A DNA stretch of 34,912 nt from a virus, in the IMG/VR virus record IMGVR_UViG_3300006916_000150, positions 1 through 34,912 of that record. One strand, 5' to 3'. The position numbers and the translations under genes were made by a program. The notes under the pieces are model-generated. The model worked only from the letters and a program-made list of their open reading frames with translations, had not been told where the DNA came from and did no database searches. The first letter of the stretch is position 1. The number at the start of each line of letters is the position of its first letter. Below, in pieces: positions 1 through 34,912 of this stretch.

Positions 1-180
1 AGCATCAGCCTCTGACAGCTTACCCTCGTTTTGAGCGCGTTGAAGTTCTACTTCTGCACCACCAAGCGTCGATAAGAAAGATGAGATGCTTGAGATGTCA
101 TTGGTGGTCTGCGCCACCTGCTTGATAGCGGAAGTAGCGGCATTCACTCCCGCTACGATAGCGGCGATCTCACCGATCAC
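1..180 (-). CDS. Partial phage protein, N-terminal 60 residues, function unknown
   Basis: This gene runs off the left edge of the window, so only its first 60 codons are visible. It starts with GTG at 180-178, and that GTG overlaps the TGA of the DUF1289 gene upstream (GTGA). The reading frame is open to base 1. The visible part begins with a hydrophobic, Ala/Ile/Val-rich helix (residues 1-20), then a Thr/Ser-rich stretch and a Gly-Gly pair near residue 43, and ends with a polar, probably helical segment. The N-terminal helix might sit in a membrane or be amphipathic. Similar short proteins follow EF-hand membrane genes in marine phages as I remember them, but I cannot assign a function. The coding call rests on the open frame and the tight overlap. 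Confidence 0.7.
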   Translation of the reverse strand, partial: MIGEIAAIVAGVNAATSAIKQVAQTTNDISSISSFLSTLGGAEVELQRAQNEGKLSEADA

Positions 181-407
181 AGGTCAGGTCTCTTGAACCT
201 TCCGTGTGTGTGTCTTGTGCGGTATCCGCTGGAAGAAATTTCCAACACGCGGATCTTCCTGCGAACCTCTGGATACGAACTCCAGTTCTGGATGTCTTCT
301 TCCGTTCTGCCACATCCTTTGCAGATGAGATCACCCCACTGACGCGCCGTACAGTTGCCTGTACAGGGCGAATCCGCGAGTGATGTCACCTCACCATTAA
401 GATTCAT
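177..407 (-). CDS. DUF1289 family small cysteine-motif protein
   Basis: A 76-residue protein matching the DUF1289 pattern: a Pro-Cys at residues 14-15, a second Cys at 19 (SPCTGNC), then LICKGCGRTEEDIQNW with Cys29 and Cys32. The four cysteines probably bind zinc or an iron-sulfur centre. Bacterial DUF1289 proteins are described as predicted Fe-S proteins of unknown role. The ATG at 407-405 overlaps the stop of the EF-hand gene (ATGA), which favours it over the in-frame GTG at 422. Its own stop overlaps the GTG of the next gene. The C-terminal third is basic (RRKIRVLE, then HTHGRFKRP). The family call is confident; the function in the phage is unknown. Confidence 0.85.
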   Translation of the reverse strand: MNLNGEVTSLADSPCTGNCTARQWGDLICKGCGRTEEDIQNWSSYPEVRRKIRVLEISSSGYRTRHTHGRFKRPDL

Positions 408-724
408 TTGCGGCTCATCCACGCCGATACGCCCATGTAGGCTCCGATCACGCCTGCCATAGAGATATAGAACAGTCCCATCAAATCTGAGAGCGCCGAA
501 ACCCTGCTCTCGCTGATCGCTGGAGACATGATCAGGGCAGTAGATCCAATAATCGACGCCATTGCTCCAACAGCCATTCGACGCTGGGCTTCGCTTTTCT
601 CTTCAGCCAATTCCAAGTCCAGCATAGTGCGTCCACGATCAATCTCTTCATCACTAACCACGCCATCATGGTCCAAGTCAAAATCTTCATATCGACTCCT
701 GTCTTGCAATCGTTTCGTACTCAT
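404..724 (-). CDS. EF-hand protein with two membrane helices
   Basis: A 106-residue protein. Residues 14-26 hold a canonical EF-hand loop (DLDHDGVVSDEE: acidic residues at positions 1, 3, 5 and 12, Gly at 6), which should bind calcium. A charged helix follows (about 28-50). Then come two hydrophobic segments, roughly residues 52-70 (GAMASIIGSTALIM) and 82-100 (LMGLFYISMAGVIGAYMGV), both consistent with membrane spans. The ATG at 724-722 overlaps the TGA of the giant upstream gene (ATGA), and a GGAGGG lies about ten bases before it. Proteins of this architecture recur in marine phages as hypothetical proteins. A role in the host membrane, perhaps in lysis or in sensing divalent ions, is only inference. 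Confidence 0.88.
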   Translation of the reverse strand: MSTKRLQDRSRYEDFDLDHDGVVSDEEIDRGRTMLDLELAEEKSEAQRRMAVGAMASIIGSTALIMSPAISESRVSALSDLMGLFYISMAGVIGAYMGVSAWMSRK

Positions 725-3700
725 TCTGTAGACGCCCTCCACCGCTTGTTGTACTCGTCATACAACCGCTCTTCTTGCTCAGCGATACGCTCAATCGCTT
801 CATACCTTTTCAGCGGATCAATAACGTCATTGTTCTCTAGCTTTTTCTTTTCGGATCTAAGTCGGCGCAACGCCTTCTCAATCTTCTGATCGAAAACGGC
901 AAACTGAGGAATGTTGTAGCCACGTTCATCGATCACACCCCTCCTGCCCTCTCTCGTAGTCTGGGACTCAAATGACTTTTCGTGCTGCCGGAAAGCATCT
1001 CGGTTCTCGTAGAAGTCGATTCGATCTGAATACTCGCTAGGCAGAGGCATGAATGTTCGTAGTATCGGGAGGTCTGTACTCCTGAGGTCCGGCTCTTCAG
1101 AGATAAGCTTGGCAATCGTATCGGCGCTGTCATCGAAAAACCTGCCAACACCGCCAAACAAAAACTCAATGACGTGTTGCGCCCTATCAGGGCTAGCTGA
1201 TACACCACCAGTAACATCTTCATTACCGCCCGTGACCTGATTGAGGAAGCGCGTAACAGCGGTGATGTATGTGCTTGTTCCTCGTTTCGTCGGCTCAGAG
1301 GGAGGTATATCAACCAAGAAACTGTTCTGCGGGATAGTGATGTCAGAGCCGAAGAAATTTATGTTACCGAGCTGTTCAGCAAACGCCTCGACAATGTCTG
1401 GTGTTAAACCAATGCCTTTCTGAACAGCCGCCTCGAGGAATCCTGCGTCATCCTTTGCGGCATGAAGCGACAGTGGATTGAAGTGGTGATCGACAGATGA
1501 GGTCAGGTCAACAGCAATCTCTTGGGGCGTCTTAACGCCCATCGCCAGCTCTGCACCGTAACGCCCGATGTTATCGAAGATGCCGTATCCATAAGGCATC
1601 GGTATCGCATACGCCTGCTGCGTCTCAGAGAACGGATTGATCAGGACCATTGAGGTCTTTAGCGCATATTCATTGAAGTCTGCGTACTTCAGCTCACCAT
1701 CATCATCCTCGCCGCCGAAGTCCATGTTCATCAGGGTTCTTGCGAAGCCCCAAGCAACCATCGAGCCTGCGACCAACCTAGCCTTAGTGATCGTTTGCCC
1801 GTCATTCCCAGGTCTCAATATAGCCTTGGCGATGTTGACGTTGCCCTGTACAGCGGCGTTGAAGAACAAATACAGACTATCGATAGCTGAGCTGTACTCG
1901 CCTTTACGGTTGAAGTTAACGGTAAGATCTTTTGCTAGGGTTGCAGCATCTGCTCTTGCGGTCCCAGACTTACGGGCTTCCACATAGGTAGAGAGACGAA
2001 CCGCGTTCTCCATCGTCTGGTTGTAGTCTTCCACCAAGTCGGTCATGTATCTGACTTTCTTACGGAGATCGCCCTGAGTTAGTACCTTCTCGAACCTTCT
2101 GCTCTGCTCGGCAAGACTCTTCGTCATCGAGAGACCAGTTGGCGCTCCATCTTCAACGTACTCTTTAACGTACTGGTCGTATTCTCGATCCCTGTCATTC
2201 GCTCCTTCTTTGCCTCTACGGTTACGCCAGAACGCTTTCAAGGAAGCTTTGTAGCCACCACTGATCTTCCCGATCAGCTCCTGCCCTTGGATACGACCAC
2301 CCACCGTGTCCTGTTCGCTCAAAGCGAAAGCAAGACCGGTTTGGATATCACGCAGCGGGTTGACCAGTCCCCATGAAGGGTTGTAGTTGATCAACATGTT
2401 TCGGCGGAAGTTCTGGAACTTGGTCAGACCGGTCAGGACGGAGTTCATGAAGTCAACATTGTTGTTGAACATCCCAACGCCAGAACTCTGTAGCTGGCGA
2501 TTAAGCTCTCTGTCCTTCACCTCTATGAAGAAGGTCTGACCGCCTCGCTTGACTTGTATGTACTTCAGCAGACCGTCGTCTTTACGGCGTTCGATCTTCA
2601 TACGGGCAAGTGGCATAGACTCCGATGGGTTCTCTGGATCTTGCGGTCTGAACCTGTTGTTCCATACCTGCCAATTACTCTCTGATTCATTCTGCTGTAG
2701 GAGGGCGAGGAGGCGTTGGGCGATGGTATTTCTTTCCGCCCGAATAATTTTTTCTTCAGCGTCCTTGAATGACACCAGAAGAGGGTTAACCGGCAGAGTT
2801 ATCCGCCCCTTCGCCTTGAAGGACTCAGATCCTTTAACGCTGAATCCAGCCGCGCCAACACCGCTTCGCATCTCCATACCCTCTGGGTAGCTCGCAAAGC
2901 CTTTGAGCGGAACATAGAACTGATAGGTATCTTCCCAGTCGGCTCGGGTTTCCTCGTCAAGGAGACCCTTATCCACCATGTTCTGACGCATATCATTCAG
3001 CATCGAATAAACGCGCTCAGCAACAGACTCGAGCACGTCAGTCCTACCCTCGCTTTCAGCGATATCCAGAACGGACTGGGCATCCGCGTTAGTCATACCA
3101 GACCCAGTCTCTTGGTATTTGAGCGGTGCCTCTTCAAGTTTTGCTAGCTTGCGCTCGAGAGCGCCGGTTGGCTCATCAGCGTCTGTGGCTTGCTCGATCT
3201 GGTTCTGAAGTGACTCTATCTGAGCGGATCTCTGCTCACGCTCTTTCCGGGCAATGACCGCGTTGCGCTCTGGGGCATGCTTAGCAAGCAGGTAAAGACC
3301 AACCTGATCCATCTCAAGACCGGCAGCTTTGATCTCCTCACCAATGGTTTCAACATACTCGACCTCGAAATCTTCGAGTTGCTTCTGGGCTTTTGAGTGC
3401 ATCAGATTTTCGGCGTCATAAGCGCTAATCTCTGATGGCAGTCGATCCATACCTAAGCGGTTGGCTATCTCGTCCTCTACCTGCTTGAGGCGCTCGAGGC
3501 GATCTACGACCTTCTGGCGCACATTCTGAGTTTTGGTTTTGTATCGGTTAGCCAAGGAAACGTCAGCAGTAACGTCATCCAGAAGCTTGAAGGGAGCTAT
3601 CTTTTTCTCTTCGTCGTCGTAGAGCATGAAGTCCACGGCACCATCAACCTCGTTGACATAACGACCCAGCGCCGATTTAGTGCCTTGAGAAACCTCGTAT

Positions 3701-6700
3701 GCGTCTAGCCCCTCATCGAATATTGTGATCAGTAAGTCATCGATCCGGTCAAACCCCAAGTAGTCATCACGCTCGAGGGCGCGAATCAGGTTACGGGAGA
3801 CTGGGGATAGAGACTCTAGATCGGTTTGATCTATCTCGAATACGAATTCAGGGAATCCTGCTTCGCTGATTTCATCAGCTAACTTGTTGCGGGTCTCCAC
3901 GAATCGGGATGCCTGCGAGAATGCAGGGTCCATGATCGCATCAAAGTCGTCCGCCTCTTGGGCGATCTGAGCATCTAGCTCTCCCTGTCGGGAGCCATCG
4001 GTGTCGCTGTCTTGAACAACTTCTTCAAAACTGCGTTCGACTTCAGTCGCTTCTCTTTCGGCGTAAGACTCGAGGAGCTTGTCGAGGTTGTCTCGGTTGA
4101 CGCCTTCGGCTTCATACCACGGGAATCCTTTGTCATATTCGCTTACCTTAAATCCTTTGGGCAGGATACCACTCTTCGCCTTCCTGATCTCTTTAATGAA
4201 ATCCGCGAATCCGGTCTTGGTCAGGCGATAAACCTTACCGGTTGAGTCAGGGTACAAGAAGTACTGCTCGCCTTTAGGATCTCGCGCATAGATCGCTCCG
4301 TATCGGAGCATGTTCTGCTTACCCTCTGGAGCGCCCAAATACGCATAGGGAGATTCGTCTCCTCGAACATCATTAACAATGCCCTGCATCGTTGGATGGG
4401 CAACAACCTGACCTGAGTTTAGAACCCAGCTCTCCCAGTGATACCGCCCCACGGACGCCTCATCAGGTCTGCCGATAGCCGTGTACAGGTCTTGTATCCT
4501 GCTTGATAACGCCGCCTCTAAGGCTTCGTACCTAGCCAGTCCATGAAGTCCGTTGAAGTTATCGGCAATGTCATCGTAGATCAGTTTGCCGTAACGACCT
4601 GCATCCCACATGGTGTTCAACTGGATACGATCCAAGATCACCACGTCATCCCTGCCGGTCATTAACAACAAGAAAGAGAAAACCTTATTATCAATGCCGA
4701 TGTTGTTCGCCATGCCTTGGAATTGGCGACGAACTTCCGCAGAAGATATTGATCTATCGGCAATCAGGTCATGCAATTTTTGCAGCTTCGTAACGCCGCT
4801 CTCATCCATCTCGGACATCTTTTGCAAGAACCGACCAAAATCGTTTGCATTGCTGGTCCCTGCTCGCCCGAAAGATCCAGCGGTAATCGCATCTGGAACA
4901 AACGCCTTCCAGTCGGCTACGTCTGAGTCGGTGAACTCGCCCATCAAAGCCTTATCTGCAAAGTCTTCAAAGGTACTTCTGTTTTGACCTTGCGCCGCGA
5001 ACACCATGTCCACGAACCCTGCTTCTTGGGCGCTGGCAGTCAGCATTCGAGACATCATTCCCCACAGCATAAGCTTCGCCGTTACATCGGGAGTAACTAC
5101 GCCCTGCTCGTATAGCTCGCCTAACTCTTTTGCTGTGTTTAGACCTGCACGAGCCGCCTCTAACTGCTCACCGCTAAGCTTGCTGTGAACGCTCGCCCAC
5201 TCCTCGGGATTGTTGTACAGCTTGATTAGACCGTGAGGCGGTCTGAGGGTTTCATTGCTGCCGGTGAGATCTCTCTCGAATCTCAGCCATGATGCCGGTG
5301 AGTCTAGGGCGCTTTGATGGCGTGAAGATAATTCTCTTAGAGCAGGAAGTTGCTTGTCCGCATTCTTGGGACCAATGACCTTGGTGATCGCAGACTTGCC
5401 GCGAACCTTGCCTCTAGATTTTTGGTAAAGATACTGCTTCTCCTCGACTATCGCATCGAAGTCGTCAGCTACTTCAGAAAGCCGTCCAGACTCGTCCCCT
5501 GAAGGTTCTGTGAGCGCGTCTCCCAGTCCTTCACCGGCTTGTTGTCCTTGATCGCCTGCGCCGCCTGCGCTTCCAGCTCGTCCATCGTCAGGAACTTGTA
5601 TGCCTCCGGGGCTGGTAGGTGCCCGAACTTCGCCTGATACGCCTGTACGTTGACCAGCTTGTTCGGTTTCTTGAATTGTCTGGTTTGCATTGCTGCCTCT
5701 ATCCCTACGTTCTTGGATGATCTCCTCGACAGGGCGAGGGTCTCTCTGGATGTCGCGCATCAGTTTATACGCTTTCGGAGCTGCTTGCTGTAACAGCTCT
5801 GGATTCGATATGTATGTCGCACCTAGTTGCGCGAAGACTTCCCGCCTCATGGTCAAAGCCACGCTATCGAGGTCGCCCTTGCTCGAATCCTCCAAGGATT
5901 GCAGGTATGTGAACGGGTAGTTAAATACCTCACCCAGCTCGGTGCCTGAATCCCATTGGTCGAACAACTCCGATACAGCATCACCCATATTCAGCGTGAA
6001 AGCATCTTCGGAATCCCTGCTAACACGGAAGCTTAAACTGGGCAGGTACTCTGAGTACTTCTTCTTATCGTCTTGGGCATGCCACATCTCGTGCGCCAAG
6101 ATCGTAATAAGCTTTCTTGCCTCAACATCGTTCGTTGCCGCTTCATTAAGAAAGTTTTCATTGAGACCGAGCGAACCCGTGTTGGTGAAGTTGATTGCTT
6201 TGACGCTCATAGGCGCAGACACAGCAGCAGGAGTGAAGCTGTACAGTCCGCTCATTTGATCTTGGATAACGTCTGCTGGCATACCTCTTTCAAAGATGTC
6301 TGCCATCGCACTCATAACCATCCTGATTTGAGGCGACTGATCGAGAACATCGTTGATTGAAGTATCGGGCGATACAAAGGTATTCAGTAATGGCTGTAAC
6401 TCAGTCACTCTTCCGCCAACCGTCTTACCTCTAGGCGCTTGCCCCTTACCGCTCAACTGACGAATCATCTCGCCCAGGGTAGGAATCTTTTGAGTGATGA
6501 TGGTGTCATCGTTTGCGGGTTGAGTGGATTCCCCGCCGATATTTTTGTTCAGCTCAGCTATACGACCAACTAAATCCTTGCCATCTCCCGAGCGATCAAC
6601 AAATGTTTCACCGGCTACCCTAAAACGAGTGGCAGCAGGCTCTTGGGACGGAGCCATTCGATCAGGGGTGTTTGCTAAATCACCCGTGACAAACTGCTCG

Positions 6701-9252
6701 ATATCCGCCGCCAAGCCTTCGTCTGGAACCACCATCGCGTCCATCTGATCGCCATCACCATCAAACTCTGCTTGGCGAATCTGTTTTAGCTTTGATATTG
6801 CTTCTTTTCGGTTTTCGCCTAGATACCCTTCAAGCTGTTCAGCATCAGCGTCGTACCAACTACTATTTTGTTCATCGTAGTAAATCGTTCTGACATCACC
6901 GTCTGGATATGTCAGGACGTACTCACCATTGAAATCGAAATCAGGATCGCGCTTGAGCTTTGGATCTGCATCCGGCTGGGATACTCGACGGCCCTGATTT
7001 GCCTCCGAGACCTCTGTCTCAGCCTGTGCTGGCGCTGATTGTGGTGCGGTTGATTCAGCATCTGTTATATCAGTATCGCCGTACTGGCTGTTCATCCATT
7101 CAATGGCTTTCTTCTTGCCCATGCTGGCTGGCAAATAGAACTCTTCCCCGTCCTCGAGGATTATCTGATAAGCCTTGCCGGTATTGACCTTTCCGGTCTT
7201 GGCGCTGATGTAATCAGTAGTAACAGTCTTGCGAATAGTGCCTTTGATCGGAGGATTCAGTACTGGTGCCTGCCTGATCGCAGCCAGCTCCGCTTGCATG
7301 CGCTGGAATCGTGGCGAGTCTTCGCCCTTACCAAAAGCTGAGACATCTTCCCTGAGAATGGCGTCTTGGATAACCGGACTCGTCAGGTCAGCATCTTGAT
7401 ACCTCTGGAAGCTTGGAATCCGGCGATAGTTTTCGCCGTATGCTCTCTTAAAGAGTTGCTCGTTCTCGGTTTCCGCAACGTCAGCCTCTGTCTGTGTAAA
7501 CGCGGGGCGTCTGCCGGTCTGCTCCACTTGCCCACGAAGATCCTCAAGAGATTGATCTGTAGTTACAGTCTGATCTTCCGTCTCGATGGTTGTGGTTGCT
7601 GCTGGCTCATCCGGCGTTACGAACCGATACCGACCATCTCCAATTGATACAACCTGACCGCTCGCCGCCAGATCGGTTATTGCTTCAACAGTTGGGTTGT
7701 ATCCAGCACGAATATCTTTCTGTATATCAGAGACGCTGAACTCACCGAATAGCTCGGCTGACATACGCGCACGGGTAGCTAGGTCCAGTTCTTCAGGCTG
7801 GACTATCTCAAGCTCTGGAGGTTGGGGTGCAGGAGCTGGTTCGTCTGCATCGTCTACCGCTGTGTACACGATCTTGCCGCCAGAGACTTCAGACTTGATC
7901 CTTCCCTGATCAATCAGAATGTCTAGGATCTCCTGCTGCTGCTCACCAGTTAGACCGTTGTCTTTCGCCAGCTCGTCGCGATTAACGCCAGCGGATATCT
8001 CTATGGTTTCAAGAGTGTCTGTCAGTCTTTGAGGATCTGCCGATGTTGGGTTTTCCGGCTCAATATCTAAAGGAGCTTCTGCCGCAGCGATAACTGCTTT
8101 TTTAGCCTCTAGCTGTCGCTGCTGTCTCTCTTCTTCATGCTTTACATCAAGGACCGGGGTGCCGTCTTCTGAATCAATAGACTTAAATCCGCCCATGGTA
8201 GAGCCGAGAGCGCCGCCAGCAATCGAACCCGCAGTCGCCGCATGCAAATAGCTTTGAACCGCCTCTTCGTTAAACAGATAGCCCGTGAACAAAGCCTGAT
8301 CTTGCTCAGACAAATTCTCTTTAGCCCACATTACGGAGGCGCGACTAATAAACTCCTGCCCAGCCTCCGTTAGACCCTCTGCACCGGCAGACTTAAATCC
8401 CTCCTCGAGCATATTGCCGATACGCTTACGCCCAGCGTTCGTGAGAGCCTCGTCGGCAATGTATTCCTTTAGATCGGTCAATGCTTTTGGATTGTCCGGG
8501 AAAGCGCCTCGGACTGCCCTGAACGGCGCACCAACCCGGTCCAGTGCGCCCGAGAACAAGCCAGCGACCAATGCTGTACCCGGATCTTCCAGACCCGTTT
8601 CCTCGTAGATGCGAGCGAAACTCTCTCCGAAAGCCATCCCTGAAGAGGCTACGCCTGACCCCGTGGCAACCCCCATCTTTGCGTATTTATTGGCAACCTG
8701 CTCTTTGTATGCGTTGGTTATTTTGTTCTTAACAGTCTCATCAATTATCCCTCGGGCGGACTCTTCCATTTTCTCTTTGGCTATACGCTCAATTGCTTCT
8801 TTGCCAGCCGTCTTCGCTACAGTCTTCGCAACCGCACCGCCTATGCCGCCACCGACAGCCGTTGTAGCCAGCGATGGGATGGCATTGCCCAAGGTATAAA
8901 AGGCAAAGTTGCCGAAGTCAGAAAGACTATCGAAAGCGTCATCAAAGTTACTGATGGGAGCGTTCTGTGACGCCTCCTCCATCTGCTGACGGTAGTAGTC
9001 GAAGCCAGCCTGCTTCATTTCTTCATCACCGATACTAGAGCCGATACCAGCCTGCACAGCTCCAGCTAGGGCTTGCTGCTGATCTATGCCCGAAGAAAAT
9101 CCAGCGGCTAGCTGATCAAATGGGGAAAATTCTGGACCCTCAGCTTCTTCGTCTTGAGCAGCCCTAGACCTTCCGCCTACTCGAGACAGCTCGTCTTCTT
9201 CAAGAGAACGGGTGTATCCATTTCTGATTTGCTCAAGAGAAACTAATGCCAC
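721..9252 (-). CDS. Giant polyvalent phage protein (2843 residues) with HExxH metallopeptidase motif and LPD38-like region
   Basis: The largest gene in the window, placed after the internal-protein genes and probably ejected with the DNA. Visible regions in order: Gly/Ala-rich hydrophobic segments (about 117-155 and 338-354) that could enter membranes; two winged-helix-like modules (about 405-468 and 489-547); long acidic, low-complexity linkers; a zincin signature HEMWH at 1054-1058 (LITILAHEMWHAQDD), as in metallopeptidase domains of polyvalent proteins; a globular region about 1270-1650; a coiled coil near 2000-2045; a segment with YVPLKG and RAERNTIAQRLLALL near 2100-2200; and an LPD38-like part with NYNPSWGLVNPLRDIQTG near 2285. 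It ends in a charged helical tail. Polyvalent proteins (described by Iyer and colleagues) enter the host with DNA and carry several effector activities. The GTG start overlaps the upstream TAG (TAGTG). The polyvalent class is well supported; the individual activities are inferred. Confidence 0.9.
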   Translation of the reverse strand: MALVSLEQIRNGYTRSLEEDELSRVGGRSRAAQDEEAEGPEFSPFDQLAAGFSSGIDQQQALAGAVQAGIGSSIGDEEMKQAGFDYYRQQMEEASQNAPISNFDDAFDSLSDFGNFAFYTLGNAIPSLATTAVGGGIGGAVAKTVAKTAGKEAIERIAKEKMEESARGIIDETVKNKITNAYKEQVANKYAKMGVATGSGVASSGMAFGESFARIYEETGLEDPGTALVAGLFSGALDRVGAPFRAVRGAFPDNPKALTDLKEYIADEALTNAGRKRIGNMLEEGFKSAGAEGLTEAGQEFISRASVMWAKENLSEQDQALFTGYLFNEEAVQSYLHAATAGSIAGGALGSTMGGFKSIDSEDGTPVLDVKHEEERQQRQLEAKKAVIAAAEAPLDIEPENPTSADPQRLTDTLETIEISAGVNRDELAKDNGLTGEQQQEILDILIDQGRIKSEVSGGKIVYTAVDDADEPAPAPQPPELEIVQPEELDLATRARMSAELFGEFSVSDIQKDIRAGYNPTVEAITDLAASGQVVSIGDGRYRFVTPDEPAATTTIETEDQTVTTDQSLEDLRGQVEQTGRRPAFTQTEADVAETENEQLFKRAYGENYRRIPSFQRYQDADLTSPVIQDAILREDVSAFGKGEDSPRFQRMQAELAAIRQAPVLNPPIKGTIRKTVTTDYISAKTGKVNTGKAYQIILEDGEEFYLPASMGKKKAIEWMNSQYGDTDITDAESTAPQSAPAQAETEVSEANQGRRVSQPDADPKLKRDPDFDFNGEYVLTYPDGDVRTIYYDEQNSSWYDADAEQLEGYLGENRKEAISKLKQIRQAEFDGDGDQMDAMVVPDEGLAADIEQFVTGDLANTPDRMAPSQEPAATRFRVAGETFVDRSGDGKDLVGRIAELNKNIGGESTQPANDDTIITQKIPTLGEMIRQLSGKGQAPRGKTVGGRVTELQPLLNTFVSPDTSINDVLDQSPQIRMVMSAMADIFERGMPADVIQDQMSGLYSFTPAAVSAPMSVKAINFTNTGSLGLNENFLNEAATNDVEARKLITILAHEMWHAQDDKKKYSEYLPSLSFRVSRDSEDAFTLNMGDAVSELFDQWDSGTELGEVFNYPFTYLQSLEDSSKGDLDSVALTMRREVFAQLGATYISNPELLQQAAPKAYKLMRDIQRDPRPVEEIIQERRDRGSNANQTIQETEQAGQRTGVSGEVRAPTSPGGIQVPDDGRAGSAGGAGDQGQQAGEGLGDALTEPSGDESGRLSEVADDFDAIVEEKQYLYQKSRGKVRGKSAITKVIGPKNADKQLPALRELSSRHQSALDSPASWLRFERDLTGSNETLRPPHGLIKLYNNPEEWASVHSKLSGEQLEAARAGLNTAKELGELYEQGVVTPDVTAKLMLWGMMSRMLTASAQEAGFVDMVFAAQGQNRSTFEDFADKALMGEFTDSDVADWKAFVPDAITAGSFGRAGTSNANDFGRFLQKMSEMDESGVTKLQKLHDLIADRSISSAEVRRQFQGMANNIGIDNKVFSFLLLMTGRDDVVILDRIQLNTMWDAGRYGKLIYDDIADNFNGLHGLARYEALEAALSSRIQDLYTAIGRPDEASVGRYHWESWVLNSGQVVAHPTMQGIVNDVRGDESPYAYLGAPEGKQNMLRYGAIYARDPKGEQYFLYPDSTGKVYRLTKTGFADFIKEIRKAKSGILPKGFKVSEYDKGFPWYEAEGVNRDNLDKLLESYAEREATEVERSFEEVVQDSDTDGSRQGELDAQIAQEADDFDAIMDPAFSQASRFVETRNKLADEISEAGFPEFVFEIDQTDLESLSPVSRNLIRALERDDYLGFDRIDDLLITIFDEGLDAYEVSQGTKSALGRYVNEVDGAVDFMLYDDEEKKIAPFKLLDDVTADVSLANRYKTKTQNVRQKVVDRLERLKQVEDEIANRLGMDRLPSEISAYDAENLMHSKAQKQLEDFEVEYVETIGEEIKAAGLEMDQVGLYLLAKHAPERNAVIARKEREQRSAQIESLQNQIEQATDADEPTGALERKLAKLEEAPLKYQETGSGMTNADAQSVLDIAESEGRTDVLESVAERVYSMLNDMRQNMVDKGLLDEETRADWEDTYQFYVPLKGFASYPEGMEMRSGVGAAGFSVKGSESFKAKGRITLPVNPLLVSFKDAEEKIIRAERNTIAQRLLALLQQNESESNWQVWNNRFRPQDPENPSESMPLARMKIERRKDDGLLKYIQVKRGGQTFFIEVKDRELNRQLQSSGVGMFNNNVDFMNSVLTGLTKFQNFRRNMLINYNPSWGLVNPLRDIQTGLAFALSEQDTVGGRIQGQELIGKISGGYKASLKAFWRNRRGKEGANDRDREYDQYVKEYVEDGAPTGLSMTKSLAEQSRRFEKVLTQGDLRKKVRYMTDLVEDYNQTMENAVRLSTYVEARKSGTARADAATLAKDLTVNFNRKGEYSSAIDSLYLFFNAAVQGNVNIAKAILRPGNDGQTITKARLVAGSMVAWGFARTLMNMDFGGEDDDGELKYADFNEYALKTSMVLINPFSETQQAYAIPMPYGYGIFDNIGRYGAELAMGVKTPQEIAVDLTSSVDHHFNPLSLHAAKDDAGFLEAAVQKGIGLTPDIVEAFAEQLGNINFFGSDITIPQNSFLVDIPPSEPTKRGTSTYITAVTRFLNQVTGGNEDVTGGVSASPDRAQHVIEFLFGGVGRFFDDSADTIAKLISEEPDLRSTDLPILRTFMPLPSEYSDRIDFYENRDAFRQHEKSFESQTTREGRRGVIDERGYNIPQFAVFDQKIEKALRRLRSEKKKLENNDVIDPLKRYEAIERIAEQEERLYDEYNKRWRASTE

Positions 9253-10889
9253 TAGATGCCTGCCCCATAGCTATTGAGAACTTGGATAAGCATTTCTTCA
9301 TCGCTTATGTCGCTACCGTCCGGGTTGCCAGAACTATCTACGCCTTGACCCTTCCCAATACCCTTCTTCAGGCGGGGCTGTCCGCCGTCTGCTTCAAACA
9401 AAAAAGCAATCCGGGAAACCATCTTCGCTTCACTTACGTCAGCGACCACGCCTTGCTTAAAGTTTGCAAAAACGTCCAGCTCCCCAATGGTTTGCGCCTT
9501 AACCATTCCCCGTCTAGTTTTGTTCTGACCCACATTTGTGCCAATCACAGACCCAGGCAATGGGAACTTAGCAAGCTCTATCACGTTCTCTTTCAGCCAT
9601 GTATCTGCCTCTCTGCCCCACGTCGTTTGTTCTCGCTTACCCAGCAGGTTGTCTTTTACCCGAGCTTCTAAAACGCCGATGTTGTCTTTGTACATTGACT
9701 GCAAGGTCTCTCCGTCTTCTAGGAGAAACTGCATATCCAGCATTTGGTCTTGCCCGTTGGCATAGGCTTTCTCTACTAACGCCATCTTTGCGTTAACGCG
9801 CTCATCTAAGGTCTTCTGACCAGAGTCGCCCGGACCGCCAAATGCGTCTTGAATCAAAGCCCTGTCAACCATGTCAACGAATCTAGGATCTTGTCTAAGC
9901 GAGTTTGCCATGTAGGCATGTCCAGCCATCGCCGGAATCGCCTCATTTGCCATGTCGATCTCAACCGCAAGACCGTTTACGTCTCGCGCTTGGGTCAAGC
10001 TGGGGAAGTAAGGATGCAGATCGCCGTCAGGTGTTTGGGTCCATATCACCATGTCCCCAGACACGGCTGGCTGACCTTGCGAGCCTGCTCCAATATCAGC
10101 CGAATACAGACCAGACCCGACAACTGTCCGACCATCGGTCTTCAAGTAATCTGGAGCCTGAGGGAAGTTTTTTACGTCTCTGCCTATGTACGCAGCGCTA
10201 TCTAGATCGAAAGCTCTTCCAAACGCATCCAGTTGGCTTCTATTAAGCTGATCAAACTGTCCTCGCGAAAGATTCGCAAACACATCACCGATGTGCCTCT
10301 GAGCATCCTGCTCGCTCTGGCTCATGATTCTTTTTACGTTAAAGGTCGTGGGGTTTTGAATGTTTTGCTGAACCAAAGCGGCGAACTCGTCCTGTGTTTC
10401 CTGATCCGGGAGACCTTCCATCTGGGAGATATCGAATAATCTAGATATTTCTAAACCGCCCTGAAGCCGCGCCTCCTCGCGGGTTGTCTTTGCAGTATTA
10501 ATCGCTATCTGGTCTGTCTGAGCTTCTCTGTACAGCCTGTTTGCCTCTTGCTCCGGGGTCTCACCTCTATCGTTAAGGGAATCCACTGCCCTCTTCTCTA
10601 CTGAAGCGGCAGTATTGGCTGTAGTACCTGCTGTCTGCGCTCTAAGCAGGGCTGTTTGAGAATTTAGTTCAGAGATATCATCCAAGCGTTTATTACGCAA
10701 AATATCGGCGTCTAGCCGCTCTCGCTTGAGACCACGATCTAAACGAGCGCCCTCGAGCGTTTCGTCTCGGTAAGCTTTTAGGTTATCGATTTGAGTTTGG
10801 TCTAGATCTCTTCGGCGCTTATCGTCATAGAACTTATTGACCGCACCAAAACCTGCTAACGCACCTTCTGCAAAACCTTGAAGAGCCAT
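9252..10889 (-). CDS. Internal virion (ejection) protein, putative
   Basis: A 545-residue protein. It starts with a Gly/Ala-rich hydrophobic stretch (residues 1-18, ALQGFAEGALAGFGAV), then a long, strongly charged helical region rich in Arg, Asp and Leu (about 20-150) that looks like a coiled coil. The rest is mixed alpha/beta and ends with a Gly/Asp-rich segment. Its position just before the giant polyvalent gene and after three small Gly/Ala-rich proteins matches the internal core proteins of podoviruses (functional counterparts of T7 gp15/gp16, not clear homologues). The ATG at 10889 follows AGGTGA at a usable distance. Its TAG overlaps the GTG of the next gene. I do not recognise a catalytic motif. 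The role is inferred from context. Confidence 0.75.
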   Translation of the reverse strand: MALQGFAEGALAGFGAVNKFYDDKRRRDLDQTQIDNLKAYRDETLEGARLDRGLKRERLDADILRNKRLDDISELNSQTALLRAQTAGTTANTAASVEKRAVDSLNDRGETPEQEANRLYREAQTDQIAINTAKTTREEARLQGGLEISRLFDISQMEGLPDQETQDEFAALVQQNIQNPTTFNVKRIMSQSEQDAQRHIGDVFANLSRGQFDQLNRSQLDAFGRAFDLDSAAYIGRDVKNFPQAPDYLKTDGRTVVGSGLYSADIGAGSQGQPAVSGDMVIWTQTPDGDLHPYFPSLTQARDVNGLAVEIDMANEAIPAMAGHAYMANSLRQDPRFVDMVDRALIQDAFGGPGDSGQKTLDERVNAKMALVEKAYANGQDQMLDMQFLLEDGETLQSMYKDNIGVLEARVKDNLLGKREQTTWGREADTWLKENVIELAKFPLPGSVIGTNVGQNKTRRGMVKAQTIGELDVFANFKQGVVADVSEAKMVSRIAFLFEADGGQPRLKKGIGKGQGVDSSGNPDGSDISDEEMLIQVLNSYGAGI

Positions 10890-10896
10890 ATATCAC

Positions 10897-11442
10897 CTAG
10901 TCAAATAATTTATTTATGAGGTAGGCAACGCCTAATCCAATCGCTATTGGAGCTGCTACAGTTGCCAATGATCCTAGCGCCGAACTGGTTGCCCCTACTG
11001 TTGTCCCTCCGGTTGCTGCCGCAGTGCTTCCGGCTCCGGAGGCGGTCGTTGTAGTTGCTGCTGTACCAGTTTTTATGCCTGCATTGGCTAAGCCTTTAGC
11101 TACCGAAACGCCGCCGGGGGCGGAGCCGCTAAGACCGACAGAGCCTAGCGCCTCAGCAGCCGGAACAATCGTATTGCTTACCGGAGCCGTGATTGATGCG
11201 CCTCCAAGGGTTTGTCCCACCGGCGCAAGTACTCCCGATGCAGTGTTGGCTGCTCCCAGCCCCTTCATGCCGTACATAGCCCCTATGCCAGCACCTGCAC
11301 CAAGGGTGTTCATCTCTTGAGCTTTCTGAGCCGCGTCTATTTGAGCGGAGATTTGATTCTCTCTCGCTTCCAGCTCGGCATCCTTAGCAAAACCTGCGCT
11401 GGCAAGACGCCTCAGACCTTGTCCTCTTGCAATTATGCTCAT
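10897..11442 (-). CDS. Gly/Ala/Thr-rich internal virion protein, putative
   Basis: A 181-residue protein. Residues 18-45 form a charged helix (KDAELEARENQISAQIDAAQ). The rest is very rich in Gly, Ala, Thr and Ser, with glycine-zipper-like runs (GAGAGIGAMYGMKGLGAAN near 49-67) and a C-terminal hydrophobic segment (APIAIGLGVAYLINKLF, about 164-180) that could span a membrane. This composition is typical of small ejection proteins that help form the DNA channel in short-tailed phages. The ATG overlaps the upstream TGA (ATGA). Seven bases separate its stop from the next start codon. The assignment rests on composition and neighbours, not a recognised family. Confidence 0.7.
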   Translation of the reverse strand: MSIIARGQGLRRLASAGFAKDAELEARENQISAQIDAAQKAQEMNTLGAGAGIGAMYGMKGLGAANTASGVLAPVGQTLGGASITAPVSNTIVPAAEALGSVGLSGSAPGGVSVAKGLANAGIKTGTAATTTTASGAGSTAAATGGTTVGATSSALGSLATVAAPIAIGLGVAYLINKLFD

Positions 11443-11942
11443 GCCATAGACCCTCTTGCCCTTTGAGAAACGGTTCCGCCAACTCCAGTAAGAAGCTGCA
11501 TACGACGGTCTGAGTCCCTAAGTCTCGTGTCGTTCAGACCGCCCACAAGAGCGCCTACCGTGTCGTTCCCATTCCCGATAGCACTGTTTCCGTACAGCCC
11601 TAAACGCTCCATAGATCGGTTCTGCTGACCTTGTACATTCATTCCAGCACCTAGCACCGCTTGCCGAGTTCTATCGAGATCTCCTGCTAGAGACGTAGTC
11701 CCTGTGGGAGTCAGTCTTGATACCAAGTCTTGTTCTATCGGAGCGAAACGGTTCATGTAATCCTGCGTCTGCGCCCTAACAAGGTCGGCGTAAAGCTTGT
11801 CAGCAGGGTTTTCGTCTGGAGCCAAGTTGCCGTAACGCTGGGGGTTTATGGATGCATATGGATTGCCGCCGTACCCATAAAATTGACCAACCTGATTTGC
11901 GTTCTCAGGACTTAGCGCTGCCATGTAAGACTGAAAATCCAT
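11439..11942 (-). CDS. Small internal virion protein, putative
   Basis: A 167-residue protein lying between two other small Gly-rich proteins. The N-terminal 45 residues are rich in Tyr, Gly, Asn and Pro (GQFYGYGGNPYASINPQRYG). The middle is a helical stretch (about 48-90) with DKLYADLVRAQTQDYMNRFA, and the C-terminal half is rich in Gly, Asn and Arg. No catalytic or membrane signature is visible. The ATG at 11942 shares one base with the preceding TAA (TAATG) and has GGAAGG eight bases upstream. Its own TGA overlaps the next ATG. It probably belongs to the ejection-protein set because of operon position. I do not recognise a family. Confidence 0.68.
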   Translation of the reverse strand: MDFQSYMAALSPENANQVGQFYGYGGNPYASINPQRYGNLAPDENPADKLYADLVRAQTQDYMNRFAPIEQDLVSRLTPTGTTSLAGDLDRTRQAVLGAGMNVQGQQNRSMERLGLYGNSAIGNGNDTVGALVGGLNDTRLRDSDRRMQLLTGVGGTVSQRARGSMA

Positions 11943-12514
11943 TAGGTATACCTTCCGTTATTGAGACCGTATCCAGCTCCCATACCAACCGCTGTCCCCG
12001 CTAAGTTTTGCAGGCTGGTTGATCTCGAGAAGTCCGACTTGGCTTGATCCGTTATGCGAGAAGATGCTGCGTCAGCTAGATCCATTTGCCCTTGGAATGC
12101 ATCTGTCTGCTGACCCTGACCCATTTTGACTACGTTCTGGAGACCGGCGAACCCCATGTCCGTGTTAGATATTCCACGGTCAGCCCCAGCTAAGCCCATT
12201 CCTCGCGCCTGCGCTGATCGCAACGACTCGGATTCTGATTGGAAGGCTCCCGAGCCGGGGTCAAACCCCCTATTGAATGCCTCTGAGCGCATATCGCCAA
12301 TCGCCGGTTCGTATTGTGCTGAAGCCTGTTGCATTCCAGCGGCAACGGCGCGGTCATAGTTATTGTCGCTAAACTGATTCTGAACAGACGAGATGTAGTC
12401 ATTTTCTGCGTTGTAGAAATACTGACCGTACTGATTAAGGTAAGTAGCCGCTTGCTCCGCCATCGCGATTCTTACCGCAGTTTCTTCCGGCTTATCGCCA
12501 CCGCCTCCACACAT
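11942..12514 (-). CDS. Small internal virion protein, putative (T7 gp14-like position)
   Basis: A 190-residue protein starting MCGGGGDK. A Cys-Gly-rich start of this kind is common in small podovirus internal proteins. The body is rich in Gln, Ala, Ser, Asn and Gly, largely helical, with few charged clusters, and ends in a Gly-rich tail (GTAVGMGAGYGLNNGRY). It is the first of four genes that look like the injected internal proteins, as T7 gp14 precedes gp15 and gp16; the sequence similarity to gp14 is not demonstrable here. A strong ribosome site (AGAGG, six bases before ATG) supports the start. Its stop shares a base with the next ATG. Confidence 0.72.
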   Translation of the reverse strand: MCGGGGDKPEETAVRIAMAEQAATYLNQYGQYFYNAENDYISSVQNQFSDNNYDRAVAAGMQQASAQYEPAIGDMRSEAFNRGFDPGSGAFQSESESLRSAQARGMGLAGADRGISNTDMGFAGLQNVVKMGQGQQTDAFQGQMDLADAASSRITDQAKSDFSRSTSLQNLAGTAVGMGAGYGLNNGRYT

Positions 12515-12515
12515 A

Positions 12516-12980
12516 TCAAACCTCTTTCTTCATTACCGATCCGACTTCCCTGTAACCGATACGCTTGATCAACTGCTCGTATCCGGGTCCAGCGATACCA
12601 GATGTGATACCGATACAAATCTCATGAGCGCCCTTATCGACCGCCCATGACTCGAACTCTTTCAGCATCTTGATGGTGGGTTTGATGATTCCCGCTCGTT
12701 TTTGCGGGAGGAAAACCATCACCAAGTCCTGTGCAATATGCTTAGTGGAAAAGAAGTATTCAGTGATGTGACCAAGGAAGAAGCCGACGATCTGTCCCTC
12801 GCTTTCGACCACTCTCATGAAGGTGTTGGAATCTGGATATGTGCCCTCGACCACTAGCCTCAGCGACTTCTCGTCTGACCAGCCGCATGTGGCGTAAAGA
12901 CTGTTCTCCTGAAACCAGCGACCTATGAGATTTATCTGGTCGAAATCCTCGATACGAGGCTTCCGCACGATAAATGCCAT
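12516..12980 (-). CDS. GNAT-family N-acetyltransferase
   Basis: A 154-residue GNAT protein. The fold is visible as an N-terminal beta-alpha unit (FIVRKPRIEDFDQINLIG), the central strand pair with GQIVGFFLGHI, and the acetyl-CoA-binding region with VMVFLPQKRAGIIKPTIKML, where QKRAGI is a variant of the Q/R-x-x-G-x-G/A loop. The final strand and the C-terminal helix (GPGYEQLIKRIGYREVG) are also present. The donor is presumably acetyl-CoA; the acceptor is unknown. It is the first gene after the 158-base intergenic region and sits directly before the internal virion genes, a position where GNATs are often seen in podoviruses. ATG at 12980 is chosen, though the adjacent GTG at 12983 is possible. 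It might modify a virion or host protein. Confidence 0.85.
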   Translation of the reverse strand: MAFIVRKPRIEDFDQINLIGRWFQENSLYATCGWSDEKSLRLVVEGTYPDSNTFMRVVESEGQIVGFFLGHITEYFFSTKHIAQDLVMVFLPQKRAGIIKPTIKMLKEFESWAVDKGAHEICIGITSGIAGPGYEQLIKRIGYREVGSVMKKEV

Positions 12981-13018
12981 CACTGCCTTTCCAGCAATCT
13001 TCCTTGAGGTTATTGAAC

Positions 13019-13051
13019 GGAGATGTCCGATACGGGAGGTTCCCGATCTCC
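13019..13051 (-). promoter_or_regulatory. Compound hairpin in leader region
   Basis: GGAGAT at 13019-13024 can pair with ATCTCC at 13046-13051. Inside, CGGGA (13033-13037) pairs with TCCCG (13041-13045) around a three-base loop, leaving an eight-base one-sided bulge. No run of U follows on the minus-strand transcript, so it does not look like an intrinsic terminator. It may stabilise the mRNA end or be a nuclease processing site. Confidence 0.4.
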
Positions 13052-13055
13052 GATT

Positions 13056-13074
13056 GGATACCAGATCGGTATCC
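13056..13074 (-). promoter_or_regulatory. Perfect 7-bp inverted repeat in leader region
   Basis: GGATACC at 13056-13062 and GGTATCC at 13068-13074 form a perfect seven-base-pair stem with a five-base loop. As DNA it could also be an operator for a dimeric repressor; as RNA it forms a hairpin next to the compound hairpin at 13019-13051. No U-run follows it. Confidence 0.45.
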
Positions 13075-13104
13075 GTGTTGCTACGATTTTAGACCGTTTT
13101 GCTT

Positions 13105-13125
13105 TGTCAATGTTACTGAATTATA
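13105..13125 (-). promoter_or_regulatory. Candidate sigma-70-like promoter elements
   Basis: On the minus strand a perfect TATAAT lies at 13125-13120 and a perfect TTGACA at 13110-13105, but in the order -10 then -35, so they cannot form one promoter. TATAAT has only a weak partner about 17 bases upstream (GGGATA). TTGACA has TAAAAT (13091-13086) 13 bases downstream, which is too close for a standard spacer. Promoter activity is plausible but unproven. Confidence 0.35.
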
Positions 13126-13141
13126 TGCCTTTTTTCACTTT

Positions 13142-13600
13142 TTATCCCGGTGGGTCTGGGAACACAACATCGTCAATGCTCGTGACATAGCCAAAGTCTT
13201 CAGGCAAATCACGAAGCTCCTGCCGGTACATCTGCCACTCACTGCGTTGCTCTGCGCTCAACGGAGAGTCTGTTGCTTGTGTCCAATCACTGCTTTTTAG
13301 GCGACCATCTCTTATTGTCCTAACTGCTAACCACAACTCAGATTGAGCATGAGCAGTAAGCTGCCCGTCTTCAGAAAATCTTGGGTCTACATAACTCTTG
13401 GTCTTGTAGTCGAAAACATGATGCTCCGTGGGCGAGTCACCCATAGGCACCACTTCACCGTCCTGAACATAGGAATTATACCATTCGCCCGAAAACTCAA
13501 TAAAATCTGTAGCAGGAGCAAGGTCTTGTGTAGTGGGTGGTGAACCTTTGCTGGAAAACAATATTTTGCCTTCGTCGTTAAAACCAATATACGACTTCAT
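13142..13600 (-). CDS. Phage tail assembly chaperone-like protein
   Basis: A 152-residue protein. The C-terminal part carries the pattern of phage tail assembly chaperones of the Phage_tail_APC type: an Arg-rich helix (LAVRTIRDGRLKSSDWTQA), then a Pro-Leu step and SEWQMYRQELRDLPED near residues 118-137. The N-terminal half is beta-rich and fibre-like (YIGFNDEGKILFSS). It begins ATGA over the stop of the large tail fibre gene, exactly where fibre chaperones are found, so it probably helps fold or trimerise that fibre. It is the last gene before the main intergenic region. Confidence 0.82.
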   Translation of the reverse strand: MKSYIGFNDEGKILFSSKGSPPTTQDLAPATDFIEFSGEWYNSYVQDGEVVPMGDSPTEHHVFDYKTKSYVDPRFSEDGQLTAHAQSELWLAVRTIRDGRLKSSDWTQATDSPLSAEQRSEWQMYRQELRDLPEDFGYVTSIDDVVFPDPPG

Positions 13601-16600
13601 CGCAACGCACCTTGCAAAGTCATTATTGCGCTTTGTACCTTTATGAACGGCGTATTTGCTGTGAAGTTATAAGCCTCCTGAACTTTGAGCACATAAGTAC
13701 TCGATCCATTCGGGGGATTCTCGTCCAAAGCAGATACAGGTACTAAGCTCCGACCATGAATGTAGATTGGCGAGGTGTAGGTAGACCCCGGAATTGTTGC
13801 ATACGCAGCAGATAACCTAGTTGCGTTCGACGCCGTGCCATCAAAGACTTCTATGAATACCGTGATCGGACTGGTTGACTCGTTAGAAATCGATAACGCG
13901 CCTGATATACGAACCGCTGAATTTGAGTCAACTGCCGCAAGGGAGATTGAATCAGACAGCACAGTAACTTTTCCAGAATTACCAGCAATGTTGATCACCG
14001 ACGTAGTTTCTTTCGTCTCCATGATCGTTACTGCCTGACCCGCAATAAACAGAGTATCGACCGAAGCTGCGCCCAGCTTCAAGACGCCGTTGTTACTGGT
14101 GATAGTCGATCCGTCGATGTTGAGGCGGGAGGTGCTTATTGTTCCCGCGTTAATTTTTCCAGCGTCAAGGTTTGCGATCTTTGCGTTGTCTATAGCCGCA
14201 TCAGCGATCTTCGCGTTGGAAATCGTTCCGTTCTTAATGAACGCCGAATCCATGTAAACACCAGCGGGGACAGATTCCCCACCAATCGTTGTGGATGAAG
14301 TCTGAACGCTAAACGGAACACTTGCAGTGGTGGTGTCTGACCCGCCGCGCATGATCGCAAACCGATCAGCGTTCACTATGAACTCGGACGTGATGTTGCC
14401 TGAGCCATTGTCAGTGCTTGCAAGACCAAAACCCGCGACTGCTCCGTTGGTGTCAATCTTGACCGTGTACCTGCTGCGAAGCCCGTTTACGTTTGATGCG
14501 CTTGATTCCAACGCTGTTTGCAATGTTGTGTTCTGTTGCCCTGTCGTTGGATTCGTATACGAGGCAGCTAGTTGACTCATCTGCGTAGCCGACGCTGTTT
14601 GATTTCCACCTGAGTCCAGAATCTGGTTCTTCATGCTTGATAGGTTTGTCGCTGAGACAACAGCATTACCGTTACCATCAAACAGAATGTTATCCAATTC
14701 ATCGATACGAGAAGAACTCGAAGTTCCATTCGGAAAGATTTCTGTGTTCAGGAGACTTACAGCGGTGGCAGAGCCAAATTTAAAGGTTCCGTCACCGTTG
14801 TATATGGCGCTGTTCAAGGTGTCGATTCGAGAGGATGTCGCACCGCCAGACCCGTATACCTCAGTATTCAATGCCGATAAGGCGGTAGCAGTGGTGGACG
14901 ACAACTCTTCCAGCTCTGTGACCTCGTTGATCACAAAGCCTTGAATTTCCCAGTAGCCTGCTTGACCGCTGTAGTTGTCAAGAAACTCTGGCTGAAAATA
15001 CTTAACACCCGTTTGCCAGTCGCTGCTGTCCCAAATGTAAACGTATTCGTACCAGTCGTTTGTAGTGCCAGCGGTGCTGTTGTGGTTCGCTCGGTTAAAC
15101 CCTGATGGCTTATACGGCGACCTGCCGCCATTGTTAGGGCCAGCAGAGCCTGTATTGTTCAGAAACTGCCGAAGTGAAAAATACAAAAGACCAGACGCAT
15201 TCGATGAAGGTCTTGCCCAGAAACGGACTTGATACTTCTTTGTTGGATCAATGGGTATGTAGTTGCCTTGGTTTGGGTAGTTGCCAGCATTGCCCGTAAG
15301 ACGAAGAACCTCATTGCCAACCTTTCCGTTAGAGATGGTCTGAATGCTATGACCGTTAAGATTCCAAGCGTTGAATGGCAAAGAAATGTTTGCGTTTTGT
15401 ACCGTGCTTTCCAGCGCATCAATTGAGGAGGCGCTGGTATTTCCGTTGGGGAAAACTTCCGTATTCAGCGCATCTACAGCGGAGGAGGTCGCGCCTAAGC
15501 CAGAAGTTGGATCGTTGATAGTTGAAGTCAGGGAGTCGATTCGAGAGCTTGTGGCACCCCCCGGCGTTACACCGCTTCCCCATACCTCTGTTTGAAGAAG
15601 GCTAACAGCAGACGCGCTTGCCAATTCAACATTACCATTTGCATCGAAGACTGCGCCTTTAAGGCTAGTGACATCTTCGCTGATGCTTTTCACAACACTG
15701 GGATTGCTGCCGTCGTAAATTGCCTCAACCTCAGTAGTCAGAGAGGACAAAGCTGAGGCGGTCGCCAAACGCGAAGTGTTGTCACTGTTAAAGACCTCAG
15801 TCTCTAGATCAGTCACGTCACCCTGAATTGTTTTAACGACGCTGGGGTTCGACCCATCGTAGATCGCCTCCACATCATTTGTCAGACCAGATAGGGCGGT
15901 CGCGGTGGCAAGCTGTAAAGTACCGCCAGAATCGAAAACCGATGCGTTAAGCTCGGTCACATCTGTTTGAATCGTTTTCACGATACTGGAATTGTTCCCG
16001 TCGTAAATCGCCGTTACATCGGATGTCAGACCTGCTAACGCCGCCGATGTGGCTAACTGGGATATTCCATTGGAATCAAAGACGATGCCGTTCAGGGCTG
16101 TCACATCTGACTGAGTGCTGGAGATCGAGTTTCCTTGACTTGTTACCGTACTGGTCAGGGCGGTCAGTGCAGCGGAAGTCGCCAACTTCACAGCACCAGA
16201 GTTATCGTATACCACTCCTTTAAGCGCAGTGATATCAGACTGAGAAGTGCTGATCGAATTACCTTGGGTGTTCACAGTCGTTTGCAGCGTCGAAAGCGCA
16301 GATCCTGTAGCCAGTCTTGCCGTTCTGTCTGAGTTGAAAACCTCAGCATCTAACGCCGTGACATCTGTAACCAGTGCGGAGATGTCCCCATCATTCGAGG
16401 TTACCTGACTCGTCAAATTTGACAGCGCAGAGGTGGTAGCGATCTGCGAAATGCCATTCGAGTCAAACACGACATTCTTCAAAGATGTCACATCGCTGCT
16501 GACGGTGGTCACCGTGCCATTCAAGTTCGTGACGGTAGTGTCCAGCACGTTAAAAGCTGAGGCTGAGGCGAGCTTAGAGCTTCCATCCGTGTTGAAGACT

Positions 16601-17601
16601 TCTGCGTTCAGCGTGTTGATTGAGGATTGGTTGGATGCAATACGAGGGTCTTGCAGGCTTACCCACGCAGTGCCGCTATAGTAGTAAACAGCCATGTTGT
16701 CATCGCTGTCATACCACCGGCTGTTGGTGGCAATCGTCCCGGTTGGCGCTGACGTTTGAACGTACACGGTTCCAACATTCGCTGTGAGATCGGTGATGCT
16801 GGACTGAAGGTTGCTTACGTTGCCGGTCAGGGTCGTCAGTGAGCTGTTGATCGAGCTAACCGAAGTATTCAACGAAGTAACCGCAGTGTCCGTAGACGTA
16901 ATTCTGGTTAAAAGGTTATCTGCCGAATACGTCGAGGTGTAACCAGTGTAATTTTCTATGTCGTCCAGCAACGATTCAATCGTGTCAACCTTGCCAATCG
17001 GAGTTGAAAGCTCCGTTGCCAGCTCTGAGTTAGTGATCTGATTAGCTAACAGATTGAGCACCAAAGCCACATCAGTAGCCGTAGTTCCAGAGGTTCCGGT
17101 ACTTGAATTGAATGGTCCTGAAATCCCCGCCTGATTGACAGCGCGAACCCAGTAATAGCGCGTGAGACCACCACCAACCGGATCTGCATAAACCCCAGTG
17201 AATCCAGAAACCTGAGCAACCATCGTCGCCGCGCTGATATCGTCGGATGTGTGTCTTAACACTTCAACGTAGGAGTGACCCTCGTATAGGGACAGATCCC
17301 AGGTCAGTATGATGTTCTGGAAAGCACCAGACGCCTGAAGGTTCGTTGGCGCTGGAGGGATATCTAGGCTTGGTATCTCGTCGCGAGACGGCACAAGATC
17401 CCGCGTATCGCCGAACAAACTTACCCCTCGCGCAAGGGTGACAATGCCTGTATCCAGCAGATCCTTGAACGTAACCGCACGATCAAGGGCGTCTCCCCGA
17501 TGACCAAGAAGTACGTCGAGGTTTTCCTTTAAGCTGTCGCCGAATCGCCTGTCTTGAGCCGACCAGCTCGGAGGATCTGTGAGATTGCTTTTACGCGGCA
17601 C
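13597..17601 (-). CDS. Lambda J-like tail tip/central fibre protein with tandem repeats
   Basis: A 1334-residue fibre. Visible parts: an N-terminal region (1-75) that may dock to the tail; a fibronectin type III domain (about 82-172, with NIILTWDLS and YYWVRAVNQAGISGPF); helical linkers; eight tandem repeats of 43-48 residues (about 325-676); a carbohydrate-binding-like beta-sandwich (about 739-892); a domain like the C-terminal part of lambda J (about 1048-1162, with EFIVNADRFAIMRG and FIKNGTISNAKIADAAIDNA); and a unique beta-rich end that may bind the receptor. The GTG at 17601 follows GGGAG closely and overlaps the upstream stop by 11 bases. An in-frame GTG at 17628 is an alternative and would give 1343 residues. 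It is unusual in a short-tailed phage, since J belongs to siphoviruses. The exact start is uncertain. Confidence 0.85.
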   Translation of the reverse strand: MPRKSNLTDPPSWSAQDRRFGDSLKENLDVLLGHRGDALDRAVTFKDLLDTGIVTLARGVSLFGDTRDLVPSRDEIPSLDIPPAPTNLQASGAFQNIILTWDLSLYEGHSYVEVLRHTSDDISAATMVAQVSGFTGVYADPVGGGLTRYYWVRAVNQAGISGPFNSSTGTSGTTATDVALVLNLLANQITNSELATELSTPIGKVDTIESLLDDIENYTGYTSTYSADNLLTRITSTDTAVTSLNTSVSSINSSLTTLTGNVSNLQSSITDLTANVGTVYVQTSAPTGTIATNSRWYDSDDNMAVYYYSGTAWVSLQDPRIASNQSSINTLNAEVFNTDGSSKLASASAFNVLDTTVTNLNGTVTTVSSDVTSLKNVVFDSNGISQIATTSALSNLTSQVTSNDGDISALVTDVTALDAEVFNSDRTARLATGSALSTLQTTVNTQGNSISTSQSDITALKGVVYDNSGAVKLATSAALTALTSTVTSQGNSISSTQSDVTALNGIVFDSNGISQLATSAALAGLTSDVTAIYDGNNSSIVKTIQTDVTELNASVFDSGGTLQLATATALSGLTNDVEAIYDGSNPSVVKTIQGDVTDLETEVFNSDNTSRLATASALSSLTTEVEAIYDGSNPSVVKSISEDVTSLKGAVFDANGNVELASASAVSLLQTEVWGSGVTPGGATSSRIDSLTSTINDPTSGLGATSSAVDALNTEVFPNGNTSASSIDALESTVQNANISLPFNAWNLNGHSIQTISNGKVGNEVLRLTGNAGNYPNQGNYIPIDPTKKYQVRFWARPSSNASGLLYFSLRQFLNNTGSAGPNNGGRSPYKPSGFNRANHNSTAGTTNDWYEYVYIWDSSDWQTGVKYFQPEFLDNYSGQAGYWEIQGFVINEVTELEELSSTTATALSALNTEVYGSGGATSSRIDTLNSAIYNGDGTFKFGSATAVSLLNTEIFPNGTSSSSRIDELDNILFDGNGNAVVSATNLSSMKNQILDSGGNQTASATQMSQLAASYTNPTTGQQNTTLQTALESSASNVNGLRSRYTVKIDTNGAVAGFGLASTDNGSGNITSEFIVNADRFAIMRGGSDTTTASVPFSVQTSSTTIGGESVPAGVYMDSAFIKNGTISNAKIADAAIDNAKIANLDAGKINAGTISTSRLNIDGSTITSNNGVLKLGAASVDTLFIAGQAVTIMETKETTSVINIAGNSGKVTVLSDSISLAAVDSNSAVRISGALSISNESTSPITVFIEVFDGTASNATRLSAAYATIPGSTYTSPIYIHGRSLVPVSALDENPPNGSSTYVLKVQEAYNFTANTPFIKVQSAIMTLQGALR
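15570..16630 (-). repeat. Eight tandem 43-48-codon repeats inside the J-like fibre gene
   Basis: Each unit follows the pattern S/T-D-V-T-x-L-x-x-x-V-F-D/N-S-x-G/N-x-x-x-L-A-T-x-S/A-A-L-x-x-L-T-x-x-V. The last units carry an added AIYDGSNPSVVKTI insert. Units are clearly related at protein level and diverged in DNA, so this is an old expansion that probably builds a long trimeric shaft. Boundaries are approximate. Confidence 0.75.
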
Positions 17602-19240
17602 CAACCTCTCCCGCTGATTCGTAGACACAGACCTCGTTCACCGATACAGATCCCTCGATCTGAATCTCGAACTCATTGGCTTTGTAACCACCGGGGAGTC
17701 GGAACAACGAACTGTTGGTTACCGACTGAGTGTGTTTGAGGTTCCCATCCGCATAGAGCTTGAGCGTGGGGGCTGGAGAGTACGAATCGCACTCTAGTTT
17801 TGCGACTCCGGGATTGATCGGTCTCTGGGTGTAAAACTTTTTGCTCTTCCAAGTGAACGATAGGTTTGACCCGCCAGCAAATTTTACGACAGAGCCACCG
17901 ACAACCAAGTACAACTCATCATTCGCCAGATCGTTGAAGCCTGCTGTAGCGTAGAAATCCAGTTTGACGTATGAGTTCTTGCCGCCTCGAGGATCAAAGA
18001 TGAATCCCTTTGATTCGCTGCCGTTGGAATAAAACCCGAGGTAATAACCCTCCCAGTGAAAGCCGATCACGCTGGATGGAGACAGATCCTGCCATTGGTC
18101 TCGGGAGAGAATGCTCTCCGTGGCTACTGACAGACCACTATCTCGAGCAGCAACCAATCCATCGGGGCTGGCGTACATGACGTATTCGCCCATGTCTACG
18201 ACGCTTCGCTTGCTTACGCAGGACAACGTACTGTCGATCTCGATCATCGACATGCTTGAAGGATCTAAGCCTTGAATAAGTGCTGGCTTTTCTTTCGTGA
18301 GCACCAGCAAGCCCGTGTTCAGAGGCGCTAATGCAACCACATCGCTCTTGATCGTCAGCTTGTAAGCATCGGGAAATGCATGGGGTTGAAACGCCTCTGA
18401 GAAGCAAACGGTTTGACCGGAGAATCCTGCTAAAAAGCCGTTAGGCATACTGACAAGACCAAGCAGAGGTCCGTCCTTGTGGTCCGAAGAAACCTCGTCT
18501 GGCGGCGCTATCCAGCCTCCTGACGGTATAGCCTCGCCCAAGTTGGCGTCTGTCACAGTGTCGTTGAAAGTGTCTGTTGCGAGAGCAACGTCCGCGACAA
18601 ATCGAAACGTCCCATTGGGGTCAGTCCGGTACAAACGCTTCTTCAGTAGGTTGTGGTTCCCACTGGGGTTCGCAGGGAAGTTAACCGTAACTGATTGATC
18701 AGAGTAAACGTCTACAATCTGGCTGACCAACGAGGTTGAGGGGGCACCTTCTTCGCCGTAGTAGCTGACGTAGGTGAAGACATAAGCTCGTGATATGGGC
18801 GTCTCAGTATCCGTTTTCGTGGTCGTGCCAACCAGGGTAACCGAGTCGAAAGACGCGGGATCAGGAATGCCAAGCTTGTAGTATGTCCCGTTACCCACTG
18901 ATGTGGCGCTGCTCATCCGAGGGTAGCCGGTTGCACTACCCATACCCGATACATAGATACGCTCGTGTTGATCCTCCGCAATCGGACTTCTGACAATGTC
19001 TAGATCCTCATTGCTGCCAATCCAGATGCTGTCGCTGTACTTGAAGAGCGTCTTAGTCAGCGCAGACACGGAGTAGCTCGCGACAGGCGTAATAGATGCC
19101 GAGCTGTTTCCTGCCCACGGATCGAGGCGACCAGAGTCCAAGCGGGTGTTGATCGCTTCTTGCGCCATGTCTTCAGGCAATAACCGTGCGCTCACGCGAG
19201 GAGCTTTGCCAGAAAATGTTTGGAGCTTGAATCCAGTCAC
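17591..19240 (-). CDS. Beta-propeller-type tail protein (nozzle/stabilisation protein), putative
   Basis: A 549-residue, mostly beta-strand protein. The N-terminus (FKLQTFSGKAPRVSARLLPE, then AQEAINTRLDSGRLDPW) is the recognisable start of a tail protein found in many phages, in which short strands build propeller blades. Repeating blade-like units include LLGLVSMPNGFLAGFSGQTV, DVVALAPLNTGLLVLTKEKP and DMGEYVMYASPDGLVAA. In short-tailed phages such proteins form the tail nozzle or tube end, a role played by gp12 in T7; homology to gp12 is not claimed. The GTG at 19240 has AGGAG seven bases upstream and overlaps the holin stop (GTGA). It lies between the holin and the J-like fibre. Confidence 0.78.
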   Translation of the reverse strand: MTGFKLQTFSGKAPRVSARLLPEDMAQEAINTRLDSGRLDPWAGNSSASITPVASYSVSALTKTLFKYSDSIWIGSNEDLDIVRSPIAEDQHERIYVSGMGSATGYPRMSSATSVGNGTYYKLGIPDPASFDSVTLVGTTTKTDTETPISRAYVFTYVSYYGEEGAPSTSLVSQIVDVYSDQSVTVNFPANPSGNHNLLKKRLYRTDPNGTFRFVADVALATDTFNDTVTDANLGEAIPSGGWIAPPDEVSSDHKDGPLLGLVSMPNGFLAGFSGQTVCFSEAFQPHAFPDAYKLTIKSDVVALAPLNTGLLVLTKEKPALIQGLDPSSMSMIEIDSTLSCVSKRSVVDMGEYVMYASPDGLVAARDSGLSVATESILSRDQWQDLSPSSVIGFHWEGYYLGFYSNGSESKGFIFDPRGGKNSYVKLDFYATAGFNDLANDELYLVVGGSVVKFAGGSNLSFTWKSKKFYTQRPINPGVAKLECDSYSPAPTLKLYADGNLKHTQSVTNSSLFRLPGGYKANEFEIQIEGSVSVNEVCVYESAGEVGAA

Positions 19241-19614
19241 TTACCTACTCCTTTAACGCGCTCATACGATCTGCCGCCCGACAGCCCCAGCATTCCGAGC
19301 AGCAACGGCATCATCACCCCGGCATCCGCCTGAGGAATGACAATGCCGAATCCCGCACAAAGCGGAGATACCAAGAAGTTCACGAATAACCCCAGTACGC
19401 AGCAATAACCGGCTAAGGGACGCCAACTCGACTGGAACCAGTTGCCCTTGGCATCAAGCTTCAAGACCTCAATTTGCTGAAGCGCAATCTCCTGACCATG
19501 TTTTTCAGACATGGTCGAGATCTCATGGGCTAAGGCAGCTTTCTGATCCTTATCCTCAATGAACTTATCAAGCAGACCAGTAACTGGTCCTATGAGGTCT
19601 CCAAGAATCTTCAT
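19237..19614 (-). CDS. Holin, 3TM GTA-type family
   Basis: A 125-residue protein matching holins of the three-transmembrane family first described in gene transfer agents. Residues 1-50 form a charged helix (DKFIEDKDQKAALAHEI). SSWRPLAGYCCVLGLFVNFL (about 62-81) begins the membrane part, followed by VSPLCAGFGIVIP and VMMPLLLGMLGLSGGRSYER. The W-R-P and G-x-R-x-Y-E-x-x-K-G signatures are typical. It would form holes in the inner membrane to time lysis. The ATG overlaps the previous TGA (ATGA), and its own TGA overlaps the next GTG. The window shows no classical endolysin beside it. Confidence 0.85.
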   Translation of the reverse strand: MKILGDLIGPVTGLLDKFIEDKDQKAALAHEISTMSEKHGQEIALQQIEVLKLDAKGNWFQSSWRPLAGYCCVLGLFVNFLVSPLCAGFGIVIPQADAGVMMPLLLGMLGLSGGRSYERVKGVGK

Positions 19615-19853
19615 TCAGGCTTTGGATTCGCGTCTTTGATGCCTTGGATACGAGCTTTCCACGCATCAAAGTCGTGGAACATCTCATCGAGCTGGTCAGC
19701 CCAATCGCCGTATGCTTCTTGGCGATTCCGCAACCATGCACCAGCCTCGTGCTCCGCCTGTGCCGCCTCGCTATCCGCGATTCGCTGATTGTTTTCTTCT
19801 TCGGTTAATTCGATGGTTTCACCATCGACCAATTTAAATACATTTGTGCTCAT
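19611..19853 (-). CDS. XkdW-like small tail-associated protein
   Basis: An 80-residue acidic protein. The second half has the pattern YGDWADQLDEMFHDFDAWKA followed by RIQGIKDANPKP, seen in small proteins that accompany phage tail fibre genes and related to the XkdW family. It follows directly after the third fibre paralogue and precedes the holin, which supports a fibre-chaperone or accessory role. A strong ribosome site (AGGAG, six to seven bases before the ATG) supports the start. No catalytic residues are apparent. Confidence 0.72.
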   Translation of the reverse strand: MSTNVFKLVDGETIELTEEENNQRIADSEAAQAEHEAGAWLRNRQEAYGDWADQLDEMFHDFDAWKARIQGIKDANPKPE

Positions 19854-19862
19854 ATTTTTCTC

Positions 19863-20744
19863 CTATGAGTTTGATAAGCCGTAAAGTGTGAAGGTGCCGC
19901 CTGTAAAATTGCTGCCTGCTTGAAAACGTACAGCGTTAAAAGCAGTAGTTTGTCGCATTGAGCCAAACACTTGAGTAAAAGCAGCGCGATCATTGCTGTG
20001 GTCGTGCATGTCTACAGAGTTAAAATGCGTATATTCAGCGTCATTCATAGAATGAATCGTGACTTCTCCGGCATGCTTTTGGTCAGTGTTGAATTGGTGG
20101 GTATTTCTAACAACAGCAAATCGACCGTTTCCGCCATTCCAATTTGCGTGATTTGTCACGCTCAATGAACTTGTGGCGCTGTCTCCATAAACGATTACAG
20201 ATTTTCCACTGGTGGTGTACCAATTTGAGCCATTATCTGTAGAAAACTGAAAGTCCATGTACGTTGGATGGCTTGCGTGAACGACATTGCTCCAGACAAA
20301 CTTGTAAGTTTTGTAGCCCGTGATACTAGTGAAGTTAACGCTTGAGACATTACTGCTCACAGTTTGACTTGAGATCACATTCCAAGCGCCGCCTCCACCT
20401 CCGCCGGAATCAACCCAATCAAGAACACCAGACCCGTTTGTCTTCAACACTTGGTCAGCGTTACCATCAGTATTAGGCAAGGTCAGCGTATAACTTGCTG
20501 CTGCGCTGTGTGGTGGTCCCTTGATCGTGATCCCGTGAGAGTTGTTCTCGCAATTTAGCTTGAACTGTCCCGCACCTTTGGTCGCGTTGCCCTTGAAAAT
20601 GACAGTGCCAGATCCATTCGGATCAAGCTCAATGTCAGCGTTGCTTACCGTAACGAGGCCCGATCCTGTCAGGTCAAGATTATCTCCTGACGGCAACTCT
20701 TTAATCGTGGAGCCGTCAATCGTTAATGGAAATCTATTAGCCAT
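19863..20744 (-). CDS. Tail fibre/appendage protein, paralogue 3 (293 residues)
   Basis: The last of three adjacent related genes. The N-terminus FPLTIDGSTIKELPSGDNLD matches the two preceding genes. Unlike them it has an extra module of about 65 residues (about 37-110) with ITIKGPPHSAAASYTLTLPN and ADQVLKTNGSGVLDWV, a segment common in marine phage fibres. A poly-Gly hinge follows (near 116-121), then the shared receptor-type domain beginning AWNVISSQTVSS and ending GGTFTLYGLSNS. AGGAG precedes the ATG. It probably forms part of the adsorption apparatus. The target is unknown. Confidence 0.8.
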   Translation of the reverse strand: MANRFPLTIDGSTIKELPSGDNLDLTGSGLVTVSNADIELDPNGSGTVIFKGNATKGAGQFKLNCENNSHGITIKGPPHSAAASYTLTLPNTDGNADQVLKTNGSGVLDWVDSGGGGGGAWNVISSQTVSSNVSSVNFTSITGYKTYKFVWSNVVHASHPTYMDFQFSTDNGSNWYTTSGKSVIVYGDSATSSLSVTNHANWNGGNGRFAVVRNTHQFNTDQKHAGEVTIHSMNDAEYTHFNSVDMHDHSNDRAAFTQVFGSMRQTTAFNAVRFQAGSNFTGGTFTLYGLSNS

Positions 20745-20753
20745 TCGATGCTC

Positions 20754-21512
20754 CTATGAAGTTGATAAGCCGTAGAGGGTGAAGGTGCCGCCGGTAAAAT
20801 TAGCACCAGCCCCAAAGCGTATTGCGTTAAACGCAGTATTTGACAACAAAGCGCCACGGGTTATTCCAAATGCCATTCTTGTAGAAAAATACTCGTGAAC
20901 GTCTTCAGCAATGTAATGCGTGTAATTGCTGCCGTTGAAAGAGAAAAGTTCTAACTGTCCGCTATGTGTCTGATCTGTGTTGTATTGGTGCGTGTTCCCA
21001 TATATTTCCGCCTGCCCCTGCGCTGACGTGCCGTAATTAGCACGATCATTAGCACTAACGGACAATGCTGTTGAAGTAGTGTCTGCTTGCGTTGTGTGTG
21101 TTTTCCAGTGCGAAGCTGAATACCAGTTAGATCCACCATCAGTTGATGGTTGAAACCAATTGTCGTAGGGATGGTTTGCGTGATGGACGGCATTCCACAC
21201 TATCTTGTAATTTGCGTAACCAGTTAGACCAGTGAAAGTTACATATGCAACACTACTGCTTACGGTTTGACTTGAAATAACATTCCAAGCGCCACCGCCT
21301 CCGGCTGCATCAGCCCACGCCACACCCGACCCCGTGGACTGGAGTGTCTGTCCGTTTGTCCCTTGACTCCCATTCACGGTTAGATTGGTTACAGCCACTG
21401 TCCCAGCGTTAACTATCCCCGATCCAGTGAGATCAAGATTATCTCCCGAGGCAAGCTCTTTAAGAGCAGGAACCCCTGAGCTATCGACTATGATTGGAAA
21501 TCGATTTGCCAT
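20754..21512 (-). CDS. Tail fibre/appendage protein, paralogue 2 (252 residues)
   Basis: The middle copy of three related fibre genes. It has the shared N-terminus (VPALKELASGDNLDLTGSG), a short GSQGTNGQTLQSTGSGVAWA linker, a Gly-rich hinge, and a C-terminal domain beginning AWNVISSQTVSSSVAYVTF. His, Asn, Tyr and Trp are frequent in that domain (WNAVHHANHPYDNWFQPSTD), as in carbohydrate-binding fibre tips. It ends GGTFTLYGLSTS. AGGAG lies six bases before the ATG. It is closest to paralogue 3 in the tip domain, suggesting a recent duplication followed by divergence. Confidence 0.8.
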   Translation of the reverse strand: MANRFPIIVDSSGVPALKELASGDNLDLTGSGIVNAGTVAVTNLTVNGSQGTNGQTLQSTGSGVAWADAAGGGGAWNVISSQTVSSSVAYVTFTGLTGYANYKIVWNAVHHANHPYDNWFQPSTDGGSNWYSASHWKTHTTQADTTSTALSVSANDRANYGTSAQGQAEIYGNTHQYNTDQTHSGQLELFSFNGSNYTHYIAEDVHEYFSTRMAFGITRGALLSNTAFNAIRFGAGANFTGGTFTLYGLSTS

Positions 21513-21521
21513 TACTTGCTC

Positions 21522-22262
21522 CTAAGATGTTGCTAGTCCGTAGAGGGTGAATTTTGACCCCGCCGGAATATTGAATTGGCTTTGCCCACTTTGCGTTTCA
21601 TCAAAACTCAATTTGATCTTGTTGATTGGGGAAGTTTCTTTAACTCCGTAATCACCACGCTTGATATGTGGATCAAGGTTGTTGTAGTCCCTTGAGTGAA
21701 TCACTCTGAAGTCGCCATGCTTTTGTGAGGAGCTTGAGCTGTTATTCTCTAAAGTAAGCGATCCCGACAGTGCATAATCATTGGAAGAGCTGTTGTCACC
21801 ATATATGTCGCTCAGCCTGACATACCCAGTCAAGCCTCCCGAGTTGGTTATACCTGAGCCAGTGCTGCGTGTGCTTGTGTTTGTGTACACCCAATTGCAA
21901 TTGCTTGAGTAGCTTGTGCCGCCATTTGTGCTGAAATAAGCCTGTAAATTACGACTCGATCCACTCATGGTGAAATCGTTGATATCTGAAAACCTGATTT
22001 CATAACTGTCATAGCCTGATATCGTAAACTCAATATAGGCAACCGCGCTGCTGACAGATGTGTGCGAGATTACATTCCAAGCTCCACCACCTCCGGCTGC
22101 ATCAGCCCAGACCACAGTACTGCCATTTGATTGGAGTACTTGCCCATTGGTTCCTTGCGCCCCGCTGATTGAGATCCCTGATCCGGTCAGATCCAGATTG
22201 TCGCCGCTTGGCAGCTCTTTGATCGCTGAACCATCAGCGATTAAGGGGAATTTATTAGCCAT
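21522..22262 (-). CDS. Tail fibre/appendage protein, paralogue 1 (246 residues)
   Basis: The first copy of the fibre triplet. The N-terminal block (FPLIADGSAIKELPSGDNLD) and the GAQGTNGQVLQSNGSTVVWA linker match paralogue 2, but the tip domain has diverged: it is Ser-rich (NNSSSSSQKHG) and shares only AWNVIS at its start and SKFTLYGLATS at its end with the others. This pattern of a constant anchor, variable tip and constant tail suggests exchange of receptor-binding parts. GAGGA lies close to the ATG (about two to three bases), shorter than for the other two copies. Confidence 0.8.
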   Translation of the reverse strand: MANKFPLIADGSAIKELPSGDNLDLTGSGISISGAQGTNGQVLQSNGSTVVWADAAGGGGAWNVISHTSVSSAVAYIEFTISGYDSYEIRFSDINDFTMSGSSRNLQAYFSTNGGTSYSSNCNWVYTNTSTRSTGSGITNSGGLTGYVRLSDIYGDNSSSNDYALSGSLTLENNSSSSSQKHGDFRVIHSRDYNNLDPHIKRGDYGVKETSPINKIKLSFDETQSGQSQFNIPAGSKFTLYGLATS

Positions 22263-22266
22263 TTCC

Positions 22267-23226
22267 TCAAGTTCCTATGTAATAGTTTTGCGCTCGACCA
22301 ACGACAACAAAAGCGTGATCAGACGCGCCAAGCGTTAAATCGCCAGACCGAGCATCTACTGAAAACAAATCCGCTTTTTCAATCGATACAGAACCCGTTC
22401 TGGCTATAACTGAAACCAAAGACGAGGCATCAATAACCGACGAACCAGCCCTGTTTAATATCTGTGTTATCGAACCGAAGATGTTCAGCATCTCTAAAGC
22501 TGAAGAGCCTGACCGCTTTAGTATTGAAGTAAGGGAATAAGCACTGCTCAGGAGTTGACCAGCCCGATTTAACATCTGAGTGATTGTGTAATTCGCAGAT
22601 CGACCTATAACCGACAACCCAGGGCGGCTAAAAGCAACAGGTAACAAAGAGTTTGCAGCGGTGAGCAGCGACGTGCCGATCCGGCTAAACACAGAACTGA
22701 CCACGTTTATTATAGACCTGCCGACGATTGTCAGAGTATTCGAGGTGCTAGTAGATCCAGACCCGCCGCCAGAGCTGCTTGTGCTGCTGATCGTGAAATT
22801 GGGGTAAGTACCACTCACCGTCGTGCTACCAGACCCTGTCAGAGACACTGTTTGATCTGGAGCTGAGTTGGAGAATGTGGTTCCGCTTAATGACAGACCG
22901 GAGCCTGCGGTATAGGTCGAACCCGCATTGTCGCGAAGACTCTCAAGAACAGCCGCTACGAGCCGCAGAGCAATCGTGTCCCCAGATCCATGCGAAGTGG
23001 CTGAAGTGCCATCTTGTGCCCTTACAACCGTCAGTGTGTTGCCATAAAGAGCCGTCACCTTGACGATCTCAGTGGCGTTTGGCGGCGTATCTAGAGTCGC
23101 ATAGAAGAAGTCACCTGCACTTAAAGCAGGAAATACAGATCCGTCCGTTACATCTATTGATGTTGCGGAGGCTGTAATGCTACTCGACAGAGTCGTGGTA
23201 GCTAGATTGGAAAATTTAATTCCCAT
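22267..23226 (-). CDS. Tail fibre-type protein with Arg-x-Gly repeats
   Basis: A 319-residue protein. Residues 1-100 are a beta-rich domain found at the N-terminus of many phage fibre proteins (SITASATSIDVTDGSVFPAL, VVRAQDGTSATSHGSGD). A Ser/Gly/Thr linker follows (about 145-165). The last 150 residues are seven or so degenerate units of about 20 residues, each with an S/N/K-R-x-G core preceded by a hydrophobic stretch (FSRIGTS, LNRAGQL, LKRSGSS, LNRAGSS, IARTGSV, DARSGDL). The repeats probably form a regular shaft or solenoid. It lies just upstream of the fibre triplet. Confidence 0.75.
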   Translation of the reverse strand: MGIKFSNLATTTLSSSITASATSIDVTDGSVFPALSAGDFFYATLDTPPNATEIVKVTALYGNTLTVVRAQDGTSATSHGSGDTIALRLVAAVLESLRDNAGSTYTAGSGLSLSGTTFSNSAPDQTVSLTGSGSTTVSGTYPNFTISSTSSSGGGSGSTSTSNTLTIVGRSIINVVSSVFSRIGTSLLTAANSLLPVAFSRPGLSVIGRSANYTITQMLNRAGQLLSSAYSLTSILKRSGSSALEMLNIFGSITQILNRAGSSVIDASSLVSVIARTGSVSIEKADLFSVDARSGDLTLGASDHAFVVVGRAQNYYIGT

Positions 23227-23231
23227 GCTGC

Positions 23232-23678
23232 TTAACTAGCCGAGACGGTCCAGCTAATACTGAGCGTGTCTGTGCTTTGCTTATTGACCACGTTGAACAC
23301 GGTGCGACAAAGCATCGTTCCAGAGCTGCTTGCGTTGAACAGACCAGCTTCGGTAACAGCGGTGGTAGAGCTGGGGGTGCCGGGAGAGAATGTAGCGGCA
23401 TACACAACATCGTTGTTGTTAACGGTCGTTGAGGTTAAGGCAACACGAGCCGCCTCACTCCCCAGTCCAGTATTTCCGGCAGAGGCTGCGGCAGTACCGG
23501 TTCCGATTGCCATGTGGCTCATCACAGAAGCAGATGTTCCAGCCATTCGTGACGCGACAAAGTTCTTGCCAGTCGTCACGACTAGATTATCTATTTCCTG
23601 CTCTTCTTTGATTTCGCCATCAGGACTGGTAACAACTACGTTTAACCGACCTTTCAGCTTGAGGTTATCAGCGATCAT
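23232..23678 (-). CDS. Conserved phage tail/structural protein
   Basis: A 148-residue protein of a pattern seen in many phages next to tail fibre genes: an N-terminal strand pair (LNVVVTSPDGEIKEEQEIDN), then NLVVTTGKNFVASRMAG, MAIGTGTAAASAGNTGLGSE, and a C-terminal half with TAVTEAGLFNASSSGTMLCR and SISWTV. It looks like a beta-sandwich virion component, though its exact place is unknown to me. ATG at 23678 is preceded by GGAG at six bases. An in-frame ATG at 23690, directly after the upstream stop, lacks such a site, so I prefer the shorter form. Confidence 0.72.
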   Translation of the reverse strand: MIADNLKLKGRLNVVVTSPDGEIKEEQEIDNLVVTTGKNFVASRMAGTSASVMSHMAIGTGTAAASAGNTGLGSEAARVALTSTTVNNNDVVYAATFSPGTPSSTTAVTEAGLFNASSSGTMLCRTVFNVVNKQSTDTLSISWTVSAS

Positions 23679-23690
23679 GGGGGACTCCAT

Positions 23691-24881
23691 TTATTCAGCA
23701 TTTAGAAGCATGGAGCCAACCAAGCCCTTGTTGAGAATGGAGGATTGAGAGAACCCTCCAAGCACAAGAACAAAGCTTTCGCTCATGCTCACGTTATCTG
23801 TCAAAACAGTCCCTGTGGACAGCGTTACCAGCTCGGTAATCGCTGAAGAATCAGATACGCCAAACCCGAAGGTTTTTGCAAGCGAATCTTCCAGAATTAT
23901 AGACTCATCAGGCTCTCTTGAGAACCCAAAGGAAAGACTATCTGTCATCGTGTAAATGTTTGATTTATCAAACAAATATCCAAGTCCGACGCTCGCTGTT
24001 TCGTCTAGTGTGAAGGCGTCATTGAACGTCCGGTTGAAGGTCGCGGTGCGCGATAAAACAGACGAAAAGGCAACTGTATCACTCTTACCTAGATCTGAGG
24101 TCCGTGTGGCTGAATCGGATGTAAAAGCTGAATCAGATAAGCCGCGAACCGCCTCATGGGTGTGAGAAATTTCTTCTGTAAGAGAGGTGAAATCAGATTC
24201 TGGTCTGCTGTAATCAAAAGCCGTAACATCAGCCAGAGACACAGCCTCAGACTCGCCTTTCGTCACACTCAATACAGAGGCATCAGAGAAGCCAAATAGG
24301 TGTCCCTCGACCTTTGAGGAAGCGAAGCTGAACTGATCGTCTATAACTGGTGAGTCGCTAAACGATCTGGTGGATGCAAACACACGAGCTAAAACGTCGC
24401 CCATGCTAACTGGGTCAGCAGGGGCTTTGTCCACCGACAAAACCTGAGAGTCCCCGAATCCGAAAGTGTCAGATTGTGCGGAGGTAAACTGTAGGCTCGA
24501 GGCGTCAGATAACGGGAAGTTGTCTAGTCGCTGGGAGTCTAGATCTAGAGCACTGATATCACTGAAGGCAAAAGCGTCATCCAATGAAGTAGCAAGACTG
24601 AATACCGGGGCATCACCGAAACCAAGCTCATCTGTGAAGATCGTGATCGTCTTCTCGGCGTTCAGAACAACGTCCGATACGAAGAGGTTCTGCCACGTCA
24701 ACTGTGGCGTCAGAAGCTGATGTGACACCGACAAAAAGAGATTCTGAAAAGATACTTCAGTGGACGGAGACTGGGTCTCGATCACGACAGCCGCAACCGG
24801 AAGTGATGCGGCAGCATGAATCTGGCGATACGAAGCTGAGACGCTCAGTTGTCTGAAGCTTACCTCAGCGTAAATTGCCAT
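23691..24881 (-). CDS. Repetitive Ser/Asp/Phe-rich structural protein, putative tail appendage
   Basis: A 396-residue acidic protein. The first 75 residues carry three short repeats of the type VSFRQLSVSASYRQ, VSFQNLFLSVSHQ and LTWQNLFVSD. From about residue 75 the protein is built from roughly 18-24-residue units around an FSD/FGD/LSD core with alternating aromatic and acidic positions (FGFGDSQVLSVDK, FGFSDASVLSVTKGE). Repeats of this type are common in marine phage structural proteins. It ends in LNKGLVGSMLLNAE. The high Asp content suggests cation binding or a solenoid fibre; this is inference. It sits first in the tail appendage block. Confidence 0.72.
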   Translation of the reverse strand: MAIYAEVSFRQLSVSASYRQIHAAASLPVAAVVIETQSPSTEVSFQNLFLSVSHQLLTPQLTWQNLFVSDVVLNAEKTITIFTDELGFGDAPVFSLATSLDDAFAFSDISALDLDSQRLDNFPLSDASSLQFTSAQSDTFGFGDSQVLSVDKAPADPVSMGDVLARVFASTRSFSDSPVIDDQFSFASSKVEGHLFGFSDASVLSVTKGESEAVSLADVTAFDYSRPESDFTSLTEEISHTHEAVRGLSDSAFTSDSATRTSDLGKSDTVAFSSVLSRTATFNRTFNDAFTLDETASVGLGYLFDKSNIYTMTDSLSFGFSREPDESIILEDSLAKTFGFGVSDSSAITELVTLSTGTVLTDNVSMSESFVLVLGGFSQSSILNKGLVGSMLLNAE

Positions 24882-24887
24882 TGGCGG

Positions 24888-25262
24888 TTACCCGAATTGA
24901 GAACGAACTTTGAACTTGATCAGATCTACTACTGTCTGAGTCCGGCTCGCTGAGTCAGTAATCTCAATCTCCCCCTCCAGAACGCCTGTACTGGCTAACG
25001 TGTTGGAGTTGAAAACAAATGTGCATTTACCAGCAGAGGCATCGGTAATCGTCCCCACAATTGTGTCGATCAGCGTAGTGGAACCCACGGCTCTCACGCG
25101 CATCCTTACACCGCCACCCGTCAAGTTGATCGCAGAGAAAGTTGAGGGATCATCTGGATCGAGCGTTACACCAGACGCAGCTAAATTACTGTCCTTCAGC
25201 GTTACCGCGATCTCGGGTAGCTGATCGTTCTGAACTAATTCTATCGTCGTGAGATATGCCAT
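24888..25262 (-). CDS. BppU N-terminal domain-like tail protein
   Basis: A 124-residue beta-rich protein resembling the N-terminal domain of phage baseplate upper proteins: an early ENDQLPEI-type segment (here VQNDQLPEIAVTLKDSN), a NLTGGGVRMRVRAV strand, GTITDASAGKCTFVFNSNTL and a final GVLEGEIEITD. In other phages this domain anchors fibres to the tail. It shares a base with the upstream stop (TGATG). Its position between the connector-type genes and the fibres fits a collar or fibre-anchoring role. The family assignment is from pattern memory. Confidence 0.7.
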   Translation of the reverse strand: MAYLTTIELVQNDQLPEIAVTLKDSNLAASGVTLDPDDPSTFSAINLTGGGVRMRVRAVGSTTLIDTIVGTITDASAGKCTFVFNSNTLASTGVLEGEIEITDSASRTQTVVDLIKFKVRSQFG

Positions 25263-25885
25263 CAGATGAATGCCCTCGCCTTCGCGGTTAACTTGCCACC
25301 GCTGAATCCATATTTGACTTGCCGTGTAGCTCGACCGACCGCTTTCTCGAACAATTGATTGTTCATCTGAGCAGCACCACCATTTGAGAAAGGCTGACCG
25401 CTCATCATTTGCAGCCGATACAAAGCCCCGTGGACAATTGCTTCACGATTCTCTTTGCCTATCGTGTCTGGAATTGACGTAGATGTGCTTGTGGGCTTGA
25501 CGCTGTAAACAACGCGCAACGTGTCGGCGGCATCAGGGATCGGGGCAAGATAGAAGTCGGCGTTGTCCCGTTGACTGTAGTACTTGGGAGTGCCGCGCTC
25601 AGTTTCATCACCCAGGCGCATCAATAATTCGCTGTAGCTCGTGGGCTGCAAAGGCGTCTTGTTGTTGTAAACATCGATGATATGGTTCAGCTCAGTGCCA
25701 GTAGGCAGTGTTACAGCGTATTCATTGACCCCCTTGATGATCGTCAAGGTTTCCGGCTCAGGAATATACATGTCCGTGCGCTGGCAAAACTCTACGGCAG
25801 AGTCACGAACAGACCGCTCTATCAAAAACTCAGGAGCGCCTTGAACCTCGGGTCTGATGTAAATAGAGAGATCTGAGTACTTCAC
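25262..25885 (-). CDS. Head-tail connector/adaptor-type protein B
   Basis: A 207-residue protein. It opens with YSDLSIYIRPEVQGAPEFLI and IERSVRDSAVEFCQRT, the pattern of a phage adaptor family that binds below the portal. The middle contains FYLAPIPDAADTLRVVYSV and the end is helical and basic (QLFEKAVGRATRQVKYGFSG). Size, composition and place after the coat gene are as expected for a tail-tube or adaptor ring subunit in short-tailed phages, comparable in role to T7 gp11. The GTG start overlaps the upstream TAG by one base and has AGGA eight bases before it. Confidence 0.7.
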   Translation of the reverse strand: MKYSDLSIYIRPEVQGAPEFLIERSVRDSAVEFCQRTDMYIPEPETLTIIKGVNEYAVTLPTGTELNHIIDVYNNKTPLQPTSYSELLMRLGDETERGTPKYYSQRDNADFYLAPIPDAADTLRVVYSVKPTSTSTSIPDTIGKENREAIVHGALYRLQMMSGQPFSNGGAAQMNNQLFEKAVGRATRQVKYGFSGGKLTAKARAFI

Positions 25886-26562
25886 TACATTCTTCCTGCG
25901 TTAGCGTCAGGGTTCTTCGGTATTGGCGTAGTAGCCCCGTCCGCTTGTGTCTTTACACCAAGAGCGTTGGCGAAGGACTGATAGTGCATCTGTGCCCTAT
26001 TCGCATTACCAGCAAACTCGGAGTCCTTCTGGTAGCTCCTATATAAGACGTAATCTAGGATGCTGTTGGCGTAAACGTCGTCCACACTGATTACCGTGGT
26101 ACTCGTGTTGAAGTCGCTAATGGCTATGTCTGTCGTTGATGCGCTGTACACCACTTCCAGACTGTGTGTCCCACTCGCCGCCTTCGGATAGACATAAAAG
26201 TTTTTCGGGTCTGCTGGGTCGTACACGAAGTGCTCAATCTTGTTCGCCCCGGCGGCGGTCTCATGCCAATTGGGCAGGGTCTCATCGAGTATCTTGCGGT
26301 CCACCTGAGTCACAGATCGACCGCCGACATTCCGCACGACATCAATCAAGCGAAGAGCTGCTGATGGTAGTGACTGCTTGCTGCCATTGATGCAAGCCAA
26401 CGTGGTGTTAACCATGTTTGCATCAGGTCTATGCAGAACGACTTCACGCTGTGCGTCATTAAAAAATTTGAGCAGCTCCGCATTGGGGAAGCGAACATTT
26501 GTCGCATCCTGCAAAATGATCGAAGCGCGATCCAATATGTCAACGACCTTAGTTGTCGGCAT
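25885..26562 (-). CDS. Head-tail connector/adaptor-type protein A (DUF6682-like)
   Basis: A 225-residue protein starting VDILDRASIILQDATNVRFP, followed by ELLKFFNDAQREVVLHRPDA, a pattern seen in a family of phage connector proteins (I recall it as DUF6682). The middle has FYVYPKAASGTHSLEVVYSA, and the C-terminal helix contains SILDYVLYRSYQKDSEFAGN. Both this protein and the next one share the layout of an N-terminal helix, a strand with YVYP or YLAP, and a helical end, so they may be distant paralogues. It has a strong ribosome site (GGAGGA, five bases before the ATG) inside the end of the upstream gene, with 14 bases of overlap. Confidence 0.7.
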   Translation of the reverse strand: MPTTKVVDILDRASIILQDATNVRFPNAELLKFFNDAQREVVLHRPDANMVNTTLACINGSKQSLPSAALRLIDVVRNVGGRSVTQVDRKILDETLPNWHETAAGANKIEHFVYDPADPKNFYVYPKAASGTHSLEVVYSASTTDIAISDFNTSTTVISVDDVYANSILDYVLYRSYQKDSEFAGNANRAQMHYQSFANALGVKTQADGATTPIPKNPDANAGRM

Positions 26563-26821
26563 TTTCTTCCTCCCACTCGATCACTTCCAGATCGGGGTTA
26601 CCTTTGAACAAATCGTCGTAACTAAAGACGTTGCCCGTGATGATGTTTCGCACCGTCTTGGGTCTCATGACCTTGGGCGCTGGAGTCGGGTCATCCCGCT
26701 CTTTCTCTAGCCGCTGCAACTGATCCTGAAGATCAGATAGTTTCAAGCGTCGATCCAGCTTCATGCCGAATTGGTTAAATGCCTGCTCGTAGACTTCGTC
26801 TTTGTTTGTTGCAACGTCCAT
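26549..26821 (-). CDS. Small conserved phage protein after the capsid gene
   Basis: A 90-residue protein with an N-terminal helix (EVYEQAFNQFGMKLDRRLKL), a short coiled-coil-like segment (LQDQLQRLEKERDD), a Pro-rich turn (PTPAPKVMRPKTV) and an acidic end (NPDLEVIEWEEENAD). Proteins of this shape lie between coat and connector genes in several marine podoviruses, with no assigned role that I know of. ATG at 26821 is preferred; an in-frame GTG at 26830 exists. No clear ribosome site is visible. It is the first gene after the hairpin at 26850-26869. Confidence 0.65.
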   Translation of the reverse strand: MDVATNKDEVYEQAFNQFGMKLDRRLKLSDLQDQLQRLEKERDDPTPAPKVMRPKTVRNIITGNVFSYDDLFKGNPDLEVIEWEEENADN

Positions 26822-26849
26822 AAAATTCACTAGTTAGTTAGAGGAGAAA

Positions 26850-26869
26850 GGGGCTGCGAAAGCAGCCCC
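26850..26869 (-). terminator. Strong hairpin after the capsid gene, possible leaky terminator
   Basis: An eight-base-pair, GC-rich perfect stem (GGGGCTGC with GCAGCCCC) closes a four-base loop. On the minus-strand transcript it is followed by UUUCUCCUCU, a weak U-rich tract. It stands alone in the 54-base gap after the major capsid gene. A partial terminator or mRNA-stabilising end would let the capsid be made in excess of the connector and tail proteins. Confidence 0.55.
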
Positions 26870-26884
26870 CATCCAGCAGACCTC

Positions 26885-27742
26885 TTAGGTCCACTTACCT
26901 ACGACCAATGCGTCAGGCGTTACGACCTTTGATCCGAAGACCTTCAAGCCGCGAACCTGATCACCGAAGGTAGACTCCATGCGAACAGTTTCCGTATTGG
27001 TGAACTGAGACGCGAAAGAGATTGCCTTGGGGTGACCCGCAAGAACGTGGGTGTAGCCAGAATCAGTGCCAGATCCTGGGGTGTAGAGCATGTTGCTCTG
27101 GTACACCGTGAAGCGATCAACAACGCCAACCTTGCCGTTACGCAGAGGAGAAGTGTCATCACCGGTCAGGTAAGCCTGACGCAGCTCGCTTTGCTTGAGC
27201 AGGGAAACAAACTCAGGAGACAGGACGATAAATCGACCTTCTTCTGGAATGTTCAGCTCATCCAATGCCTTCGCTTGATCCAAGATCGAGGTCAGGATGT
27301 TGCTTGCGCTGATGGTGGTTTGAGAACCAACAGTGGTCGCACCAGTCACTACACTGCTCAGTACCGAAGTTTCAACAGCTACGCGCATGCCCTCGGCAGC
27401 ATCAGAACTAGCTCCTTCCAACAAGTTAATGTCAGCTTGCGCCGCCAAAACATCGTCGATTTTGAAGCTGTAGTACTTAGCTTTATCGATCAGCAACTCG
27501 ACTTTAGCTGTGGTCAGCTCTTGAGTCGTGATTGAACCAGCGTAGTCGTTGATCGTTACAGCAGGAACCGTGCGGATAACAACCTTGTCGCCCTGTCCAG
27601 AGATCTCACCTTCGTAGTCGGTATTAGAAATATTTGGCAGAACAGACGAGCTGTAAAATTTAGCTTGCAGAAGCTTACTAAAGACTTCAGGTATGAAGTT
27701 TACTTCGGACGTAGTGCCCGTAGAGAAAAATGAAAAAGCCAT
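26885..27742 (-). CDS. Major capsid protein
   Basis: A 285-residue coat protein. The N-terminal arm (FIPEVFSKLLQAKFYSSSVL) and the following strand set (GDKVVIRTVPAVTINDYAG) are typical of podovirus coat proteins with an HK97-like fold. The middle helix region contains SDAAEGMRVAVETSVLSSVV, and the end has a strand pair near FGSKVVTPDALVVGKW. It follows the scaffold gene and precedes the connector genes, the standard head order. AGGA lies seven bases before the ATG. The protein is short for this class, with no visible cleaved prohead domain, which fits assembly with a separate scaffold. The hairpin at 26850-26869 lies just downstream. Confidence 0.9.
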   Translation of the reverse strand: MAFSFFSTGTTSEVNFIPEVFSKLLQAKFYSSSVLPNISNTDYEGEISGQGDKVVIRTVPAVTINDYAGSITTQELTTAKVELLIDKAKYYSFKIDDVLAAQADINLLEGASSDAAEGMRVAVETSVLSSVVTGATTVGSQTTISASNILTSILDQAKALDELNIPEEGRFIVLSPEFVSLLKQSELRQAYLTGDDTSPLRNGKVGVVDRFTVYQSNMLYTPGSGTDSGYTHVLAGHPKAISFASQFTNTETVRMESTFGDQVRGLKVFGSKVVTPDALVVGKWT

Positions 27743-27768
27743 TATATTGTCCTCACAAGAGAATTAAT

Positions 27769-28677
27769 TTAACGGCGGATCGATCCCTCAGCCTGCGCCC
27801 GTAAGATATCGACTTTATGCTTCTCGAATTCAGCGAGAGGCATGTTTACGATGTCTTGGACCGTCCAAGATTTCTTTCCGCCTGTAACATTGGCTTTTCG
27901 CGCTTTGGGCAATTTCGGTTCTGCAACCTCCTTCGCTCGCGCTAAAGCCGACTCTTGCGGCGTTTCAGGTTTGACTCCCATGTCTGCCTTGAACCGATCC
28001 AGAACAAAGATCACATCATTTGACGAACCAGCATCTACCCACTCATGGACTTGACTGTCCTGAGCGTCTAACCACAACGCCCAATCCGATGTCTGCGTGA
28101 CTTCGTCAACGTCAGAATGGACTGCGCGAATACGGTCAAAGTGCTCTCGCACTGCTTCCTCTTGCTTCGCCTCAAATGCTCTTCGCTCTTGACCTTGGGT
28201 CAGAGCAGCCTGTTCATCCAACCTTGCTCGCATCTGATCCAGCTCATCCAAGAGAGGTCCAGCAACATCGGGATATTCTTCCCTTACCTGTTGCAGCTTC
28301 TCTGTGTTTCGCTGCTCATCTGCAAGCTGACCCTTTAACTGAGTTACGGAGTTTACTAAGTCAGATACTTGCTTCCTTAGTTCCGCCGCTTCCTGAGTCG
28401 CTTTGGTCATTTTCGCCTGAGCGCCTTTCATGGCTCGTTCAGCTTTTTCAATTCGCTGTTCTGCTTCAGAGTCGTCGCCGCCGACCAACTCTTCTTCAGG
28501 AACCTCTTCCGCTATAGCCTCTGCCGTGTCCTCTGGTTCTGAGGGGGCTTCTTGAAACACCTCTTCCTGCTGCTCTTCAGTGTCCTCTGCCGAGGGTTGA
28601 GTCGCTGCGCTCTGATACTGTTCCATCAACTCTTTAGCTTCTGCCTGCAATCGCTCCGGGTCATTTCTACTAGCCAT
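27769..28677 (-). CDS. Capsid scaffolding protein, putative
   Basis: A 302-residue, very acidic protein. Residues 20-75 are rich in Glu, Gln, Asp, Pro and Ala (EDTEEQQEEVFQEAPSEPED). A long coiled coil follows (about 80-190: KAERAMKGAQAKMTKATQEA and beyond). The C-terminal part is basic and ends in a helix (LPKARKANVTGGKKSW and the LAEFEKHKVDILRAQ segment), as in scaffolds that bind coat through a charged C-terminus. The position directly before the coat gene supports the call. ATG at 28677 has GAGGA about five bases upstream, better than the in-frame TTG at 28680. Confidence 0.85.
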   Translation of the reverse strand: MASRNDPERLQAEAKELMEQYQSAATQPSAEDTEEQQEEVFQEAPSEPEDTAEAIAEEVPEEELVGGDDSEAEQRIEKAERAMKGAQAKMTKATQEAAELRKQVSDLVNSVTQLKGQLADEQRNTEKLQQVREEYPDVAGPLLDELDQMRARLDEQAALTQGQERRAFEAKQEEAVREHFDRIRAVHSDVDEVTQTSDWALWLDAQDSQVHEWVDAGSSNDVIFVLDRFKADMGVKPETPQESALARAKEVAEPKLPKARKANVTGGKKSWTVQDIVNMPLAEFEKHKVDILRAQAEGSIRR

Positions 28678-28709
28678 CAATTCCTCACGAGTCCGCTACG
28701 GGATGTTCG

Positions 28710-28895
28710 TTATTCGATTGCGGATATCCTCGAAGGGGTCCGCTGCTTGTCGAGAACCGCTTTCGCGGCGTCCTCAAGTTCCAATAGGAAACGGATCTCA
28801 CTGACCCGACCCTGCTCGAACCTGAAATTCTTTTCGTCTGCTTGCTCTAACCGACTCTGCGAGTCTTCCAACCTACATTGGAATAGGTTGATCAC
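28710..28895 (-). CDS. Small coiled-coil protein overlapping the portal gene end
   Basis: A short frame between portal and scaffold. With the GTG at 28895 it encodes 61 residues, mostly one amphipathic helix (RLEDSQSRLEQADEKNFRFE, then VSEIRFLLELEDAAKAVLDK). Similar 70-90-residue helical proteins sit after portal genes in many phages. Residues just upstream in the same frame (LWLRHQDQWQQ) resemble the usual start of that family, so the true start may be further upstream, inside the portal gene; the frame stays open to 29048. No good ribosome site is visible for any start. The coding call is moderately supported; the start is unsure. Confidence 0.55.
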   Translation of the reverse strand: MINLFQCRLEDSQSRLEQADEKNFRFEQGRVSEIRFLLELEDAAKAVLDKQRTPSRISAIE

Positions 28896-30852
28896 CTGCT
28901 GCCATTGGTCCTGATGGCGGAGCCATAGGACCGCCTGCGCCTGCTGCGGCGAGAGCTTGATTTTGGAGGGCTTGCTGTTCAGCTTGTAACCTCTCTTCAG
29001 ACTTAATAATTTCGTCAGGATCGATATCCATCGATTGCGCGATATCACGCAACAACCGTGGTCGATCTACTAATGCCAAGTCCGTGGGATTGGAGACAAG
29101 CGACAAGAACTGAAGGAGTCGCTGACTCTGCACTTCTTTTTGTACAAGGGCAGTGCTACCCCTTGGTACGACCTTGAGGTCGCCTTTTGCTTTCTCGTTA
29201 GTGCCAAATTCCATGTTGTAATGAAACAACGCCTGAACCATAGGCTCTAATAAGAAGTCATCGATGTTCTTAATGGTGCTCTTCAGTGCGATATTCGCAG
29301 CACCCATCAACATCGACATACCAGTTGCGGTTTTGTTCAAACTACGCGACTGCTCACCGTGAGTATACGACGGCAAACTAGTCGTTTCATCCGCAAATCT
29401 TCTAAACAATTCAACGATTTGGTTCAAACCGTTAGCGTTAGCGACAGGCTGATACCAACGTACCGCTGGCATAGATCCGTCACCACCTTCCCGCAACCAA
29501 ACGCGCCAAGGATGGATGTCGGTTGGGTCTTCACCAGCCGCCAGAAGGTCTGTGTTGACCTCCATCATAGGACCGCTAGACAGGGCTAGGTTGTCTAACC
29601 AGATACGAGTAGCGGCGTTCATGGTCGTCTGAGAGTCACGCATCATGCGCGGTACGCCAGTGCCCCAAAACTGATGAGGTGATCGCTCATACGGGAAGAT
29701 CTGGTACGGGATTTTGTACCCCGCAACAGGATTCAACATAACCTTTAAGACGCTGGTCCCGCATATCCAAACGCAAGCACTATAAGTATCACTGAGATCA
29801 GCGTCTTCAGGCAGCTCGATGTTGTGATCTTTGAGGTCGTATCCATCAATGGTTCCCCAGTACTCTAATACTTGGAAGCGGTGGCTCTCTGCGTGGTCGT
29901 GAATACCAGCGATTCGGCGGCGATCACGCTCGTGCTCCTCCTCAACGTGGTTACCTTTACGGTTGTTCTTGAGCAGGTACTTGATCTCGTCCGAATCAAA
30001 CCCCGGTAGATCTGACAGGTCTCTGAATTGCTTTCGCGTCAAAACGTGACGGCGGAACAATCCTTCGCAGTCGTCCAGAGTCGTGCAGTAAGGGTCTGGA
30101 TATAGATCGAAGATAGAGACTGACTCAACCTCTGGCATCGGCTTCTCAATCTGAGCCAGAGCAAAGCCCTGCTGACCTGTCTGCGGGTCAATCACTTGAG
30201 AGTAAGACTGAGTCCTATCGATCTTGACCGTACCGGCTTTAACCGCGCCAGATCCAAAGATGCATGCTTCAAGGATACTTTCCTTGAGCTTCATCTCTGC
30301 GTTGTTCTCGATGAGCTGATCCTCTATCTCCAGAGTCATAGCCTCGGCAGCTTTCTCCGCGATATCTTTCTCTGCCCCAACAAACTCGTCTTCCAGCTCC
30401 ATCATCCGGGCAGCAATCAGATCCTGATTCATCGCAGGGTCCATGCCGCCCGAAGCAGCGACAACTTGCTGCATAGCCATCTCGCGCATCTGCATGGCTT
30501 TGATTGGGCTGATCGTAGGAACGGGGGTTGGATGTATTGCGAAATACAAATCGCCGTACTGGAATAACAGGTCGATGATCCGGCTGTACGCCGCCATGAC
30601 TTTTGTTCTGGTCAGACCAACAAAGACTTTTGATCGAGCGCCACTCTCATTCAAACGCGCTAGAACGTCTGGCTCATACTGACCTTGATACTGACGAAGG
30701 TCTTTCAGCCACTCGTTCTCAGTTTCTTTGCGAGCGTCTTTGTATTCTTGAAACACGTCAGAAAGCCTAGCGCCCAAACTGACCAGCTCTTGGTCTTGGT
30801 TGCCATCGTATTCAGCGTCGTCTTCAGGAACGTCTAACTCGTACTCAGCCAT
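28873..30852 (-). CDS. Portal protein
   Basis: A 659-residue portal, the dodecameric ring at the capsid vertex through which DNA passes. Recognisable parts are an early helical region (about 30-60), the clip/wing segment with RSKVFVGLTRTKVMAAYSRI, the region SIFDLYPDPYCTTLDDCEGL, ERSPHQFWGTGVPRMMRDSQ, and the crown-side segment SLNKTATGMSMLMGAANIAL. These match portals of short-tailed phages in my memory. It overlaps the terminase stop by one base (TGATG), in the usual terminase-portal-scaffold-coat order. The C-terminal end is rich in Gln, Ala, Gly and Pro. ATG at 30852 is used rather than the TTG at 30855. Confidence 0.9.
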   Translation of the reverse strand: MAEYELDVPEDDAEYDGNQDQELVSLGARLSDVFQEYKDARKETENEWLKDLRQYQGQYEPDVLARLNESGARSKVFVGLTRTKVMAAYSRIIDLLFQYGDLYFAIHPTPVPTISPIKAMQMREMAMQQVVAASGGMDPAMNQDLIAARMMELEDEFVGAEKDIAEKAAEAMTLEIEDQLIENNAEMKLKESILEACIFGSGAVKAGTVKIDRTQSYSQVIDPQTGQQGFALAQIEKPMPEVESVSIFDLYPDPYCTTLDDCEGLFRRHVLTRKQFRDLSDLPGFDSDEIKYLLKNNRKGNHVEEEHERDRRRIAGIHDHAESHRFQVLEYWGTIDGYDLKDHNIELPEDADLSDTYSACVWICGTSVLKVMLNPVAGYKIPYQIFPYERSPHQFWGTGVPRMMRDSQTTMNAATRIWLDNLALSSGPMMEVNTDLLAAGEDPTDIHPWRVWLREGGDGSMPAVRWYQPVANANGLNQIVELFRRFADETTSLPSYTHGEQSRSLNKTATGMSMLMGAANIALKSTIKNIDDFLLEPMVQALFHYNMEFGTNEKAKGDLKVVPRGSTALVQKEVQSQRLLQFLSLVSNPTDLALVDRPRLLRDIAQSMDIDPDEIIKSEERLQAEQQALQNQALAAAGAGGPMAPPSGPMAAGDQPIPM

Positions 30853-32435
30853 CAATAACCCGCCACAGAGTCAACCGACTCATATCGTCGTTGTATGATT
30901 CTTGCCCTTGGTCTGGGCATTGAAGCGAGTCCGTGCAGGGCTATAGCATAAGCCATAACCCGATCATCATAACACCCTTGCTGGGAATTAAAACTTCCTT
31001 TTTCATCAATGACATACGTCCGTAATTCGTTCACCAGCTCGATGTCTGCGATACCGGATTCTTCCTGTCTGAGGAGTGCAGCCATGTTGTCCACGATGAG
31101 CGGTTTAGTCTTGCTGGTAGTGAGGAAGCCACCCCGTTTTGTAAGCTTGTCGCCATACGCACCATCCACAGATGACTCGATGAACATGTTGGGGTAGTTG
31201 ATCTCTTGCAACCGACGCAAGGTAGTCAGACCGTGGTTGTTCCGCTCCACGATCACATACGCATTGTTGTAGCGCTGACCGAGCTGAGATATGAGATTCC
31301 CCCACTCCCAAGGGTCCACATGACCGTGCCAACAGGCAACCTGCCTGCCATAAGAATCCAAGACCTGAGCCACGCTGTAGTCCCCGTATGACAGCCCCTC
31401 AGCAACGTCCACGCCTATGACGTAGGCGTCCTCCTGCACAGGCGGAAACCACTCTTTGTACGGACCACTGGAATGAGCTTGCAGCGCACCGTTGCGATAG
31501 TCACCACGGAAGTCCGGGGTGTAGCACTCGTCTTCCGCTGCACGAAGGCACTTGTCCTCAACGAAGCAGCGACCAGAGGTCAGGAAAGACTCTAACGGCG
31601 TCGAGGGATACTCTTGCCGAAACAGATCAGTACTACCCAGCTCGTCTAATTTTGCGCGGCGGAAACACAACTGCTCATCACTCAGCCCATACTGCTGCGC
31701 CAGCTTGTACTCTTCCGGCGTTGCCTCGAAGTACGGACTCGGCTTGCGAATGTACTCCGGCATCCAGAACCACGGGATGAAGCAAACCTGCCACTCAGTC
31801 TCTCCACGCAGACTCTTCATCGTCTGATCGTAGAACCAACCACCAGCTCCATTCGCTGTGGTTTCTAGGATCACCTCGCTGTCCTTACCGCCAACCGTTT
31901 GGAGTAGACCAGCAACAATGTCATTACCCTGGGGATAGAAAGCCACCTCAGAGCCATGCACAAAGCGGTTTGTTTGCCCTCGTCCAGTCTGTGTGGATCG
32001 GGCTGTACCTACACGGTATCGGCTGTTGATCTCGTCAAACACGAGGGTTGTGGCGGTCTGAGTGGACAACGGCGGCTTAAACGCAGGGTGCGGAATGTTG
32101 TCGTAGAAATAACGAACCATGTTGAAGATCGAGTTCGTTGATTCAGCTAGGTGAGACAGCACGAAAGCGTTGGCGTTACGGTTCTGGGTGATCTTCCAGA
32201 AGTACCTACCCTCTACATAGGTACTGATGCCGACCTGTCTAGCCTTGAGGACCAGAGCGCGGATATTGCCCTGCCTCTGCATCTGCTCCTCGAGACGGTT
32301 GTGCAGCCACATCTGCCCCTGATTCAGGACAAAAGGTTTAGCCACCCCTTCCTTAGTGACGATTTTCAGTACGTTCTTAGCGTACAACGGGAAGTTGCCT
32401 TTAAGTTTCTTGGCGGCTTCTTCGATCTTCGTCAT
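30852..32435 (-). CDS. terL: Terminase large subunit
   Basis: A 527-residue packaging motor. The ATPase part has a Walker A motif at about 64-72 (KARQVGIST), a Walker B region around HGSEVAFYP with Glu163, and the coupling motif ETTANG at 191-196. The nuclease part has the RNase H-like acidic residues Asp343 (YVIGVDVAEG), Glu397 (VIVERNNHG) and Asp490/491 (CYDDRVMAYAIAL). It would cut concatemers and pump DNA into the prohead through the portal. ATG at 32435 is chosen; an in-frame TTG at 32465 would add ten residues. It overlaps the HNH gene by 35 bases. No small terminase gene is recognisable in the window. Confidence 0.95.
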   Translation of the reverse strand: MTKIEEAAKKLKGNFPLYAKNVLKIVTKEGVAKPFVLNQGQMWLHNRLEEQMQRQGNIRALVLKARQVGISTYVEGRYFWKITQNRNANAFVLSHLAESTNSIFNMVRYFYDNIPHPAFKPPLSTQTATTLVFDEINSRYRVGTARSTQTGRGQTNRFVHGSEVAFYPQGNDIVAGLLQTVGGKDSEVILETTANGAGGWFYDQTMKSLRGETEWQVCFIPWFWMPEYIRKPSPYFEATPEEYKLAQQYGLSDEQLCFRRAKLDELGSTDLFRQEYPSTPLESFLTSGRCFVEDKCLRAAEDECYTPDFRGDYRNGALQAHSSGPYKEWFPPVQEDAYVIGVDVAEGLSYGDYSVAQVLDSYGRQVACWHGHVDPWEWGNLISQLGQRYNNAYVIVERNNHGLTTLRRLQEINYPNMFIESSVDGAYGDKLTKRGGFLTTSKTKPLIVDNMAALLRQEESGIADIELVNELRTYVIDEKGSFNSQQGCYDDRVMAYAIALHGLASMPRPRARIIQRRYESVDSVAGY

Positions 32436-32859
32436 AGTTAGCAACTGCTTTGCACCACCACACAAACATGGGCAGCGACATATTGTTCTTCATTACGTTG
32501 GCTCTGTTGCACACTAGAACCACATTGTCCTTCTCGTACCCAAGATCCGAATCCAAGCGATCAATACTGAGGTCGTAATCAACATGATCACCAGTACGGG
32601 TAAACGGTAGACCTGTCACCGCGCACTTATGCTCTTGAGCGATCAGCAGATCCAGAATGAACTCCTTATCGATATCGAAGGACGTGCCATTCTTCTTTGC
32701 ACGGGTCTTTGCAATCCGTATCCGACTACCGATATAAGCCTCGTAGTTATCACGCCACTTGGTCTTATCCCGGATGTGCTTGCATTGATTGCAAATCAGC
32801 CGGTGTTGACGGGCTATTCCAACGCCGCATATGCGGCATTTTTTACCTTCAGCGTCCAT
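32401..32859 (-). CDS. HNH endonuclease with N-terminal zinc ribbon
   Basis: A 152-residue nuclease. The first 26 residues hold two CxxC pairs (Cys8, Cys11, Cys23, Cys26), a zinc-binding DNA-recognition element. The C-terminal half contains KCAVTGLPF and LSIDRLDSDLGYEKDNVVLV followed by CNRANVMKN, the beta-beta-alpha metal HNH pattern (the D-x-x-S-I-D-R start and the N-x-x-x-x-K-N end). HNH proteins beside terminase genes assist DNA packaging in several phage groups, so a packaging-nicking role is plausible; a homing endonuclease is the alternative. It overlaps DUF5675 by 46 bases and terL by 35. Confidence 0.88.
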   Translation of the reverse strand: MDAEGKKCRICGVGIARQHRLICNQCKHIRDKTKWRDNYEAYIGSRIRIAKTRAKKNGTSFDIDKEFILDLLIAQEHKCAVTGLPFTRTGDHVDYDLSIDRLDSDLGYEKDNVVLVCNRANVMKNNMSLPMFVWWCKAVANYDEDRRSRQET

Positions 32860-33218
32860 TCACCGCCCTCTGTTACTTCCTCAAAGAGACTCACGGCTTT
32901 GCGGCTGTTAGCCACAGCGATGGTGTCACCCATCAGATCTGTGCCCAGCGCGATACAACCCTGAAGCTGGTACGCAAAATTGGCGCTATGAATGAGGATG
33001 TGAGTACGATCCGGGACATCCTCGAGCTGCCAAGTTGGTCCAAACTTAGGGGACTCTCGCCACTTGAGCTTGTACTCACCTTCGGGAATGCACGAGATGT
33101 TTGGCTTGTTGTCTAGCCACGGACGCTCTACCGACCAAAACTCTATGTCAGAGAACTTGATGATTCCCAGAGTTGCATCAGGGTGATACGCCCAACGCTC
33201 CAATACGATCTCACCCAC
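32814..33218 (-). CDS. DUF5675 family protein with L,D-transpeptidase-like motif
   Basis: A 134-residue protein of the DUF5675 family. Characteristic blocks are FWSVERPWLDNKPN, SCIPEGEYKLKW, RTHILIHSANFAYQLQGCIA (His77, Gly87, Cys88) and VANSRKAVSLFE. The spacing of His and Gly-Cys-Ile resembles the YkuD L,D-transpeptidase active site (H...GC), so a peptidoglycan-acting role is possible, though DUF5675 is formally uncharacterised. The GTG at 33218 has AAGGAGG six bases upstream, better than starts further upstream. It overlaps the previous small gene by eight bases. Confidence 0.85.
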   Translation of the reverse strand: MGEIVLERWAYHPDATLGIIKFSDIEFWSVERPWLDNKPNISCIPEGEYKLKWRESPKFGPTWQLEDVPDRTHILIHSANFAYQLQGCIALGTDLMGDTIAVANSRKAVSLFEEVTEGGEWTLKVKNAAYAALE

Positions 33219-33342
33219 GCTTCGCCTCCTTCTTCCCGAAGATACGGTCATAGTTGTCGCCAAACTTCTTATGATCTGTCGGACGACGGAGATCACCCTT
33301 GCCATACATAGTCTCGCGGTGATCGCAGCTTTTCTTCTTCAC
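33211..33342 (-). CDS. Small basic protein, 43 residues
   Basis: An open frame with a GTG start at 33342 that overlaps the TGA of the Cys-rich gene upstream (GTGA), and a stop eight bases inside the next gene. It would encode a Lys/Arg/Asp-rich peptide (KKKSCDHRETMYGKG, then DHKKFGDNYDRIFGKKEA). A later ATG at residue 12 is possible. The lack of any spare space in the cluster and the start/stop coupling support coding. The function is unknown. Confidence 0.65.
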   Translation of the reverse strand: MKKKSCDHRETMYGKGDLRRPTDHKKFGDNYDRIFGKKEAKRG

Positions 33343-33434
33343 CTCTTAGCACCGTAAGTCTTAGAACGCTTCATACACTTTCCAGCCTTCTTACACTTTG
33401 CCTTGCTCTTGCAAGACGCGCAGGGCTTAAACAT
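33339..33434 (-). CDS. Cys/Lys-rich mini-protein, 31 residues
   Basis: A tiny gene with a near-ideal ribosome site (AGGAGG, five bases before the ATG at 33434). The product is MFKPCASCKSKAKCKKAG followed by KCMKRSKTYGAKR: four cysteines with CxxC spacing at its start and a very basic charge, suggesting metal or nucleic acid binding. It overlaps the upstream gene by eight bases and couples to the next by GTGA. A longer frame to 33545 exists, but its extra residues overlap the upstream gene in another frame and lack support. Confidence 0.8.
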   Translation of the reverse strand: MFKPCASCKSKAKCKKAGKCMKRSKTYGAKR

Positions 33435-33687
33435 CACAACCTCCTGATATAACGATTTTTTTTGTTTCAACCTGTAGATCTGTTTCGATCCAAACCTTTG
33501 CCCCACAAGGAAGTGGCTTGTCTGGGCTATACACAACGGCAGCAACTACGTCTCCCTGTGTATTGACGATATCTGCCCTATTAGTTTTCCTGTTTTCCCT
33601 ATAGTCCTTGACGGTAATAACCGGCAAATCCGCGCCTTTAGCGTTGGATCGAATGTTGTGCTGGTTCACATGTATCCGGGTCTTCAT
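33427..33687 (-). CDS. Conserved small phage protein, 86 residues
   Basis: The sequence RIHVNQHNIRSNAKGADLPV, then ITVKDYRENRKTN, VVYSPDKPLPCGAKVWIET and a final GGCDV is a pattern I recall from many phages and some bacteria, always as a hypothetical protein. It seems to be a small beta-rich fold with a conserved Cys in PLPCGAKVWIE. No enzymatic motif is visible. It starts three bases after the upstream stop and overlaps the Cys-rich mini-gene. Confidence 0.8.
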   Translation of the reverse strand: MKTRIHVNQHNIRSNAKGADLPVITVKDYRENRKTNRADIVNTQGDVVAAVVYSPDKPLPCGAKVWIETDLQVETKKIVISGGCDV

Positions 33688-33690
33688 GGG

Positions 33691-33984
33691 TCACCACTTA
33701 ACTTTGTGAGACCAGTACCGAGCTGACAGGATGTCTGGCTTGGAATCCTGAGCATTGTGTCTGGCGTAATAACTCTTCTTTCGGGCTTTATCCTTTGCGG
33801 TCTTGGGGTTCTTCCCCGCGCCCTTCACCCCTTGCTGACCGAACCTGATCGTCTTTGTCTCTCCCTTGGCATTCCGGGCAACTACAACGTGCGACTTCGT
33901 AGGATGACTGGGGGTACGCTTGGGCTTGTTGTAGCCGCTCACCCCGGCGTTCTTCAGCTTCGAGTCCGACTTCTTCTCTGACAT
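33691..33984 (-). CDS. Conserved basic phage protein, 97 residues
   Basis: A strongly basic protein with blocks I recall from many phages: SDSKLKNAGVSGYNKPKRTP, SHPTKSHVVVAR, KTIRFGQQGVKGAG and a C-terminal SARYWSHKVKW. The function is unknown; the charge suggests nucleic acid binding. It lacks a good ribosome site (GGACGAA lies about ten bases before the ATG), and it is separated from the upstream gene by 41 bases with nothing visible in them. The next gene begins three bases after its stop. Confidence 0.8.
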   Translation of the reverse strand: MSEKKSDSKLKNAGVSGYNKPKRTPSHPTKSHVVVARNAKGETKTIRFGQQGVKGAGKNPKTAKDKARKKSYYARHNAQDSKPDILSARYWSHKVKW

Positions 33985-34025
33985 CGCTCATTTCGTCCGC
34001 TTGTGGTTGTCGGTCGGCTCGTTTT

Positions 34026-34331
34026 TCATTTTTCCGGCTTCGGCATAAACCGACCTTTCGCGTCAATATTGCCGTGGTGGAGCCGTATAAACTCCTCCGC
34101 CTCGGCTTTGGTCTTGAATAGCGGGTACTTGTCCAAGCCCTCTGCCCTAGCTCTCTGTAAGCCCCCTACGGTCCCAAGGTTCTCGCCGCCTACCATTGTG
34201 GGTATCACCCTAGTACCTTCCTCAAAGCCGTAAGAGCCGAGCCTTACGTTGCTTACAGAGGGAGATCCATCAAGGTTCTTAAATGGATGATCCGTTGGGA
34301 AAAGCTTTTGTCCGGGCTTGTAGTTAGCCAC
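34026..34331 (-). CDS. Small single-domain phage protein, 101 residues
   Basis: The sequence contains DHPFKNLDGSPSVSNVRLGS, RVIPTMVGGENLG and FKTKAEAEEFIRLHHGNID. This resembles a short domain found inside or at the ends of large phage internal and lytic proteins, with the pattern of an N-P/L-D-G-S-x-S strand, an IPT segment and a final A-E-x-F helix. Here it stands alone. The GTG start shares one base with the MazG stop (TAGTG). The function is unknown. Confidence 0.72.
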   Translation of the reverse strand: MANYKPGQKLFPTDHPFKNLDGSPSVSNVRLGSYGFEEGTRVIPTMVGGENLGTVGGLQRARAEGLDKYPLFKTKAEAEEFIRLHHGNIDAKGRFMPKPEK

Positions 34332-34726
34332 TAGTGGTTATCAGCCTCTTTAACGAAAACGCCGTCCACCATGCGTCCCTTGCGGTCCTTGATGTCGTTG
34401 TAGGCGGTGCCTAAGCACTGGTTCAAGTTGAGGTTGTTTCGAGCCGCGATGTTGATCAGGACCACCATGATGTCGCCGATATCATCCGCAACACTACGAT
34501 CCTTGCAGATGCTCTCTGACAGCTCACCGCACTCCTGAATCAGCTTTGCAAACTGATCCTTGTCAGATGATCCGTCGATCAGGTTCCGGGCTTGATGCCA
34601 CTCCGTAACAAGCTCTTCGAGGTAATCAACCGTATGGTCATACGGCATCGGGGTTGCTTCGTACTCAGTCCTACCGTTATGCAGATCCCAGTTAAAGAAA
34701 TCTTTTTCTACCGCTTCCGTTGTCAT
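34331..34726 (-). CDS. MazG-like nucleotide pyrophosphohydrolase
   Basis: A 131-residue protein. The catalytic metal-binding helices are visible as LIQECGELSESICKD (Glu65, Glu68) and ADDIGDIMVVLINIAARN (Asp82, Asp85), equivalent to the E-x-x-E and E/D-x-x-D motifs of MazG enzymes, followed by the characteristic N-D-I-K-D-R-K-G-R-M end. Such enzymes split nucleoside triphosphates to monophosphates and pyrophosphate; in marine phages they are common auxiliary genes, thought to affect nucleotide pools or alarmones. AGGAG lies about five to six bases before the ATG, which overlaps the upstream stop (ATGA). Confidence 0.9.
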   Translation of the reverse strand: MTTEAVEKDFFNWDLHNGRTEYEATPMPYDHTVDYLEELVTEWHQARNLIDGSSDKDQFAKLIQECGELSESICKDRSVADDIGDIMVVLINIAARNNLNLNQCLGTAYNDIKDRKGRMVDGVFVKEADNH

Positions 34727-34912
34727 CGCTTACTCCTAAAGTTGTTTCTGCGCTCAACACATTTCCTGCAACGCCGTATCGTGCCCTGTAGCGTGAGTGA
34801 CTCCGTGGGGAACTGACCCTTGCAGTTCATGCAAGAATTCGTGTCTGAGGGCACTCCTGAAGGCAGGTAAGTGATCTTCCCGCCCGCCGCTAAAAACTCT
34901 TCTACCAGTGGA
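34723..34912 (-). CDS. Partial zinc-ribbon protein, C-terminal end
   Basis: The frame is open to the right edge of the window, so the start is not visible. The 62 visible codons encode a helix and strand (PLVEEFLAAGGKITYLPSGV) followed by two CxxC pairs (SCMNCKG and RRCRKCVERRN), a zinc-ribbon pattern, and a basic end. The TGA at 34725-34723 overlaps the MazG start (ATGA). It may bind nucleic acid. The family is not recognised. Confidence 0.75.
   Translation of the reverse strand, partial: PLVEEFLAAGGKITYLPSGVPSDTNSCMNCKGQFPTESLTLQGTIRRCRKCVERRNNFRSKR

Follow-up and report, generated by a model that had tools for sequence, protein, structure and literature searches.

The window, the whole 34,912-nucleotide stretch of viral DNA analysed here, encodes a giant polyvalent-type protein of 2843 residues that carries a zincin metallopeptidase domain, a predicted DNA-glycosylase-like cassette and a conserved C-terminal core with the LPD38 domain. 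We lean slightly towards the following account of its role. The protein would be of the phage type of polyvalent proteins, packaged in the virion, probably via its conserved C-terminal (LPD38) half, and would enter the cell together with the DNA. Residues 940-1190 would be an M34/M90-like gluzincin with ligands H1054, H1058 and E1138 and with E1055 as base, whose most likely job is to cleave the giant protein itself, releasing parts of it during packaging or after entry. Residues 1348-1622 would be an OGG2-type HhH-GPD glycosylase/AP lyase using K1523 and D1541 to excise, early in infection, a base that is damaged or modified. Its likeliest use would be base-excision repair of oxidation damage acquired by the genome while outside the cell; the main alternative is that it attacks modified bases of the host's DNA. 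The zincin half belongs to a known kind, since polyvalent proteins with zincins, and LPD38 as a phage-type domain, were reported in 2017 (PMC5512222). The predicted glycosylase-like cassette is the addition, met in no paper of the open-access literature searched, and is supported by its modelled fold, the alignment of its active site and its gene neighbourhood. The features are listed below; K1523, D1541 and the MjOgg positions 129 and 147 are numbered by counting along the profile alignment.

721..9252, minus strand: giant polyvalent-type gene, 2843 aa (ORF list and translation)
8203..9252, minus strand: N-terminal conserved module, residues 1-350 (present in 33 of 140 other loci)
5683..6435, minus strand: zincin domain, residues 940-1190 (conservation, Pfam, AlphaFold model, VIA-align)
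6079..6093, minus strand: HEMWH, residues 1054-1058 (motif and alignment)
5839..5841, minus strand: E1138, predicted third zinc ligand, ExFAQxG motif (invariant in 31/31; on a separate helix in the model)
3943..5460, minus strand: conserved, patchily distributed cassette, residues 1265-1770 (profile scans, alignment)
4387..5211, minus strand: predicted OGG2-like HhH-GPD DNA glycosylase core, residues 1348-1622 (model, VIA-align, profiles)
4684..4686, minus strand: K1523, aligned with MjOgg residue 129, which is K in 3fhf and Q in 3knt (invariant in 59/59; alignments)
4630..4632, minus strand: D1541, aligned with MjOgg D147 (invariant in 59/59; alignments)
763..3540, minus strand: C-terminal conserved core, residues 1905-2830 (best stretches of PHROGs 14770, 616 and 10691)
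1060..1626, minus strand: LPD38, residues 2543-2731 (Pfam)
9252..10889, minus strand: upstream gene, 545 aa, without a convincing family match
17591..19240, minus strand: internal virion protein (PHROG 511), upstream in the array

The giant ORF covers 24% of the 34,912 bases, in line with the quarter of the window given to it by the sequence-only reading. Its GTG start overlaps by one base the TAG stop of ORF 9252-10889, which codes for the 545-aa product. Further upstream, on the same strand, come four smaller genes, one of them for an acetyltransferase, and then genes for tail-fibre assembly, for a tail fibre of 1343 aa and for an internal virion protein, the last matching PHROG 511 of that name with E 8.1e-141. 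This array had been called an ejection-protein operon. That description is partly supported: the array includes the internal virion protein gene, and the genes in between are for tail fibre, tail-fibre assembly, acetyltransferase and unknown products. NCBIfam gave nothing useful for the giant protein or for the 545-aa product. A second IMG/VR contig (L002, the same as L008 and L144) carries a copy of the giant gene, 100% identical over the three parts matched. The acetyltransferase gene (12516-12983) sits between the tail-fibre genes and the giant gene, and an acetyltransferase occupies a comparable place in a Comamonas plasmid (L007) and in phage JC1 (gp63; PMC9144972). Elsewhere in the window, a 303-aa ORF at 27769-28680 weakly resembles segments of defence proteins in PADLOC (LmuB, 6e-4), which may reflect coiled-coil composition; PADLOC gave no match for the zincin or the cassette.

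Pfam bears out the LPD38-like C-terminal region noticed earlier, since LPD38 (PF18857) is found at residues 2543-2731 with E 8.2e-22 and 78.7 bits, above the cut-off of 27. The three PHROG families that match the protein (14770, 616 and 10691) are all of unknown function and have their best stretches at the C-terminus; one of the three had a second stretch, at a position that was not given. In tblastn the whole protein matched 127 of 50,697 phage records, the 40 matches listed all falling in the C-terminal third at 30% identity, and the C-terminal part alone matched 131 records of the same collection. Relatives on contigs were collected with an alignment of four C-terminal regions (A1), taking 80 of 461 related viral-contig stretches and all 56 genome-contig relatives. 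The resulting 140 loci exclude the window's own copies (L001, L002 and L008), include five from phage or plasmid records and are partly redundant, several being near copies of one another. Giant LPD38 genes occur also on two plasmid records, one of Comamonas (L007), which has a tail-fibre assembly gene as well, and one of Endozoicomonas (L006) with mostly unnamed genes. In the giant protein of Vibrio phage 1.205.O (L003:7308-16697), residues ~1822-1957 weakly resemble methyltransferases without reaching the Pfam cut-offs; other giants hold other domains at this place. Two candidate features of the window protein were discarded. A match of residues 2754-2818 to 6z1p_AR (E 0.0012) looks like coiled-coil similarity, and a transmembrane nature of the N-terminal module finds no support, no 19-residue window of the whole protein exceeding a mean hydropathy of 1.3.

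The combination of several unlike domains (zincin, glycosylase-like cassette, LPD38) in one phage polypeptide of 2843 aa places the protein among those of polyvalent type. With the phage-type proteins of this kind it shares giant multidomain size, the zincin metallopeptidase (MPTase) and LPD38; the glycosylase-like cassette is what it adds, the word 'glycosylase' being absent from the main text of the paper that describes them (PMC5512222). According to that paper, zincin MPTases are the commonest domain of polyvalent proteins and LPD38 is confined to those of phage type (Iyer et al. 2017, PMC5512222). The giant protein is probably packed in the virion and delivered with the viral DNA. Packaging via the shared C-terminal core is supported indirectly by gp69 of phage JC1, a 4515-aa protein detected in CsCl-purified virions by 51 unique peptides at 15.6% coverage (PMC9144972), which is linked to the window protein through the C-terminal part of its relatives only. 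Gp69 is reported to be closest to Bcep22 gp75 and is called DarB-like, as are the matching genes of DC1, BcepMigl and BcepIL02, and like the giant gene its gene lies near the end of the virion gene array (PMC9144972). Phages DC1, BcepMigl, BcepIL02 and CSP3 share the giant's C-terminal core at 24-25% identity (tblastn). The giant protein of CSP3 (L004, first bases cut) differs in having neither this zincin nor the cassette by profile.

HEMWH, at residues 1054-1058 as first noticed, is the sole HExxH of the protein. Since an HExxH arises in only 173 of 20,000 shuffles of the giant sequence, the motif is unlikely to be there by chance. The zincin domain is found in 35 of the 140 loci with phmmer (query, residues 920-1190), and the profile adds L084 to give 36. 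In an alignment of 31 sequences, which leaves out the window's copies and five identical rows, H1054, E1055, H1058, D1061, E1138 and the FxYP and FAQxG residues are all invariant (31/31). The AlphaFold model of residues 940-1190, built from 30 rows, has a pLDDT of 91.4 and a pTM of 0.89; in the numbering of the modelled slice, HEMWH lies within helix 103-125, and helix 189-210 holds E1138. VIA-align relates this model to the catalytic domain of lethal factor (Z 9.5-10.1) and to PPEP peptidases (Z 8.9-9.6; PPEP-1, rmsd 2.8 over 144 residues). Its topmost rows (Z up to 11.4) fall mostly on the receptor-binding domains at the N-termini of lethal factor, edema factor and certhrax. These are relatives of the peptidase domain that lack activity, and therefore the fold match alone does not show a peptidase. 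Foldseek E-values are weak, the best row being a putative metal-dependent hydrolase (E 0.033).

Pfam searches at E up to 1 detected the lethal-factor family ATLF in 20 of 30 zincin members (best 3.4e-6) and M90 in seven of 30 (best 7.3e-5). Membership in Peptidase_M90 was rejected, the window protein scoring 17.7 bits as a whole and 22.9 as a slice against a cut-off of 26.2. The window's zincin slice gave no match in a sequence search of the PDB, and the zincin profile (A2) hit nothing there but spurious entries (tagged SUMO, spike proteins, a kinase; E from 0.036 upwards). In the phage records, tblastn matched neither the window slice, with E allowed up to 10, nor the zincin of L050, with E up to 1e-3. 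With the M34 (lethal factor, PPEP) and M90 (MtfA) peptidases the domain has in common the predicted fold and an HExxH followed by a downstream Glu on a separate helix. It differs from them in the 80 residues that separate HExxH from E1138, with the invariant FxYP block in between. As a test against itself, the sequence-only reading had named a structure prediction placing HEMWH outside a zincin fold with no third metal ligand. The structural half of that test is passed because the fold and a third ligand are both present (pLDDT 91, lethal-factor and PPEP matches, E1138 invariant in 31/31). On the strength of the model, residues 940-1190 are a true zincin-fold domain with E1138 as its predicted third ligand.

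The phage MPTase clade is characterised by an Asp three residues after HExxH and by a conserved His at the end of strand 2 (PMC5512222). The Asp is present as D1061 (31/31), and no His counterpart was seen, the HExxH histidines being the only ones to reach 80% among the 31 rows over residues 920-1190. Zincin and N-terminal module go together in 31 of the 33 giants with that module; the two others (L052 and L055) have instead an unlike HExxH, reading HEGTH. Unlike HExxH motifs are carried also by many other LPD38 giants without the profile zincin. Two giants (L053:1781-10651 and L048:4175-12715) have two HExxH sites each, of which the second differs (HEWWHALDNYF in L053, HEAMH in L048). A contig binned as Flavobacteriales (L102), perhaps a mis-binned phage contig, encodes a giant whose zincin is 37% identical to that of the window.

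Across the giants, 59 of the 79 that are complete, distinct and at least 2000 aa long carry an HExxH, against 2.1 expected from shuffles, and those printed have it in several unlike forms, while the other domains vary. A motif kept while other domains change is more in keeping with a general role, for instance processing, than with a single target in the host. The zincin is thus more likely to process the giant protein than to cleave a host defence. The sequence-only reading had instead imagined a protease arm entering with the genome to cleave a host defence or surveillance protein. No result here supports that claim, and in view of the spread of HExxH we hold such an effector to be unlikely, even if the predicted active site is complete and some M34 proteases, fold relatives of the zincin, act on host proteins. 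The literature on polyvalent MPTases names self-processing as well as host targeting among the possible roles and stresses processing (Iyer 2017, PMC5512222).

C-terminal to the zincin, the sequence-only reading had left residues 1270-1650 and 1650-1980 unnamed as possible further domains. The first corresponds mostly to an OGG2-like DNA glycosylase domain by predicted fold and by its invariant K1523 and D1541. The second dissolves into the tail of the cassette (to ~1770), followed by a linker and by the beginning of the C-terminal core (~1905). The window's own sequence has no Pfam match in the cassette. An alignment of the cassette in thirteen relatives (A3; 65% mean column identity) has as sole match in the PDB the N-glycosylase/DNA lyase 3fhf, at a sub-significant E of 0.31, pairing GIDNK...LDRIQ of the giant protein with GIGYK...IDRHI. 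A core alignment of the window and 38 relatives after a 90% identity filter (A4) ranks two MjOgg entries first, at E 0.044 and 0.28, likewise sub-significant; at the position aligned with K1523, 3knt has Q and 3fhf has K. The top Pfam family for A4 is Ogg-HhH (PF22175), found in four of 39 members at E up to 1 (best 0.0013). A single hhalign comparison of the cassette core with 17 OGG2 sequences yields a probability of 31.7 and E 5e-4, the two controls giving E 0.38 and 0.11.

The AlphaFold model of the cassette, from 14 rows, has a pLDDT of 75.3 and a pTM of 0.77. The top four of 978 chains aligned to it by VIA-align are OGG2 entries, 3n0u at Z 14.9 (rmsd 3.0 over 206 of 208 residues), 3knt at 14.6, 3fhf at 14.6 and 3fhg at 14.3, although a shared arrangement of helices can by itself lift helical models to such Z values. 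The following rows drop to Z 9.7 (EndoIII-3, ROS1) and continue with other glycosylases. Altogether the top 37 rows comprise 29 DNA glycosylases, endonucleases III or ROS1, the glycosylase homologue Mag2, one hypothetical protein (1xg7) and six DUF2419 proteins. Foldseek alone is weak, its best glycosylase row being EndoIII at E 0.76, with none below 0.001. In BFVD the whole cassette matches, at TM 0.77, models of A0A6J5N998 and A0A6J5RZW6, which are uncharacterised metagenomic phage proteins. Residues 1348-1622 thus look like an HhH-GPD DNA glycosylase core in the model, with OGG2 as the closest group by fold.

Conservation was read from 59 distinct sequences of the window and 58 relatives over 400 residues. 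K1523, D1541, R1542 and Q1544 are invariant in 59/59, as are all fixed letters of a block GRYHWExWVxxSxQxxxH. The residue before K1523 is Asn in 59/59, and the hairpin reads GIxNK in 58 sequences and GVxNK in one. MjOgg positions 129 and 147, with which K1523 and D1541 align, we take to be the catalytic Lys/Asp pair. This pairing fits the strictly conserved catalytic Lys and Asp by which a review marks OGG2 (PMC3397491). The same review gives as a further mark the carboxylate of a strictly conserved C-terminal lysine, which tells 8-oxoG from G (PMC3397491). K1523 and D1541 supply the first mark and the domain lacks the second. Since the domain is internal, with a chain that runs on for ~1220 residues, such a sensor is impossible in the uncut protein. 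We therefore propose that the cassette works like a bifunctional HhH-GPD glycosylase and not as an 8-oxoG glycosylase of OGG2; in this model, its substrate may be another base than 8-oxoG. Compared with MjOgg, SsOgg and Tm1821, the cassette shares the predicted fold over 203-209 residues and the aligned Lys and Asp, and differs in its internal location in a giant, in the absence of the C-terminal lysine sensor, in the Asn before the lysine and in the extra conserved C-terminal block.

The last two traits speak for another reading, a glycosylase fold that no longer excises bases and serves as a base-modifying enzyme or a DNA-binding part. We know of no counterpart for the GRYHWExWVxxSxQxxxH block, and the fold list includes the queuine-salvage DUF2419 proteins (Z 8.8-9.5 for the six rows) and 8z2n, a glycinyltransferase of base modification from phage PaMx11 (Z 4.0). 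These scores stand against 14.9 for OGG2 (9.5 at best for DUF2419 and 4.0 for 8z2n), and both residues aligned with the OGG2 Lys/Asp pair are invariant, so that a non-excising cassette seems to us improbable. A base-excising cassette is the reading that we retain.

Slices of the window protein show that residues ~1270-1770 are present in some giants and absent from others. Profile searches place the whole cassette at 16 of the 140 loci and a fragment of it at L022. Among loci with a zincin or a cassette, the five closest C-terminal relatives (60-61%), which represent three distinct ones as L010/L011 and L013/L014 have identical zincins, lack the cassette, and so does L012 (backbone 60%, cut at the 5' end). 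More distant loci carry it: L047, L050 and L054, with a backbone at 41-44%, have cassettes at 64-66% identity, and L020 and L032, with a backbone at 46%, have cassettes at 56%, below the cassette identity of those three. In all 16 loci with both parts, similarity to the window protein is higher for the cassette than for the backbone. This pattern fits transfer of the cassette as a unit; stronger constraint and slow change combined with differential loss may be another account of its patchiness. Being absent from the closest relatives, the cassette appears dispensable for packaging in the family at large. This absence weighs against a purely structural role at entry, in which zincin and cassette would be packaging or structural parts without enzymatic function, and so does the invariance of the active-site residues in zincin (31/31) and cassette (59/59). 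The MPTase region of the N4 protein, which is packaged unprocessed, is needed for encapsidation (Iyer 2017, PMC5512222) and lends such a role some credit; we nevertheless regard it as very unlikely and keep to enzymatic roles for both domains.

A scan of viral contigs with A3 gave 154 related stretches, of which the best 80 were kept. For 25 of these 80, counting the window's own copy, the ORF that holds the cassette also matches the C-terminal profile. Another 33 are ORFs 650-939 aa long, including four truncated at a contig end, and the remaining 22 are other large ORFs, 12 with an HExxH unmatched by the zincin profile. Two stand-alone proteins, of 771 aa (L197:7185-9497) and 709 aa (L178:7221-9350), have the cassette at their C-terminus. 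In L197, a T7-like contig, the gene order is two tail tubular genes, two unknowns, the stand-alone cassette gene, an internal virion protein and a tail fibre, and the cassette gene thus occupies what is presumably the internal-virion-protein place of T7-like phages. In L178 the cassette gene is followed by an internal virion protein of the same family, and the neighbours have similar sizes. PHROG has no match for the L197 protein, nor Pfam for the similar L172. Searched by tblastn in the 50,697 phage records, the window cassette gave two rows, at E 3 and 5, taken as chance, and the L197 and L217 cassettes gave none at E up to 1e-3; the L217 cassette gave none in plasmids either.

T4-type pyrimidine-dimer DNA glycosylases have a glycosylase fold other than the HhH-GPD type. 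They resemble the cassette as phage-encoded base-excision enzymes, and they differ from it in being listed among DNA repair genes and not within a virion protein (PMC7824862). The phage DNA glycosylases found in that source are of the T4 endonuclease V type only (PMC7824862); pyrimidine-dimer glycosylases are listed elsewhere as separate phage genes (PMC11288001, PMC10783043). No injected phage glycosylase turned up in the open-access literature searched. With the glycosylase-like half, base excision would join the activities that phages may deliver along with their DNA, and if it acted on the genome as it enters, or on host DNA with modified bases, it would be a new class of injected phage enzyme. 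Virion genomes are unrepairable until they enter a cell, which makes a travelling repair enzyme a testable idea; acting on host DNA, the enzyme would be a new early weapon. The neighbouring zincin could sometimes free the glycosylase, its cut perhaps creating the C-terminus needed by an OGG2-type pocket. Only tentatively do we extend this to the view that uncultivated phages carry a widespread and mobile glycosylase/lyase in virion-delivered proteins, with excision beginning before phage gene expression.

Six ORFs of 1243-1465 aa (L215, L216, L218, L220, L221 and L222) have an HExxH, reading HEILH or HEFLH, 177-381 residues before the cassette, and are perhaps another pairing of a zincin with a glycosylase.

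What the first reader, a model, noticed from the sequence alone, without database searches (positions are those of the whole stretch)
13597..17601. Siphovirus J-like tip module within a short-tailed phage gene order
The 1334-residue fibre has FN3, a repeat shaft, a carbohydrate-binding-like insert and a lambda J-type C-terminal domain, but no other long-tail genes are visible. This suggests transfer of a host-recognition module between tail types, with an N-terminus adapted to a podovirus nozzle.
Basis: partly seen in the sequence, partly recalled or inferred. Interest (0 to 1): 0.6.

Follow-up and report, generated by a model that had tools for sequence, protein, structure and literature searches.

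The report
Lambda-J-like fibre on podovirus nozzle
This marine virus with a short tail carries a long attachment fibre whose middle and end are built like the tail-tip fibre of long-tailed phage lambda but whose first ~55 residues fit a short-tail nozzle; it is a clear example of an arrangement already known from a few studied phages, not a new kind of machine.

Summary
Window 13597-17601, on the minus strand, encodes a 1334-residue fibre. It has a ~55-residue N-terminal anchor, an FN3-type domain homologous to the second Ig-like domain of lambda J, a coiled-coil and 43/48-residue-repeat shaft, a CBM4-like domain, the J-type domain PF09327 (E 9e-13), and a variable tip. It lacks J's hub domains and J's own receptor-binding domain. 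The phage is a podovirus: SU10-type portal and adaptors, a nozzle homologous to a solved one (E 2.5e-74), and no tape measure, either in the window or in a circularly closed 53-kb relative. The anchor is absent from five siphoviral J proteins and recurs in fibres after homologous nozzles, so "N-terminus adapted to a nozzle" is supported. The arrangement is widespread (about 50 viral contigs plus Vibrio, Aeromonas, Achromobacter and Stx-type podoviruses) and published: the SU10 needle carries the same J-type domain, and DEV gp56 is gpJ-like. The backbone fusion is old and its direction unresolved. Local exchange is real: tip and downstream genes match one relative at 87% DNA identity from a sharp breakpoint, and the CBM-like domain is shared with true J proteins. 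Best reading: a central nozzle fibre or needle that binds the final receptor and triggers ejection.

The parts
13597..17601 (-). J-like central tail fibre gene, 1334 aa (GTG start); residue numbers below are those of the 1343-aa ORF from 17628
17431..17601 (-). N-terminal nozzle anchor, residues 10-66, motif ENLDVLLGHRGDALDRAVTFKDLLDTGIV
   Evidence: Profile matches podoviral fibres; none of the five siphoviral J proteins tested matches; similar motif in other genes after the nozzle in Bcep22-like phages
17083..17358 (-). FN3-type domain, residues 91-182, homologous to lambda J second Ig-like domain
16783..17082 (-). helices and coiled coil, residues 183-282; weak needle-like similarity (phrog_1219, P22-type gp26)
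16645..16770 (-). small beta domain, about residues 287-328
   Evidence: AF2 model
15514..16611 (-). repeat shaft (43- and 48-residue units), about residues 340-705
14863..15408 (-). CBM4-like domain, residues 741-922, absent from the fibres of the close relatives fetched, 45% identical to segments of siphovirus J-type proteins
14104..14508 (-). PF09327 Phage_Tail_Tip (J-type) domain, residues 1041-1175
   Evidence: profile match to 7z4b and 9ze4 in the PDB
13600..14085 (-). variable tip, presumed receptor-binding, residues 1182-1343
   Evidence: 93% identical to L018 only; breakpoint at 14085
13142..13600 (-). tail fibre assembly chaperone (PF16778)
   Evidence: its 5' half differs with the tip among relatives
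17591..19240 (-). tail nozzle (beta-propeller) protein, 549 aa
   Evidence: PDB 8jov E 2.5e-74; phrog_511; 170 phage records
25262..25885 (-). SU10-type adaptor-family protein
   Evidence: PF24175
25885..26562 (-). SU10-type adaptor protein
   Evidence: PF24175
26885..27742 (-). major capsid protein
   Evidence: PF25209 and phrog_267
28873..30855 (-). SU10-type portal
   Evidence: PF23899
30852..32465 (-). large terminase
   Evidence: phrog_2
721..9252 (-). giant LPD38 protein, presumed internal or ejected virion protein

Best explanation
The gene encodes a trimeric central tail fibre of a podovirus. Its N-terminal ~55 residues dock in, and probably help close, the distal end of the hexameric propeller nozzle encoded just upstream. 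From the FN3 domain onward the chain is the distal ('central straight fibre') half of a lambda-J-type protein: FN3, coiled-coil and repeat shaft, J-type PF09327 domain, and an exchangeable tip, with a CBM4-like domain inserted in the shaft of this phage. The tip binds a final receptor on the outer membrane, perhaps helped by glycan binding through the CBM-like domain. Receptor binding pulls or twists the fibre out of the nozzle, and the internal proteins and DNA are then ejected. Shown here: domain content, podovirus identity, the podovirus-specific anchor, and modular exchange of the tip. Inferred: trimer state, docking site, plug function, receptor and glycan binding.
For: Podovirus machinery: SU10_portal and two SU10_adaptor matches; nozzle homologous to solved chain 8jov_A. 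Fibre gene directly after the nozzle in about 50 viral contigs, with conserved residues 1-200 and a conserved J-type domain but shafts giving ORFs of 588-1863 aa. Residues 67/91-220 match siphoviral J proteins only after their hub region (Nitrincola J 1091-1216, Cyrano J 726-863, Mcat5 J 716+), and lambda J 711-827 by profile, which is lambda's second Ig-like domain. The anchor profile finds no siphoviral J; of the four post-nozzle Bcep22-like genes put in the search, Skulduggery gp23 (1.8e-4) and Itty13 gp8 (0.15) outrank all 1739 other ORFs, while PBC5 gp18 is weak and IL02 gp64 is not found. Solved precedents: the N-terminal model's best PDB match is DEV 9ze4_N, 'Tip attachment protein J central straight fiber' (E 5.9e-9; profile 6.4e-16); the C-terminal profile's best match is 7z4b_EA (1.7e-16), from SU10, whose three-chain needle plugs the nozzle channel and detaches at genome release (PMC9509320). 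Experimental relatives: a short-tailed Stx phage fibre lies at the tail end by immuno-EM (PMC5155283) and BamA blocks infection by EM-classified Stx podoviruses (PMC12502783). DEV lacking gp56 leaks DNA (PMC12892993).
Against: No complex of anchor and nozzle could be modelled. The anchor helix is predicted with only moderate confidence (pLDDT about 50-77). The C-terminal model is poor (mean pLDDT 59). In DEV the J-like fibre sits beside a separate plug (gp74), not in the channel, so the docking site here could be lateral. The anchor match to Bcep22-like genes is significant only for Skulduggery.
Confidence: 0.75

Rival explanations
1. The fibre is attached laterally, next to a separate nozzle plug, as DEV gp56 is next to gp74; it acts as a receptor-sensing lever, not as the plug itself.
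For: The best structural match of the N-terminal model is DEV gp56, which is lateral to the plug (PMC12892993).
Against: DEV has a different, 12-fold tail tube. Here the anchor belongs to a sequence type found right after propeller nozzles; the SU10 needle, which carries the same J-type domain, is axial.
Confidence: 0.2
2. The phage is a siphovirus whose tape measure and tail tube lie outside this 35-kb record.
For: The record is a fragment, about two thirds of the size of a closed relative.
Against: A circularly closed 53-kb relative (terminal overlap 161 bp, 99.4%) with 69-84% identical nozzle, portal, adaptor and capsid proteins encodes no tape measure or tube; nozzle and SU10-type adaptors are short-tail parts.
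Confidence: 0.02
3. The similarity to J is inherited from a common ancestor of podoviral and siphoviral central fibres, or passed from podoviruses to siphoviruses; no siphovirus-to-podovirus transfer made this backbone. (A question of origin: it does not compete with the mechanism above.)
For: The FN3 tree has very long J branches; one origin of the anchor-bearing forms is not rejected (p-AU 0.088); J-like domains occur in several unrelated podovirus groups (SU10, DEV, Presley).
Against: The CBM-like domain (45% identity with segments of J-type proteins) and the tip show that parts do move between phages.
Confidence: 0.4
4. The J resemblance is a low-complexity or convergent artefact of S/T/N-rich fibre sequence.
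For: The shaft is repetitive and gives weak chance-like matches.
Against: PF09327 is above its curated cut-off; the FN3 and PF09327 regions match J proteins separately and in the same order; profile matches to solved J-like fibres.
Confidence: 0.02

Closest known systems
SU10 gp18 tail needle (Kuravirus, PDB 7z4b)
   Same: Podovirus; homologous portal and adaptor families; J-type PF09327-like domain in a three-chain rod in the propeller nozzle
   Different: 322 aa; P22-needle-like coiled coil; no J-type FN3 domain or CBM reported; no similarity to this anchor or nozzle was seen in the PDB sequence searches
DEV gp56 short tail fibre (Schitoviridae, PDB 9ze4 chain N)
   Same: Podovirus fibre with a J-type FN3 domain and J-type C-terminal part; involved in tail closure
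   Different: Only about 30 residues before FN3; attaches beside plug gp74 on a 12-fold tube; carries separate receptor-binding proteins gp54 and gp55; 429 aa
Short-tailed Stx phage fibre (Sp5 ORF67 / Traversvirus)
   Same: Anchor and FN3 homologous (32-34% over up to 95% of the 220-residue query); follows a homologous nozzle; at the tail end by immuno-EM
   Different: Collagen-like repeats and tail-fibre C-terminal domain instead of the J-type C-terminus; BamA receptor
Aeromonas phage phiARM81mr 'tail tip fiber protein'
   Same: Same gene order, length (1322 aa), anchor, FN3 and PF09327
   Different: Different shaft and tip, no CBM match; a reverse transcriptase gene lies just upstream
Lambda gpJ
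   Same: Second Ig-like domain and PF09327, in the same order
   Different: J hub domains and Ig_GpJ_C receptor-binding domain are absent here; the anchor is absent in J

Membership tests
Lambda gpJ-type tail tip protein | PF09327 Phage_Tail_Tip domain | tested here: met
   E 9.4e-13
Lambda gpJ-type tail tip protein | FN3/Ig domain equivalent to J second Ig-like domain before PF09327 | tested here: met
Lambda gpJ-type tail tip protein | Hub domains FNIII-A_GpJ, Phage-tail_3, Ig_J | tested here: not met
   No match; all present in lambda J
Lambda gpJ-type tail tip protein | C-terminal receptor-binding domain Ig_GpJ_C (PF12421) | tested here: not met
   No match
Podovirus central fibre or needle with J-type domain (SU10 gp18, DEV gp56) | Encoded by a short-tailed phage next to its nozzle or tail tube | tested here: met
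   Homologous nozzle next to the fibre; podovirus gene set and no long-tail genes
Podovirus central fibre or needle with J-type domain (SU10 gp18, DEV gp56) | Sequence homology to the solved examples | tested here: met
   9ze4 6.4e-16 and 7z4b 1.7e-16
Podovirus central fibre or needle with J-type domain (SU10 gp18, DEV gp56) | Trimeric, docked at the tail tip, needed for tail closure | not testable with these tools
   No complex modelling and no virion available
Stx-podovirus (Traversvirus) fibre family | Homologous anchor and FN3 after a homologous nozzle | tested here: met
Stx-podovirus (Traversvirus) fibre family | BamA receptor | not testable with these tools
   The C-terminal region differs from that described for these phages; receptor unknown
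Siphovirus tail tip | Tape measure and tail tube genes in the same genome | tested here: not met
   window; closed relative

The most novel reading that the evidence does not exclude
The ~55-residue anchor is a general nozzle adaptor of the GP4/933W/Bcep22-type podoviruses. It exists as a small stand-alone protein in some and is fused to whatever fibre is at hand in others (J-type here, tail-fibre-type in Stx phages, another C-terminus in Skulduggery), so that one short peptide explains how such phages take fibres from long-tailed phages.
Probability: 0.4. Interest if true: 0.5.

Novelty: new member of a known kind. Interest (0 to 1): 0.38.

Why it matters
It gives a concrete map of how a tail-tip receptor-recognition module passes the border between tail types: a short podoviral anchor, a junction just before the FN3 domain, a shaft of variable length, and a tip that is swapped together with part of its chaperone. 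It also extends the SU10 and DEV findings to a marine clade of at least fifty contigs. If the anchor really is the nozzle dock, it offers a way to predict which podoviral gene is the central fibre and where its joint lies.

Tried and rejected
PF00041 does not hit the FN3 domain; a structure model was needed. No relative of the nozzle was confirmed in genome contigs, so no host lineage can be given. The CBM-like domain has no match in the phage record collection; only five viral contigs carry it. BcepIL02 gp64 has no PDB homologue that would show the anchor in a structure (best E 0.77). tblastn with Itty13 gp8 and Skulduggery gp23 found no wider family. The FN3 tree could not settle the direction or number of transfers. 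The siphovirus-fragment reading was rejected from the closed relative. The C-terminal AF2 model is of low confidence, and its fold matches are used only in support of sequence evidence.

Full report
WHAT IS THERE. The record is a 34,912-base IMG/VR virus contig. Its structural genes run on the minus strand: large terminase, SU10-type portal, scaffold-like gene, major capsid protein, two SU10-type adaptor-family proteins, tail proteins, nozzle, fibre, fibre chaperone, GNAT enzyme, internal proteins, and a giant LPD38 protein. The fibre gene is 13597-17601. The longer start at 17628 is unlikely because the frame is closed upstream of residue 10 in several close relatives, and a GGGAG lies about 7 nt before GTG 17601. 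Residue numbers below are those of the 1343-aa ORF.

DOMAINS. Residues 1041-1175 match PF09327 (Phage_Tail_Tip), E 9.4e-13. Residues 91-182 form a predicted FN3-type beta-sandwich with block pLDDT mostly 85-93, matching FN3 structures. Residues 236-282 are coiled coil. The shaft has 43- and 48-residue repeats. Residues 741-922 are 40-45% identical to segments in five viral contigs. Two of these segments lie in proteins with the J hub domain Phage-tail_3, one of which also has FNIII-A_GpJ. The model of this stretch matches CBM4-2 (TM about 0.5), but the model as a whole is poor. The tip, 1186-1343, is shared only with L018 among the fetched relatives.

PODOVIRUS, NOT SIPHOVIRUS. The 549-residue protein is a nozzle: phmmer E 2.5e-74 to 8jov_A. 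From my own knowledge that entry is Ralstonia podophage GP4; its structure paper is cited in PMC11784390. The nozzle has relatives in 170 phage records, among them Bcep22-like JC1, a podovirus by EM (PMC9144972), and Stx podoviruses classified by EM (PMC12502783). Relative G005, 53,055 bp, closes on itself with a 161-bp, 99.4% overlap, and its terminase, portal, capsid, adaptors and nozzle are 69-84% identical to the window's. Outside the shared block it has a primase-helicase, Sak-like and RecE-like proteins, an integrase and an anti-restriction protein. No tape measure or tail tube was found. Its only large unassigned ORF is a T/S-rich repetitive 803-aa protein in the tail-fibre block.

THE JUNCTION. 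With the first 220 residues as query, podoviral fibres match from residue 3-35 on, while siphoviral J proteins match only from residue 67-91 on. In those J proteins the matching stretch starts after the hub (about residue 680-1090). A profile of the FN3 region reaches lambda J 711-827, which is Pfam's second Ig-like domain of J (716-818). The fibre therefore equals the distal half of a J protein, without the hub and without J's own receptor-binding domain. The anchor profile (residues 10-88) finds all podoviral fibres of this type and none of the five J proteins. Of the four post-nozzle Bcep22-like genes put in, Skulduggery gp23 (1.8e-4) and Itty13 gp8 (0.15) outrank all 1739 other ORFs, PBC5 gp18 scores 1.7, and BcepIL02 gp64 is not found. 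By eye they share E-x-L-x-V-L-x-G-x-R-G and a following R-A-V-x-x-x-D-L. This supports, but does not prove, a common nozzle anchor.

MODULAR EXCHANGE. The close relative L018 is 74.6% identical in DNA over the nozzle and fibre N-terminus, has no DNA match over most of the fibre, then is 86.9% identical without a break from window 14085 down to 10025. The change falls at the border between the PF09327 domain and the tip; the tip proteins are 93% identical while the neighbouring PF09327 domains are 52%. In L022 the 93% identical block begins only at 13339, inside the chaperone gene, and its tip is unrelated. The tip and the first half of its chaperone thus behave as one exchange cassette. The CBM-like domain is absent from the fibres of the close relatives.

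HOW IT PROBABLY WORKS. Solved podoviral relatives set the model. SU10's tail needle (three chains of gp18, which I take to be chain EA and its two copies in 7z4b) carries the same J-type domain (profile E 1.7e-16), sits in the propeller nozzle channel, and detaches at genome release (PMC9509320). DEV gp56 (9ze4_N, 'Tip attachment protein J central straight fiber') matches the anchor-FN3-coil model best of all PDB entries (profile 6.4e-16). Its loss makes virions leak DNA, and the authors already suggest horizontal spread of that module (PMC12892993). A short-tailed Stx phage fibre, homologous at its N-terminus by the present search, lies at the tail end (PMC5155283). I infer a trimeric central fibre that docks by its anchor in the nozzle, meets the final receptor with its tip, and opens the nozzle on binding. 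A lateral position, as in DEV, is the main rival.

WHAT IS KNOWN AND WHAT IS NEW. J-like central fibres and needles in podoviruses are known. New here are the marine clade, the mapped anchor/J junction, the possible stand-alone form of the anchor, and the tip-chaperone exchange.

Noticed in passing
19863-22262: Three tandem paralogous tail proteins starting MAN(R/K)FPL with similar C-terminal domains, between nozzle and adaptor genes.
   Followed up: no
24888-25262: 124-aa protein with a sub-threshold match to BppU_N (PF10651), a siphovirus baseplate domain; possibly another long-tail module in this podovirus.
   Followed up: no
12516-12983: GNAT-type acetyltransferase downstream of the fibre; an acyl-CoA N-acyltransferase gene occupies a similar place in Bcep22-like phages (BcepIL02, Itty13, Skulduggery).
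   Followed up: partly
13142-13600: Fibre chaperone gene whose 5' half varies with the tip while its 3' half (PF16778) is conserved; DNA identity resumes at 13270-13339 in four relatives.
   Followed up: yes
14814-14847 and 15528-15561: 82% identical 34-nt direct repeats flank the CBM-like domain, 714 nt apart; a possible route of its gain or loss.
   Followed up: no
L067 16517-17803, L084 3666-5317: Reverse transcriptase genes (with an annotated Avd gene in L084) just upstream of the nozzle in phiARM81mr and Vibrio phage 1F273_PE002; no such gene was noticed in this window.
   Followed up: no
L090 10600-13008: 803-aa T/S-rich, highly repetitive predicted tail protein without database match in a relative.
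   Followed up: no
L072 2670-9071: Acinetobacter phage Presley (N4-like) encodes a 2133-aa tail protein with a J-type C-terminal domain 48% identical to this one.
   Followed up: partly
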